From positions 6,899,001-6,963,000 of the forward strand of contig NC_133903.1 of the NCBI RefSeq assembly GCF_964199755.1: a DNA stretch of 64,000 nt. Direction: 5' to 3'. This DNA comes from Larus michahellis. Taxonomy: Eukaryota > Chordata > Aves > Charadriiformes > Laridae. Shown here piece by piece: positions 1-64,000 of this stretch (position 1 is its first letter; the number at the start of each line of letters is the position of its first letter). The notes beneath the pieces were generated by a model. That model searched no databases. It had not been told where the DNA came from and was given only the letters and a program-made list of their open reading frames with translations. The position numbers and the translations under genes are program-made.

Positions 1-164
1 CCCCCCTGCCTGCTGCATTGGGGGCAGTGCGCTCGATATCCCTTCCCCACCCCGTGGATGTCCCCCGACGACGCGCGGGGCTTAGGGACAGAGCCCTTCT
101 TTGGGCACCTACATGGGCTCCAGGCACTGAAAATGTAGGGACTCCCTGGCAGCAGTCGCGGCCA

Positions 165-392
165 CCCCATCCCTCTGTCACCCACCCAGGGCTGAGGCCA
201 CCACAGCCACCCCATGCCTATGTCACCCACCTGTGGCCGGGGCCACTTGTAGTCGCCCTGTCCCTTTGCCACCCACCCAGGGCTGGGGCCACTGCAGCCA
301 CCCTGTCCCTCCGCCACCTGCCCCCTGCCACAGCCGCTCGCTGCCATCCCCTCCCTCTGCCACCTACCTGGGGCTGTGGCCACCCGCTGTCG
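165..392. repeat. Five-unit minisatellite, about 45 bp per unit, overlapping the CHTF18 exon 20 donor
   Basis: Imperfect units begin near 165, 210, 256, 301 and 344. Each contains a CCCTnTGYCACCCACC-like core followed by a GGGCTGRGGCCAC-like core. The fifth unit covers the end of the CHTF18 exon at 368-425 and its GTAGGT donor. The other four lie in the downstream intron. Confidence 0.75.
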
Positions 393-3300
393 CCGAAGCG
401 GCCGCCCGAAGAAGTCGGTCTCAGGCTGCGAAAAGCAAAAAGCAGGAGGTGAGTGGGGCTCTGCCAGCGCCTGCATTTACGGCCCCGGCCCCCTTCAAGC
501 AGTCAGCGCAGGAGGGAGCCGCCGAGCGGGAGCCGGATGCAAATCCTGCAGAAAGGGCCAGCGGCCTCGGGAAGATGCAAACAGCATTCAAAATCGGGTG
601 GGAAAGACAAACTTTAAGGCTTATCGTGCTAAAAAAAGCAGGGTTTTATGGACAGTCAAGGTCTCAAAGCTGAGCCCGTGGAGAGGGGTGGTGGCAGGGG
701 ACCTCCTCTTGCTCCTCTTGGCTGCTACTGGGATGCCCGGGGTGGAACCACCCTGGCTCACCCACTGATGTCCCCACAGCCCCCCCAACCTGTGTGTGTG
801 CCTCCCCACCCCACGAGCAGCTCTCCCTCCGACCTCCCAGCTTCCACTAAGCCAAAATTCGGCTATTTGAGCCCAAACATCCACATCTCTTTCCTTCCCC
901 ACCCCTGAAGGCTTTGCGGGGCGCGTCCGTAATTGCCACCCAGGTCTAACTCATCCCCATGCTACAAACCCAGCGAGGCATTTACGGGACGCGTGGTGCC
1001 GAACTAGCCTATTAAAAGAAACTGTACTAAAAATAAATAAATACCAATGGAGACAGGCAGTCTCCAGCAGCCAAGGTACACGCTGGTAGGAAATTAGGTA
1101 GAAATTGCAGGCCCCTCACCTTGTCCTCCACCGCCGCTCGCCGGACGATGTGCTCCAGGCGCTGCTGGTGGTTGAGGGGCACGGCCGGCCCCACGTCCGC
1201 TCGCTCCCCAGCCTCACCAAGGCCGTTCCCAGGCTCCTGCGGGGAGAAGAGCCCTGAGTGAGGGCCTGGAGGTTTGAGCAGCCCCCTCTATTTGCTGCCA
1301 GGTTTGATTACAATATCCAAACGACCTGGTATGTACTTTTCCGTCCTTTCCTGTCCTGCAGCAGCACATGGGATTAGCCCTGGCAGCACTTCGGGCACAT
1401 CGTGTTTACAGTCCCTTTTTCCCTGGGACTTCACGGTTGGCACCGTGTAAACAAGAAGCCTTCAGAGATGTTTTTGCAGCATCTCTTTGCCTCATGCATC
1501 CCCCAAGAAAGCCCTTCTGCTGCAAGAAGGAGCGCTCTGGGATCAATTATCCCCGTGGCACCAGGGCAGCGCCAGCACCAGCTACACCTGAACCATTTCT
1601 CAGTCTTTTCTGCCCGTTTCCACCTTCTCCTCCTTTCTGTCAACTGCTCCACAGAGATTTCGTCAGTGGGCAGAGTAACTTTGCTCCTCCTGGGGGCTTT
1701 GGGACCTTTGGGAGGATCAAAGTGAAGCAGGGAGGGAACATGCAGGCAAGAGGGCAGGCAAGAGGGCAGGTCAGCTCCCCCATGGACACGCACAAATCGC
1801 AGCCAGCACATCTCATCACAACCCTCATTAAAGAGTTGAAGGGTTTAAAGCTTTAACTCACAGCGAGCATTTCTTTCCAGAATTCCTGCAAAAAGATGAG
1901 CCCTTCAGGCTCGTCGCCCCAGCGCGGATGTGCTGCCCGAAGGCAGATGCGCAGGCAGCCGGCTGCGGCTCAGGGGGGTTAATCCTGGATTTCCATTTGC
2001 AGAGCAAAAGCCACCGGCTGCTTTGGGAACACCAGGTCCCCACACCAGCCCTAAAGACTTTATCCCCATTGACAGAACCACCCCCCCTCTCCCCGAAACC
2101 ACAGGACACCGCGAGCCCTCCCTACCTCGCCCAGGTTTCGCGCCTGCAGCAAAGCCTCCGTCCTCCTCATCTTCTCCAGCTCGATCTCCCTGGCGATGAG
2201 CTGCTTGGCCTGGTAGGTCAGCTGCCTGCGAGCCGGCAGGTCCGGGAACCGGCAGACGTCTTCCACGTTCCTGCATCGCCGAGCAGGGGAGAAGAGAAAA
2301 TACACCCATACTGAAAATAAATCAACACTGAAAATAAAAAAGCGTTACGCAAACTGTAGCCTGATTCAGGCACAGGGAGATCCACCAGATTCCCAACCCC
2401 GTCCCCTCCAGCTTCTCGGTATGATCCTGGCCATGGTGCCTCAGTTTCCCCATCGCTGCCCTCTCTGAGTTCTGCGTGGGCAGCACTAGAAGATGCCCAG
2501 CAAGCGGCGCCGGCTGTGCGGAGCCAGGTTGCTGCAGGGCATCCCAGCTGAATGGGAACTCAGGAGGGATTATGTGCTGTTTAATCTTGGTTTTAATGCA
2601 AGGAGAGGAAACTGCAGGCGGGTCTGTGCCCAACAGATTGCCCTGGAAAAGCCACAGTCACATCACAGCTCGGGCACGAGCAGCACCACGGCCCTTCGCG
2701 TGAGCCTCGAGGTGCCTGCGGGAGCCGTTTAATTGAGATACGGCCATGAACAGTAATTTTGGCTAATCAGAGCAGTTTCGTTCTTAACGAGGTTGGTGCA
2801 CCAGATCTGGAGTCAGGCCTGTTCCAGTCCAGCGAAAGCCCAGGCGCAGCCCCAGCACCGAGGAGCCAGCGGGGCCAGTTCCTCCGCCAGCTGTAAATAT
2901 GTCACGCTTTACTCACATTCAATATTATTCCCCTTAAAGTAAAGGCAGCAAAGTCCTCTGTCAGATGGCTTTGCAGTCATTTAGAAATTAACGGTCAAAC
3001 GTATGATTTAAAAAGTTTTAAAGAGAAAGCACAAGTTTTGCTGTCGACAGCAGCTTTGTTTGCCACAGAGATACTGGGATGCAACTGAGAGGTGGCACCG
3101 GGACATGACACCCCCATGGTCCCCGCCATCACTGAGCATGGCCAGGAAACAGGCTCAGAGTTCGCAAAAACAGAGGAGCAAAGCAACTGCTTGCGCCATG
3201 TGGTTCCCAATGTCCCATGCTTTCCCCGTGGCCACGTTTCAGCGGCACAGCACGGCGTGGGGAGGGCAGGGGAGGATGGCTCCCTACTGCCCCTGCAGCT

Positions 3301-6300
3301 CCCGCGGGCCTTTCCAAGGGGAAAAAAAAAAAATAAATAATAAAGCGCTTCACTGTAATTAGATACAGCTGCTTGATTTAACAGCGGCTAATTTTTGTAA
3401 TTAACTTTGCACCAGGAAGACATTAGCGTTGCTCCTAGCTGTGGTCGGGTCTGTATTACTTCACTGAAGCCTCGGGAGCGTTTACGGCTCTGTATATACT
3501 TAGAGCACAGCGAGACTCAAGTCTAGCAACAGCCGGCTCTTAATATACAAATTAACCGCGGCTACAGTGACCTCCTGTGTGCAACGTGCCCGGCTGGACC
3601 TGCTCTCCCCTGCTGCCACAAGGCTCCAGCAGCTTCGCTCCCTCCTCTCTTGGCTCTGGTAACAGCTAAAGGCAGCTGCTTCCTTTCCTTTAATCCCATT
3701 AAAGCAAAGCCACCCCCGCTTTGGGCTCCTGGGCTCCTTCTTTAAAAAAAAAAAAAACAAAACAGAAGGTAAAAAAGCAGATAATCCCTGCAGAGCCATC
3801 ATCGGAGAAAGTGGTCTCCCTGAAGCCATCCTGGCACCGGGCAGCTTGCACCAACCCAGCCGCCACCATCAGAGAGTCATAGCATCACAGAATGGTTCGG
3901 GTTGGAAGGGACCTTAAAGATCATCTAGTTCCAACCCCCCTGCCCTGGGCAGGGACACCTCCCCCTAGACCAGGTTGCTCCAAGCCCCGTCCAGCCTGGT
4001 CTTGAGAGGGTTGCAGCCTCTGGCTGCAAGAAACCTACTCAACGCCACGATGCCTTCAGGCTCAAACTCCTTCCTGAGCTCTCTGCTGTTATTTCGGACC
4101 CCTACGCCTTCTCCCCACCCTCGGGACTTACGGGTCAAGCTTGTAGACGTACTGGCCCTCGGGCAGGCGCTCCTGGTGGTAGGTGAGGTTGTAGGCCAGC
4201 ATGGTGCTGATGAGGTCTGCCAGCTGCTGCTTCTCCTTCAGGCTGTAGAGCTGGGTGTTCACCTGGGGAGGAGAGCGGAGCCCAGCAAGGGGAGGGCATC
4301 ACTAATCCACAATAAATTCTAAACATAAAAATAACCTGAAGCACAGGGTTTGTCTCTATATGAGAAAGGACAGTTAATACCCCTGCGGTTCAGACCAAGT
4401 TTAGTTTCCTGTTAGGAACACACAAACTTCACAGAGCACAGTCCCCTCCAATGGCCCGAAGGGTAAATGCACCCAACATAACCCATGTGCAGGTGAACCA
4501 GCCGCTGAAAGGGGACTGCAACAGCCCCCCAAGCCCCTGCTCAGGCCAAGCCCACCCCCTGGTGCAGTGGTCCAGGAGGTGCAGGACACCCCCGCACACA
4601 CCCAAAAGTCAGCTACCTCAGAGCCTTGTCCCCAGCTTCCCTCCGGCTTTTGCATCAGCTGCAACATCAAACCCACTCCGAATTTGGGACAGAGGTCCAG
4701 GATAGCTCAGCCTGGGTGATGCAGCACAGGGGACGTGTGCCATCCCTCACAGGGGGTTTGCAGAGGGGACACGTCACCCAGGCAGGATAGAGGGCCAGTG
4801 GGCACTCACCGGTCGGAGTTTCGGGGCAATGATGTCCAGCAGCAGACAGAGCACCTCCAAGATGAGAGACTGCTGCCCGGCGCGGCTGCGGGCGCTGGGC
4901 GTTATCCCCGACACCATGGACACAACGACATTCTGCATGTGGTTCAGCTTGGCCAGGGCCTGAGTGGAGAGGGCAGGGACGGCTCAGCCACGGCGGCAAC
5001 CGCAGACGTCCCCACGGGTGACAGAGCTGGAGCCACGCTGCTGTGGTGCCCTCCCCAGGTACTTGCCTCGTGCTGGCTGCTGGGATAAGCGAGCCGGGGG
5101 ATGCTGGTGGCCGCAAAGAGCAAGTGGAAAGCCACGGGCAGGAAGGGCAGGTACCACATCAGCTGGAAGCTCTGCCCATGCAGGACAGCCCGGCTCAGCA
5201 GGTCCGAGAAGCCCAGCCACTCCAGGGCCAAGCACACCGAGCTGAAACTGGAGTCCCGCAGCTTCATGTTCAGGAAATTTTCGTACAGACCCTGGAATTG
5301 GATGCAGGATTAGAGATGGCTCGAGGCCGGGGAGACGGTCCCGTCAGAGCACACGACTGGGATTCTGAGCATCCCACTGAGCCCAGCTCCAGCACAACAC
5401 CCCAACGCTCCAACCAAAACGAGCACAATCCTACTGCAGGGACGGATTTCCCAAGACACCCCCCTTCAGCCACGACCCCCCAGATCAGAAGCCCCCCTTC
5501 CTCCAGAGAGCACAGCAGAGGAAGGAGCCCGGCTCTAGCCCCACCGAGCTGCTCTACCTGGGCAAGCTTCTCCTGTTCCCCCGAGGAGACGGCAAGGTGC
5601 AGGATGTGGTGGAAGCGGTGGGAGGACGCGTTGAAGCCAGCTGTCCCCCTGAGGTGTGACAGGTCCTCATCGCCCGCCAGGAGCTGGGCTGGCAAAGCGG
5701 GGTCCATTCCTATCCTGTGCCTGGGGGGAACGCAAAGGAAAGAGCTCAGGGTGCCCTGGCGCTGAACAGACCACCAAGGAGTACTTGGACCCTTGCAAAC
5801 TGGACTGAAGGCAATACTGATGCCAACTTATTGGGCACTAAAGAGAGCGGCCAAAGAGCATCTGGACACACAAATCTGCTGATGAAGCCAGGTCTGCTGC
5901 AGGGCAGACCAGCTCTCCAGGACCTTTCAGGTTTTTCCACTGCAGGTCACAGAATCATAGGATTGTTTTGGTTGGAAGAGACCTCTAAGATCATCAAGTC
6001 TGACCGTTAACCTAACACTGCCAACTCGACACTAAACCATGTCCCTCAGCACTACAGCTACATGTCATTTAAATACCTCCACGGATGGCAACTCAACTGC
6101 TTCCCTGGGCAGCCTGTTCCAATGCTTGACAACCCTCTCGGTGAAATTTTTTTTCCTAATACCCAATCTAAACATCTGCTGGTGCAACTTGAGGCCATTG
6201 TCCTATCGCTTGTTACTTGGGAGAAGAGACCAACCCCCACCTCTCTACAACCCTCTTCCAGGCAGTTGTAGAGAGCGAGGTCTCCCCTCAGCCTCCTTTT

Positions 6301-9300
6301 CTCCAGGCTGAACAACTCCAGCTCCCTCAGCCGCTCCTCGTAAGACTTGTGCTCCAGACCTCTCACCAGTTTTGCTGCCCTTCTCTGAACACACGGTCTT
6401 GCAGGCAGGGCAGGGGGTGCCACAAGCGGGTCCCATGCAGGCAGAACCTAACAAATCCCCCCCTTTTACCTTTGGACCTTTGGGAGCTGGAAAATCTCTT
6501 GCCAGATGGAGAAAAGCCCCTTGTTTTGGTCCTTCAAGCCAATCTTCATCGTCTGCACCATCTGCACGCTCAGCTCCTTCTGGCCTCGGCCATGCAAGAA
6601 CTGCAACACAAGCGAGGGCTGGGGGGGACGGGCACCGCGGGGAGGGAGGGGATGCCCGCGACAGCCAGCTGGAAAGCCAGAGACAGAGGCACCTCTCGCT
6701 CTCCCTTGTGTTGTCCATTAAAAATAACACAGGGAACAGGCTGGACATTTTAGGGATCTGCCTGGGACAGTTTTTTTCCCTCCATCCCCATCCGAGCCCA
6801 GCTCAAGTCAAGAGGCGCAGCAAGCCCCTGTCCCCCAGAGACCCCCGCAGTGACACCAGTACCTGCAGGGTGTTTATGCAGGAGCGGATGTCGTTCTCCG
6901 TCTTCTCGCACAGCGCCAGCAGCGCGCCCGTGTCCGCCCGCATGCCCTGCCGCAGCGCGATCTGCAGGAGAGGGGGGTCAGCAGGGAGGGCCCGTCGGCT
7001 GGCGGGGGGGGGATGAGAGGAGCCCTCGGCCCCGCCGCACCTCGCAGAGCCGCTGGGCCAGTCGGGACGGCGCCGTCTGAGGGAAGTTCAGCAGGAACGA
7101 TTGCTGCCGCAGCGGCCGGAGGGCAGGGACGTACCTGGCAAAGGGAAGCACAGGGGTCTCTGAGCGACCCTAGCAGAGGAAGAAATCCAGCCATTAATGC
7201 TCCGCTCAAAGAGAGACGGGTTATTCAGCAGCCACCTGTACACCACTGCAGGCCTGGGCACGCACAAACACAAATGTACTCTCACACCTAGCCACAATCA
7301 CCCCAGCAGGTACAAAACCGGGGGGTGTTCAGGAAAGCTGAGCATGTTGCAGTTTTACTTTTCATAATTCACTTCTAAGCCATGGGTCTGATGGCAAATC
7401 TTTGACTGGAGGTGACAGCAGTCGCCTCCTCGCTTGGGACAGGGGTCTCGGCTCTCCATCCCTCCCCGGACACGCAGGCGATACTAACTGGTCGTTGCAG
7501 ATGCAGATGATGGGCCTGAGCAGCAGTCCGCCCTCACGCCGCCTCCTCCGGCCCATGCCGGCCGCTGCCTCGCCCTCCGCATCCTTACGGTGGATGATGT
7601 TTAGCAGCACGTTGATAGATGCCTTGGGAAAAAAAAAATAATAAAAATCAAGCACTGAAGGGATAAATTCTTGCTGTTCAGAGGCAAGAAACCGCTCCTG
7701 AAATGGATGCGCTGCCAAGAGGGCAATAATTAAGCAGTTAATGCAAAAGGTGGCCAGATCCAGGCTGGGCTTACTGCGGGCGCGCCGTCTATCTCATCGA
7801 TGATCAGGCAGTTGGGCTTCTCGTTGGCACCCAGCACGGACTTCATCTGAGTGGCAGCTTCGATGCGGGTTTTGAAAACCTCGGGGCTGCGGTCATCACT
7901 GCAAGACGAGTCGGTGCCAGGCTGCTGTGGCACAGCATCTCCTCTGGCACGCCACCACCTCCACACGCCACCACCTCTGGCTGCTTCTGGGGCAGGGCAG
8001 GGCTGGGCAGCCGGCGCAGACTCACCTGGCGTTCATCTCGACGGCATTGTACCCCGCGTGCCTGGCGATCACGTGGGCCAGCGTGGTCTTTCCCAAGCCG
8101 GGTGGGCCACAGAGCAGGGCTACCTGCGGCAGAGAGGTAACGTCAGCCCGGCAGGCAGCGAGGCAGGGCTTCCTCCAGCACCGGCTAAGGCCGCCACGCA
8201 AGGGGATGAGGCTCTGCGTCCTGCCAAGCGGTCTTGGGAGCTGCTGCACTGGTTTGTAGGCACATGGGAAGAAGGGAAAGTCACTGGAGAAAGGAATAGA
8301 AACTCTCAGAAGTGACAAAGTCATCCTGGCAGCATCTCTCATGCATACGTTTAAGCTTGCAGGGCAACAGATAGAAAAGGCTGAACAAAATCCCTCCCAG
8401 AATTACACTCCTGAGAAGCAATGCTGTTAGGTTTTGTTTCTCCTTTTTTATATCTTCTCACTGGACAGGTTGAAGCTGGTTAGTTGGCCTTGTTATGTTA
8501 TCTCTGCTCTCTTTACCATTTGAGCATCATCGCTCTTTGCTGGATGCAGAAATTCTTGCTCAATGGCATGTCACGTCTGCCCCTAACAAAAAAAAGTCAA
8601 GACCAACCTCTGCTAAAAACGGTGCGACTTTCCTCAACCAGCCCGTTTAATTTGGCTGCAGAAGGTCTGTTCCTCTCCCCTTATTATCACATTACCCAAG
8701 CCAAAACAGAAGGAGAAATGATAAAACCCCACATTCTCTAAAGAGAATCAAGGAATCCAATTTTTCCTGGATCTGTACTGGAAGAGCCTGCTCCTCACTG
8801 TGGTGGTGGGATGAGGGGGATTGGAGAGAAGACCCACCACAGTGGCCTCCTGTCCTGCTCACCTTGTATTTGGGTCTCTTGTGCTGGTCCAGCTCAGCCT
8901 CCAGAATCTCCTCTGTGAGCTGCATCTTCGTTTTCCACTTATTCTGCTGTTCCTTGGGCTGGTTGAATGGAGGATGAGTCTCGGCGCTGGGCTTGGCCTT
9001 CTTCACAACCTTCTCCTTCCCAAACACCACAGTGTCCCAGAGCTTGAGCCACTTCAGAAGGCAGCGGTTTGTGTACTGCATGTGGGGCAAGAAAGCAAGG
9101 AAACCCCATCAAACCTTGGAAGGATCCGGCCAAGGAGAGAGGTAGCCCTCTCCTTCATGGCTTAAAAACCACCGTGGCAGCAGAGGAAGGAACCGAGCCC
9201 GGGGAGGCAACGCAGAGAGCTGTCTGCCCAGACAGACCTCGAGCGTGCAGCACATCAGCCCCCGCCATGGAAGAGGCTGCCCAGGTTTCCACCTGGCATC

Positions 9301-11516
9301 TCCCCACGACAGCATGGGAATGCTGCTTCCCTTCCTAACTCAGCCACCATCCATCCCGCAGCACAACCGAGGACAAGTCACATTGGCCCCATCCCTGCTG
9401 TCCCTCATCTGTCTCGGCTCAACGCAGCGCTTCTCAGCCTCTTCCATAATTTCCAATTCCCTACAAAACTTCCAATATTCCAAAATAGGCAACAATTCCT
9501 GGCTAAAGTTCACCTGATAGTTTTTGTCTTATTTTGGTCATCTTTCACGGTCTTTCTTGTTGGAAGGTCCACAGCCTACAGCTGAGAAACCCCCACCCTG
9601 AGCCCTCAGCAGCAGGACTGCCCCTGGGCAGGGCTGGCACGGACACAGCCCACCAGCCGGTGCTTCCGAAAGCCCCATAATCAAAGACAGCACCATAAAA
9701 CCTTGATCCCACAGCATTAAGGAAGAGTTATGGAAGCGGCAAACCCACCTGAACCCCAAGCCCCCACTTATCCTAGCACCTCACATCATCACTGAGCAGC
9801 TCCATGTAGCGCCGGGGAGTGAACTTGTCCACCCAGAGGCAATGCGACGCAGAATCCTCCTCGTCTGCCGGCTCCGCTTCCCCGCTGGGCTCCGGGCTCT
9901 CGGTGCTGGTGTCGCTCTCGAGGCAACTGCAAGAAAGAACTAACTTGCCCTAAACCACCCAGGGATTCAGGGCAGGGCTGGGAATTACATCCGGACTTGC
10001 CAAGCTGGGGATGCTGAGGGCATAAGAGGCTCCTCTGCTCACAAGTCCCAAAACCCGGACCCCACCAAAGCATCCTGGGAGCCGCATCTGACAACGCGGC
10101 AGGGATAGGACGGGATTTCAACTCATCTCACCTGTTTATTATCTCTGTCAGCTGCTGTGACGCCTCCAGAACACGTCTCCGACGCTTGAGCACAAAGAGG
10201 GCAAGAGGGGGGTCAGAGACACCCCACTAACCCAGAGCTGGGGGGGAACAGGGATTCGGGAGCCAACGTTGTGGCTATCCAGGGGTGACAGGGGAAGACA
10301 TGAAGGTCGGTACAAGACGTGATACCTCTTCATCTACTTGTTCCTTCAGGTAGGAGAAAGGCACCCCCAGCAAGTGGAGTGGCCTGCGTGCATTCCAGCC
10401 CAGGGAATCTGGGAGCTGTGAGGAGCAGAGGACACACACCAAGTTTGTACCGATGCTCAGCACAAACATTTCATGCTTCTTCAAAGGTTGTCTCCTGAAC
10501 TAGATGGAAGTCAACAGAGAAGCAAGAAGACTTCAGATCCCTCCTTACCTCCACCCCTGTCCTGGAGGGATCATCCCTCACGACCATGAAGACCCTGGTG
10601 CCCTCGGTGGATGTCACATTGATGTAGTCCTCCAGGATGGGTGGCCGCTTGAGGACCCGCTTCTTCTCAGAGGGCGGCGTGGTCTGCAGCGGCACCATGC
10701 CGCTCATCTCCAGGTGGTCCAAGCTGGAGAACACCAGGCTCCTTTAGCAGGGGCGAGGGAAAGAGCCCCTGAAACCCAACCTTCAGTGGGGTTCGAGGGC
10801 TCTCTCCCTCACCCCTGCTAGAAGTGGGGTTCAAGATGGACAACCTGGCAGTCTGCGGAGCAGAAGGTGCCTCTGGGCCAGCATCCCAGAGGCCATCAGG
10901 AGCCAACTCATCATCTGCACCAAAGTTGAGCTTCTTAACAGCTTCCAGGCGCTGTCGCTTCGGCTTCGGGGCTGCGTGAGACACCATGGCAGGAGGATGA
11001 AGGGGAGAACCATCGCTGATCAGCACCTGGCTGCTCCTCCAGCAGCACCCCGCACCGCCCGGGGTGGAAGAGGGGTCAGCAGCACCCGGGGACCCACCGG
11101 GGCTGCAGACTCGGCCTGGGCCAAACCTACTGTGGGCTGCGGGCGGTGACGGGGACGTGAGTGGGACGGAGCCCCGGTCCCTCTTCCTGGGGTTGGTGTC
11201 CCCGGGGGGGTCCCCGGCGGGGTCGGGCTCCTCCGGCGGCTGCCTGCTCCTCCGGAACTGGGAGATTTTGGGGCCAGCGGGTGAGAATGGGTCATCTGCA
11301 AGAGGCGTTGCACGAAGGCGCCGGTCACCGGAGGGGACCCACGGGTGGGACGCTGCCCAGCGCAAAGCCCGGTCCCGCCCCCTCGCTCCACCGCCGCCCC
11401 CCGCTCCCGGACACGGCACCCCAGCAGCTCCCACCTCCCAGCTGGGCCAGCACCTCCAGCTCGGCCGCGAACCGCTCGTAGAAGCCATCCTCGGGATCCT
11501 CCTCGGGATCCGCCAT
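368..11516 (-). CDS. CHTF18: Chromosome transmission fidelity protein 18 (CTF18-RFC clamp-loader large subunit), 3' end beyond window
   Basis: CHTF18 is the AAA+ large subunit of CTF18-RFC, which loads PCNA and acts with DNA polymerase epsilon in replication and sister-chromatid cohesion. Twenty exons in transcript order: 11516-11435, 11295-10845, 10723-10549, 10415-10326, 10184-10132, 9926-9785, 9075-8863, 8123-8026, 7898-7775, 7622-7489, 7134-7041, 6961-6863, 6600-6470, 5720-5558, 5291-5067, 4959-4810, 4262-4132, 2270-2126, 1236-1120, 425-368. All junctions keep frame, giving about 958 codons. Visible motifs are the N-terminal [28 protein letters not shown], Walker [10 protein letters not shown], Walker [31 protein letters not shown] and, near the end, DFFGR. 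These follow human CHTF18 residue by residue. The last 30-40 residues, including the Ctf8/Dcc1-binding tail, lie left of the window or in an exon not recognised. The exon 2 donor (GTTGTC) is weak and was chosen for frame; a stronger GTGAGG site further on (exon end 10813) breaks it. Intron 15 is GC-AG. Confidence 0.95.
3876..4003 (-). mobile_element. CR1 non-LTR retrotransposon, 3' fragment
   Basis: The segment starts with the reverse complement of the CR1 3' end (TCATAGCATCACAGAATGG), followed by the usual GGTTGGAAGGGACCTTAAAG stretch. It is 5'-truncated and sits in the CHTF18 intron between exons 17 and 18, about 130 bp from exon 17. Confidence 0.9.
5949..6395 (-). mobile_element. CR1 non-LTR retrotransposon, older 3' fragment
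   Basis: The reverse complement of a CR1 3' end begins at ACAGAATCATAGGATTG and continues through the GGGCAGCCTGTTCCAATGC region to the C-terminal RT-domain coding end. It is more diverged than the copies near 53-55 kb. It lies in the CHTF18 intron between exons 13 and 14, about 75 bp from exon 13. Confidence 0.9.
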
Positions 11517-12380
11517 GACCCGCACCGCTCCCGCCCGCGCCGCGCTTCCGGCCGCCGCGCCGCCGCTGATTGGACGCGGGACGCCGGACGGCGGCGGCGA
11601 CGGCGCTGATTGGACGCGACGCGCAGCTGGACGCGGCGGCGGCGGCGCTGATTGGACGCGACGCGCGGCGCGGGCCCGGTGCCGCCGGTTGGTACGTTGT
11701 AGCCATTCGCCCGCCCCGCCCGGCCCGGCCCGGCCCGGGGACGGCGCTGCAGGTCGGCCCAGGACCGGGGGAGGCGGGACGGGGGTCGGGGTTGGGTCGG
11801 TGCCGTCCCCTCCTCCGTACGGGTCCCCTCCGCCGTGCGTGTCTCCTACGGGGCGCCACGGCGTGCGGTCCCGGCCGGAGCCACCGCGATCGCGACCCGG
11901 CCCTGGTTGGCAGCGGGAAGGGCGGCGGGACCGGGGCTGGGGGGCAAGTGGGAGCAGGGGAGGCCGAGCCCCGCCGGCGGGCTGGATCGGCTCATCACCG
12001 TGCGGCTGCCGGGCCTCCACGCGTGACATCGGGACGGGGATGGGGCCTCCACGGGTGACACCGGGACAACGGGCGGGCTTCAGGACCCGTACGGTGTGAC
12101 ACTGGCACGGCTGTGACTGTAGCGCACCGGTACCGCTGCGGGACTGCACAGTGTGACACCGGTATCGGTGTGGCCCAGGGACCCGTGCGGTGACACTGGT
12201 CCGACTCCAGTGCAGGTGGGGGTACCCCAGCCCCGGGCCCCGCTCCCTGCCCGCTCTCGCTGGGTCCCTTCGCTCCCCGGGGTGCTGCGCCCGTCCCTGG
12301 GGGTGCCCAGGCTGCAGCTGGGGACTCTTCCCACCCCGCTCACCCCGATCCCCCCTCACGCTCCCCGCAGAGCGCTGGCC
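11517..12380. promoter_or_regulatory. CpG-rich bidirectional promoter between CHTF18 and RPUSD1
   Basis: The 864 bases between the two divergent start codons are very GC- and CpG-rich, and the richness continues into both first exons. A CTTCCGG (ETS/GABP-type, reverse CCGGAAG) lies at 11545-11551, about 30 bases upstream of the CHTF18 ATG. The CHTF18 start itself sits in ATGGCGG, a YY1-like word. No TATA box was seen. The head-to-head arrangement implies shared regulation, but transcription starts cannot be placed from sequence. Confidence 0.75.
11561..11662. promoter_or_regulatory. Triple inverted CCAAT-box array (NF-Y type)
   Basis: The word GCTGATTGGACGCG occurs three times, with ATTGG at 11569-11573, 11609-11613 and 11651-11655. 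Spacings are 40 and 42 bases, close to four helical turns. ATTGG is the reverse of the CCAAT box bound by NF-Y. The array lies 50-140 bases upstream of the CHTF18 ATG. Confidence 0.7.
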
Positions 12381-13911
12381 ATGGAGCCGGGCACCATCGA
12401 CAACCTGTCCATCCTGTACCAGAGCTCCGACTTCATCGTGGTCAACAAGCACTGGGACATCCGCATCGACAGCAGGATGTGGTACGAGACGCTCACCCTG
12501 CAGAGCCAGCTCAAGCACCGCTTCCCCGAGCTGGCCGACCCCGACACCTACTACGGCTTCAGGTGAGCGGCCGGGGACCGAACCGAGCTCTGCCCTGCCT
12601 CCGAGCTGGCCTCGGCCGGGGGTGCTCCTCCATCTCCCATCTCCTCCCCAGGTTCTGCCACCAGCTTGACTTCTCCACCAGCGGGGCCCTGTGCGTCGCA
12701 CTCAACAAAGCAGCGGCGGGAAGCGCCTACAAGTGTTTTAAAGACCGGCTGGTGACCAAAGCTTATCTCGCCCTGGTAAGCCCACCCCACCAGGTCCTGC
12801 TTCTGGACGTAGCTTCAGGTTTTGCTAAATTGCAGCTTGGCCTCTGCTTCTTGCTGTCCCGGTGGTGGTGAGGAGCGAGTGCCAGGGCTCGGTTTGCAAA
12901 CCGGTTTTGTGCCCTGCAGGTCAGGGGCCACGTCAGCCAGAGCCGAATGACGATCCACTACGCCATAGGGAAGAACACCACTGAGGGCATGACCCACATG
13001 ATGTGCATTGACGGGACGGAGGGTGAGCGGCTCTCGCGCCCTGCCTGTGCTGCCCGGACCAGCCGGGCCATGCTGGGGGGAGCTGACCCCCCTCCGGATC
13101 TCATTGCAGGCTGTGAAAATCCCAAACCTTGCCAGTCGGAGCTGATCGTGCTCGAACACGGGTCCTACAGCGGAGACCCCGTAACGAAAGTGCTGCTGCA
13201 GCCGCTGACAGGTGGGAGCTCGGGGGCACACGGGCAGGGGGGCTGCGGAGGCTGGACAGACAGAGGAGCAGAGGTGCCGCAGCGGGACCTGCACTTGTGC
13301 AGCCCTGGGCCTTGGTTGCAGCATGGTGATGTAGTGAAAAACAAAGCCTAGGAACAGCTGAGCAGAGCTAAGAGCCACACTCAGCTCACGGAGGACTCAG
13401 GTTCTCAGAGTGGGGGGACAAATGCCCTTTGGTGCATTGTCACGTCGCACCACTGTGCTTTCAAGGGATAAGCCGTGTCCCTGATTCCTCGACTCCCGCT
13501 CTCCCCCTAGGGCGGACTCATCAGCTCCGGGTTCACTGCAGCGCCATCGGCCACCCCATCGTGGGGGACTTCACCTACAGCCACAAGAAAGACAGCAGTC
13601 CCTACAGGATGATGCTCCACGCCTACTACCTGCGCATCCCCACCAGCAAGGAGCTCATCGAGGTCTGTGCGCCCGACCCCTTTGTCACCGCAATGGACAG
13701 CAACTGGGTGCCCCACCACGTCACTCACCGGCTGGATGAGACCATCCAAGAGCTGAAGGACAAGATGATGCAGAAGGGGGAAGAGGAGGAGAGCCAGGAA
13801 GCTGTGCTCGGTGGCGGAGGAGAGGAGACACAGCACGAAGCCAAGAGCCCGGAGACGGAGGAGCAGCGAGCCCGGTGTGAGCAGTGGTTGGCCGAATGGG
13901 CTTTGGAGTGA
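12381..13911 (+). CDS. RPUSD1: RNA pseudouridine synthase domain-containing protein 1
   Basis: RPUSD1 belongs to the RluA family of pseudouridine synthases; its substrate RNA is not settled. Five exons are seen: 12381-12562, 12652-12775, 12920-13022, 13110-13211 and 13511-13911. Together they make 912 nt and 303 residues, against about 312 in human. The start follows human MEPGS..NLSI (here [14 protein letters not shown]). The family signature [19 protein letters not shown] is intact with its catalytic Asp at residue 67, and [20 protein letters not shown] is the second conserved RluA block. The last about 90 residues are acidic and poorly conserved, ending in [10 protein letters not shown]. 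There is no obvious N-terminal targeting peptide. All splice sites are GT-AG. It is divergent from CHTF18 and shares its CpG island. Nothing in it looks broken. Confidence 0.96.
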
Positions 13912-16900
13912 GCACAAAGCACGTCTCTGCATTTCCAGCCCAATGCTCCATTTTCGTCCCAGTGGGTCCCCGCCGGAGCCCAGCGCTGACTCCACATCTG
14001 CACTTTCTGTATGCCGTGGCTTCCCTCACTTCTGGGGCTAGGATTAGACAGATTTTAGCACCGATTAGGGAGTAGGATGGGTTTATTTTTTAACGTACAC
14101 ATCATCCATCTGGCCACTGGACGCCCCTTTCCTAATTCTGGGCCTCAGCATCAGAGTCAGTGTGTCACGTACCAGCCTAGAGCAACCCCAAAGCTTTACG
14201 TCCCTGTCCCAGGGCTCAGGCACAGCCGGGGCGGCACCAGTGCTGCCTTTGCCATGAGCACGATGGACGTATCTGCAAACCCGCAGCGCTAGAATGCTAA
14301 AACACAGCCCAGCAAAGGGAGAAAACACGCCGGGTGTAGCTGCTGTGGGAGGTGGGAGATGAGGAGGCTGAAGTGCAGCCTGGGGGGCACTGACAGCCCC
14401 CCTAGTCCCGGGGTGGCCCCGGCTGTTTTGCCCATGGAGCTGGGCTGTGCGATGGGCGCAGGAAAGGTCCCTGCCTGCTGTGGAGGACGTGCTGCCTGCC
14501 CGTCCCTGCCCTCGCGCTTTCTTCCCCACCTCAGCTCACGTGTGGTTGTGTTTAAAGGTTTGTTGAAGGCGACTGAGTTGATACGAATGGATTTTAAACT
14601 TTTTTAAAAATTTCTATAAGAAGAATCCAGTCTTTTAGCGGTTCTGAAATACGGGTGGTCTCGGAAACGCGTGTATTTTTAGTACTTCTGTGGTCAGAAT
14701 AGCCATCAGGTCAAAGCTTTTTAAATAGATCTTATTATTCCTTCTACTAGCATTGCCTTTTCTTAGCGCCCACTTTTATCCTGGATGTGGACGTAACCCC
14801 TGCTGAGACAGGTCAGAAGACACAAGGCCCTTTCTGCTTGTGGAGGACAAGGAGGAACCAGTTTTTGTCCCGTCGCGTGGCTCCTCGCTAGCAGGTTTCA
14901 GCGAGGGTGTCCGCACCGGAGGGTGCCACGGGCAGGTCCTTCGGGTGGGCAGTTTGGGAGAGCTCTGGATCAGCGAGAGCAGCCGAGGAGATGGCTGAAG
15001 CTGAAAGAAAGGCTGAGGACTGGTGCGAAGAGTGGGAAGGGGCTCGTCTCCTGCGCTGGCACTCAGCTTTGCAAGATGCTGAGAGGAGTTTCTCTGGAAA
15101 TGCCCTTGCTTTGCCAGCTGGCGACGTGATGCCTCGCTCTCTCCTTCCCACCCGGCTTGTCCTCTGCAGCCCGTAGATAACACTTAGAAAATGAAGAGAG
15201 CGGGGCGGTGGCGTGGGCTGGGGAGGGACAGAGGTGGCTGGAGCCCCTCGCATACAGACGCTGATCACTGGGGTCCTCCGCACCGAGCTGCCACATCAGC
15301 CCATGCCCAGAGCTATCGCTATCGTCACCCCACAAGCCCTGCCCCATTTAAAATGCACCTGACAGTGGTTTAAGTAACTCATGTTCCTACTGTGAGGGGA
15401 ACTAGAATGGCACAGCCCTCTCCTGCTGGGTGAACGCACCGCGCGGGTCACCGCAACCGCGAGGGGTACTGCATCACCCGTCCCTTGCGTCCCTGGGGGC
15501 TGGTGGGTCCAAGCTCACTGTGCTGCGGCGCGTGGCTGGGGACAAGGTGGCTGTCACCTTGCTTTCGTGGCTTGGCACAAAGTCCTGCCATCCACTGCAG
15601 GGTGGGGACGTGCTCAAGGCTCTGCAGGCACCAACCCTTGGCGCTAAGCAGGGACCGCAGGCTCATGAGCTGGTGGCAGAGAGCTCAGGGGGGTTTGGAT
15701 GAGCAGAAGATCCGTCTCCTTCCTCCCAGGCCCTGTCCCTGCTTGTCCCACGTCCCAGGAGTGGCCGGGGAGGGGAGAGGCAGCCACAGGCGGGTCCTGA
15801 AGCTGTAAATTAATGCCATGAACTTGTTTGCCAAAGAATGAACGTGGGTGACGTGCACAGGAGATCCTGAAAAGTTATGGGTGAGACTTGCAGCATCAGA
15901 GACGGGGCGCAGCCTTCCCTTCCCACGGCCCCCGCTGCGGGAACAGTCCCTGCTGCGTGATGGGGACACGTGTCCTGCACCCGCACGTCCGGAACAAGGC
16001 CACGGGGCTGGCGGTCACTGGGGGTGGTACGTGGGGACATGCCAGTGCTAACGCACAAGGGGATGGTGAGGAACCATCGCAGCTGGGGGGCTGGTGCCCA
16101 GCACTCACCCACCGTCTGCGTCGAGGAGCCCCTGCACCTCCCGTCAGCCTGCGTGTATTGCGCTTTTACCCGACCCTGCAGCAACCAGAGATAAATATGC
16201 ATTTTCCTTACCCGGCAGAGAGGTGTTTTCCAGGCACCCTTCCCTGGCTCCTCGCCCGCGCTGTGTCCGGTCCTGCTCCCTCCTCTCTGCCATCGCTGCC
16301 GCGGGGCCATTTGCTGTGTCGTGTGTGAATCCACTCCTGCGTTCGGACCGGGGGGGTGTGATGGTGGGGTGGGGGTGTATGTCTTGTGACGTGCTGTACG
16401 GCTTGCAATAACCCTTACTTCTTGTTGCACATGACCGTAGTAAACCATTACCTGTACACGCTGCAGTTCACCCTCTGGTCTCTCAATCCGCGCCGCTCGG
16501 GATGGCACATTCTGCATCGTGGCCGGTGCGGTGCCGGTGCCGGGGGTTTCCAGGAATGAGCCCGGACCGGCACAGCGGGACCAGCCCCAGGGCTCTGACC
16601 CGGCCAACCTGTTGTGTGAACACCGGTGCTCATCCTCGCCCTGCTGAAACCCCCCCAGCCGAAACCTCTGGGATTATCTACCCGAAAGCCGTCCTGGATT
16701 TAGTAACTCTTGACACAGATGACCAAGGGTGCCCGGGGTGGCTGGGGCACATGCCACTGCCCCGGCCCTGCCCGCCGCTCGCTCTGGCCAACACCAGCGG
16801 CTGGGATCATCCCGAACCAAATAGCAGAGGCGGAAGAAAAACTCCTAATTTCGAAACACTGCAGCTCTCCCTGGCAGGGAAACGGGGGAGCAGCCCCGGG

Positions 16901-19039
16901 GCTGCCGGTGTTTAGGGGGTGCAGAGGGAAAGCTGCGGCCGTGCATGAGTTTTGTATAATTTGTACATCAACGGTCATACCTTGGGTTGGAGCAGCTGGA
17001 AAAGTGAGTGAAAACCCCAAGGAATCATTTGCAGCCTTCAGGCTGCGAGATTTTTAAGGTTGTAAACCCGACAAGGAAGGAGAAGCAGCTGGCAAGGAGG
17101 AGGGGGATGCGGCCGGAGCTTCCCTGCCTGCGGCGGTGCCCACCACCCTTCCCACCGAGGGTGAAGGGGCCTCAGCTGATGGCTCCCGGCACATTCGCGT
17201 TTGGAGTGGATTCTCCTGTGCCTGTTCCTCCTGGGGTTGTTCCAGGGCCAGGTTTAAGCTCTGCGGGGACACGGTGACCCACAAAGGGGCCCCCATGTGC
17301 CCCTGCCCTCCCGCTCCAGCCACCTCTGGCCAGCAAGCCCGGGGCGGGGGCTGTGTCCCACCGGCAGCCTCATAGCAAACAAGTTTCTGTAATTTTACCG
17401 CTCCAACAAGAGCTATTTTTACAGCAAATCCTTCCAAAATAGAAACCAGAAACACCCGCGGGCGGTTGACCAAGCCTTGGTGCTGCAGGACTGGTTGCTC
17501 GGTGGGAGTCGGGGACAGGGACATTGGCTGGGGACACCGGGGATGGCAAACCCTGCTCAGTGCTGTGCCCACGGGTCCAGGGACCCTTTACAAAGGCTGA
17601 TGTCCCCAAACCTGGCCGAGCGGGTGGTGTGGCCGGGACAGCCGCCTCAGCCGAGCGTTGCAGACTCTCTCACCCTTCCCTTTTCCTGGGATAAATGCAC
17701 AGATAACACGTTTGCTGCCGGCAGCATCGGGCTCCTTCAGGTTTTCATCACACAGCCCCCAAAAGGTTTTGCTTCCTTCCTTTTTGGTCTCCTCCTTCCT
17801 AGCACCTGCTGGACGGCGTTTCAGAGCAGGATCAGAAATTCCAGAGAGAAAGCTGTAAAAAGGGGAACGGGATTGTCCATGGCACAGGCAAAAAGGACGG
17901 GTGTGAGGGCAGCACCTCCCGAGGGGTGCTGAGCCCATCACCGAGGACTCATCTATTCTGCACGCCAGTTGCCCTACAAAATGTACCCTTGAATAGCTTG
18001 AAGGGTTTTTTTATGAACTGGGAGGACGTTTGCCTCCATCAGGAGCACGGAAACCACCAAACCAGAGGATTTAACTCATTTGCCCCAAAGTTCAAAGTGA
18101 CCCTTTACAAAGAAAGAGAAAAAAAAACAAAAAAAACACCAAAACAAAACCAAAAAAACAACCAAAACCGAGAGAGAGAGAGAGCAGCTTTACAAAACAC
18201 TGTTGAGAAACTGGCCCGTCACACCCCGTTTTTCAGAGCGCCATCCCCACCCCGCAGCAGATAAGTGCCGAGCCCTCCCCGGCGCTGCCCAGCCCCGGAC
18301 ATCGCGGGTGGGTGAGCACCTTCCCCGCCTGAGCAGCACCGAATCCTCCTCCAGCCCAGCCAAATTCCCCTCCTCGGACGGAGAACGACTTGGCGAGGCC
18401 GACGGTGGGATTTAGGGAACACAATGAGATTTAGCGGAAAAAAAATTACTCGCCTCCGGTTCAAAGGGCAATAAGCTAACTGCTCTGGGCAGCGCTGAGC
18501 AGCCCACGGACGGCAGTTCTAGAGCTGGGATTTATTCTCTATCGGGAGTTTCTAGCTGGGGGGTGTGGGGTCGGGTACAGGGGGAGGGCAGCGCCTGATG
18601 GAGCTCCTCCGCTGGGTTGCACTGGGTTTCTCCCAGTCTGTGCTGGTGTGGTTCTGTGCGGAGCTGGGGGATGGAGGGGGACCCTGACCCTGCAGGGTCC
18701 AGATGGGACCAGGGGTGTCAGAAGGGACAGAATGTTGTGGAGTTTCTTTTAATGTTTCTTTTTAATTCTTTTAATGGAGAATGAAATTCTGTTTTCTGTT
18801 ATACAGGATTCAAAATCTCTCCCTTGGTGGCGGGGGGTGGGGGGTTTGTGCAGGCACTCACAGAGCTCGGGTGGGCACACTGACCTGCTGCGCTCCCACG
18901 GCTCCAGCCCCAGCATCCCACGAGGGAATCGGCTGCAGGACCATTCCCAGCCCAGCCGGCACCGTCCCGCGGTGGGGGACACGGCTCCCCGTCTGCGCTC
19001 TCTGATCTGCACTGAGGACGAAGCCCCGGCACAGGCAGC
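13912..19039. other. Intergenic region between RPUSD1 and the first mesothelin-family gene
   Basis: No coding exon could be supported here. The first few hundred bases should be the RPUSD1 3' UTR, but no clear AATAAA was found. The region is GC-rich with G-runs near 16351-16380. Open frames here, such as a 265-codon minus frame at 15810-16607, show no family similarity and are compatible with high GC. The last kilobase should contain the promoter of the mesothelin-like gene; no TATA box was recognised. Confidence 0.5.
18110..18185. repeat. A-rich and (GA)n low-complexity tract
   Basis: An A-rich stretch interrupted by single C bases passes directly into a (GA)n run at about 18170-18184. Confidence 0.85.
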
Positions 19040-22000
19040 ATGGTGTGGGCAGCCCCAGCAGCCATCGCTCTCTGCCTCCGTGAGTTATACATCTCGTCCC
19101 CGCAAAGCTGACCGTGTCCCGGGACCCTCTGCCATCCCCGGGCTCTGGGGATGCTCCAGCCCGCGGCGCTTTTCATTCCCAACCCACGTGGCTTTGGTGC
19201 TCCCTGTGCTCTGCCTCCTGCTCCCGTCAGCACCCGCAGGCGGTGGGAGTTCTTCCCAGCTGCAGGGCGTTAGAAATCTGCACAAACCTATTCCATGGGG
19301 CAGATTTCTCACTTTTTGCCTTCCAAACCCACCCCGAGGCGCCCCGGGTTGCTTGGGCTGGCACAGGCTGCAGGGTGATACGGGGGCTGCTTTCTGCATA
19401 GCGTTGGCCAGCATTTGCTAACTATTATTAAATTGACAAGGAAAAGACCCTTCCTAGACTTTACCCTAGAGCTGCTTTATAACAGCCCCCGACCGCCTGC
19501 ACATACGGTCGTGGATGTTTTATAACATGGATATTTTATAACCCCCTCCCGCTTTGTTGCAGGTTTCCCCGCAGACCTCGTGAAAGCAGCAGCGGTGAGT
19601 CAGCGCCGGCAGCTCCAGTGGCTCCGGATACGCCAGGGCTTTGCCGAAACATCGCAGCCGGTGACCGGGAGCGTCAGAGCTGCCGCGGTTCCCCCGGTCC
19701 TCGGCTTCAGGGAGGCAAACCATCGCCTCCCCTCTGGCCCCCTGTGCAGCCCATGGCCCTGTCCCGTCCCATCCCTCGTTCACCCTCCGCCTCCATGCCC
19801 AGCTCCCAGACCGAAGGTTGGGACCCTAAACTTGACGGGCACCCAGCTAGGGGGAAGCAGGGACACACCTGCGGCTGAAGGGTCCCCACTCCTGAGAGCA
19901 GCTGTGGTGGCTTTTGCCCAGGGCAGCCTCGGGGCTGCTGCCGTCCTCAGCGGCCTGTGGGCAGCAGCCGCCGGTCTGGGCATGTCAGGCCCCATTCCCC
20001 GCTTGGTCCCTGTGTTTAAAAGCCCTTTGTCCCTCATTGACTCTGAGTGTCCCCCCTCTCCCCCTCCCCAGGTCACCCTGGTCCTCGGAGCCGTCCTGTC
20101 TGCCACTGAGCAACACACCGAGTAAGTACCGGCCCCAGATGGGGTCTCTGACAAGCTGGGGGGGTCTCAGGGGATGCAGGCAGTGGGGGGGGTGGATATA
20201 GCGTTTCTCCCCACATCCGTGTCACAGCTGCTGTGACAGGTCACTTGGGCTGGGGAGGATTTAGAGCCTTGCGCAGCCGGTTCTGGCGCCGGTGCCCAGG
20301 CTGGGGTTTCAGCTGCAGCGGCTTTTGTTATAGCACAAACACACCAAGAATTCCCTTTCCTTTATGGATGATGTGAGTCAACGGGAGCCTCGCCCAAGCC
20401 GAAATCCAGGCTCTGCTGGTTTCTCCCTCACCCAAAGCCCAGGGTATGGTGGGCACCTCTTGCCACCACCCCGGCCGTGGGGATGGGCACCCTCATGGCT
20501 GCAGGGCATCCCCTTCGGCACCAGGGCCGGGGGACGCTTTCACGACACCCCATGTTATTCCCACTTACCCCACGGTCAGGGCAAAGAGGGATTTCCCAAG
20601 GGGACAAGCGGATTCTTCCTCCACGGGGTGTTAGGGAGCTAACGTGGACAGTGAAAGGCAACCGTGCCTCTCCATCGCAGCCTCTCCGCCTCGGTCCTGC
20701 AAGGTTTCCAGTGCATCCCAGCCAGCGACCTGCCTGCTGCCGACATCCTCGCCTTTGCCCAGCGTCTGCAAAACGAAGGAGCGGAGCTCAGCGGCACCCA
20801 GGTGGGCAATTGTGGGGGCCACAGACCCCGCAGAGCCCGAGGGGGCGCGGGGAGCTGGGGGGTGCCAGGGAAAAGGGGCTCTCACCGCCTCAGCGTTGCC
20901 AAGTAAAGCCTCTCTCTGCCCAGCTCTCCTGCCTGGCCAGGCTGCTCACTGCCAAGAACCTGACGGCCGAATTCGGCACGTACCCACCAGACCTGCTGCT
21001 CTTCTTCGAGTGAGTATGGAGGGCAGCGCACAGCTGTGGTTTTGGTGCCGAATCGCAGCACCCAGCCCGCGCCAGCGCGGCCCTGGCACACCCCGGGGCG
21101 CACAGGACTCCGCGTGGGAGAAGAGTATTACAAAATCTGCATTGTGATGCCCGCATCTGCGGGCACCTTCAGACCCACATGGGGCACATCCAGCCCTGCC
21201 AGACCCCCTGGTCCTCTCCTTGCCAAAGCTGGGGCCATGCTGGCCATGGCACGGGGTTGGGTAGCCCCCACCCTGTGCCTGAGATATCCTCCCCTGGGAA
21301 AGAGGAGACCTCCCCCAACCCTCGCCCAATGCACAGCTCATTGCTCAGAAGGGGGTGACCATTTAAAACGACTTTCCCCATGCTCCCCACCCAAAAAACA
21401 TTAAAGCTCTCCTGCCTGGACACGAGGAGCCCTTTGCCCTGTTCCTCCCGGCCACGCTGACTCTTGCTCCCCGCAGCTTGTCCGAGGTGCGTGGTGGGAC
21501 CTGCCGAGAGTTTTACGCCCGGGCTTCCCGCGGGAACCTGGACCTGCTGCCCATGGGCTCGTCCCGGCGGACGGGGCTGCTGCGCGGGGCACTGGCCTGT
21601 CTGGTGAGTGGGGAGCGAGCCAGGGGTGGCCAGGGTCCCCCCGCGCCCCTCGGCCGGTGTTTGTACGAGGTCGTCTCTCCCAGGGGGTGAGGAGCAGCCG
21701 CCTGAGCCCCGAGCAGCTCGACAGCCTCGGAGCACTGGTGTGCGACATGGAGCCTGAGACCATCACGGCCTCGGACCCCAGCATCCTGGAGAACCTGAAG
21801 CTCTGCCCAGCACTGACGGGGGCCCAGCAGGACGCCCTCAACGCCGTGCTCCTCGGGGGGGGCACAGTGTATGGGTAAGGAGCCTCCGTCTGCTCTTACC
21901 GGGCAGGCAATGAGCAGAAGGGGTGGCGTACCCATGAGGATGCTGAGCTGGTCCTTCTCCCGACGGCTGCAGGGATCCTTCGAGCTGGGATTTACAGACC

Positions 22001-25000
22001 CTGCAAAATATGGGGCCGCTCCTGCTGGCTTTGAACCAGACCACGCTGAGCTTGGTGGCCGAGGTAAGTCCCCTCCCCTCCAGACCTCGGGACGAGTTGC
22101 CCATCAGCCAGGCCAGCCCTGAGGCTGCGGGACCCAGCACCCTCTGCCCCCTCAGCAGGCAGCGCGGGAGGCTTTCAGCAGGAGCATCGCGGCCACGTAC
22201 GGCAGCCAGGGACGTTCCCAGCGGGAGAAGTCCCTGACCCTCCTCAGGGCCTTCAGAGCAGCGTCGGCTTCGTCTCACCCCAGGCTGAAGCGGAGCACAG
22301 ACCGTGAGTGTTTCCCATCACTGCGGCCAGTCCGGACCAGTTCAGAGCTCTTGGGGAGGGAAAAAAGACCCCAGGCTGGTGAGCACCTGTGTGCTCCCAG
22401 GGAGGGGGACAGGACCAGGCAGGAAGCTGTAGGATTCCCTTTAACTGGGGAGATGGGGGAAAATGATCTTACAGCACGCTGGGGTGTTTGCTCTTACCTG
22501 GGAACAGGAATATGAGAGCAACAGCTGGGAAGGAGCTGGAACAGGGGGAGAAAACTCCTGGAGCTGGGTGGGAGCGGCGCCAGGGGAGGATGCTGCAAGT
22601 CTGGAGGATGCTCGTGCAGGCGACGTGGGAAAGGGTTCATTTTTTATTTGCCTTCAAGAGGACAAAGCACACGTGGTCTACAGAAACATCACCAGGTTCT
22701 TCATGAATAACTTTAAGGGATGAAAGCGAATAAGGCACCTTCATGGGCTGGGGACCCAGAGGATGGGAGGACGATTCTCAGTCCTGCCCTGCAGGACGGC
22801 TTGAGCTGCATTATGGCGATTCCCTGTTCATTCATCAGGGCTCTTCTGAGGGGCTCTGGGGTCCTGTGGCAGGACCAGGGCCAGGCAGGAGGGAGAAGAT
22901 GCCAGTCTGCCCAATGTGCCCAATGTGCCCTCCTTGCCCACAGGCTGCCCGTCCACCCCCATCACGGCCAGCATCATCTCCAGCTCCTTCTTCATCATCG
23001 ACTACAGCACCAGCGAGCAGCTTGACCTCTGCCTGAGCAATGAGGTTTTAGAAGCAAACCTGGAGCCTCTGCTGGAACAGCCGCTCCCCACGGAGTACCT
23101 CATGGTCATGAAAAACAAGCTGAAGCAGGTGACGAGTGACAGAGGGCGGGAGCCCCTGCACAGCCCCCCGTTAGCGTGGGCACGCTCCGGGATGGGCGAG
23201 ACTCGCTGCGGGAACGGGCATCATCAGACGCAGGGATGAAGGCGCCTGAGCGTGTCCTTTGCGCCTGTTTCTGCCTTCTTTTCCCTTCCCTGACCCTCTT
23301 TTCTGTCCCACTGGCCTGCCCCTATAGATTTACGGGTCGGAGATCCCAGAGAAGCAGCTGAAGCAGTTCGGGCGGCTGGCTCGCCAGTACACGGCGGAGG
23401 AGATCAGCCAGTGGCCACCGTTGTCCAACGACACGTTCTCAGCCCTGCTCAGCCCCTCGGATGGCAAGTGGGAGGCTCCCCAGGTAAACCCCCCGGCAGC
23501 AGCACGCGCATTTCTACCGGGAGCACCTTCCTTCCCTGCCTGCGTGCAACCACATCAACTGTGTTTCCCAGGTCCAGCAGCTGCTCAGCAGGTACCAGGC
23601 CACAGGGGGCACCTTGACCGGATCCTTGCTCTGGAAAATGGGTGGGAGAAACCTGTGTAACCTGCAGGAGGAGCAGATCAAGCAAATACCTCCAGAAGCA
23701 ATCAGGTTAGACACTTTTTAGGGGTGCTTTTCAGTCCTGCGAAGCCCTTGGGACCAGGGGGGAAGCGGATGGTGGGATAGCAGACTCCCACCTCCATTTT
23801 GGCCCTGCCGCTCGCAGGCAGCACAGTGGGATGGCCACGTCCTGCTCCCCGCTCCTGCCTGAGCCACCGGCACTGCGGGCAGGGACAGACCACTCCTCTC
23901 CCCACACCAACAGCAGGGCTTGAGCTGTGCTTTGGAATGGTGCCTCTGGCTCTAACCGGTGACCCTCCCTCTCCCCAGGACTGCTGGACAATTAAACATT
24001 TCTTCTTGTTCTCAAACCAAGAAGGACCAGCTCTACAGAAAAGCCCAGGAGGCCTTTGCTGGCCAGGCTGGCACCACCAGGGCGTATTATTGCCAGATTC
24101 GGTCGTACCTGGGTAGGTGTTTCAGCCTTCACCCTCCTTCCCATGGTGACAGAGGTTGGATACCTCTTCCTCGGCCAGGGGGGTTTGTCCACACTAGAGA
24201 CACATCCAGCAGTCTCCAGAACCCCCCCAAAAGCATTGTAAGTGTTTGCACGTGTCTAGGTGCCCCGTATGATTTCTTTAAGGTGGAGCTCCAGCAAAGG
24301 ACCTGAAAGACTTGGCTAAAGCTGGCATTATCATAGACATGGACATAGACACCTTCCTTGCCCTAAATCCCGATGAAATGCAGGTACGTCCCCCACCACG
24401 CTGCTCCTCTTTTCCCCGCTGGAGGGCAGGGCTAGTTGAGGGCTGGGGTTTGAGGCCACAGCCCCATCGGATCACCAAGTCTCTTATTTTTTTTTACCTT
24501 TTGAAATTGTCTTTCGGAAGTTATTACTTACTGTACAGTCCTGCTAGAAAAGCGCCTTGCGGTGCTGCCAGCTGCGAGGATGGACAAAGACGTTGTTGCA
24601 CGTGTATTGCAGAAACTCAGCGTCACAGACGTGAAAAATTTGCTCGGGGAAAACCTCGCTTACCTGAAGGAAGCTGAAAACGAGACCTCGGTGATGCGCT
24701 GGGTGAAGAGCCAGTCCCAGCAGGAACTGGACTGTACCCTGGGAATCGGCCTGCAAGGAGGGATGCAGGAGCCCAGCCCCACGGGGACCACCGCCACTCC
24801 CCACCCCACCACCTCGGCCAGTGTCACCCCCACCGTCCCCGCGACCACTGCCTTCCCCACTGCCCCCACCTCTATCGCCACTAGCAGCCTCCCCACCGCT
24901 AATTTAAGTACCAGCCCCCACAAGGCCCCCACCCCAAGTACTATCAGCCCAACCTCCCCTCACAGCACTCCCCCACGCACTTACACCACTGCCCCCAGTT

Positions 25001-26462
25001 CTGCTGGGAGTCCCCCTGCCACCTCCACCGCCGCACCTCCTACGACCACGGGCTCCATTGTCCCATGCTCCACCCACCAGTCTGCCACCTCAAGTAAGGC
25101 CACCCCCCCCACTGTCACCCTCCTCACCACCATCCTTGCCACTGTCAACCCCAACGCCACCTCTCCCAGCTCCGTCCCACCTCCGGCTGCCACACACGGG
25201 GCCACCACGACCACCACCAGCGCTGTTAGTAACTCAGCCGTTACCACCCACAACGCCAGCACCCCACTGGTGTCCGTGAACCCCCCAGCACCTGCAGGTA
25301 CTATCAGCCCTGCTCCCGCCACCCGTAACACCACCACGCCGACCACCCACAATGCTCCCAGCACCCTTGTCCCTACCTCCACCTCTGCACCCGCCGCCAC
25401 CGCAGCCACAGAAATGAACCTCCCTCCCCACAAGCCCACCCCCACTCCCAACTCCACTGTCTCCACCCAAAAGAGTGTCCCCTCCTCAACGGCCAAGACT
25501 ACAACATTAGCTTGCAAGACCAGTGCTCCTCCAGCATTTCCCGGCCCCTTTTCCACCACCAGCAGCAGTGAGACCACTAAAAACCCACCCACAGGCGTGC
25601 CAGAGCCACCGAGACCAACACCTGGCGGATACATCAACCTGCACCCTGAAGCTGGTAAGATGTGAATGTTCAGAGTCGGGAAAAGCTTAGGACCCGATGG
25701 CAAGGCAGAAGCTTGACGAGTAGTAGCTGATCCACCTTTTTCCTGGCCAGATTCAATCCGGTGTGCTGCTGTCCACAAGAAACCCCCAAGTAGTTACTGG
25801 CTAGACAGGCAGCGATGTGGCTCTCCAGGGTGTCAAAGCCCCTGGATCTGGAGCCCACCACTTTCAGGTCCCACGCGTTCTGCAAGTCCGGTGAGGTGCA
25901 CCTTCAGACATCTCGGCATGCCCAGCACCCCTCAACTGCTCTGCAGGGAGCTGGAGTGATTCCATTAATGCCAGGGCACTGCACTGTTTTTCCACAAGGC
26001 AAGGATCTGGCCTTCTGTATTTTAGCCAACACAGTGTTTCTGAATAGGCATCGCTATAAAAGCCCTAAAATCTGAAGTCGTTTAACCCGGCAGAGCTACA
26101 TCTGTAGCTTTAATGACTCAACAGATTTCCTCCTGATTTACGCTGGTGAAAGTTAGAAAACACCCAGTCCCACTGACTATTTACAGCCAGGTGACATTTG
26201 TGCCTGGGGTGCAGGTCAGTGCCCGAGGTGCAGGTACGGGCAACGTCACAAAAAATAGAAAAATGTCATCCTGACACGTGCAGTCCTCTGGGGTACCTGA
26301 ATGCCAAAGCAGGTCTACCGCCCTCACAGCTTACGCGTGCTGTTTGTCTGGATAATCCAATTCTTTCTCATCTGTCTTCTCCCCCTAGGATCAGGATCCA
26401 GACTCTCCTCCTGCCTAGTGCCCATCCTGACAACAGCCTCACTGCTGCGAGGGCTGCTCTGA
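19040..26462 (+). CDS. MSLNL: Mesothelin-family GPI-anchored protein with mucin-like stalk (MSLNL-position gene)
   Basis: Sixteen exons: 19040-19079, 19563-19594, 20072-20121, 20681-20801, 20924-21009, 21477-21603, 21684-21874, 21973-22063, 22159-22303, 22944-23128, 23328-23483, 23572-23705, 23979-24112, 24283-24383, 24613-25654, 26389-26462. They total 2709 nt, 902 residues, with all phases consistent. Order of parts: a short hydrophobic leader (MVWAAPAAIALCL); an MPF-like region (VLQGFQC..., PPDLLLFF, VCDMEP...); a furin-type RLKR at 288-291; CPSTPITAS opening the mature mesothelin-like part; the family motifs YLGGAP and LGIGLQGG; a mucin-like stalk at 584-868; GGYINLHPEAG; then a GPI signal (GSGSRLSS plus a hydrophobic tail). 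The family are superhelical-repeat cell-surface proteins, and human mesothelin binds MUC16. The symbol rests on position and strand relative to human MSLNL. By sequence only 'mesothelin family' is certain. The first two tiny exons are the least secure. Confidence 0.85.
24769..25623 (+). other. Segment coding the mucin-like Thr/Pro/Ser stalk of the mesothelin-like protein
   Basis: This part of exon 15 codes about 285 residues dominated by Thr, Pro, Ser and Ala, the composition of a densely O-glycosylated stalk. Five N-glycosylation sequons are visible (NLS, NAT, NAS, NTT, NST). Only two Cys occur (in IVPCST and LACKTS). The frame is open throughout and is entered and left by family-conserved sequence (GLQGG before, GGYINLHPE after), so this is real coding sequence. 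There is no exact tandem repeat, unlike many mucins. The opposite strand is open over much of it only because of base composition. Confidence 0.85.
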
Positions 26463-27045
26463 CACCGCCACCTCCAGCGCCAAACCTAGCGGATTCCTCC
26501 TTTAATTTGCACCAACCTTGCTAAAGAACGGTGCTGGCAAATTCCCTGCGGAAAAGCAGAAACCCAGGAAAGGAACAGAGTTTGTCCACTTGATACCAGC
26601 ACAGAATTTGCTTATTAATTTTGAGGCTGGGCAGTGAAAGGAGGACAGATATTTTTCCAGCCCAAAGAAGCCCAACAGGTACTTACTAGCTAGTTGCTCT
26701 ATGTAATACAATTGCCAGCAATGCTGACTGGTCTGACAACGCATTAATGCTGACAGCAGGGCCGGTTCTGCCAGCTTTACTCACACGGAGGGGTATTTTA
26801 CTTCTAAGCAGTCCCACTGGGATCCGCTCAAACAGTGGGACAACTCAGGGATTTGAGTTACCGGCCATTCCAAAAGCAGCAGAATATGGCCCAGCAACAC
26901 AGTCTGAAAGCTCAGAGATCCACTAAATTGCATTTAACTTGTTTCACGGGATTTTTGATCAAGATTTGTTCAAACTACGCAAAGCCTAGTTAGAGGGATG
27001 ATTAACTGAAGATAGTTCATCTTGATTACTGTTGCAATGCTATAT

Positions 27046-27051
27046 AATAAA
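27046..27051 (+). terminator. Candidate polyadenylation signal for the plus-strand mesothelin-like gene
   Basis: AATAAA lies 584 bases after the stop codon, followed by a T-rich stretch at 27062-27075. It is the first canonical hexamer noticed downstream. Confidence 0.5.
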
Positions 27052-27775
27052 ACATCAATCAACTTTTTTTTTTCCTAATCAAATGTGTTCTTTGATGTGT
27101 TTAGTGCTTTGTATTGTAGTTTTTCTAGCTAGCTTAAATCTAAGCAGTTTCTACTTCTTTTGCTCTGACTTTCTTCATTATCTAGTGTCTCCTCTTCCAA
27201 GAGCCCCACTACAAGAGAGCATTTCTCCCTCCAACTTGCAGATCATCCACTTACTAGTTTCATTCTCCACGGGCTGAGGAGATTCTTGCACGTCAGTTGT
27301 TGAGAGCGAATCAAGGCACAAAGAAACAAATCACGCTTTCTATCAGGGGATCGATGCTGTTAAAGATGCAGGCTGTCTTTCTTACGTTGGGCTCTCCCCC
27401 ACCCTAGCTAGTGCCCCAGCACCCCAGGACGCAGGCAGTGGGGAAGTGTCTCTTGCCACCCAGAAGCCTGCAGTGAAGGACAGACGGGGCTCTCCTGTTC
27501 TCTTTCTGTAAAGCATGGACAACAAACATTTATAATGTCTTTGCAGACAGGTTCTCCTCCTGGGGGAAAAAGGGGGGTTTCAGGGGCTGGATACAGGTTG
27601 CACCGAGGCTTTTTTGGACAGAAATTCCCAATGAATGGGGGAAAAAAATGCACTGAAAATCTTATAGAAAGTTCTTATACCTTGCCCATGAGGAAGCTGA
27701 GAACAGCCTCAGTTCTTCGGTGTTGAGGGGTCAAGACCAAAGAAAAGGAAAAAGCATGTCTGGGGTTTCTGACCA

Positions 27776-27781
27776 TTTAAT
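27776..27781 (-). terminator. Candidate polyadenylation signal for the minus-strand mesothelin gene
   Basis: The minus strand reads ATTAAA (plus TTTAAT) about 540 bases after the stop codon of the minus gene. It is the common variant hexamer; no AATAAA was noticed nearer on that strand. Confidence 0.35.
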
Positions 27782-28321
27782 TTGGACCGATATCTGCAGA
27801 CACAAAGGTATGGGCAGTCTGAATGAAGAGACGACAACAGCAACTCTTCAATTTGCTTCTGGCATTTTTTACTTAGTCACATTATTTCTTTACAATCAGA
27901 CAGAAAACTTCACTCCTGCTCAGAGGCCTTGGTACTGTCAAGACACCAGGCTCTTTGAGAAACGTAATCGTTAACGTGCAGAACAGCCAATTTGCTCACC
28001 CTTAAACCCACCAGGGTTGCGCAGTAAAATATTGACATCGTTTGTGTTGCAGTTACATGGCTGGGGCTTACCTGGGCTTGGTCTCTACAAAAAGCAAAGA
28101 TCCTGCTCTGAAGAGCCTGAAATTTTCCCTTCAGACAGAACACTGGCGTTATTTTGAGTTATTTGAAAGACGAAGTACCTAAAAGTGAACCCTGGGCTGC
28201 ACAACAGTTGCCTGCTAGCATGGAGCACCCTCTCACCCCCCAAGCATAGCCGTCCCCAACAGGCCTCAGAGCAGGTCAGAGGCTGGTCCCCCTCATCTTG
28301 CTTTCTCTTGAGGGAAGATTT

Positions 28322-31300
28322 TCAAGACAAGACCAACATCATCAGGAAACTGATAAGCAGAGCAGGCAGGAGGTGGAGTGTCATGGCCACAGTACCCAGA
28401 GAGGCTGAGGATGTTGCTAAAGGAAAAAGAGGGGGCATCAGTGCAAAGAAATGAACGATTGAACCACTTAAAGCACAACAATCAGAGGTCCTAACATAAT
28501 ACGTACACTGAAATTTCTGTGCGACAATGTTGATGTAACCTTCTTGTGTTCCCCCAGTAAGCCCAATATGCATTTTATCCAATTCTGATTGTTTCTGCAT
28601 TTGGACCCACTCCCAGATGGGGGACTTGTGCTGCCATTTCTTCAGATCACTGAGATTTATCCCCAGCAAGTTCTCAACCTCAGAAACTGTCAGGCTCTAG
28701 GAGAAATCAAAGAACAAGAATTACAGATGTAGGAAATAATACCTCTGACCAAGGAACCAATGAGGTTTCTATTAGCAGAAATGTGAAGTACGAGGAAGAC
28801 AAATTTCTGGTGAGTGGTTTCAACTGGGACAATCTTCCCTTAGGTTAGGGGAATGAACACAATGGCTCCTCAAAGACTATTTCTGCTGTCCTGTGATGAC
28901 AAGTCTCCTACACTCAAGAGGGGGCCCCGGTCCCTGCCCGAATCACTGGGCTTTCTTCCAAAATTGATTTCATTACTGCTAACACTCTTGTCAGAAGACT
29001 TGTCACATAGCTGTCGACTGCAGCCTAATGGATGCCCGTTCCCTGCTCCAGCCACTACTGCTATGAGGGCCTGCTCTAAAGAAATTCCCCAGTAAGACTG
29101 GCTTAGCATCCATGTACGACTCCAAATTACATTCTTACAGAAGTTTCAGGCCGGTTCTCCACTTTCTACTGGTCTAGCATCATTCTGAATTTGACAGAGT
29201 GACTCCCGATTTACACCAATGGACAATGCGACCGAAACCATAATACGAATGCAAGGAATCCAACAATTTGAAGATTCAGCTCACCAGCAAGGAGTCTCTT
29301 CTTAAATTCGCAAAAGTACTAACATCCATGTTCACGTTGTCCTTGCTTAGAGCTTTGAGATCCATACCTGGAGCACCGCCTGGGACCAAAAAGAGAAAGT
29401 ATATCAAAGTATGGAGGACAGCCCCTAAATGAGCAGTGTTGTGTAACTGTATAAGCTAGAGCTATAATGATGTTTCTAAAATTTATTAGGCTGGGGCTGC
29501 TAACAGAGTGAGGTCCAACTGCAAAATATACGGATGCTACTTCATTTTGCTGGGAGGTATTATTGTGTTGGCTGTTAAACCAATCTGCAACAATGCCAGA
29601 TGCTAGACAGAGGTGTAAGAAGAGTTTGCTCAGGCTGTGAATAAATTCTTGGCTTAACAGGGAAAAATCTATGTTTTGTGACATGGAGAAGGGCTGTGAG
29701 ATAAGCGCTAAGCATTAGCAGCTCGATTTCTTGTGGATCTCGCAGATCTTACCCATCCCAGAAGTCATGAGTTTGATTTTCCCTGTGATAGTCTGACAAT
29801 TGATTTGGGCAACCTGCAAGCTGGAAAAGACTGAAACTTTTAACAACCTGGCTCTGAAAATTCCCAAATCTTAGATGGTATTTGATACCCACTCAGCTTC
29901 TGGCTAAGACCTCTGTCTTTCCCCATAATATACTGTTCTTTTACATACCTAGATATGGTTTGATAAGCTCATAGTAAGCAGGTAAATAGTGCTGGTCTGA
30001 GAAAGCACGTTTTGCTTTAGCATATAAGATGTCTTTCGTAAGCTGTGAACAGGCTGAAAGATTCAGAGATGCTAGTCTGCAGAAAAATTAAGATTCAGGG
30101 AGAGAAAAGTTTTTGTTATCTTCAACCTGAACAAATTTTGAACTATTAGTATCTGTCTGGGATTCTCTATGTAAGACAGGTGACCCCCCTCTTCCCAGTA
30201 GATAGAAGAGTTATGGAGAGAAGCTAAGACCAAAAAATAATGGCTCAGTCTCCTGCTTAAAATGGCATGTCTTCCAAGTTACGATAGCTCTGATGGTGCA
30301 TGGTAAGTTTCTAGATTTGCAAAGATGTAGTTAACTGATTTCATGTAGCAGTCTTTCAAAGGAATTTAAATTAAATTTAATTAACTCTTTTCGCTCTAGA
30401 TAAAAGCATGCATGCAGACCATATCTGTTGTCAGCTGAGCTACAATACAGAGAGTTTGACTGCAAATCTGAGCCCTTCCTGGCCTGCAAGAACTGCAGGC
30501 TTTTAAACCTGGACGCAGGGCAGGTACCAAGTTGCTTCCTAGATTTCCTCTCACTGAGTGGAGAGAAAAGGAAAATGCACTTGCTGATGGGAAAGTGCTT
30601 TTGCAAGAAGCCAAGAGCATCACGATATTTGACTCACTTCAAGCTGCTGGGGTCTATCATATTCAACTCGGTCACATTTAGAAGGCATATGTATCTCGTA
30701 CCAATTGCGTTCAGTGCAGTGGCATTCAAGGCATTTCCCAAGTCAACATATCTCCTAATTATTGCAGAAGCCTAGAAACACATTTAATTTTTTTCAAAAG
30801 TTAACCTGAATCAGAATCTATGTTTTCATCCTCAAAAGAAAAACAAATGCAATCATTACAAAAATAAAACTGAATCATTTCAAATATATTTGTTTGGACC
30901 TCAAAGATGAGCAAATCATCTTTGAACCCACTAAGCTAGTCCTAGACCAGCAGCTCCTAAACCAGGAAGCAAACATGGGCAGGAAAGCAAACCCAAATCC
31001 CTACCTGAGCATCAGCAGGCTGATACTTTAGCAAGTCAGCCAGTGTGTCAGCTGAAGTTATCTTCCATTTAGAAATGTCCTCAGGGGTGACAAAAGAAAC
31101 AAGGGAGCCCAGTTTGGGGAGCAAACTTTCAGGATACCCATCAGGATATGTCTGTGGAAAGATCATTGTTATTGCTATGAACACTCATTATCGTGCCTGT
31201 GCTTACGAACTTATGCTTTTTGTAAAATTGATGTGGAAAAGCCCAAAAGGTCTGCAAGGAATAAGAAACCAAAGCCAGTGAGACTCCATGAGCACATCTG

Positions 31301-34300
31301 TCCTTTTTCTGCCTGATAGCTCAGGCAAGCAGGCCCCAGGGGAAGGAACAAAACCTGAAGCACTGTGAATTGAGTCAACACGGATTTGAGTGGCCAGCAT
31401 GCTTTGTGGTGGTGAAGGCTAATCAAATACAGAGAGAGCTTCCCTAGCAGCGGCACAGCCAGCATGTCAAGGGAAATTACTATTTCCCTCCATTTGGTTG
31501 GCACTTGCGAGACCCCATCTGGATACTACGTCCAGAAAGACTTTGACAAAGTCTAGCAAAGACTAGAAAGTCTAGCAGAGGGCCATGCTGGTCAGGAGGG
31601 CAGAAGCAGCACACGACACGCAAAGTGGGGCAGTGGGACTGAGAGAGGTGGGTTTTTAGTCTGAGGAAGAGAAGACTAGGTGAGGATTTTATCACTGTCT
31701 TCAACTAATGGGAGATTTTAGGGAGGATGGAGCCACACTCTTCTCAGGGGTGCACAGTGAAAGAATAAGGACCAATAGGCAATGAAAATTCTCATATTAA
31801 GAAACATATATTTTCACAGTAAAGGTGGTCAAACAGTGGAAGAGGAGCCCAGAGAGGTAGTGGAGTCTCAGTCCTTGGAGACACTTAAACTCAACCGGAC
31901 AAGTCCCTGAGCAATCTCATCAGTAGATAATTTGACATTCTTCAGCCTGGCATTACCTCATCCAGATGCCTCTTCAGCACACCTAATTGCTGAATACTGA
32001 AGGCATAGGTCAGTATCTGAGGGAGGTGATTATCCAGAGAGACGTTTTTCAGGCAAGTATGTAACTGCTCAGCTGTGTACTCAATAGGCATCAAGTCACT
32101 GTTAAGAACCGTGTCTGTTATCCGCTTGTTAGGTGGGCAACCTGTTGAAGAAATTATCAAATGTGCTCAGTATTAAATCCTTTTACTTCAAGCTTTGAAT
32201 GGTCCCTTGCTGGAGATAGACAGGTATGCATTCAGAGTACCACCCCCCTCCCGGGTGACCTGCCACCAAGTGTTTCGTAGTTGAACTCAGACACATTTAG
32301 GGACACCTACAAGCACTAGGGTCAACCTTGATGCCAGGGGGAATGCTGCCATTACAGATCAGAGAAAGCTCCCATACCATCAGCACGCTTATGCCTAGTA
32401 GGCAGGAGTTCTTCAACAATGGTGGCCAACTGTTCCCTTGACAGAGGTGAATTGTGTGCAAAGTTTTTCAGCCAAAGAGTTAAAGCATTCTGCAAGGAAA
32501 AGGTTTCGTCAGGGGGACATTGCAATCTTTGGTGTACCACCAGCATAACAAGTTGCAACTCACACAGACAAGACTGTTAAAGTACAATGGGCAGCAGACC
32601 TGCTGCTATTTTTTTTGGTGAGCCAAAGGCAAATTTCTTAATGCTTAAACTCTATCATATCCCATGCCCCATAAATGATTTTACCTCCTCACAAAGCACT
32701 GTATACAGTCACTACTGCTTTCCACCTCTGGCACTCTTCCAACAACGATCTAGATTTGCAGTTCCACGCTGTCAGCTTGATCAACCATCACTTCTCATAG
32801 ACCATCTATCCCTTTTGGCACCACAATTTTTAAATGAAGACACTATTGAAAACATACTAGACTGAACAACCCCCATCATATTTCCTTCATACTGTGGGAC
32901 TAGGAGTGCTTCCCAAACTCCCCACACCTCTATGAATAACACACCTTGGGGATCTTCTGCAAGATGCTGTGATCAAATACAGGAATCAATCCACTGAGCA
33001 CATTCAAAGTAAAAGCTGACCATGCTGCGGGAGCCCTGCATACAAGAATTAGCAGGGATCAGCTTTCAAGGAAGAACAACAACAACAAAAACAACACTTT
33101 AAAAGCTGACAGGATTATGTCCTTGTACCACCTGAAGTTAAGAAAACACAAGATTTAAATCCTATCTCAATCACTTCCTGTTACACAAAACTTCATTCCA
33201 CCAGAGCAGAAGCAATTGTTAGTAACATGAATAAGGGCAGCTGGATGGGAAAATGGCATTTTAAGAAGTACATTATTATTTTCTTAAGCATGAAACCTAA
33301 AGAATATCTATGGCTTACTATCACCCAATTCAGTGCCAAGATCTCAGGGCATTTGACACAGGAAGAGAAAATATTTTGCCTCCCTTCCCTGGACAATGGT
33401 CTCTGTTAGATACAGCCAGAATTTATCAAGCACCTGTCAGTTTGACAGGTAGAAACAGAATATTTTCTGAAAGTGAATGGCTGACAGACACCTAAAGCTC
33501 ATCTGTGTTCATCAGAACAGTCTCAGAGAAGTTTGGTTAATGAAAAAGAGACCAGCAGAAAGGCTTTTCTAACTAGAGCAGGTGAGAAGTGACAATGTAT
33601 TTTCCAGTGGAATTCCAGGCACACCTTTCAGCTGAAGTTCAAATAAAACAATGTTAAATGTCCAATGTGAAATTCAAAAACTATGAATTATTCAAGTTTT
33701 TGACCAAGCTGGTTGGCTGAAGTTCTCTCAGGACTTAATAGGACAATTGTTTTGTTTAAGCGAACTGTTCTGCTGATGCCCAAGAGAAAAATTCATACCC
33801 GAATGTAGTGTTACCACTGCTGATGACGCTCCTAATAGCCTCTTCTTGATCAGGCAGGAAAGAGTCACACTGGCTTAATTGCTTCAGCAAATTCCCACCA
33901 GAACTTCTAATGTATTCTCCACCCAAGTCACAGACCAGACGTCCCAGAATCTCTGCATTTTCCTTGTTTACCTGTGTGCTAGAAATTTTCTGAAATAATA
34001 CAAGACAGAGGTGTTAAAGAACTGGATGCCATTGTAGAAGAGCGTTGTTGCTCCTGCTGACAGCTGACAACCCCAAGTTCTCCCCAGCCTTCTGCAGAGC
34101 TGTCCCTGACCACGTACCAAACATGCCAAAGCTTCCAAGAGCAGCTCTTTCCGCTGAGATGACTCTCTTTGCAGAACATCAAGATTTGCTTTCCCGATAT
34201 TAGCAAAGTACTGCCTACAGCTTCCTGTTGCTGCATAGTCTGAAGGACTAGAAAGACAAATACTCCATGAATTCTAGCGAATGATATCAAACAGTTGGTC

Positions 34301-37300
34301 AGGTTCAAGGCTGTTCAATATATACTGTGTCCAGTATAACATCTTCCACATCCACAGACTAAACTCTATGCAGCTGTTGTTCCCAAAGATCCTAGCCTAC
34401 ATTTTTTAAAAATTCATTTTCACTTTAAGGAATCTATTGCGAGACTCAGATTAAAATTGCTCAAGATTTGATGCAGAATCACAGCGGGCAGCTACAGGAA
34501 CAAAGAAATCCACTCTGCTGTCTGTTTTCTTTGATGTTGCAAAGGAAAAGCACATTCACAGAGGCCAGAAAGTACTAAAACTGCACACTGGTTTCGTATC
34601 CAAACAGATATATTTAAAAGGAGCTTTCTAACTTTTACATTAATATGATGGATAGCTGAATCTGAAAGGACCTTAAAGCACTTTTGAAAGCTTTCCGAAA
34701 TCTGATTTTTTTTCCCCTTTAAGGAGGCCTGAACAAGTTTGAAATACACATCAAACACGAACTAGTCATCACCAGCTAGGTTATAAAGTAATACCTCTTT
34801 TTCCCACTAGTTACTAGGGTAACAACATGAAAACCATAGCACAGTTACCTTAAAAACAGCAACAGGTCTTTAGGATAGCTATCTAAATCCTTGGGAATCC
34901 CATGCAGCGTCACCAGCTTCGCTAAGCAACTCAGCTGAAAGGACAGCACAGTTTACATCAAGGAAGAAAAAGCCAACATGAAAACATTAGAAAAAAAATA
35001 AAACAAATATAAAGATTTTACTCTGCTCCACAGTAAGGAAAAAAAAAAAAAAAAAAGAGACAGAAATCAGAGGTTCTGGTTCCTGAGAAATCTAGCCAAC
35101 TGGGTCTTGACTTCTCCTGTCTTCGGGGAAATTCAGAACTGTGGGATGGAGACCCAGGACCAGTTACATTTGTTCTAGTCCCTGAAGATGAGAGATTTTT
35201 TGTTCTTGCTGAACAATCCTCCTTGCTATCTTTATGACAACACCAAACATCGCATTTCAAAATGCGGAAACTGACCTGATCTTCTCCTAGCTTGACATTC
35301 TTCTCCTTCATGACTTTGGCCAGCTCCTGAAATCTTTCTGCTTCCATCTCATTGGTAGCTGCACACGTGAAGCCTTGAAGGACCGACTGAGAAAGCCTGA
35401 ACATTTACAGAAGGCAAATCAGAAGGGCAAGGCCTTCAGGAGAAAATTCGGTGCTCTTCTCCCACATATATAATGACAAATACAGCAAGCATAAGCCTCC
35501 CCCATTCTCAAAGTTTAACGTTCTCCAAACTCCATCCCCTCAAAGTTGCTAGTCTTGACTTATGTGGGAGATCAAGAAGCCATCACTGGTCAAATAAACA
35601 TAATCCAGAGACTTGTAGTAGAAGTAGAAACACAGGGACAAACTCTCCATCCCAAGTAGTATTGCTGTATCCTGAATTACAAGATCAGTCTCCCTGTGTT
35701 TTCAGCACATGCCACACATTGAAAGTGAAATGGAGTTGTGCAGGTCCCCGTCACTGAACATAGTTTGCACAGTCTGGGAGAGCTGAGGGAGAAGTCCTTA
35801 AAACTTTGATTCCTTTCTATATGGAAAAGCTTCATTGTGAAATCCACAGGACACTGATGTCAACTCCGTTGTTTTTCCTGAGATATATAATGGTTTTCAT
35901 AATTTTTCATCTCAGATAGGAGAGCCGACAAAAGATATATCAGTCCCACTAAATTTAATGCCTGGAATAGCACTGTGGAAGACTGACACATTCTCCGATT
36001 AGAAACACCTTCCACAGAGGCAGTAAGAAGCAAGGTTCCAGGTGCAGTCTCAGACAGCAGCATCACTTCAGAAAGCAAGTGTGGTTTATGGGTATATTTT
36101 GCAGATAACACCCTGGTAAATCTTGATGCTACATGCCTGTGTTTGGGTTTGCATGTTATTTCCCATCTGCCATTACAGATTGAATATGGTGGGTCTGCCA
36201 TACATGCCAAAGGAAACACGGAAATTGCAATCAAAGCAAACACAAACATGGACAACGGAAGGAGAGAGGAAAAACGCTACCTGCTGAAGTCAGGCTCTGC
36301 CTTCATCACATCACTGAAAAACATGGCAGCCTGTGAAGCAAAGCCAGAGTGTCAACGGTTTACCATGCTCTTCTGCAACATTCACCTGTATTTTCAGACA
36401 GATGTGCAGAGCAGACACATAGCTCTGTAGAGTCCAAGGCTGACACTGAGGGGGTAAGAAGGACACAAGCCGCCAGCATATTACCTGTTCTCGGGTCCAC
36501 TTTTTACTGTTGAGATCCAAAACATTGGGCTTCTCTTCCCCAAAAACAAGCAATGATTTTGGAATGTAACTGGCCAGAGCATCAGGGATATATTTAACCA
36601 GGTCAGCAGGGTGTCCTACACTGGAGGAAATCTTTAAAAAAAGAAAAAAAAACAAACAAACAACAAACCAACCACAAAACGTATAATTCAAATACTGTGG
36701 CTAAAATAAACAATTGCTGGAGAAGAAATGACAAACTGGAAAGAAGCCAGGCAACCTCCCCTGATGATCATCTGGGCATTTCTTGGAGACCTAACACTAC
36801 GAAATATTTCCTGTTTGACATATTCATCAGACTACGAGAGCTGCTTGGAGCTAGTACCTGGGGTCCTAATGAATGGGAGCGGTTCTGTCTCTTATCAGTT
36901 TCCCACCTCCTGGCTTTATGCCCTAAAAAGTTTTAGCAGGCCAGAAAGGAGGACGCGTCTTTCCTCTCTGCCAACACAAACAATGTCTCAACTTGAGGAA
37001 GGCACGTTACAGAACAACACGGTGGTGAACATTATTTCCCTAACGCTTCACACAGAGCCCCATTTGCCCCAGGACATGCTATAGGCAGGGCCTCTGGTGC
37101 CAAACACAGTTCAGGGTCTTTCCTAACAGAGGGAAGATGATAACAACAAACTTGAATGCTAAACACACAACTTGAAGACTGAAGTTATGGTCAGAAAAAA
37201 GGCAGAGAGGTGTTCAAATCCTACACAATCACATGGGAGGATGAAATACTGCATTGCTGAAACATCAGCCTACACTAAAAGGGACTTCCTAAGCCGCCTT

Positions 37301-40300
37301 CCCTTCTCACATGTTCTCACTCCAAACCATGACAATAACCTTTCTCTGAAAGCATCTTTTCAAGTCAGTGGGGAGTAGCTTCCAGGAATACCCTGTAAAA
37401 CAACTGTCCCTTCTGCCCTCATCCCCAGGACCCAGGAGGCTCAGCAAGACACGCTGGCTGGCTGCCAAGGACATCTACACAGGCAAGGTGATAGGGACTT
37501 GAGAGGCTTGTCCTGCTGCACACTCTGTTCAGCAATGACGAACACCCCCGAGGGAATGTTGTCCGGGTGTGCAGGTGTGTGTCAATGCCTGGCCCCAGGT
37601 AACCAGTGTTCTTAGCTGTGAGTCACCAGAGCTTTGCTAATTTATGACGCCTGAAGAGAAAAAGCAACTTCACCTTTTCCACAAATATCATTTTCAGAGA
37701 AGAGGGCAGGGTCGCTATGTGCTGAACAAACTCAGGCAACTTAATGGCTTCCAAGATTACTTCTGGAGACAGACTTTGAAGCGTGCTGCTGTTGAGGCCA
37801 GCCACCAAGCTCCCAAGTTTTGCCAGGCTCTGTCCATTCTGGATCTGAAAAGTAATGCACGCAGGCATGAGTATGTGAAGGGCCAAACATCACTTGCTGG
37901 CAGCTATACCAGGTATGAGCTGCATTTGTGGATCTTATCCTTTGTACCTGGTAGCCAGAGCTGAGCAGTTTGTTGATGATTGTGCTGGACTGCTCAGCAT
38001 TCCAGCCACGAACTTCACCCAGGGCAGGAATAGATGCTTCAAGGTCTTTTTCACTGATGCTGTTTTCAATGTCGGATATGGACAGCCCAACTGCAGCCTG
38101 GCCCAATGCACGCAGGATTGCAGGGGTGAAATGTTCAAACTTTCTCACCAAGGAGGATGCAACCTGAAAAAGTCCCACACAGACAGAAAAGAAAGTCAGA
38201 GCAGCAATGAGGTAAGCCTATGGGATCCTATGGCCTTTGGATGTCTTAAATCACTGGACTTTGTGCCTTAAACTTGTGTGATGAAGCCTATTGATGGACT
38301 GCGTCTCCCCACTAAGATTTTGCACATCATGAAACACCAGCCTGATGCCACAATAAAAAAAGCAAGATTGCCTACAGGAGTGTACACAGGAGGAGGCACA
38401 AGAGTTGATCCCCTCAAGCCTCACAAATTTTGTCTAGATGAATGAAGAACTGAGTCATGGGGCTGAGTGTCAATGGTTTACCTGCAGTTCCTCTGTTGTC
38501 AGGGAGGAGGGAGCACTCTCTCTAGTTATTCCTCTGTGTGTCAGGTTCAATGGGCAGTTCTTACTGATCCTCTGGGCCAAGCTCAAAGCATCGTCTCTGC
38601 TCAGGTTGCTCACTGCCGAGGGGCTCAGGTAGCAAACAAATCTGTCTGGGAGACTGCAGGTGGGAGACAAGGAGGAGAGGCTGCCAGTATGACAGACAGT
38701 GGCTCTGACAGATCTTTCCTTTTTTTCCAAAGGATGCTCTTATCCAGCACATGTTTCCCCTGATTCACTTTAGCTTTGACAATGCTGATGCTCCTGTTCA
38801 CGGAGCGCACTGCTGTGTCAGGCAAAACTGCAAAAACATGCAAGGTGTGCTGCTGGTCATTAGTCGGTGGCTGGCACTGCATGACAGTCATTTCCCAAGA
38901 TTTGGAACTCGTGGTCCGGCCCTCCCCAAGATCAAGTCCAATGCAATTATTTGAAGAATAGACAAATGCTTTAAAGATTTAATGGAAGCAGCCATCAGAA
39001 CCACTGCTCAGCAAAATTCTGCTAAGTCACAGTACCACGCTAAACCGTAAGTCAGGTAGGAAGTCAGGTCAGGTCCTGTACCTCGATAAGGGAAAATCAG
39101 GTCCAGATGTCAGCAGCAAGGTATAGTACACAGCTGTCTCCCGGAGCAAGGTGAGGTTGCTGATCATCTGTATATTGACTGGATCCCTGGCAAATTTTTG
39201 AAGCTGAGAATGGGAGTAAAAAAAAAAAACAAAACAAAAGAAAAAGTTTAGATGAATACTTTAATGTGACAGTCACTTCGGACAGTATGAACAAACCTCA
39301 CTTGAAGCAATACGGTTTTTCTCATCCGGCTTTGAAGTTGCAAGGAAATTTATTTTTCGTTTTCAAGTAATACACTGGGACCTTGCTTTATTTATCTTTG
39401 CACTCCAAGGGCATGGTAAGCCTCTCACTCTATGACTGCTGCAAGGCACAAAGGCAGGAGAGCTGCTAAAAGATGTGGCCCTGCCCCTACAGCATTATGC
39501 ACACATACAGTCATTCACTAAACCAGGCCCAGACATCGGTCCAGTCTTGAGATAAGGTTTGGGTTTGCTGCCCTTATTGACTCCAGTTTGCTTTCTGCAG
39601 AATTACCTATGTGAAATCAACTTCCGTGCAAGTGCCTCTTATCATAAGAAATCATGATGGGGAAAGAAATAAAAACTGAAGTGACTGTTCACCATAAACA
39701 AACAAGAAAAATGTTCCTGCTAGCAGCATCTCCATGAATTTTGGTCAGGGAGGGAAGACAACGTCCCAGACACAGAGTATTTTGCACGCTGCATGTTATT
39801 CATCACCCTGATGAGCCTGCACTTACTGTTGCTTCATCACCAAAAAGCTGCAGGTCTCCAACAGTAGCATGCTCCAAGAAGGATCCAAGATAATTTTCAA
39901 ACCAAGCAGTGGAATTCAGACCTGGAACAGCTGCATTGTAGCATTTGTGGTTTGATCCTGTAAAACAGGCCAACACCATCAAGCTACAGACTTGCACTGT
40001 ATCAGGAAAACAGTGGAGATTGGAGATTTCTGAATGCAGAACAGGCTTCAGCCTATCAGAGAACTTAGTCGGCAGAGAGTTCCCTCTGATCACACTTGAT
40101 GCTCGGATCTGCATGTCTGTGCACTCCTTACACAGGGGACAGGACAGATGCCTCATTCTTGCAAAGCCCTCCAAATATTTCATCACCAGTCTCTTTCTTC
40201 CTCCCTTCAAATCTGCCAAAAACTTTTTGCAGGACATTAAATTTTTGCGTGCAAGCTACTGCCTGGAGACAGGGGAGTGTCTTACCTGGGTCCCCCTTTC

Positions 40301-43300
40301 TGAGCTGCTTCTGAGACGAATCTTTTAGCTCTCGGAACTAAACACTGCACTGTTCTTTCACAACAAAACAGTAAATGCCATTTGCACAGGATGTAAATCA
40401 GCATAGGACTGACCGTGCTAATTTATAAAATCCTGGATTAATAAAGCCTTCAGGCAGGGAAATGATTCCTGATACTTCTAATCACTGTCATATTCCCAGC
40501 CTATTTCCATTGAAGAGACAATATAAATTCACCAAAAAATCTGTGAAGCCTCAGCCCTGTAACAGATTGTAGCTAATGTTGTAGCATGTATCAGTGGCTT
40601 AAAACATTCTATTGTTTCTTAAAGGAAATTGAGTCATTTACCATCCTCGATGAGATAGTATTTGATCCCGGTGTAAAGATTCCTCTGTTCTTCCACTGGA
40701 AGGTCAGAATATATGCCATTCAGGGCAGCGACTCTGAAGATGGGTAAGAAAGGCAGACATCTCAAACACAGATGAAATCAAACCCGGCAGGGTTGGATTC
40801 TCACAGAAAGGGCTGTTACATGAAGACTGATACTATGAATCACATCCTTTTTCAAAGTTACCAATGTGACCTCCCTTCACAACAGCCCCATGATCATCTG
40901 GGGGCTGCACTGCCAATCCTGTGATACTGCTTTGGAAATGCCATGCTAGCAGGGCCACTACACACACATTGACTGATGCAGAGGACCAGTTACAGGGTCA
41001 GCAGGTGTGTTACGAAGCCCTGGAGAGAGCTTCTCAGAGACCCTGCCCGGGCTTCCATCAGTTCACAGCGCTTACAGAATTGAGCCCTTTGTTTTGGAGT
41101 GAGGGCCGCTTTCCTATCTCAGCAAAACAGGACTGAACAATCATAGAATCACAGAATGGTTTGGGTTGGAAGGGATCTTAAAGATCATCTAGTTCCAACC
41201 CCACAACAATGCTTGCATTCAGCACTTACATCTTCTGAAACGTCTCACAGAACACATTTTTGGCACGGAGGCAAGCAAAGACCTTGGGCTCGACTAGGAA
41301 CGGCTGAAGCCCCTCATGGACCCACTGAGACAAAACGGGTGGGCTGTCAATATCAGGTACTTGCAACATCTTCTCCCACAAGCCATTAATGAAGATCATG
41401 TTCCACTCAGAAGAAAGAGGCACGTCAGAAAACTGAAGGCAAGAGATGAGAAGAAACATATGAATTCAAGTGAATATGGACTTCTAAACAAACATTAACA
41501 TAAATCCACATGAATCTGAACATTATGAACAGAATCACCCCTAGCAATAATCCCTTCTCTGGATCGTGACCCTCTTCACAGCAATATTTGTGCAATTCAA
41601 GCACAGTCAGTCTGTAATTCACATAGGAACCCCAGGTCTGTGCTGCCACTGCAATCAGCAACAGGTAACCTAGCTGAACTCATGGGTGTTATTCCTGTCT
41701 TCACAGCTATTTTTAACAGCACAGAACTCCACTATATTGGTGGAGCTCCGTTGACTGAAATAGTGCCCTTTTTAAAATAAGGTAACATTAAGGTAAAAAA
41801 TAAGGTAATGTTAACTAATGCCTTCCACTGGCATTACAGGTAAACAAAGGGTTGGATATGTGATACCCACCCGCTGGCTGAACATAGTCAGAGCAGCTAC
41901 AAGCTTCTTGGCATCATATTTGGAAAAGAACAGAACGGAGTATTCTGGATCCATAGCACCGGCAGGTTTAGGGGTAAGGCAAGAATATAAGGATATGAGG
42001 AAATCATCCTGAAGGTCCTGGAGCCAAGCACTCTGAAAAAGAAAAGGGAAATCCATACAGAGATAACAGAAGGCGTGTCATATTTAGAGATACTGCAGTA
42101 TGCAATCTCCTTCAGGTCTGCTTCACTAGCTCACCTACACGTGAGCGTTCAGCACTGTAAGGTGATGAAACCTGCTGACAGAAGAGTCAGAAGAAAGCCC
42201 CGCTTACGCTGACTTGAAGCTAGCCTAAATATGCCCAGTTCCAAATGCTGGATCCTTCTGTTACCTAATCTGTGCTCCCCCCAAGCAAAGAGTGGCTTTA
42301 AAAAAAAAAAAACTTTATTCCAAATGGTTTCCCACCAAAAATTAAAAAAGGCCATTTGATCAAAGTGGAAACTTCCATAAGAAACTTCCTCACTCCAGAA
42401 ACATTTTTCAATGACAAAAAAAAAAGAAAAAAAAACAAGAAAAAACCCCACCAACAAATATTTGAAGAAACTACATCTTTTTGTTAGAAATATTTATGGG
42501 AATATACAAATTCAATTGCAATTAGTGGCAGCACAGCAACTTAGAGATAATGACAAAAGCAGGAAGAGAAATAAACCTGAAATATTCCAGATGACATTTT
42601 CCACACTGCAACCACTTTTTATTGTGCTCATTAAGTGTTTTACCCTGATGGACATGGGTTACTCTCATGCAGAGATTTGTTTCAACACTATGATACCAGT
42701 TTCCAGTAGCCAACTTGTTCTGGAAATCTCCCTTGTCCCACCTTCTCATTTGAGAGAAGTTTGGAAAAGACAGCATCCCCACTTTCACAGACAGCCCCAG
42801 AAAGGCCTCCATGGTGGTGTTGCCTGGGAAGGTGACACTGCCACAGCTCAGTGCTCTGGATGGTCCTGTGTGTGTGACCCCATCCCTTCTTTCAGTCTTG
42901 TGGGGGAAACCTTGACAACCCAGATCTGAAGCCTGCACAAGGCTTCAGCCACTCCATTCACAGCCAACAGTGGGACTGCTTTTACATTAGAAATGGCACT
43001 GTTGTCAAGGAAAACAAAACACCAGCCCATGAAAAGGAGACTTTCATTACCTGTGCACATGCATATTGACCAAAAGTGAGGCTGCAGGGGGAGGCTTGGC
43101 CACGGGCTACCTCCAGAACCATCTCCTGGCTGACACTGGTGTGAAAAAAAGCAAAGACATCACCTCTGTGCCAGCTGCCCCAGACCTGGGAGCTAGCACT
43201 CTGTCAGCATTCCGCCTGCAAACGCAGGCATGGAGTGCGGCTGCCCGAGCCCAGGTAGTCAGTCAAAGGCATGTGAATGCCCCTGACCACATGCTTTTAT

Positions 43301-46300
43301 TCCTTGGAGTTTTGCTCATCTGCAGCAGGGACAGCTATAAGCTACACTCCTGTAAAGGGTCCAGCCCACCCATTAAGGAACAGGAGCAATGCCAGGCAGC
43401 CGTAACAACGAGGCACAGAACAAATACAGAAGAACAACCAACCAACAACACAGATGATGAGAACCATTTGCTGGCACTATTTGAGAGCAGGGAAAGGGTA
43501 CTTGTAAATTGTTGACCCTTAAGTAGAAATCAAGTTCAACGAAGGCTTGAAGAGGGCCTGTTTGAGTCTTAGGCCCCCATGGCTAGTTAAGCTGAGCTCA
43601 GCACCAATGCCAAGGTTCTTGGAGCAGTAAATCCCCCCATGCCAGGCTGGCTGACACATGAGGGACTTGCCCTGATTTTCTTTGTCCAGCACAGACACAG
43701 AGAGAGCCCCAGGAAGGCATTTTCCCTTCACTGTTTCAATGAGTGAAATTAGAGCCCTCCCTGCCCACAGGCATCCCTGGGACTTTGCAGGGACAAAGAT
43801 GCTACACCTGGTTTCAGAGGCTTCCTGCTATCTGATGTGACATCCCCAACAATCCAGTATCACTCTACAAGGAAAATGCTGCCAAGACAATTTGCTGACG
43901 GTTCACATACCTTTCCACCGAAGCACACACAGCAGATTCTGATTCCCAAAAAAAGAGAGACAAAGGTAAGGGAACTGTGATAGGAATATGCATACAGACC
44001 ATGTCTGAATCTTCTTTATGGAGATTACTTGGTAAGAAACTCACCATTGACAGGGGAGCTGGAGCACTGCACCAGGAGAAAGAGAGAAAAGAGAGGATCT
44101 TATCATGCAGTTGCAATGGTAGCACAACATTATTTGTGATCATTGCATACAGACAAGCATGTTAACTGCAACCATTTGTACTTGGATCTGGCCTGAAAAC
44201 ACACAAGTGCCCAGAACCAGAGCTCCCATCTTGCCATGCTAGGTAGCCGCCATCTGCAAAATTCCTATCAGCACTGGCTCCGTACCTCAGACAGCTGGAA
44301 AGTTCAGGGTTATACGAGTCCTGCCCATCACTCAGGCATAAGAGCCAATGGGATGGACTGTTCTCCAGATGATGTGAGTGTGGTCAATGAGCGCCACCTT
44401 CACTGAATCATCTGGTGATGTGCTTGCACTGAAGCCCTGCAAAGACCTGCAGAAGCCATCCCCACTCCACTCACTGCTTGGGAGACAGGATGGGCAAGGG
44501 CTCAACGCACTGCATCTGGCTTGTAGCAATTGATTTCCATCAATGCACTGCTACCAGGAAGCGGCCCACACCAACCACCAACCCAAACATGCTTTACAAG
44601 ACACGGATGACACTTATTTTAAACACGCAAGTTTGCCTTACCAGATGTGTCCCAGCAGAAGTTGCAGCAGCTACCTGCCAACCTGGAAGACAATGTTCCA
44701 TGATTTTAGCAGCAAATGCAGGACAAAGCTCCTTCCTACAGTCCAGCCCCCATCTGGCTTAACAGATCCTGAAGATAACTCATCTCACTATGTTATTTTA
44801 TTCCTCATTCTTGACACAGTATTTCACAAAATCATTTCTGTCAAACCTTTCTGCTGTTTTCCCTTTGGCTTTGTGACAGCTGACTGGGTGAGCAGACATT
44901 AGGTACTCCTCTATCCACACCAGGTCATACTGGCAGAGAACAGAAATGCAGTGCCTTAGATGACATGAGAGACTGCACACATCTCTGTCCCCACAGAGAA
45001 AAAGGCAGGGAAAGAGGCAGAAACAACACTCTGGGAATGGACCTTCTCTCCAGGACTTCCTTGCCCAGTATCCCTTGTGCACCATAGCCAGCAATCAGCC
45101 CAGCAGGCCAGGCTCACCATGCTTATACTTCCACGATGCTTTTAGCTTTGCAGCTTCTAATTGTCCTTTACAGTGTTGCCATCAATGCGTCAACTGTAGC
45201 CAAGCCTGTGTTGTATTTCAGATGTTTTTCCTGCTAAATCCTCAACTGGATTAAAATCACCCTATGCTGCAGAACTGCACACAACGCAGGTAACGCCACC
45301 GTACGACAGCCCCCATGCCAGTCCTGCCTGAGAGCTTGACAGGGATTTATGGAAAGACAACTGTGTCACTGCTGGCTCTTGGCAGGTCTGTGCAAGCCCT
45401 CCACTTCTCTACTCCTTGTTTCCTAACCTTTACATTGTTCTTGATGGCAACTTTCATCACCCCCGCCAATGCCACGAAGCTGGAAAGGTGGTGAAATGCA
45501 AGCTTAGGAAACCAGTAACAACATACACAGACTCAAAACTCCCTGGCATTAGCATTATTTACTTCAGATTAGGAGCTTGCCAAGCTCAGCATCCCCTGCG
45601 TACAGAAAAGGGAAAGGTAGAGACTTCACACTAGTTTGTGACAGGACAGAACAAGTGAATGCAACAAACACTACATGAGCCTGGTGTAGTGGGAGGTGTC
45701 CCTGCCCATGGCAGGTGGGTTTGAATTAGATGATCTTTAAGGTCCCTCCCAACCTAAACCATTTTATGATTCTACGAAATGAGAGGCACGGAGAGGGAGA
45801 AGGCAGTGGTTAGAGGCTCCTGAGGTTACGCTGCAGGCTGACTGTCACAATTTGCTAGCACTGAATCACTGCACAGTTGTTTCAGTCAGTGTGTTTCTCT
45901 AACAGCACACTCAGGATGCGGCTGGTCAGCACTGTCACCTTCACCCATCTCCTGGGGTAGCTGTGCCCGATCTCAGTCCACAGTGAAGCACCAGGGCCTT
46001 GCAGAGCCGTCTGACACAGCCATCCCTTGTTGCATTCACCCCCCACGCCACATGGCATGCCCAGTTTGCACCATTCTCCTCCCACCGCTTTAGCTACATC
46101 CTCTGACCCATCTCAGTGCGTGGCAGAGCACAGCAAGCCCGGCTGCCCTGCAGCCCAGAGTACCCCCGCTTCTCTGCAAGCCTTCTTCATCTGCTCAAGG
46201 AGTAATGCGGTGATGAAAGTTCAGTAGTTACCTCTCAGCGGGGACCAACTTTAGTGACTTTGGATCAGGCACTGCAGCTGACAGGAGGCTGAAGTGGCTG

Positions 46301-48763
46301 TAGAGATCACCCCCACCCATGCCTCATCTCCCAGACCCACGGACCAGCTAGCCCAGGGCTGGCTGAGTAGTGCCCAACAAGCATATGGAGGTGTGCAAAG
46401 CTCAGGTTCAGTATGATTGTTCCATGGCTCTAAAGCACCAGTGACTCCCACTGCACAGTGCGGGGAGCACAGCCGGGACTGGTGTTATCCACAAATATTT
46501 GGTGAGAAGTGACTCATGGGGGGAATGTGGAGGAGCCGAGTCCCAAAACCAAAACACAGAAGCAACCTTCTGTGGTTCCTCCACAGCATATGGCGAAGAG
46601 ACCGGACTAAGGTGGCTCAGGGCAGTGTGAGTCAAACCCACGGTGATATCGGGCACAGAAATCAACAGGATGGGAGACCCTTATCACTGAACTGTGATGG
46701 GCAAGAAGAGGAGGAGGAGGACATGAACAGCTTTCCTGGGTATGTATGTGTTCACCAGCCCAATGACCTGCATTAGGAAGGGGATTATAAAATAGCTTGT
46801 AAGGATAGATGAGAGGAGCCCCTAATTAGTATAACAGCTTTTTTGATTACTAACTGCTACACCTTTTTAATCATTTAATTAACAGAGAACTGTTACTAAG
46901 TAACACACAAAGGAAACACACGCATAGCTGGGCAAATGCAGTGCTTTCCTCTATCCCGAACACACATTAACTTCGCTCCTAGAGGAAGTCCCAAAAGAGT
47001 TACCAAAATCACAAGCAACATTTCAGTGCCAGAGGCTGGCCGTGAGGCCATGCTTCCCTGCCTGCAGACACAGCCGAGCTGTTTCCACTGTGAAAATCAC
47101 TGCTCACCTCAGGACGGGACACCTTGGAAACATACAGGCAAGCCCTTTGGCCCCACTCTTGGAAAGCTCTTACGCATATGTTGAACTTTAAGCATGCAAA
47201 TCATCCCATTGACTCAAAAGAGCAGCGTTCAGAAACACCCACAGAGGGAGAAGGAGGAAGAGAAGGGTGGCTTGGCACTCTGCAAGATCAGAGCGGACCC
47301 CAACCTACTATCACAAGAATCCTCATTGTATGACAATAAATCCTTCATCGCACAACATCACAACAAAGGCTAAGATATGTGCGCATCACGCTGGGAGCAA
47401 TACCCTTCCAAAACATAGTTTTCGCTCCCACACTCTGTTAGTGCACAGGCACGTCAGGCTGCAGTGAAGCCTCCCATAATGGAAGAGACTGTCTCTTTTG
47501 TGCACGTACACTGTTCAACTGCTCTCCACGGTCCCTCCTCCTCCATGAGGGCACTTCTGTGCCACGAGGTTGCTGAGCACTGCCGGGTCTCCCCACTGCT
47601 TCTTTACAACAAGGCTATTCGTGTTGATAAGGTGGCACCACTACACTTAGATCTCCTGTCCTTCCCTTTCAGAAACCTGTTTCGGCACTTTCAGAAAGTT
47701 GTGTTTTCTTTCTTCTCTTTTTGATCCGCCCCCCAAAGTGCAGTGCATGCAAGCTGTTGGATGCAAATTCTCCACAGGCTCAGCACATTTCTGATATTCT
47801 GACTTTTCTCCACCTCCAGTTATGTAGGGCATTTACAGAAGAAGATGGGTAGATGGATGGGGGCAAGCATGGCCCAAAGAAATGGAATGATTTCCCACAC
47901 CTGCATGCTGAGCCAGTGGCCAACATGAGAACAAACCACCAAAATTAAAAGCAGTTGCATTAAGAGTCATTAACTTTTACAAGCAACCAATGTACTTCTG
48001 CTGGACAGAGACATCCCTCCTTGTACAGGATGTTAATAGAAAAGTGGGGAAAAGAAATATCGCATTTCCATCAGGGTGTCCATAATACATCGGTCAGTTT
48101 TGAACACTGACAACTGCTTAATTAAAGAAATAATGTTTTCCTTCCTTTAGTACTGATAACTAAGCCTACTGTTGACGGTCCCTTTATGTAGCTGTTCCCC
48201 AGCTGGTGGTTCTTTAGATTGTTTGTAACGTTACGTGTTTTATTGTCATCAATATTCACTGCAAATGCTATCTCAAGTCTGATGAGGAAGGAAGAATAAA
48301 GCACTGACACTTTCTGAAAGAAACAAAGATCCTGCTCCGGAATCCCTTACTACCAAAAAAATAGATGGAGGGAAAGTAGGGAATATAATCGGATTCAGCT
48401 AAGTTTATTTCTTAAGTGCTTTCCCAGAGGCACCTGGATGCTCCAAACAAAGGAGCAGTGAGCAGATAGCTCTGCAATGACAGGAAGAGAATGAATTCCG
48501 ATTTTGTCTTTCCACCCTGCTTATTACAAAAATGAATATATTTTGGTTTACGAATACAACAATTAACAAGCATAACTAAAGTTTGGAGATTTAGAGCAAC
48601 CACCAAAGTAACATTCAATGGTCTTTCAGCACAGTTTTCTCTTTTGAGCATTATTTCAGCTACAGCTGCTGGTAAGAAAAATCCTCCCGGGACACCCGCC
48701 ACCCTCACGGTAATACTCACCAACCAAAAGGAGGAAGCCCAGCCCTGGGAGTAAAAGCAGCAT
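28322..48763 (-). CDS. MSLN: Mesothelin, long form with N-terminal extension (MSLN-position gene)
   Basis: Well-supported exons in transcript order: 42032-41871, 41432-41230, 40733-40642, 39957-39827, 39203-39082, 38653-38482, 38163-37948, 37844-37674, 36631-36485, 36330-36281, 35396-35276, 34934-34849, 34247-34118, 33989-33799, 33035-32945, 32489-32378, 32141-31957, 31151-31005, 30771-30638, 30076-29949, 29379-29285, 28696-28507, 28416-28322. These give 1056 codons plus stop, all in phase. Upstream, 48763-48721 codes a leader (MLLLLPGLGFLLLV); 44066-44045 and 42998-42911 are tentative links that keep phase. From LSQSVLQGFTC on, the protein tracks human mesothelin: KNVKLGEDQLSCLAKL, a furin-type RHKR, YPDGYPES, TPEDISKW, GGAPGMDLKALS, GLTGG..GYINI, and a GPI tail ending LLISFLMMLVLS. 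About 470 residues before this are absent from human MSLN and read as further helical repeats of the mesothelin/stereocilin type. It has no mucin stalk. Strand and position match human MSLN. Confidence 0.85.
31507..31918 (+). mobile_element. Old, degraded CR1 fragment
   Basis: The segment resembles the CR1 3' region in order: GAGACCCCATCTGGA, then AGCAGAGGGCCATGCTGG, GGACCAATAGGCAATGA, CCCAGAGAGGTAGTGGAGTC and TCCTTGGAGACACTTAAA. It is interrupted by many substitutions and gaps. It lies in a mesothelin intron and stops about 40 bases from the exon at 31957. Confidence 0.75.
41141..41202 (-). mobile_element. Short CR1 3'-end fragment
   Basis: It begins with the reverse complement of the CR1 end (TCATAGAATCACAGAATGG) and stops after about 62 bases. 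It lies 27 bases past the donor of the mesothelin exon at 41432-41230. Confidence 0.9.
44045..44066 (-). other. Candidate 22-base microexon of the long mesothelin gene
   Basis: On the minus strand a long pyrimidine tract ending in CAG is followed by 22 bases and then GTGAGTTT, so both splice sites are strong. Joined after the signal-peptide exon it keeps phase and lengthens the hydrophobic leader (VLQLPCQ). A rival 25-base candidate lies at about 43113-43137 and has the same phase. Neither can be confirmed without RNA. Confidence 0.35.
45678..45776 (+). mobile_element. CR1 3'-end fragment
   Basis: It reads in the sense direction, AGTGGGAGGTGTCCCTGCCC through GATGATCTTTAAGGTCC, and ends in the ATTTTATGATTCTACG tail. 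Only the last roughly 100 bases of the element are present, in the large 5' intron of the long mesothelin gene. Confidence 0.9.
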
Positions 48764-48765
48764 TT
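48721..48765 (-). other. Signal-peptide exon of the long mesothelin gene
   Basis: After a CAG acceptor the minus strand reads AA-ATG and codes 14 residues, MLLLLPGLGFLLLV, a strong signal-peptide core. It ends in G|GTGAGT at phase 1, the same phase as exon 1 of the plus-strand paralogue. The ATG was chosen because it opens this hydrophobic run. The alternative frame (MQKCCFYSQG) is not signal-like. Confidence 0.55.
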
Positions 48766-49127
48766 CTGCAAAGGTCTTCAGAGCACTCATACATGCAAGG
48801 AATCACCTTATTTCAGCCAAGAAAAATCAAACATGAATAATACTTAATTGCAAAACCAAACTCAGAGCAGGAAAGTTAAAAGGTGACTGTCTCACAAGCA
48901 CACTGACACATGCCAACACCCTTCACAAAACCTATTTGAAACTAGACCCAAAGCACACAAAAAAACCTACTGAGGGTCCGCTATGCCTGGGAAAGCACAG
49001 AGTTGCACGCAGAGAATTCAGAGAGTTAGTTAAGCTAGATTCACTGCTATTGATGCCCTGATGTCAGGCTCCCCTCTGGCAGAGGAGGATAAGAAGTTGC
49101 ACAGCCCCGCTTGGAGGGTTAACTTAC

Positions 49128-49200
49128 CTCCAAGCCGCTAGTCGCCAGGTACTCAGTGTGAAGGGCTACCATCCGTAGTGGGCTCCTTTTCACTGAGCAA
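49128..49200 (-). other. Candidate 5' UTR exon of the long mesothelin gene (right edge unknown)
   Basis: A near-consensus minus-strand donor, GGAG|GTAAGT, sits about 360 bases upstream of the signal-peptide exon, and no other use for it is apparent. The transcription start was not found, so the outer limit is arbitrary. Confidence 0.35.
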
Positions 49201-52200
49201 ACTGGGGCGTGTCTCTGGCTTCTCAAAACTGCATCTGAAATTACAGGATGTATTTGGAGCACTGGACACACCTATAAGTACTTGAGAATACAAATGTTTA
49301 GCAGTACAAATAAATGTTATTTGTGAACGCTCGTCATTCCTAGGATACAGTAGGAAACACTGAGCCTGAAGCAAGGCTGCACAGAGTGGGCAGGATGAGA
49401 GCAGTGAATAGGTACATTCCCTCGCTGCCCTGTGCAGGACGTGTTTGCCAGTTACAGGAGGCAACAAAAATAAAGCCACCCTCCCAGGACAGAGGTACTC
49501 TAGGACCGCCTTCCTCTAGTTACTACAGTTTGTCATCAGGAAATTTTGCTTCAGTGGAGTTTGAAATGTTTGGCCCTTTTCTTGAAGTTTCTGCTTACCC
49601 AAGTCATCTCCACCTGGGAGACCCACCAAGGAAAATACATGGCAGTTCCTCCGATAGTCAGACAGGCCATTTTCTGATCACAGTTATGTCAAACTGGGAA
49701 CTCTGCTCCAGGCTCAGTGAGGTCAATCAACTGAAACACACAGCTCTCCACTCAAGACAGAGGAATCAGGATAGCTGAAATCAAAAAATGCAGCCCTGCA
49801 AGAGGATAAAAGGCTAAGATTGGTGCAAGCAAATCCCACAGCACAGCCATCTTTCTTATTTCCTTGATGAACCTTTGCTTGCTGACGCGCTCCAGGGTGC
49901 TCATGGCACACTGGCCTCATGTCATGGTGCCCAGCATCTGCACCCAAGTGCCACGTGGGCTTTTGCATCAGCACTCGCTGCAGCAGCTCGTCATCACTCA
50001 CAAGCACCACAGCAATGAGATCACTGCTATCCAATGGCCCCAGAATTGCAGTCCCAAAGATCCCTGTCTCCCTATCACCAGAAGTTACCTTTCCCTCAAC
50101 AAACCTTCATTTATTTCCTTGCTGCAAAGTTCCTAGGACATAACTTCATGGGCTTCCTAATTCCTGCAGGCTGCTCTATTCTAAAGACTAAACAACGTTC
50201 TTATTAAAGAGATCACATTTGGTTTTAAGGGGTCTTTATGCAGTAACTGCATGCTGCAGGAGCTGAGGAATAGCTTTGCTCCTAACCCAGCTGAACCACA
50301 CATGGTGGTGTTCCCCATGATCTCCCCAGACCTATGCATCAGCAATCAGGGGGATCTCCTGATTGTGCCCGAACTTGAGTTCTCCTCAAGCTAATGGTCA
50401 ACTATAAGCACTTCTGTAAGGAAAACACAGCAAGCATAATCTGCAAGAATAAAAATGAGACCTGCTGCAGATTCTAACAAGAGATGGATATTCAACTATA
50501 GTCCACTCATTTCAGACTTCTTTTCACTGACCCTTGGATCTGATCTCCCAAGTCACTAAGAAATTGCCCACAGTAACTCTCTCAATTTCTCTGGATGCAC
50601 CGGAGTAATTTTGCATCCTCAGGTTTGAACGATCTTTCTTTGGTCACTTTGGTGATGCTTTTCAAGAGAAGTTTTTTCCATAAGCCAGTTATGTCCCAGG
50701 CTTAGGCTTGCCCCACCATGCCCACTTATAACTCGTGTGTTTGTAACAACACCAAGAAAAGCCAGTGTTGACTCACAACATCACAACGTGTACCCAAACC
50801 CCAGCTCTCTCCACACTCTCAGTTTTCTTACCCCACTTAACATGTTTATCAGCTATTTTGGAACTAGTGTAACACTGATTCATAATTAGTTTGTCTGACT
50901 CAGAAGTGCACAGGATGCCCAACATCAAAGTGACTCTCATCAATGCCCATCCTAAGCTACCCAAATCTATATAAACTTGAAATGCATTATTTTGAAAATG
51001 GTCAGATTCATGGACTCCTAGTTCAAAGCAAGAAGCCTCTTCTCCAGGATATCCAAATGAGGTGTTCTTGAGATGGATTGGGATCCTTCAATCGCGTTTC
51101 AAATACCAAAGCTTTCAGCATCTTGCGCCTTCTGTAAATTCAACATTGCAAGCAGGCTGACCACGACAGAGGGTCCGATAGGCATGTGTTGCTGGGGAGC
51201 TCTGGACATGCTGCTGGATGAACTGCAGGTCCATATAAGAGTCAATCAAGATGGCAACAAAGACCATGTGGCACAGAAGGCCTCTGTCAACCTCGGCCAG
51301 ATCTATGGGTCTTCCCCAGGGCATCGAGAGGTGAAACACAAGAACAGGAGAGATCTGAAAAGCAGAAAAAATAACACTGAGCCTCAGCCACAGATAAGGA
51401 AACCATGGGAGGGGGCAATGCAAAGCGTCAGGACTTTCTGCTCATGTCATCCAGGAAGTCATGCATACCTAAAGGGTGTGCAGAGCACCCCCCCTTACGG
51501 GAAGAGAAACCAGAGTTCACAAAGGCAAGAAGAAACTTTCATCTGTAAACAATCTGGTATTTTTCTAAAGTCTGTCTGCAGGGTGGTCAAGCAGAACCAT
51601 GTAGTACCTGCCATTTGCGTTCATCCTTTAGCACCTATGAGCCATAAGCACAGATCCAGGAGTGCTAGGTGTGATACGAACAAGAAGGTCTTTGATTCCA
51701 AGAGCATACAGTTGAGGAGATGAAGACAGACAGAGGAGCTCAAAGACAGGAAGGCAGGCAATGATTTCAACACAGCAATAGGTGAGGCATTTTTGCACAC
51801 TTCATGCCAAAGCAAAATCCTGATAATTACACAGAATTAAGTCTGGAGATGATTTATAGTATTGCACCTACTCGAGTAAGCCTAAGTGAGAATTACAGCT
51901 CTCTAAAACAGGCCTCCAGATAGAGGATTTTTACCTTTTGGATGTGATGCCATATCCAGCTTCACCACTTCGTAGCACTGAAAGCTGGGAAGAGCAGTTT
52001 GGCCTGTGGCAGGTATTCCTGCACTTTTCAGATCCCAGCCTGGCCCAGCCCAAGGACACAGCCACTTTACCGCAGGAGCCTCAGCACTGCTTAGCATGTC
52101 AGTGCAGTTTTCCGAGCAGGGTAAGATCACCCTGATGGACTGCCAGAAAGGAGAACCTCACACAAAGTGACACGATTCTGGAAAAGCAGGTTTTATGACT

Positions 52201-53014
52201 ATAATTCAGCAATAACCTTCATGCTAACCAGATGGGACGTGGTTTAGGAGCTTTATACTTATTATCCGAATATCCTTAGCAGCATACAGTGATCCAGGTT
52301 GCAACTGTGACTAAGTGGGAATAAGATACTTGCAGCACACACCTGGGCAGACAAGTCTTTCAGGGGACAGGGCCTAGCACGTCCTCAGCTACCACCTCCC
52401 CAGAAGCAGAGCCCTCCCTGTCATTAGTCTCACCTGCACCACGTTCCCTTCCTAAGCACTGCTGTCCCCACCCTTTATGAACTTTTCTAATTTTGCAGCA
52501 TCAGGCTTCTCAGCTGCAGACTAATGGGAACACAAAGCATGTACCAGGAATGCTGGCAAAATTTGCTTTCAGTGCGAGACAACTAGAGACCTTCTCTTAC
52601 CAAGAAGTACAGAGCTAGGAGGGGACTCCGAGACTGCCCAGTCCACCTCTTGCACCATGCTGCAATTGTAGCTACCAAGGCCGACAGAGGTGCAGCCAGC
52701 CCTCGCATAGGCCTGTGAGGGGGGTTTTAGAGCTCAGCTGTAATAACAATCACTTCTAGCTCAACACAATCACACAGGAGACCTCTCTCTGTCTCCCTTC
52801 CCTCTCCCATTCCTCCCTCTCCACAAGCCTCCTTTTTCCTTAACTGAAAATAATCCAATGCCTTCACATCACTTCCCACACTTCTCAAACATATGAGCTT
52901 CCTGGTGATAGCAAGTAAGGAGTGAAGCCCAGTTCTGCATTGTGATCTTTAACACATACACCGAGAGGCGAGGCAACGAAATCTGCAGTGGGCGGGCAGG
53001 AGTGGGACAGGTCT
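49201..53014. other. Region without a supported gene
   Basis: No coding exon or RNA gene was recognised. A 216-codon plus frame at 51073-51723 has no recognisable domain. A weak, old repeat-like stretch near 52610-52680 (AGCTAGGAGGGGACTCCGAG) may be a degraded CR1 or L2 copy. The promoter of the long mesothelin gene should lie at the left end. Confidence 0.45.
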
Positions 53015-53916
53015 GAGATGAGCAAGTTTGCCGACGACACCAAGCTGTGGGGCACAGTCAACATGCTAAAGGGGAGGGATGCCATCCAGAGGGACCCGGA
53101 CAGGCTTGAGAGGTGGGCCCATGCAAACCCCATGAAGTTCAATCAGGCCAAGTGCAAGGCCCTGCACCTGGGTCACAGCAATCCCAGGCACAAATACAGG
53201 TTGGGCAGAGAATGGCTTCAGAGCAGCCCTGAGGAGAAGGACTTGGGGGTGCTAGTGGACGAGAAACTCAACATGAGCCGGCAATGCGCACTTGCAGCAC
53301 AGAAAGCCAACCGCATCCTGGACTGCATCAAAAGAAGCGTGGCCAGCAGGGCGAGGGAGGTGATTCTACCCCTCTACTCCGCTCTCTTGAGACCCCACCT
53401 GGACTACTGCGTCCAGCTCTGGAGTCCTCAGCATAAGAAGGACATGGACCTGTTGGAACGGGTCCAGCAGAGGGCCACAAAGATGCTCTGAGGGCTGGAG
53501 CACCTCTGCTATGAGGACAGGCTGAGAGAGTGGGGGTTGGTCAGCCTGGAGAAGAGAAGGCTCCAGGAGATCTTATAGCAGCCTCCCAGTACCTGAAGGG
53601 GGCCTATAGGAGAGATGGGGAGGGACTCGTTATCAGGGAGCGTAATGATAGGACAAGGGGTAATGGTTTCAAACTGAAAGAGGGGAGATTTAGATTGGAT
53701 ATTAGGAAGAAATTCTTTACTGTGAGGGTTGTGAGACACTGGCACAGGTTGCCCAGAGAAGCTGTGGGTGCCTCATCCCTGGTGGTGTTCAAGGCCAGGC
53801 TGGATGGGGCTTGGAGCAACCTGGTCTAGTGGGAGGTGTCCCTGCCCAGGGCAGGGGGGTTGGAACTAGAGGATCTTTAAGGTCCCTTCCAACCCGAACC
53901 ATTCTATGATTCTATG
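53015..53916 (+). mobile_element. CR1 retrotransposon, 5'-truncated, with the C-terminal part of reverse transcriptase
   Basis: The copy begins inside the reverse-transcriptase domain at the catalytic motif [12 protein letters not shown], and runs through [12 protein letters not shown] and [16 protein letters not shown] to WHRLPREAVG. It ends with the CR1 tail ATTCTATGATTCTATG. A stop after [10 protein letters not shown] and a later stop and frame change break the coding sequence, so it cannot make enzyme. It is well preserved and probably a relatively young subfamily. Confidence 0.95.
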
Positions 53917-54750
53917 TAGTTTTGTACCACGGGAAAATGAGTCAGTGCCTTAATAACCCTCTTCTCACACAACCTGACTGTGCATGTATAGCATCAAGTA
54001 TGGCTCAAGTGTTCTTCAGTAACACTACATTGTACAATTGACCGCCAAGGTGTTCCTGCCATGTTAAGCCAGGTGTGGCAACAGACAATAAATCCTTCCC
54101 TATCCCATCTCCACCACGCATGCCACACGCCCTGCTCAGCCCAAAGTCATTATACTTCCCAGCCATTTTTATCCAGAACAAAAGGGGCTTTGTGCTTTCT
54201 CAGAAAAGTCAAGTCTCCCATTATGCTTAAGAGAGCACTCTGGAGAAGCTGCCTGAGCAGATACATGCTCACACCACAGCTGAAAAACCCCCATCAAATA
54301 TGGACTCAAGGGCCAGTAAATCACAGAAGACAGCAGTACCCCAGCAGGGCTAATACAGAACATTTCACCATGGGTTTGGTACTGGATGTACAGGATGGGG
54401 CTCAGGCTTTTACTAATATGTGAGACCACAGCCAAGCTCCTCTGTAACCTTGCAAGGGCCATAGAGACTCACTGGGTTCAGACAGCCCCACCAGTGTACT
54501 CCTTTTCGTTAACGCCAAGTACAGTCACAGAACCAGGAGGAGAGGTTTAAGAACAGGAACAACAGAGCACAAAATAGGAATGCTTGCTGAAGAGGAACCA
54601 AAAGGGGCAGTTAAGAGACTGAAATGTTGCAGATGGTGTGGAAATTATATAAAGGCATACCAAAGGCTGAAAGCAAATGCGTACCACCTAGCAAAGAAAA
54701 TCAAACTGTCATAACTGAACAGAAAGGCAAAAGAAGCTTCTGGATATAAG

Positions 54751-55216
54751 ATCATAGAATCACAGAATGGTTCAGGTTGGAAGGGACCTTCAAGATCCCC
54801 TAGTTCCAACCCCCCTGCCCTGGGCAGGGACACCTCCCACTAGACCAGGTTGCTCCAAGCCCCATCCAGCCTGGTCTTGAACACCTCCAGGGATGGGGTA
54901 TCCACAGCTTCTCTGGGCAACCTGTGCCAGTGTCTCACAACCCTCACAGTAAAGAATTTCTTCCTAATATCCAATCTAAATCTCCCCTCTTTCAGTTTGA
55001 AACCATTACCCCTTGTCCTATCATTACGCTCCCTGATAACGAGTCCCTCCCCATCTCTCCTATAGGCCCCCTTCAGGTACTGGAAGGCTGCTATAAGATC
55101 TCCTGGAGCCTTCTCTTCTCCAGGCTGACCAACCCCCACTGTCTCAGCCTGTCCTCATAGGAGAAGTTCTCCAGCGCTGTGATCATCTTTGTGGCCCTCC
55201 TCTGGACCTGTTCCAA
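54751..55216 (-). mobile_element. CR1 retrotransposon 3' fragment, inverted relative to its neighbour
   Basis: This is the reverse complement of the same CR1 subfamily as the copy at 53015-53916. The coded tail is nearly identical (RRDGEGLVIRERNDRTRG, DIRKKFFTVRVVRHWHR). It is 5'-truncated near the RVQQRATK region. A 20-base remnant of another CR1 end follows at 55261-55280. Confidence 0.95.
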
Positions 55217-58200
55217 GATGATACTTTTCAAAAACTCCTTGTTATTTTTCTGTTTCTTACAGAATCATAGAATCATTGGTTGCCTCATGAAGAAGAAATC
55301 TGTCAGGGCCCTGCTGGGACAACATGATCCAGTTATAAAAAGAGGATCTGGAGACATACAGCTCTAAAAGGGAAACTAAATTCATTCTTTGTTTCCATGT
55401 CCATCACACTAGATCCCTTCATTATGTGAGCTCATGTAACAATTAATTCCATATGCATATACTGACAGAAGAGGTTACAGAATAAAATCACACCAAAACG
55501 CCCAGACAAGGTAGGCTACATCGAAAACTCCTGGAGAAGAACAACATGACACAGTTGCGGTGTCCAATCCTTTGCTTAATTACCCTTTGGACCACAGGTC
55601 AGAAGGCGATAGGCAACAGCAGCTTTTAGGAGGATCTCCAAAGGATACTGGACAGAGAACCAGAAAGAGAGAAACACGAAGATCAAGCCTCAGCCTAAAA
55701 CAAACCTCTTCTCTTTGGTGGGGCAAGAAACAGACGAGCTTGCTGCTAGGGTCAGCTAGAATGAGCTGTGTGAGCCCCCTAGAAAGGGCTGAGTCCAGAG
55801 CTGGCAGAAGAGGATAAAGACCGAAGTGATGCAAAATCTGTGGTCTAAGGTATAAACAGTTCCAAGCCCACAAAAGTGGTGTTATGATACAGTCATCACT
55901 TGCAAGTAGCTCTTCTTTTACCCTCTCTGTACAGATCTCAGGCTTACTGGGACTTAGCACACAAAGGAAGACTCCCCAGTAATTGAAACAAGGCTGTGTG
56001 AAACCTCTCCCCTCCTTTATCTCTCAAAAAAAGTAAACAAGGAAACACTGCTACAAAAACGTTCACACGTCAGAACTGTAATTTCAGTGGCAATGGACCA
56101 ACAAGCATTGCCCCATGGATCACTGCTTCCTCTTGCACAGCAGTCCTGCCCTCACTCCTGCTGCTCTGGACTAAAACCGCTGTTGCCTACCTGCAGAATC
56201 ACAGAAGAGAAAGTTAGGAGGGCTCTCCAGGTATTCATCAAAACATCTCCTGGCTTAAGAGTAGATCGTTCTTACAACCACTTTGCCTGGAGCCGTGTTC
56301 TGGGTTGACAGTCTGAAAGGTTCTGGGTTAAGGCAGAAGATACATTTTTTGAAAGCCCCATCTTGCAGGTAACCTATAAAAAAGGTTTTCCTCTTGAATA
56401 TACTGCTGTGGTCAGTGTTGGTAAGACAGCTTTAGTATGAATAGGCAACTGTAACATTAGTCATCATAGCGTCTGCAGCATGGAGCATTTTGGCCCATTT
56501 CAGGTGCAGAGCCACCTCTGTCTGCAAACCAATGGATTCACAGGACCAAAGGCATAGTTCAGACCAGAAAAGGAGCTGACTCTCCACACAGGCATTTAAA
56601 TTGCACAGCTCTGTCTCAAGGATTGGCAGATACCAGAATCGGCCATTCGTTCAGAAAGAAACTGAGCAAAAATTATACCCTCAGATTTATTATCAACATA
56701 AATATAGTTTCAAATTGATTCTTATCTCAGCGTAGATCTTTAAAAGAATGCGTAAGCACACAGGTCACGTCCAGCTATGTGACTGCGTAGTATTACATGC
56801 CTGCTTGTTAAATGTCACCTAGAGAGACTTTTATAAACAAGGCAATATTTGGTTCAAGTAAGCAGCTTGTCTCACCTCTGTTTGCTTAAGCATTCAGTTA
56901 CAAGGAGGGAATAAATGAAAAGAAACATTATTGGCTTCAAGATGTTACTACGCCCACACCTACGAATGCCAGTGGGGTCACCAGAACTCAACATGGAAAG
57001 TTTGTGTTTAAAGCTCATGAAAGACCATCTATTCTCACCTGCCTGCACTAACAGGCCTTCACTTGAGGCTACTTCTAAGTTGCAAAGGAGAAGAGAGGGA
57101 AGCCAAGGGTCTCAGAGACCCACCTACCATCAAACATGTTGAATCCTCGGTCAACTCAGGACTAAAACTCAATCCTGATTTATCCCCTGTTGTAGTAACT
57201 CCAGAACAAACCCTGCTCTGGCCACACGACACTCCCAGAGCTATTGTCTGCACACTGCTAAAGGAAGTGTCACGGAGACTAATACAAAGGCAGCAGAGAT
57301 CATTAAGACAGGATAAAAAGGCCAAATAGCACCAAATATCAGTTTATAGCTGGAATTGAAACACAACTGCCACATTACACCTTCCCAGAGGTTTACACAA
57401 GAGATTTTGCTTGCTTTCTACCTCCCTCTCTCTTCTGTAATCTCCTCTGCAATGTTTGTTTTGCACAAAGTCAAAAACCACCAACATCTAACACTCAAAC
57501 CTTGTCCTCAATTGTAAGCCAAACCAACCTAAAAAAAAAAGGTAATTAATCTGACATCTGATCTTCCTCTCTCGACAAGGTTTCTACTCATGCTGGTGAC
57601 CAACTGGCTGCACTAGAAAGCAGAAGTGTTGTTTAGTAATGCTCTAAACCCTACCTGTTTAGCTACCCACCAGGGCAGGGTATTGAGGCTATGCCTGTTG
57701 GAGACACTCCTGACACATAAGCAGCCAGGACTAAGAAGCATGATCAGTTTTAAGGTCACTTATGTTATTGAAAGACCAGTTTTCAGCAGGAGGAGGCTCA
57801 GAGGTAAAACATGCTCCCAGAAACTCAGCCCAGCCTTGAAAGGCTGCTCAGGAAGACCCAGGCTATCACGACACTGGCCCCTCAGCCATCAGTTCTGGCT
57901 ATACCATGGTGCTGACAGCATTAAAACTATTTGGCACCCAGCACCCCAGGAACAGCGCTACCGGTGTCAGCTGCTGTGCCACGTTCTCACAACTCCCACA
58001 TCCTTTACCTGAGCGGGTCCTCCCAAAGCACACACTCATCTTCCAGAGGGCCAGGCAAGAAAGGGTGAGGTGCTGTGGGCACCCAGCAATGCTCCTGCCC
58101 CTTCTGGCTCTGTTGTGAGTATCATCAGCACTGGAACATCTCTACCATACACTGAAGTGCAGCAAAATATAGCTTTAATTGTCAGGCACTCCGTATTCTC

Positions 58201-58356
58201 AAGTACAAAGCAGCTCTGCCTCTGTATTTCATAGCTTCAAGAAAATGTTCTTTTGTATGAGTCAGCCACCTGCTGACACTTTACATGTTCTCAGTTGCTT
58301 CTCCTTACAGCAAGGCTGACACCTTGTGATACAACATAGTCTAACCTGTCCTCTCT

Positions 58357-58400
58357 TTTATATATAAAAATATATATATACACGCATGTATGTGTGCATA
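58357..58400. repeat. (TA)n and (TG)n microsatellite
   Basis: The run TATATATAAAAATATATATA passes into alternating TATGTGTGCATA. Confidence 0.85.
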
Positions 58401-59719
58401 GTCACCTACAGTGGTTGACAGGTCGTACATGGCCCTAAGAAAGAAGAGAGGGAAAGAGAAAGCCTATGTTATGAAAGTCAGAGATCCAGCTCATGAACTG
58501 GAAAGTTTAACTCACTGTCTAGCAGGACTAAACCCATCTCTCATTCTCCCTAACCCCCTATCAGTCAAAGGCTGCCAGCCCTGAACACTCTTCTTAAGTA
58601 CCTTCTCCCCACACTCATGTAGCACCTTGCTATGCTGAGCACCTGCAAGGGATTCATTTCAGCTCACAGTATCCAGCCTTGTCCTGCCCCCTGCAGTGAC
58701 CTGCTCTGTACGGTGAGATAAGGAAGGTTTAACCCCTTCCTGCTGCATGTATGTGTCTGATGAAAATTAAACATGTACCGGGCAGGACAATCAATGAACC
58801 TGGCTGAATATCACATTGAAAACACAATTTGCCTGACTGTGTCCTTATTTTCCAGGACAGGAGAAATATAGGACATTAAGCAATGTCAGAGCTGTAGAGA
58901 GAACTGGGGAAGGGGAAAGTAAGAAAAGCACTGCAGGGTCAGTTCTTGTTCCTGCCTCCTGCAACCTGTCACCCCTCCATAAGGGTCACTGCACTAAGCC
59001 AGCGGAGCTGAGCACAGCCCTGCTGCCTCCACCGCACTTTGTTTTGTGGGCTCATGACATCTGTCTGCCAGCACGTCCCTGGGACCAGGCTGCCAGAAGG
59101 AGCATGCAAGCACCAGAGGGCACCAGGAGCTCAGCCCTGCTAACCTACCAGCTCTCTCCTGGGAGTCTCTCCCGCCGCCACTGGAGGTCTCTGCTAAGTC
59201 ACTTACCTGGGGAAAACGCCGTGGGGAAGAAGCTGTTTTAACCAAGCTGGAAGGTTTCACAAAACAGTATCGGTTCTTGTGGAAACTTTACTGGAAAATA
59301 CACAAGACAAGCATTAGTCATTTCTGTTATTTCTTTTCAGTCATATATTCTTGTACTTCTGATTTCATTCCAATTCAGAACAAAAACACATTTTGAATTG
59401 TGACTTTTTCTCACAGACAGAAATATGAACTACGCCCCCCTATAGACAAATGACCACACGGCCACCATTCCTGTGTCTCAGCCCCTGACCCTCCTGTATG
59501 ATCCAGCAAGTTCTCTCCTTCTTTATGAGTAACTGCTGATGACTTGTCAAATAAACAAAAGTAAAAATCTGCCTCTGTAGCTGTCTTCATGCTAGAGCAA
59601 CAGCTATATATGAAACTACGTGGGATGAAGTGATGCTACTGTCAAAGCTGACTTAAGCCTAGACATGGAAACTGAGCAACGTCTGCAACAGCTATTTCCA
59701 AAAAGATTTAACTACTATT

Positions 59720-59745
59720 AAAAAAAAAAAAAAGAAAAAAAAAAA
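59720..59745. repeat. Poly(A) tract
   Basis: Two A-runs of about 14 and 11 bases are separated by one G. No retrotransposon body was recognised upstream. Confidence 0.85.
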
Positions 59746-60985
59746 GGAGTCTCTAACTATTGCTGACTTAGCCTCCTTAATACTACGATTCTTCAGTCTA
59801 CACTGTAAATCTTTCCACGGTGCTTGTTTATCCTCTGATTTTATGTACTTACATCACACATCTAACAATACATTGCCCTTTGACTTGACAAGAAAAAGTT
59901 CTTCTCCATCCCTAGAATCAAACATTGCTTGGCAAGAGTCTCCGAGTGTGGTCTAAGAAAATGTCAGAGAATGTGGTCTAGGAAAAAGTCACAGTTAGCA
60001 AATCAGACATTGACCAATAACTCACAAAACATAGGAAACGTTAGTTTGGACAAGTTCATAAAAAACTGAGCAACTGAGGGCTTTCAAAAATTGGCCACTC
60101 GTGGTCACCTTCAGTCAATCCTTGTTGAAAATGGGAAACTGCTTCTCAGTGGATTTGATCCAGATTTGAGTCATCAATTGATTTTTAATTCTGGGCAGGG
60201 TGCTCTGTGTCACACCCGTCTAACTGATGCCTTTGCATGGCAGGAACTCATTCAGGTCTCCCACACCCAAAAGTGGCTTCACAAGCACGCAGCACCTTCA
60301 CAGCAGAATAACTTTGCTATAGCATGATAATGCATTGCAAAGCAAGAAAGAAACCGCCTGAGTCCCAAACCTGCGACCCGTCAGGCCACATTGTCTGCAC
60401 CAAGGGCCTGGGCCAGCTGGATTCTGTAATGTAGATACAACTTTGACAAATGCCAAATCCCAAATGCTTTTGTTCCGATCTCCAGCAATGCAAAAGAAAT
60501 ACCTCTGTGCGTGTGTAATGGGCTATCATCATGTAACAGAGCTATGTGACATATTTCCCAAGTGTTGTCTTATTAATTCAGCTTTAATAGTTACATAAAT
60601 TGAATGGGCTCTGGGGTTATGGTGTGGGATTTGTCCATTTTGGCCATTTTATCTGCTAACTTTAAGTGAATATCATTTGGAAACATCATACTCTGCAAAA
60701 TGTGGACTGCACGGTCACTGTTCCCCACAACCTGGGCAGAAAGCTGTGACCTGGACGTCACAGTCCTTTGTGGAGGGCCTCCGTGTACAATATGATACAC
60801 TTTTTCAGAGAGGGAAGAGCTAGGCTTTGCTCCAGCTGATGTTGGGGAGTTTGAAGTGAGACCAAAGAGGAATACATGGGTCTCACTCAAATGCAAGGTG
60901 AATTTTGCTTTGCTCTTGTTTCCTGATCTGAGAAGAACAGCAAACCTTAAGACCAAGAAGTGCCAAAAACTGTTTCTGCAGTACT

Positions 60986-61013
60986 GGGGTGGGGGGGGCG
61001 GAGGGGGTGGGGA
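60986..61013. repeat. G-rich tract able to form a G-quadruplex
   Basis: Runs of 4, 8, 5 and 4 G bases lie within 28 bases, meeting the usual four-run pattern. On the minus strand it codes a proline run in an unrecognised open frame. Confidence 0.7.
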
Positions 61014-64000
61014 AGGAAATGGTTGAAGGCCTTTAAAGATAACAAAGACTTCTCCCAAACGTTCCTCACACTTTGCCTTGAACAAAAGCCAGAACACCAA
61101 GACAGCCTTGTTGGGATGCTGTGTGTCCAAAAGCTACCAAGAGACAAGGCTGAAAAAGAATAAACCAGCTTCATCCCTAGGGATTTTTCTCTTACTTTGA
61201 GTGAAACACAGAGGATCCCAGAATAAGTATGTTATGCTGGAGGTTGACCAACAAGCAATTACATGAGCCAAAGTCAGCTTCTAGCATCTCTGCTGAGGGC
61301 AATGAGACAGTGGTGGCAGGTAACTAGTTATCCATCCTGAAGTATTCCTAAAGTGTCTGTGACCATGCTCTCTAAAAACAGCTACTTTTTTTCCACTTCC
61401 AGCTGCTACATCTGGAGATTTTCAGCTCCACAGTTATGCGCTAGTGAACAGAAAAAGCCTGTTCCGTGGTCTTGTTTACTCCTGAAGTGATTTAGAGCAT
61501 TCCTGAGATGGGCAAGGACATGAAACTCAATGTCATCTCAACAGCACAATAATTCTGAAGCCACTTAATGCTCTTTTATGTTATGGTTCACTGAGATTTC
61601 TCCGTGTGCTAAGGTACCTCAGAAAACTAAGCTCACCTTTAGGCACAGAATTACATTTGAAGTGTGAAGAAAGTAACATGCCAGGAGACAAATACAAAAT
61701 GGGAAGAGCCTTGGAAGGAGAGAGCAAGTTAACACAATGATGATGCTGAGATCCTGGGCTATCTGTGAAAACAGTTGGGGAATCTAGCTTAACTTCCCAG
61801 ACAAGGCACACAGCACCTCACGGGGAAGAAGGAAATGAAGGAGGTGTGATAGATTCTGTTCCAGACCACCCTGCAGAGATGCAACGTGTAAGTCACTGAA
61901 GTGAGTCCAGATTCACATAGAAGTATATGACGAGAGTCAGATCCTTTATTTTTTTAAGCATTTCCACTGTCACCACAAAAGGCTCACAAAGAAGGAACAT
62001 TTTGTCACAGTATTGTCTTGTTATCAATAAAAAAGGGCAAGGCAGATAGACGGCAAAGCAGCAGTGAGGCTAACAAAGCTTTGGGAGATGAAGCGTAACA
62101 AAATATCTCAGCAATGAAATGCTTCTGAAAGACATTTTTCCAAGGTCATTCATTCTTGAGATGTAAATACGCAAAAACTAATTCCAACTGTGCTGTTATT
62201 TATGCTCACCTTCCTTCCAGTTCCCTGATCCCATCAAGTGGTCTGTGACACACTGTAACTCTCTTTTTCACTGAGATATTCAGCCCCTTGTTTCACACAA
62301 TCCCTCTCAGACGTATGGTGGTGGCTGAATCCTGGAGATAAAGGATTAGCCGTATGAGAAAGATTGTGCCATTTTAGGGTAAAGCGAGACTTTCAAGCAG
62401 TCTTGTTTCACTGCAGCATACCCATATGAAGACATCACCTGAAGGGTGATTCAGTTTTGCTACCAGTTTTAATACCAAATTTAAGTTAATCCCCAAGTAG
62501 ATATACCCTAGGGTGTAATACCCATCCCGTTACACTCCCTTCCCACTGGATAAGAGGGCCTGACCCCTATGAAGCAGACAGTCAATAGAGTGGCCATACT
62601 TTTCCATTTGCTTGCCCTAGGAGCAGCTTCCTCCCAGCTACATCCCAGAACTGACCCCCAATGCAGTAATTGTAATGGGCCACTGATAACAGAGCCAATA
62701 TTTTATTATCAGCCTCTTCCTCATTGCAGAATTGACCAGTGACTCTCACCTGGGCGGCTGCGGGCTTCATACCTCAGGAGGTGCTACCACTGAGGATGTC
62801 ACCCAGTCCTCATTTCCATACAAAAGCCACCAGCAATCAGGTGGCACTCACCTGTGTGTGCTGTCTGGGGTGCAGAACAGGACCTGGGGTGCAGGCACAC
62901 CCTGCAACACCCTTTCCAGATACCGATGTGCTTGTAGGCATTTGTTTAGCTGGTAAGGTGCACTGCAGGAGAGACATGAAAACACCCCCAGCCTTGATGA
63001 TTCCCTGTGACATTCGGGCAGGACTAGCTGCAGATGTCCACAGAGAACAGTGATGGTCATGGGGGTACAGGCACTCCTCTCAGAAAAAAAGGAGCTCTGA
63101 GCACCAGCTCAGTAGACGCACGCTGCCACAAAAAAAAAATGCATGCTGGTCCATTTCAGGGATGTGATGGTTAAACTCAGGTTCGTGTTCATATTTACAG
63201 CTAGTTTTAAGGTGCAGGAGGAAACAAACAGGTATTTTATTCCAAGTCTCTCACATGCATCTAAGATGATATGTGTGAAGCAAAATACAGAACATAGCCT
63301 AGAAAAAACAAAACAGAACAAAAGAAAAATACCCGTCCCCAACAGAAAATTGCTGTAAAGGGCAATATTTGTGGATTTAATTTAAAAATTCTTTTGGCCA
63401 ACAGAGGAGGAAGAGGTAAATTACACTGCCCAAGATCAAACATGAAGGAAAGCAACAAATAAAATCTATGCAGTTTACCTTACTGCAACTAAAGATATAA
63501 AAGCTCTCTGTTTTATTGCTGTAGTTATTAGAACATGTCTGTGCTCTGAAGTAATGCATGAGACACTGATAACTCAGTGGCTGCAAAGTCAAGCCGGGGA
63601 CTGATTCCACATTTAAGGAAAATCAATATCCTTGACCTCATGTAGGAAGACTGTAGCCCTAATATCTGATAGCTCAAATGCCACCTCTCAGGATGCCCCA
63701 GAGAATGCAGAGGTACACAGGCAGTGTGCCAGGTTTATGTTTGGGGTAAATCTCAGTCCATGCTCATCATTCAAAACACCTTTCCCCACGGGGCAGTCTG
63801 CCCCGAGGATACACTTACCTTCTGTTGTACTGAAGAAAGGAAAGCTCTGAAAGATGGCAGGAAATAATAAATCAACTGTGTTCACTTTAATAGGAGCTTG
63901 GCACAGCCCTTGCAAATGGCAAGGATTAAAGGAATGACCATGTATGACAGAGCAGCATGACTCACCTCCCCTAAAGCTAAATATTCACCTTCCTTTCACT

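Follow-up and report, generated by a model that had tools for sequence, protein, structure and literature searches.

The mesothelin locus in this window, a stretch of 64,000 nucleotides from Larus michahellis, raises the question of how one of two neighbouring mesothelin-family genes comes to carry a long Thr/Pro/Ser-rich segment inside a single exon, and what a protein built in this way would do. The reading favoured here, with fair confidence, is that this gene, probably MSLNL, encodes a mesothelin-family head borne on an O-glycosylated, mucin-like spacer. The features on which the argument rests are collected in Table 1.

Table 1. Features of the mesothelin locus (positions are those of the window; genes 5' of gene A were named by assumed likeness)
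Feature	Position	Strand	Details or basis
AAA-domain ORF, CHTF18-like, 5' side of gene A	8025..8402	-	
RPUSD1-like pseudouridine synthase gene, 5' of gene A	12381..13911	+	spliced open frame
Gene A, mesothelin-family, probable MSLNL orthologue	19040..26462	+	16 exons, 903 aa
Gene A exon 9, with furin-type site RLKR (aa 289-292)	22156..22303	+	motif in translation
Mesothelin-type head, spread over exons 10-14 of gene A and the beginning of exon 15	22944..24762	+	alignment
Gene A exon 15, 1042 bp, covering the final helices of the head, the mucin-like stalk, and juxtamembrane GYINLHPEAG	24613..25654	+	
Mucin-like stalk, 285 aa, Thr/Pro/Ser-rich	24772..25626	+	exon alignment of genes A and B
Candidate in-frame cryptic intron in stalk, 441 nt, 147 codons	25094..25534	+	splice-site scan
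Gene A exon 16, C-terminal tail GSGSRLSSCLVPILTTASLLRGLL, possible weak GPI-attachment signal	26389..26462	+	translation, hydropathy
Gene B 3' part, stalk-less mesothelin paralogue, probable MSLN orthologue	28322..35396	-	13 exons, 567 aa
Gene B exon 12, 190 bp, stalk-less counterpart of gene A exon 15	28507..28696	-	

Two mesothelin-family genes and the place of the stalk

Genes A and B are arranged tail to tail. Gene A matches the Pfam Mesothelin family (PF06060) over amino acids 25-583 with an E value of 1.7e-89 (301.2 bits; cut-off 25.8) and aligns with human mesothelin structures at a best E value of 4.2e-39; GT and AG bound all 15 of its introns, and the spliced frame is open throughout. 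Gene B matches the same family at 4.5e-141, and its 13 exons pair one-to-one with exons 4-16 of gene A. The gene A protein, as read from the DNA, starts with a hydrophobic N-terminus followed by an MPF-like part, and is predicted to enter the secretory pathway. A furin-type RLKR, predicted by motif alone, separates the MPF-like from the mesothelin part; it aligns with RHKR of gene B, and the human mesothelin precursor is cleaved by furin (PMC2628672). The cysteines C297/C325 and C438/C464 align with the human disulfide pairs C302/C326 and C442/C468.

The sequence-only reading had called the stalk bearer a mesothelin; the family assignment stands, but the gene is probably MSLNL rather than MSLN. 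In the human order, MSLNL (also MPFL) adjoins RPUSD1 and CHTF18 and lies tail to tail with MSLN. Gene A shares this position: on its 5' side lie a gene that matches PseudoU_synth_2 (Pfam) at 6.5e-9 over its first 102 amino acids and an AAA-domain ORF, which we take to be RPUSD1-like and CHTF18-like, respectively. Synteny with this order suggests that gene A probably corresponds to MSLNL and gene B to MSLN, and gene A scores 138 bits against human mesothelin vs 186 for gene B. Avian MSLNL is probably translated, with or without such a stalk, since a quail seminal-fluid proteome lists a protein that has an orthologue annotated as MSLNL in chicken (PMC12853081) and MSLNL is reported from chicken tracheal vesicles (PMC8780788). 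In PMC7436996, MSLNL figures solely as a gene of the human epididymis, and the 'MSLNL' of PMC10303918 was set aside, as it denotes MSLN-low and not the mesothelin-like gene.

Exon 15 of gene A, with the acceptor ttgcag/AAA and the donor CTG/gtaaga, starts in phase 0, as does exon 12 of gene B, and the next exon starts in phase 1 in both genes. When the two exon translations are aligned, the extra block comprises residues 54-338 of gene A exon 15 (855 nt); it is flanked by GGMQE and GYINL, which are contiguous in gene B as GGTQE-GYINI. The alignment confirms the proposed in-frame insertion of about 285 Thr/Pro/Ser-rich residues within one exon (1042 vs 190 bp), with phase kept; the length first given for it was right, but its span, 24769-25623, has to be moved one codon further on. 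The absence of a stalk from human mesothelin was likewise borne out, the chains aligning to GLQGG and, once the stalk is omitted from the query, on through GLQGGIPNGYL. The insertion had also been said to split a conserved block, which is true of the sequence motif but not of the folded block. According to PMC10035497, the crystal model of human mesothelin ends at G585, and residues 582-598 form the shedding region; the stalk is positioned at the junction of the two, where the ordered head ends and the shedding peptide starts.

Composition and splicing of the stalk

Amino acids 583-869 of gene A (287 aa) include 72 Thr, 56 Pro, 43 Ser, and 37 Ala, and Ser+Thr+Pro make up 59.6% of them vs 19.9% of the preceding part of the protein. 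The stalk has no in-frame stop, and the remaining two forward frames have 4 and 8; since 18 of 2000 dinucleotide shuffles of the stalk are stop-free too, the open frame by itself counts as evidence of no more than moderate strength. Ser+Thr reach 40.1% in the coding frame vs 14.0% and 10.5% in the others, peak in the coding frame in all three stalk sub-stretches scored separately, and are as high in none of 2000 dinucleotide shuffles (mean 21.5%, maximum 29.6%). This concentration in the coding frame argues against the stalk being functionless, C-rich low-complexity drift, a filler tolerated in a linker and perhaps part of a decaying gene. Such drift would accord with stalk DNA that is 49% C and poor in G and with placement in a flexible linker, but the head cysteines are retained and all 16 exons of gene A are open with GT/AG sites; we consider it improbable.

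One rule for PTS domains asks for S+T of at least 40% and P of at least 5% over 100 residues. It holds for 110 of 804 such 100-aa segments of gene A, with a top S+T of 46%; the whole stalk, at 40.1%, lies near the limit. The number of Ser/Thr near Pro (87 of 115) is not above chance (83.8 +/- 6.1 in shuffled stalks), so that local order adds no sign of tuned glycosylation. A low-confidence structure model of exon 15 (mean pLDDT 44.3), of poor quality and built from a two-row alignment, contains neither helix nor strand in the stalk. A DNA search of the source genome, which skipped simple repeats and very common words, returned only the window's own copy of the stalk, and no relatives were confirmed in viral or bacterial/archaeal genome contigs, scanned for possible contaminating vertebrate DNA with two peptide patterns each (19 and 98 matches).

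A repeat search of the stalk sequence found no tandem array, and the faint internal duplication, whose score was reached by 3/1000 and 7/1000 shuffles (0/200 in a smaller run), is too weak to build on; an origin from tandem repeats was rejected on these grounds. Mucins usually carry tandem repeats in a large exon; because the large exon is present here but a tandem array is absent, the segment is labelled a mucin-like stalk and not a mucin. The lack of an array, with a duplication so faint, may also mean age, and gene A occupies the MSLNL position by the human gene order; the stalk could therefore be ancestral to MSLNL across many vertebrates, the short form being the state of the other paralogue, with no new insertion in this lineage. 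The family profile points the other way, in that the match of gene A stops at position 584 of 624, just upstream of the stalk, whereas gene B runs to position 621 without a stalk-like segment. An ancestral stalk is a serious possibility, though one that we lean against.

Candidate splice sites were scored with matrices derived from genes A and B (27 donors and 28 acceptors), a small number of sites. One cryptic pair within the stalk (donor CAA/GTAAGG) scores 16.9 bits, above 22 of 27 real introns of the two genes (leave-one-out), and the 441 nt that it bounds are divisible by 3. Its removal from some or most transcripts would give forms of 285 and ~138 aa. However, the interval reads like sequence that is retained as protein, with 37.7% Ser/Thr in the coding frame vs 16.3% and 11.6% in the others and 0 stops vs 3 and 4, and the score comes from matrices based on few sites; alternative splicing of the stalk is rather unlikely. 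The spacer reading holds under partial removal, and splicing into long and short stalks is compatible with it unless the short form alone exists. Excision of the whole stalk was judged unlikely, as the best in-frame GT-AG pair excising at least 700 nt reaches 8.5 bits, a score that 26 of 27 real introns surpass; one real intron, B7-B8 at 6.8 bits, nevertheless falls short of it, so that the scan makes such removal improbable rather than impossible. Skipping of exon 15 would break the frame because 1042 nt is not a multiple of 3.

Probable spacer at the membrane or possible secreted protein

The proposal of a mesothelin head on its own mucin stalk stands insofar as head, mucin-like segment, and hydrophobic tail lie in one open frame, with a GPI anchor plausible. 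A GPI site had been placed after GGYINLHPEAG; a hydrophobic tail does follow, consisting of GSGS and a hydrophobic stretch with an Arg near its end, but it is less hydrophobic than that of gene B (best 12-residue value 2.03 vs 2.94, by hydropathy only), which makes it no more than a weak candidate signal.

On the spacer reading, many of the 115 Ser/Thr in amino acids 583-869 would be O-glycosylated, and the extended stalk would serve as a stiff spacer, keeping the head tens of nm away from the membrane; an extended mucin-type stalk measures ~0.25 nm per residue, which gives about 70 nm here. The stalk may also shield or alter the stretch next to the membrane at which shedding of human mesothelin takes place. 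It probably arose within the existing exon by a form of mucinization, and a flexible linker would be a suitable birthplace because insertions cost little there.

The weak, Arg-containing tail would also suit a protein that is secreted or shed and works in secretions, its tail unused as an anchor or its juxtamembrane piece cut. Consistent with this, annotated MSLNL appears in the quail seminal-fluid list (PMC12853081), ostrich eggshell lists a mesothelin isoform X1 that is discussed as MSLNL, and zebra finch eggshell lists a protein 'similar to mesothelin'. These entries may stem from either paralogue, however, and gene A keeps GYIN...GSGS and a hydrophobic tail where family members have a GPI signal; human mesothelin, moreover, is GPI-anchored and yet shed as well (PMC2628672 and PMC10035497). 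A secreted or shed protein in place of an anchored one is rather unlikely, and a spacer at the membrane is preferred.

Relation to known systems and significance

The stalk had been linked to the binding of human mesothelin to MUC16, a suggestion that gained no support: in human mesothelin, MUC16 binding maps to the N-terminal 64 residues (PMC10035497), at the opposite end from the stalk. It would be a long shot to regard the bird MSLN/MSLNL locus as a self-contained adhesion set, composed of a short receptor and an MSLNL that serves as mucin-like partner or long-reach receptor; were this true, a mesothelin receptor and its mucin-type ligand would be encoded at one locus, a local equivalent of mammalian mesothelin/MUC16.

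Human MSLN has in common with gene A the Pfam family, the head, both disulfide pairs, the furin-type site, and the GLQGG...GY(L/I) junction, but it passes from GLQGG via IP to NGYL, where gene A has 285 extra residues. The nearest architecture known to us is that of CD55 (decay-accelerating factor), in which a folded head stands on a Ser/Thr/Pro-rich, O-glycosylated stalk beside a GPI anchor; its head is unrelated (complement control repeats) and its stalk is shorter. In the mucinization described by Pajic and colleagues (PMC12776774), a non-mucin gene acquires a Pro/Thr/Ser-rich exon segment, as gene A probably did; those cases are tandem-repeat expansions, often of proline-rich genes, whereas no array was detected in the gene A stalk. 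Among the literature matches listed (titles and abstract openings), none names such a stalk, and sequence databases may already annotate the segment in their records of bird MSLNL.

Mesothelin has been studied extensively as a tumour target, and its normal role is unclear (PMC10035497). Both its shedding and the distance at which its head stands from the membrane are relevant to that role. If the stalk is real in the protein, gene A would offer a natural comparison for the effects of stalk length and juxtamembrane shielding, and it would add a case in which an unrelated gene carries a mucin-like segment with no visible tandem repeats.

Gene A and its stalk-less neighbour

The splice model of gene A, the mesothelin-family gene that bears the mucin-like stalk, has 16 exons with GT/AG at 15/15 introns, and it establishes both the architecture and the 903-residue open frame. 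Pfam Mesothelin matches residues 25-583 (1.7e-89), and in a search of solved structures a copy without the stalk matches human mesothelin at 4.2e-39. Alignment to the human structure finds the cysteines of both human disulfides kept (disulfides named in the accessible text of PMC10035497). A furin-type site, RLKR, separates the MPF-like from the mesothelin-like part; furin cleavage of the human counterpart is described in the available portion of PMC2628672.

Gene B, the stalk-less neighbour, lies tail to tail with gene A, and its 567 residues match Pfam Mesothelin at 4.5e-141. Its 13 exons correspond singly and in order to gene A exons 4-16, with lengths (A/B) of 121/121, 86/86, 127/130, 191/191, 91/91, 148/112, 185/185, 156/147, 134/134, 134/128, 101/95, 1042/190 and 74/95; by far the greatest difference is in the stalk exon, exon 15. 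A Pfam Mesothelin profile search of the genome's contigs (1,405,500,149 bases, 616 contigs; best candidates scored, 13/13) gave at least six exon matches over cut-off among those candidates, every one within the window, gene A accounting for two on the forward strand and gene B for four on the reverse.

Many open exon-like stretches lie 5' of the gene B mesothelin unit, and a 489-aa translation assembled by eye there matches Pfam Stereocilin at 1.1e-5 (25.2 bits, cut-off 26.6). Going by these stretches and the match just short of the cut-off, gene B seems to exceed human mesothelin in length and to begin with a portion resembling stereocilin.

Features of the two mesothelin-family genes and their surroundings (window positions)
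Feature	Position	Strand	Detail
AAA-domain ORF and pseudouridine-synthase gene	8025-13911	- and +	divergent
Gene A	19040-26462	+	
Extra residues in exon 15	24772-25626	+	exactly 285
Stalk cysteines	24763-25623	+	C684, C833
Stalk N-glycosylation sequons			aa 629, 713, 746, 771, 812
Faint internal duplication	about 24805-25112 vs 25126-25431	+	
Splice-site pair within stalk	25094-25534		
Gene B	35396 to 28322	-	
Exon-like stretches	36280-42030	-	

Composition, splicing and position of the stalk

Aligned exon translations of the two genes place the extra residues between GGMQE and GYINL. Thr makes up 25% of residues 583-869, Pro 20%, Ser 15% and Ala 13%; this segment also holds 10 Lys+Arg, 4 Asp+Glu and 4 aromatic residues. 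The stalk has no in-frame stops (4 and 8 in the other two forward frames); among 2000 dinucleotide shuffles, 18 lacked stops, whereas its Ser+Thr content was never attained. Ser/Thr residues are no closer to Pro than in shuffled stalks (87/115 vs 83.8 +/- 6.1), which counts against a tuned pattern. The two cysteines and five sequons are more than a plain spacer would need, and the cysteines could make dimers possible.

Splice sites were scored with matrices from genes A and B (27 donors, 28 acceptors; real introns leave-one-out, n=27). The top in-frame pair deleting at least 700 nt reaches 8.5 bits, below 26/27 real introns. Alternative splicing to a shorter stalk, though less likely than not, has to be taken seriously, because the pair within the stalk (16.9 bits) outscores 22/27 real introns; against it, the coding frame between those sites has 0 stops versus 3 and 4 in the other frames, and 37.7% Ser+Thr versus 16.3% and 11.6%, figures that favour coding sequence.

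According to the available text of PMC10035497, the human mesothelin crystal model ends at G585, N584-S598 was a separate peptide structure with antibody, and most major shedding sites fall within 582-598. In the human alignment, numbered back from N584, the stalk stands in for I582-P583, just where the ordered head ends. The sequence-only reading had the insertion splitting a conserved block; the sequence motif is indeed split, but the folded block, as described there, stays intact. A low-confidence predicted model of exon 15 (mean pLDDT 44.3) gives the head portion three helices, whereas the stalk is free of them.

Paralogue identity, anchoring and secretion

Upstream of gene A, and sharing its strand, lies a pseudouridine-synthase gene (PseudoU_synth_2, 6.5e-9); farther out, an AAA-domain ORF (1.8e-7) occupies the opposite strand. 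Since this neighbour order matches what we take to be the human one (MSLN, MSLNL, RPUSD1, CHTF18, in matching orientations), gene A is probably MSLNL and gene B MSLN; a literature search gave no confirmation of that human order. Human CHTF18 and RPUSD1 are presumably divergent, like the pair here. Human mesothelin scores 186 bits with gene B and 138 with gene A. Two of six primers for hen mesothelin (797 aa predicted; PMC3163210, seen in part) match gene B territory at 2 mismatches and one at 5, the remaining three having no such match there; none of the six matches gene A at 4 mismatches or fewer. Because these matches fall in gene B territory, the published hen protein looks gene B-like.

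By family membership, the gene A product is likely GPI-anchored. Secretion instead is a fair alternative: judged on hydropathy alone, the C-terminal tail is weakly hydrophobic, less so than that of gene B, with an Arg close to its end. Family members appear, in the accessible parts of the reports, in quail seminal fluid (MSLNL by annotation, PMC12853081), ostrich eggshell (mesothelin isoform X1, MSLNL in that paper's discussion), zebra finch eggshell ('similar to mesothelin') and chicken tracheal vesicles (named MSLNL, PMC8780788); these labels are the source papers' own and may denote MSLN or MSLNL.

A proposed mucin-like spacer in the mesothelin family

Neither the mesothelin family nor the mucin-like stalk is new in itself; among the matches listed, no paper names their combination. 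The closest architecture known to us is that of CD55. Mucins can arise from non-mucin genes by tandem-repeat expansion (reviewed in PMC12776774, consulted in excerpt), whereas no tandem array was found in the gene A stalk, only the faint duplication; if expansion was the origin, the repeats have decayed. The duplication score was attained by 3/1000 and 7/1000 codon shuffles. A link to MUC16, suggested because human mesothelin binds that mucin, gained no support: in the available text of PMC10035497 the MUC16 site maps to the end of the head away from the stalk position.

The best explanation is a spacer. The stalk would be O-glycosylated and extended, raising the head above the membrane, and may protect or alter the shedding region. 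Alternative splicing, a stalk ancestral to MSLNL and secretion can each be compatible with this spacer.
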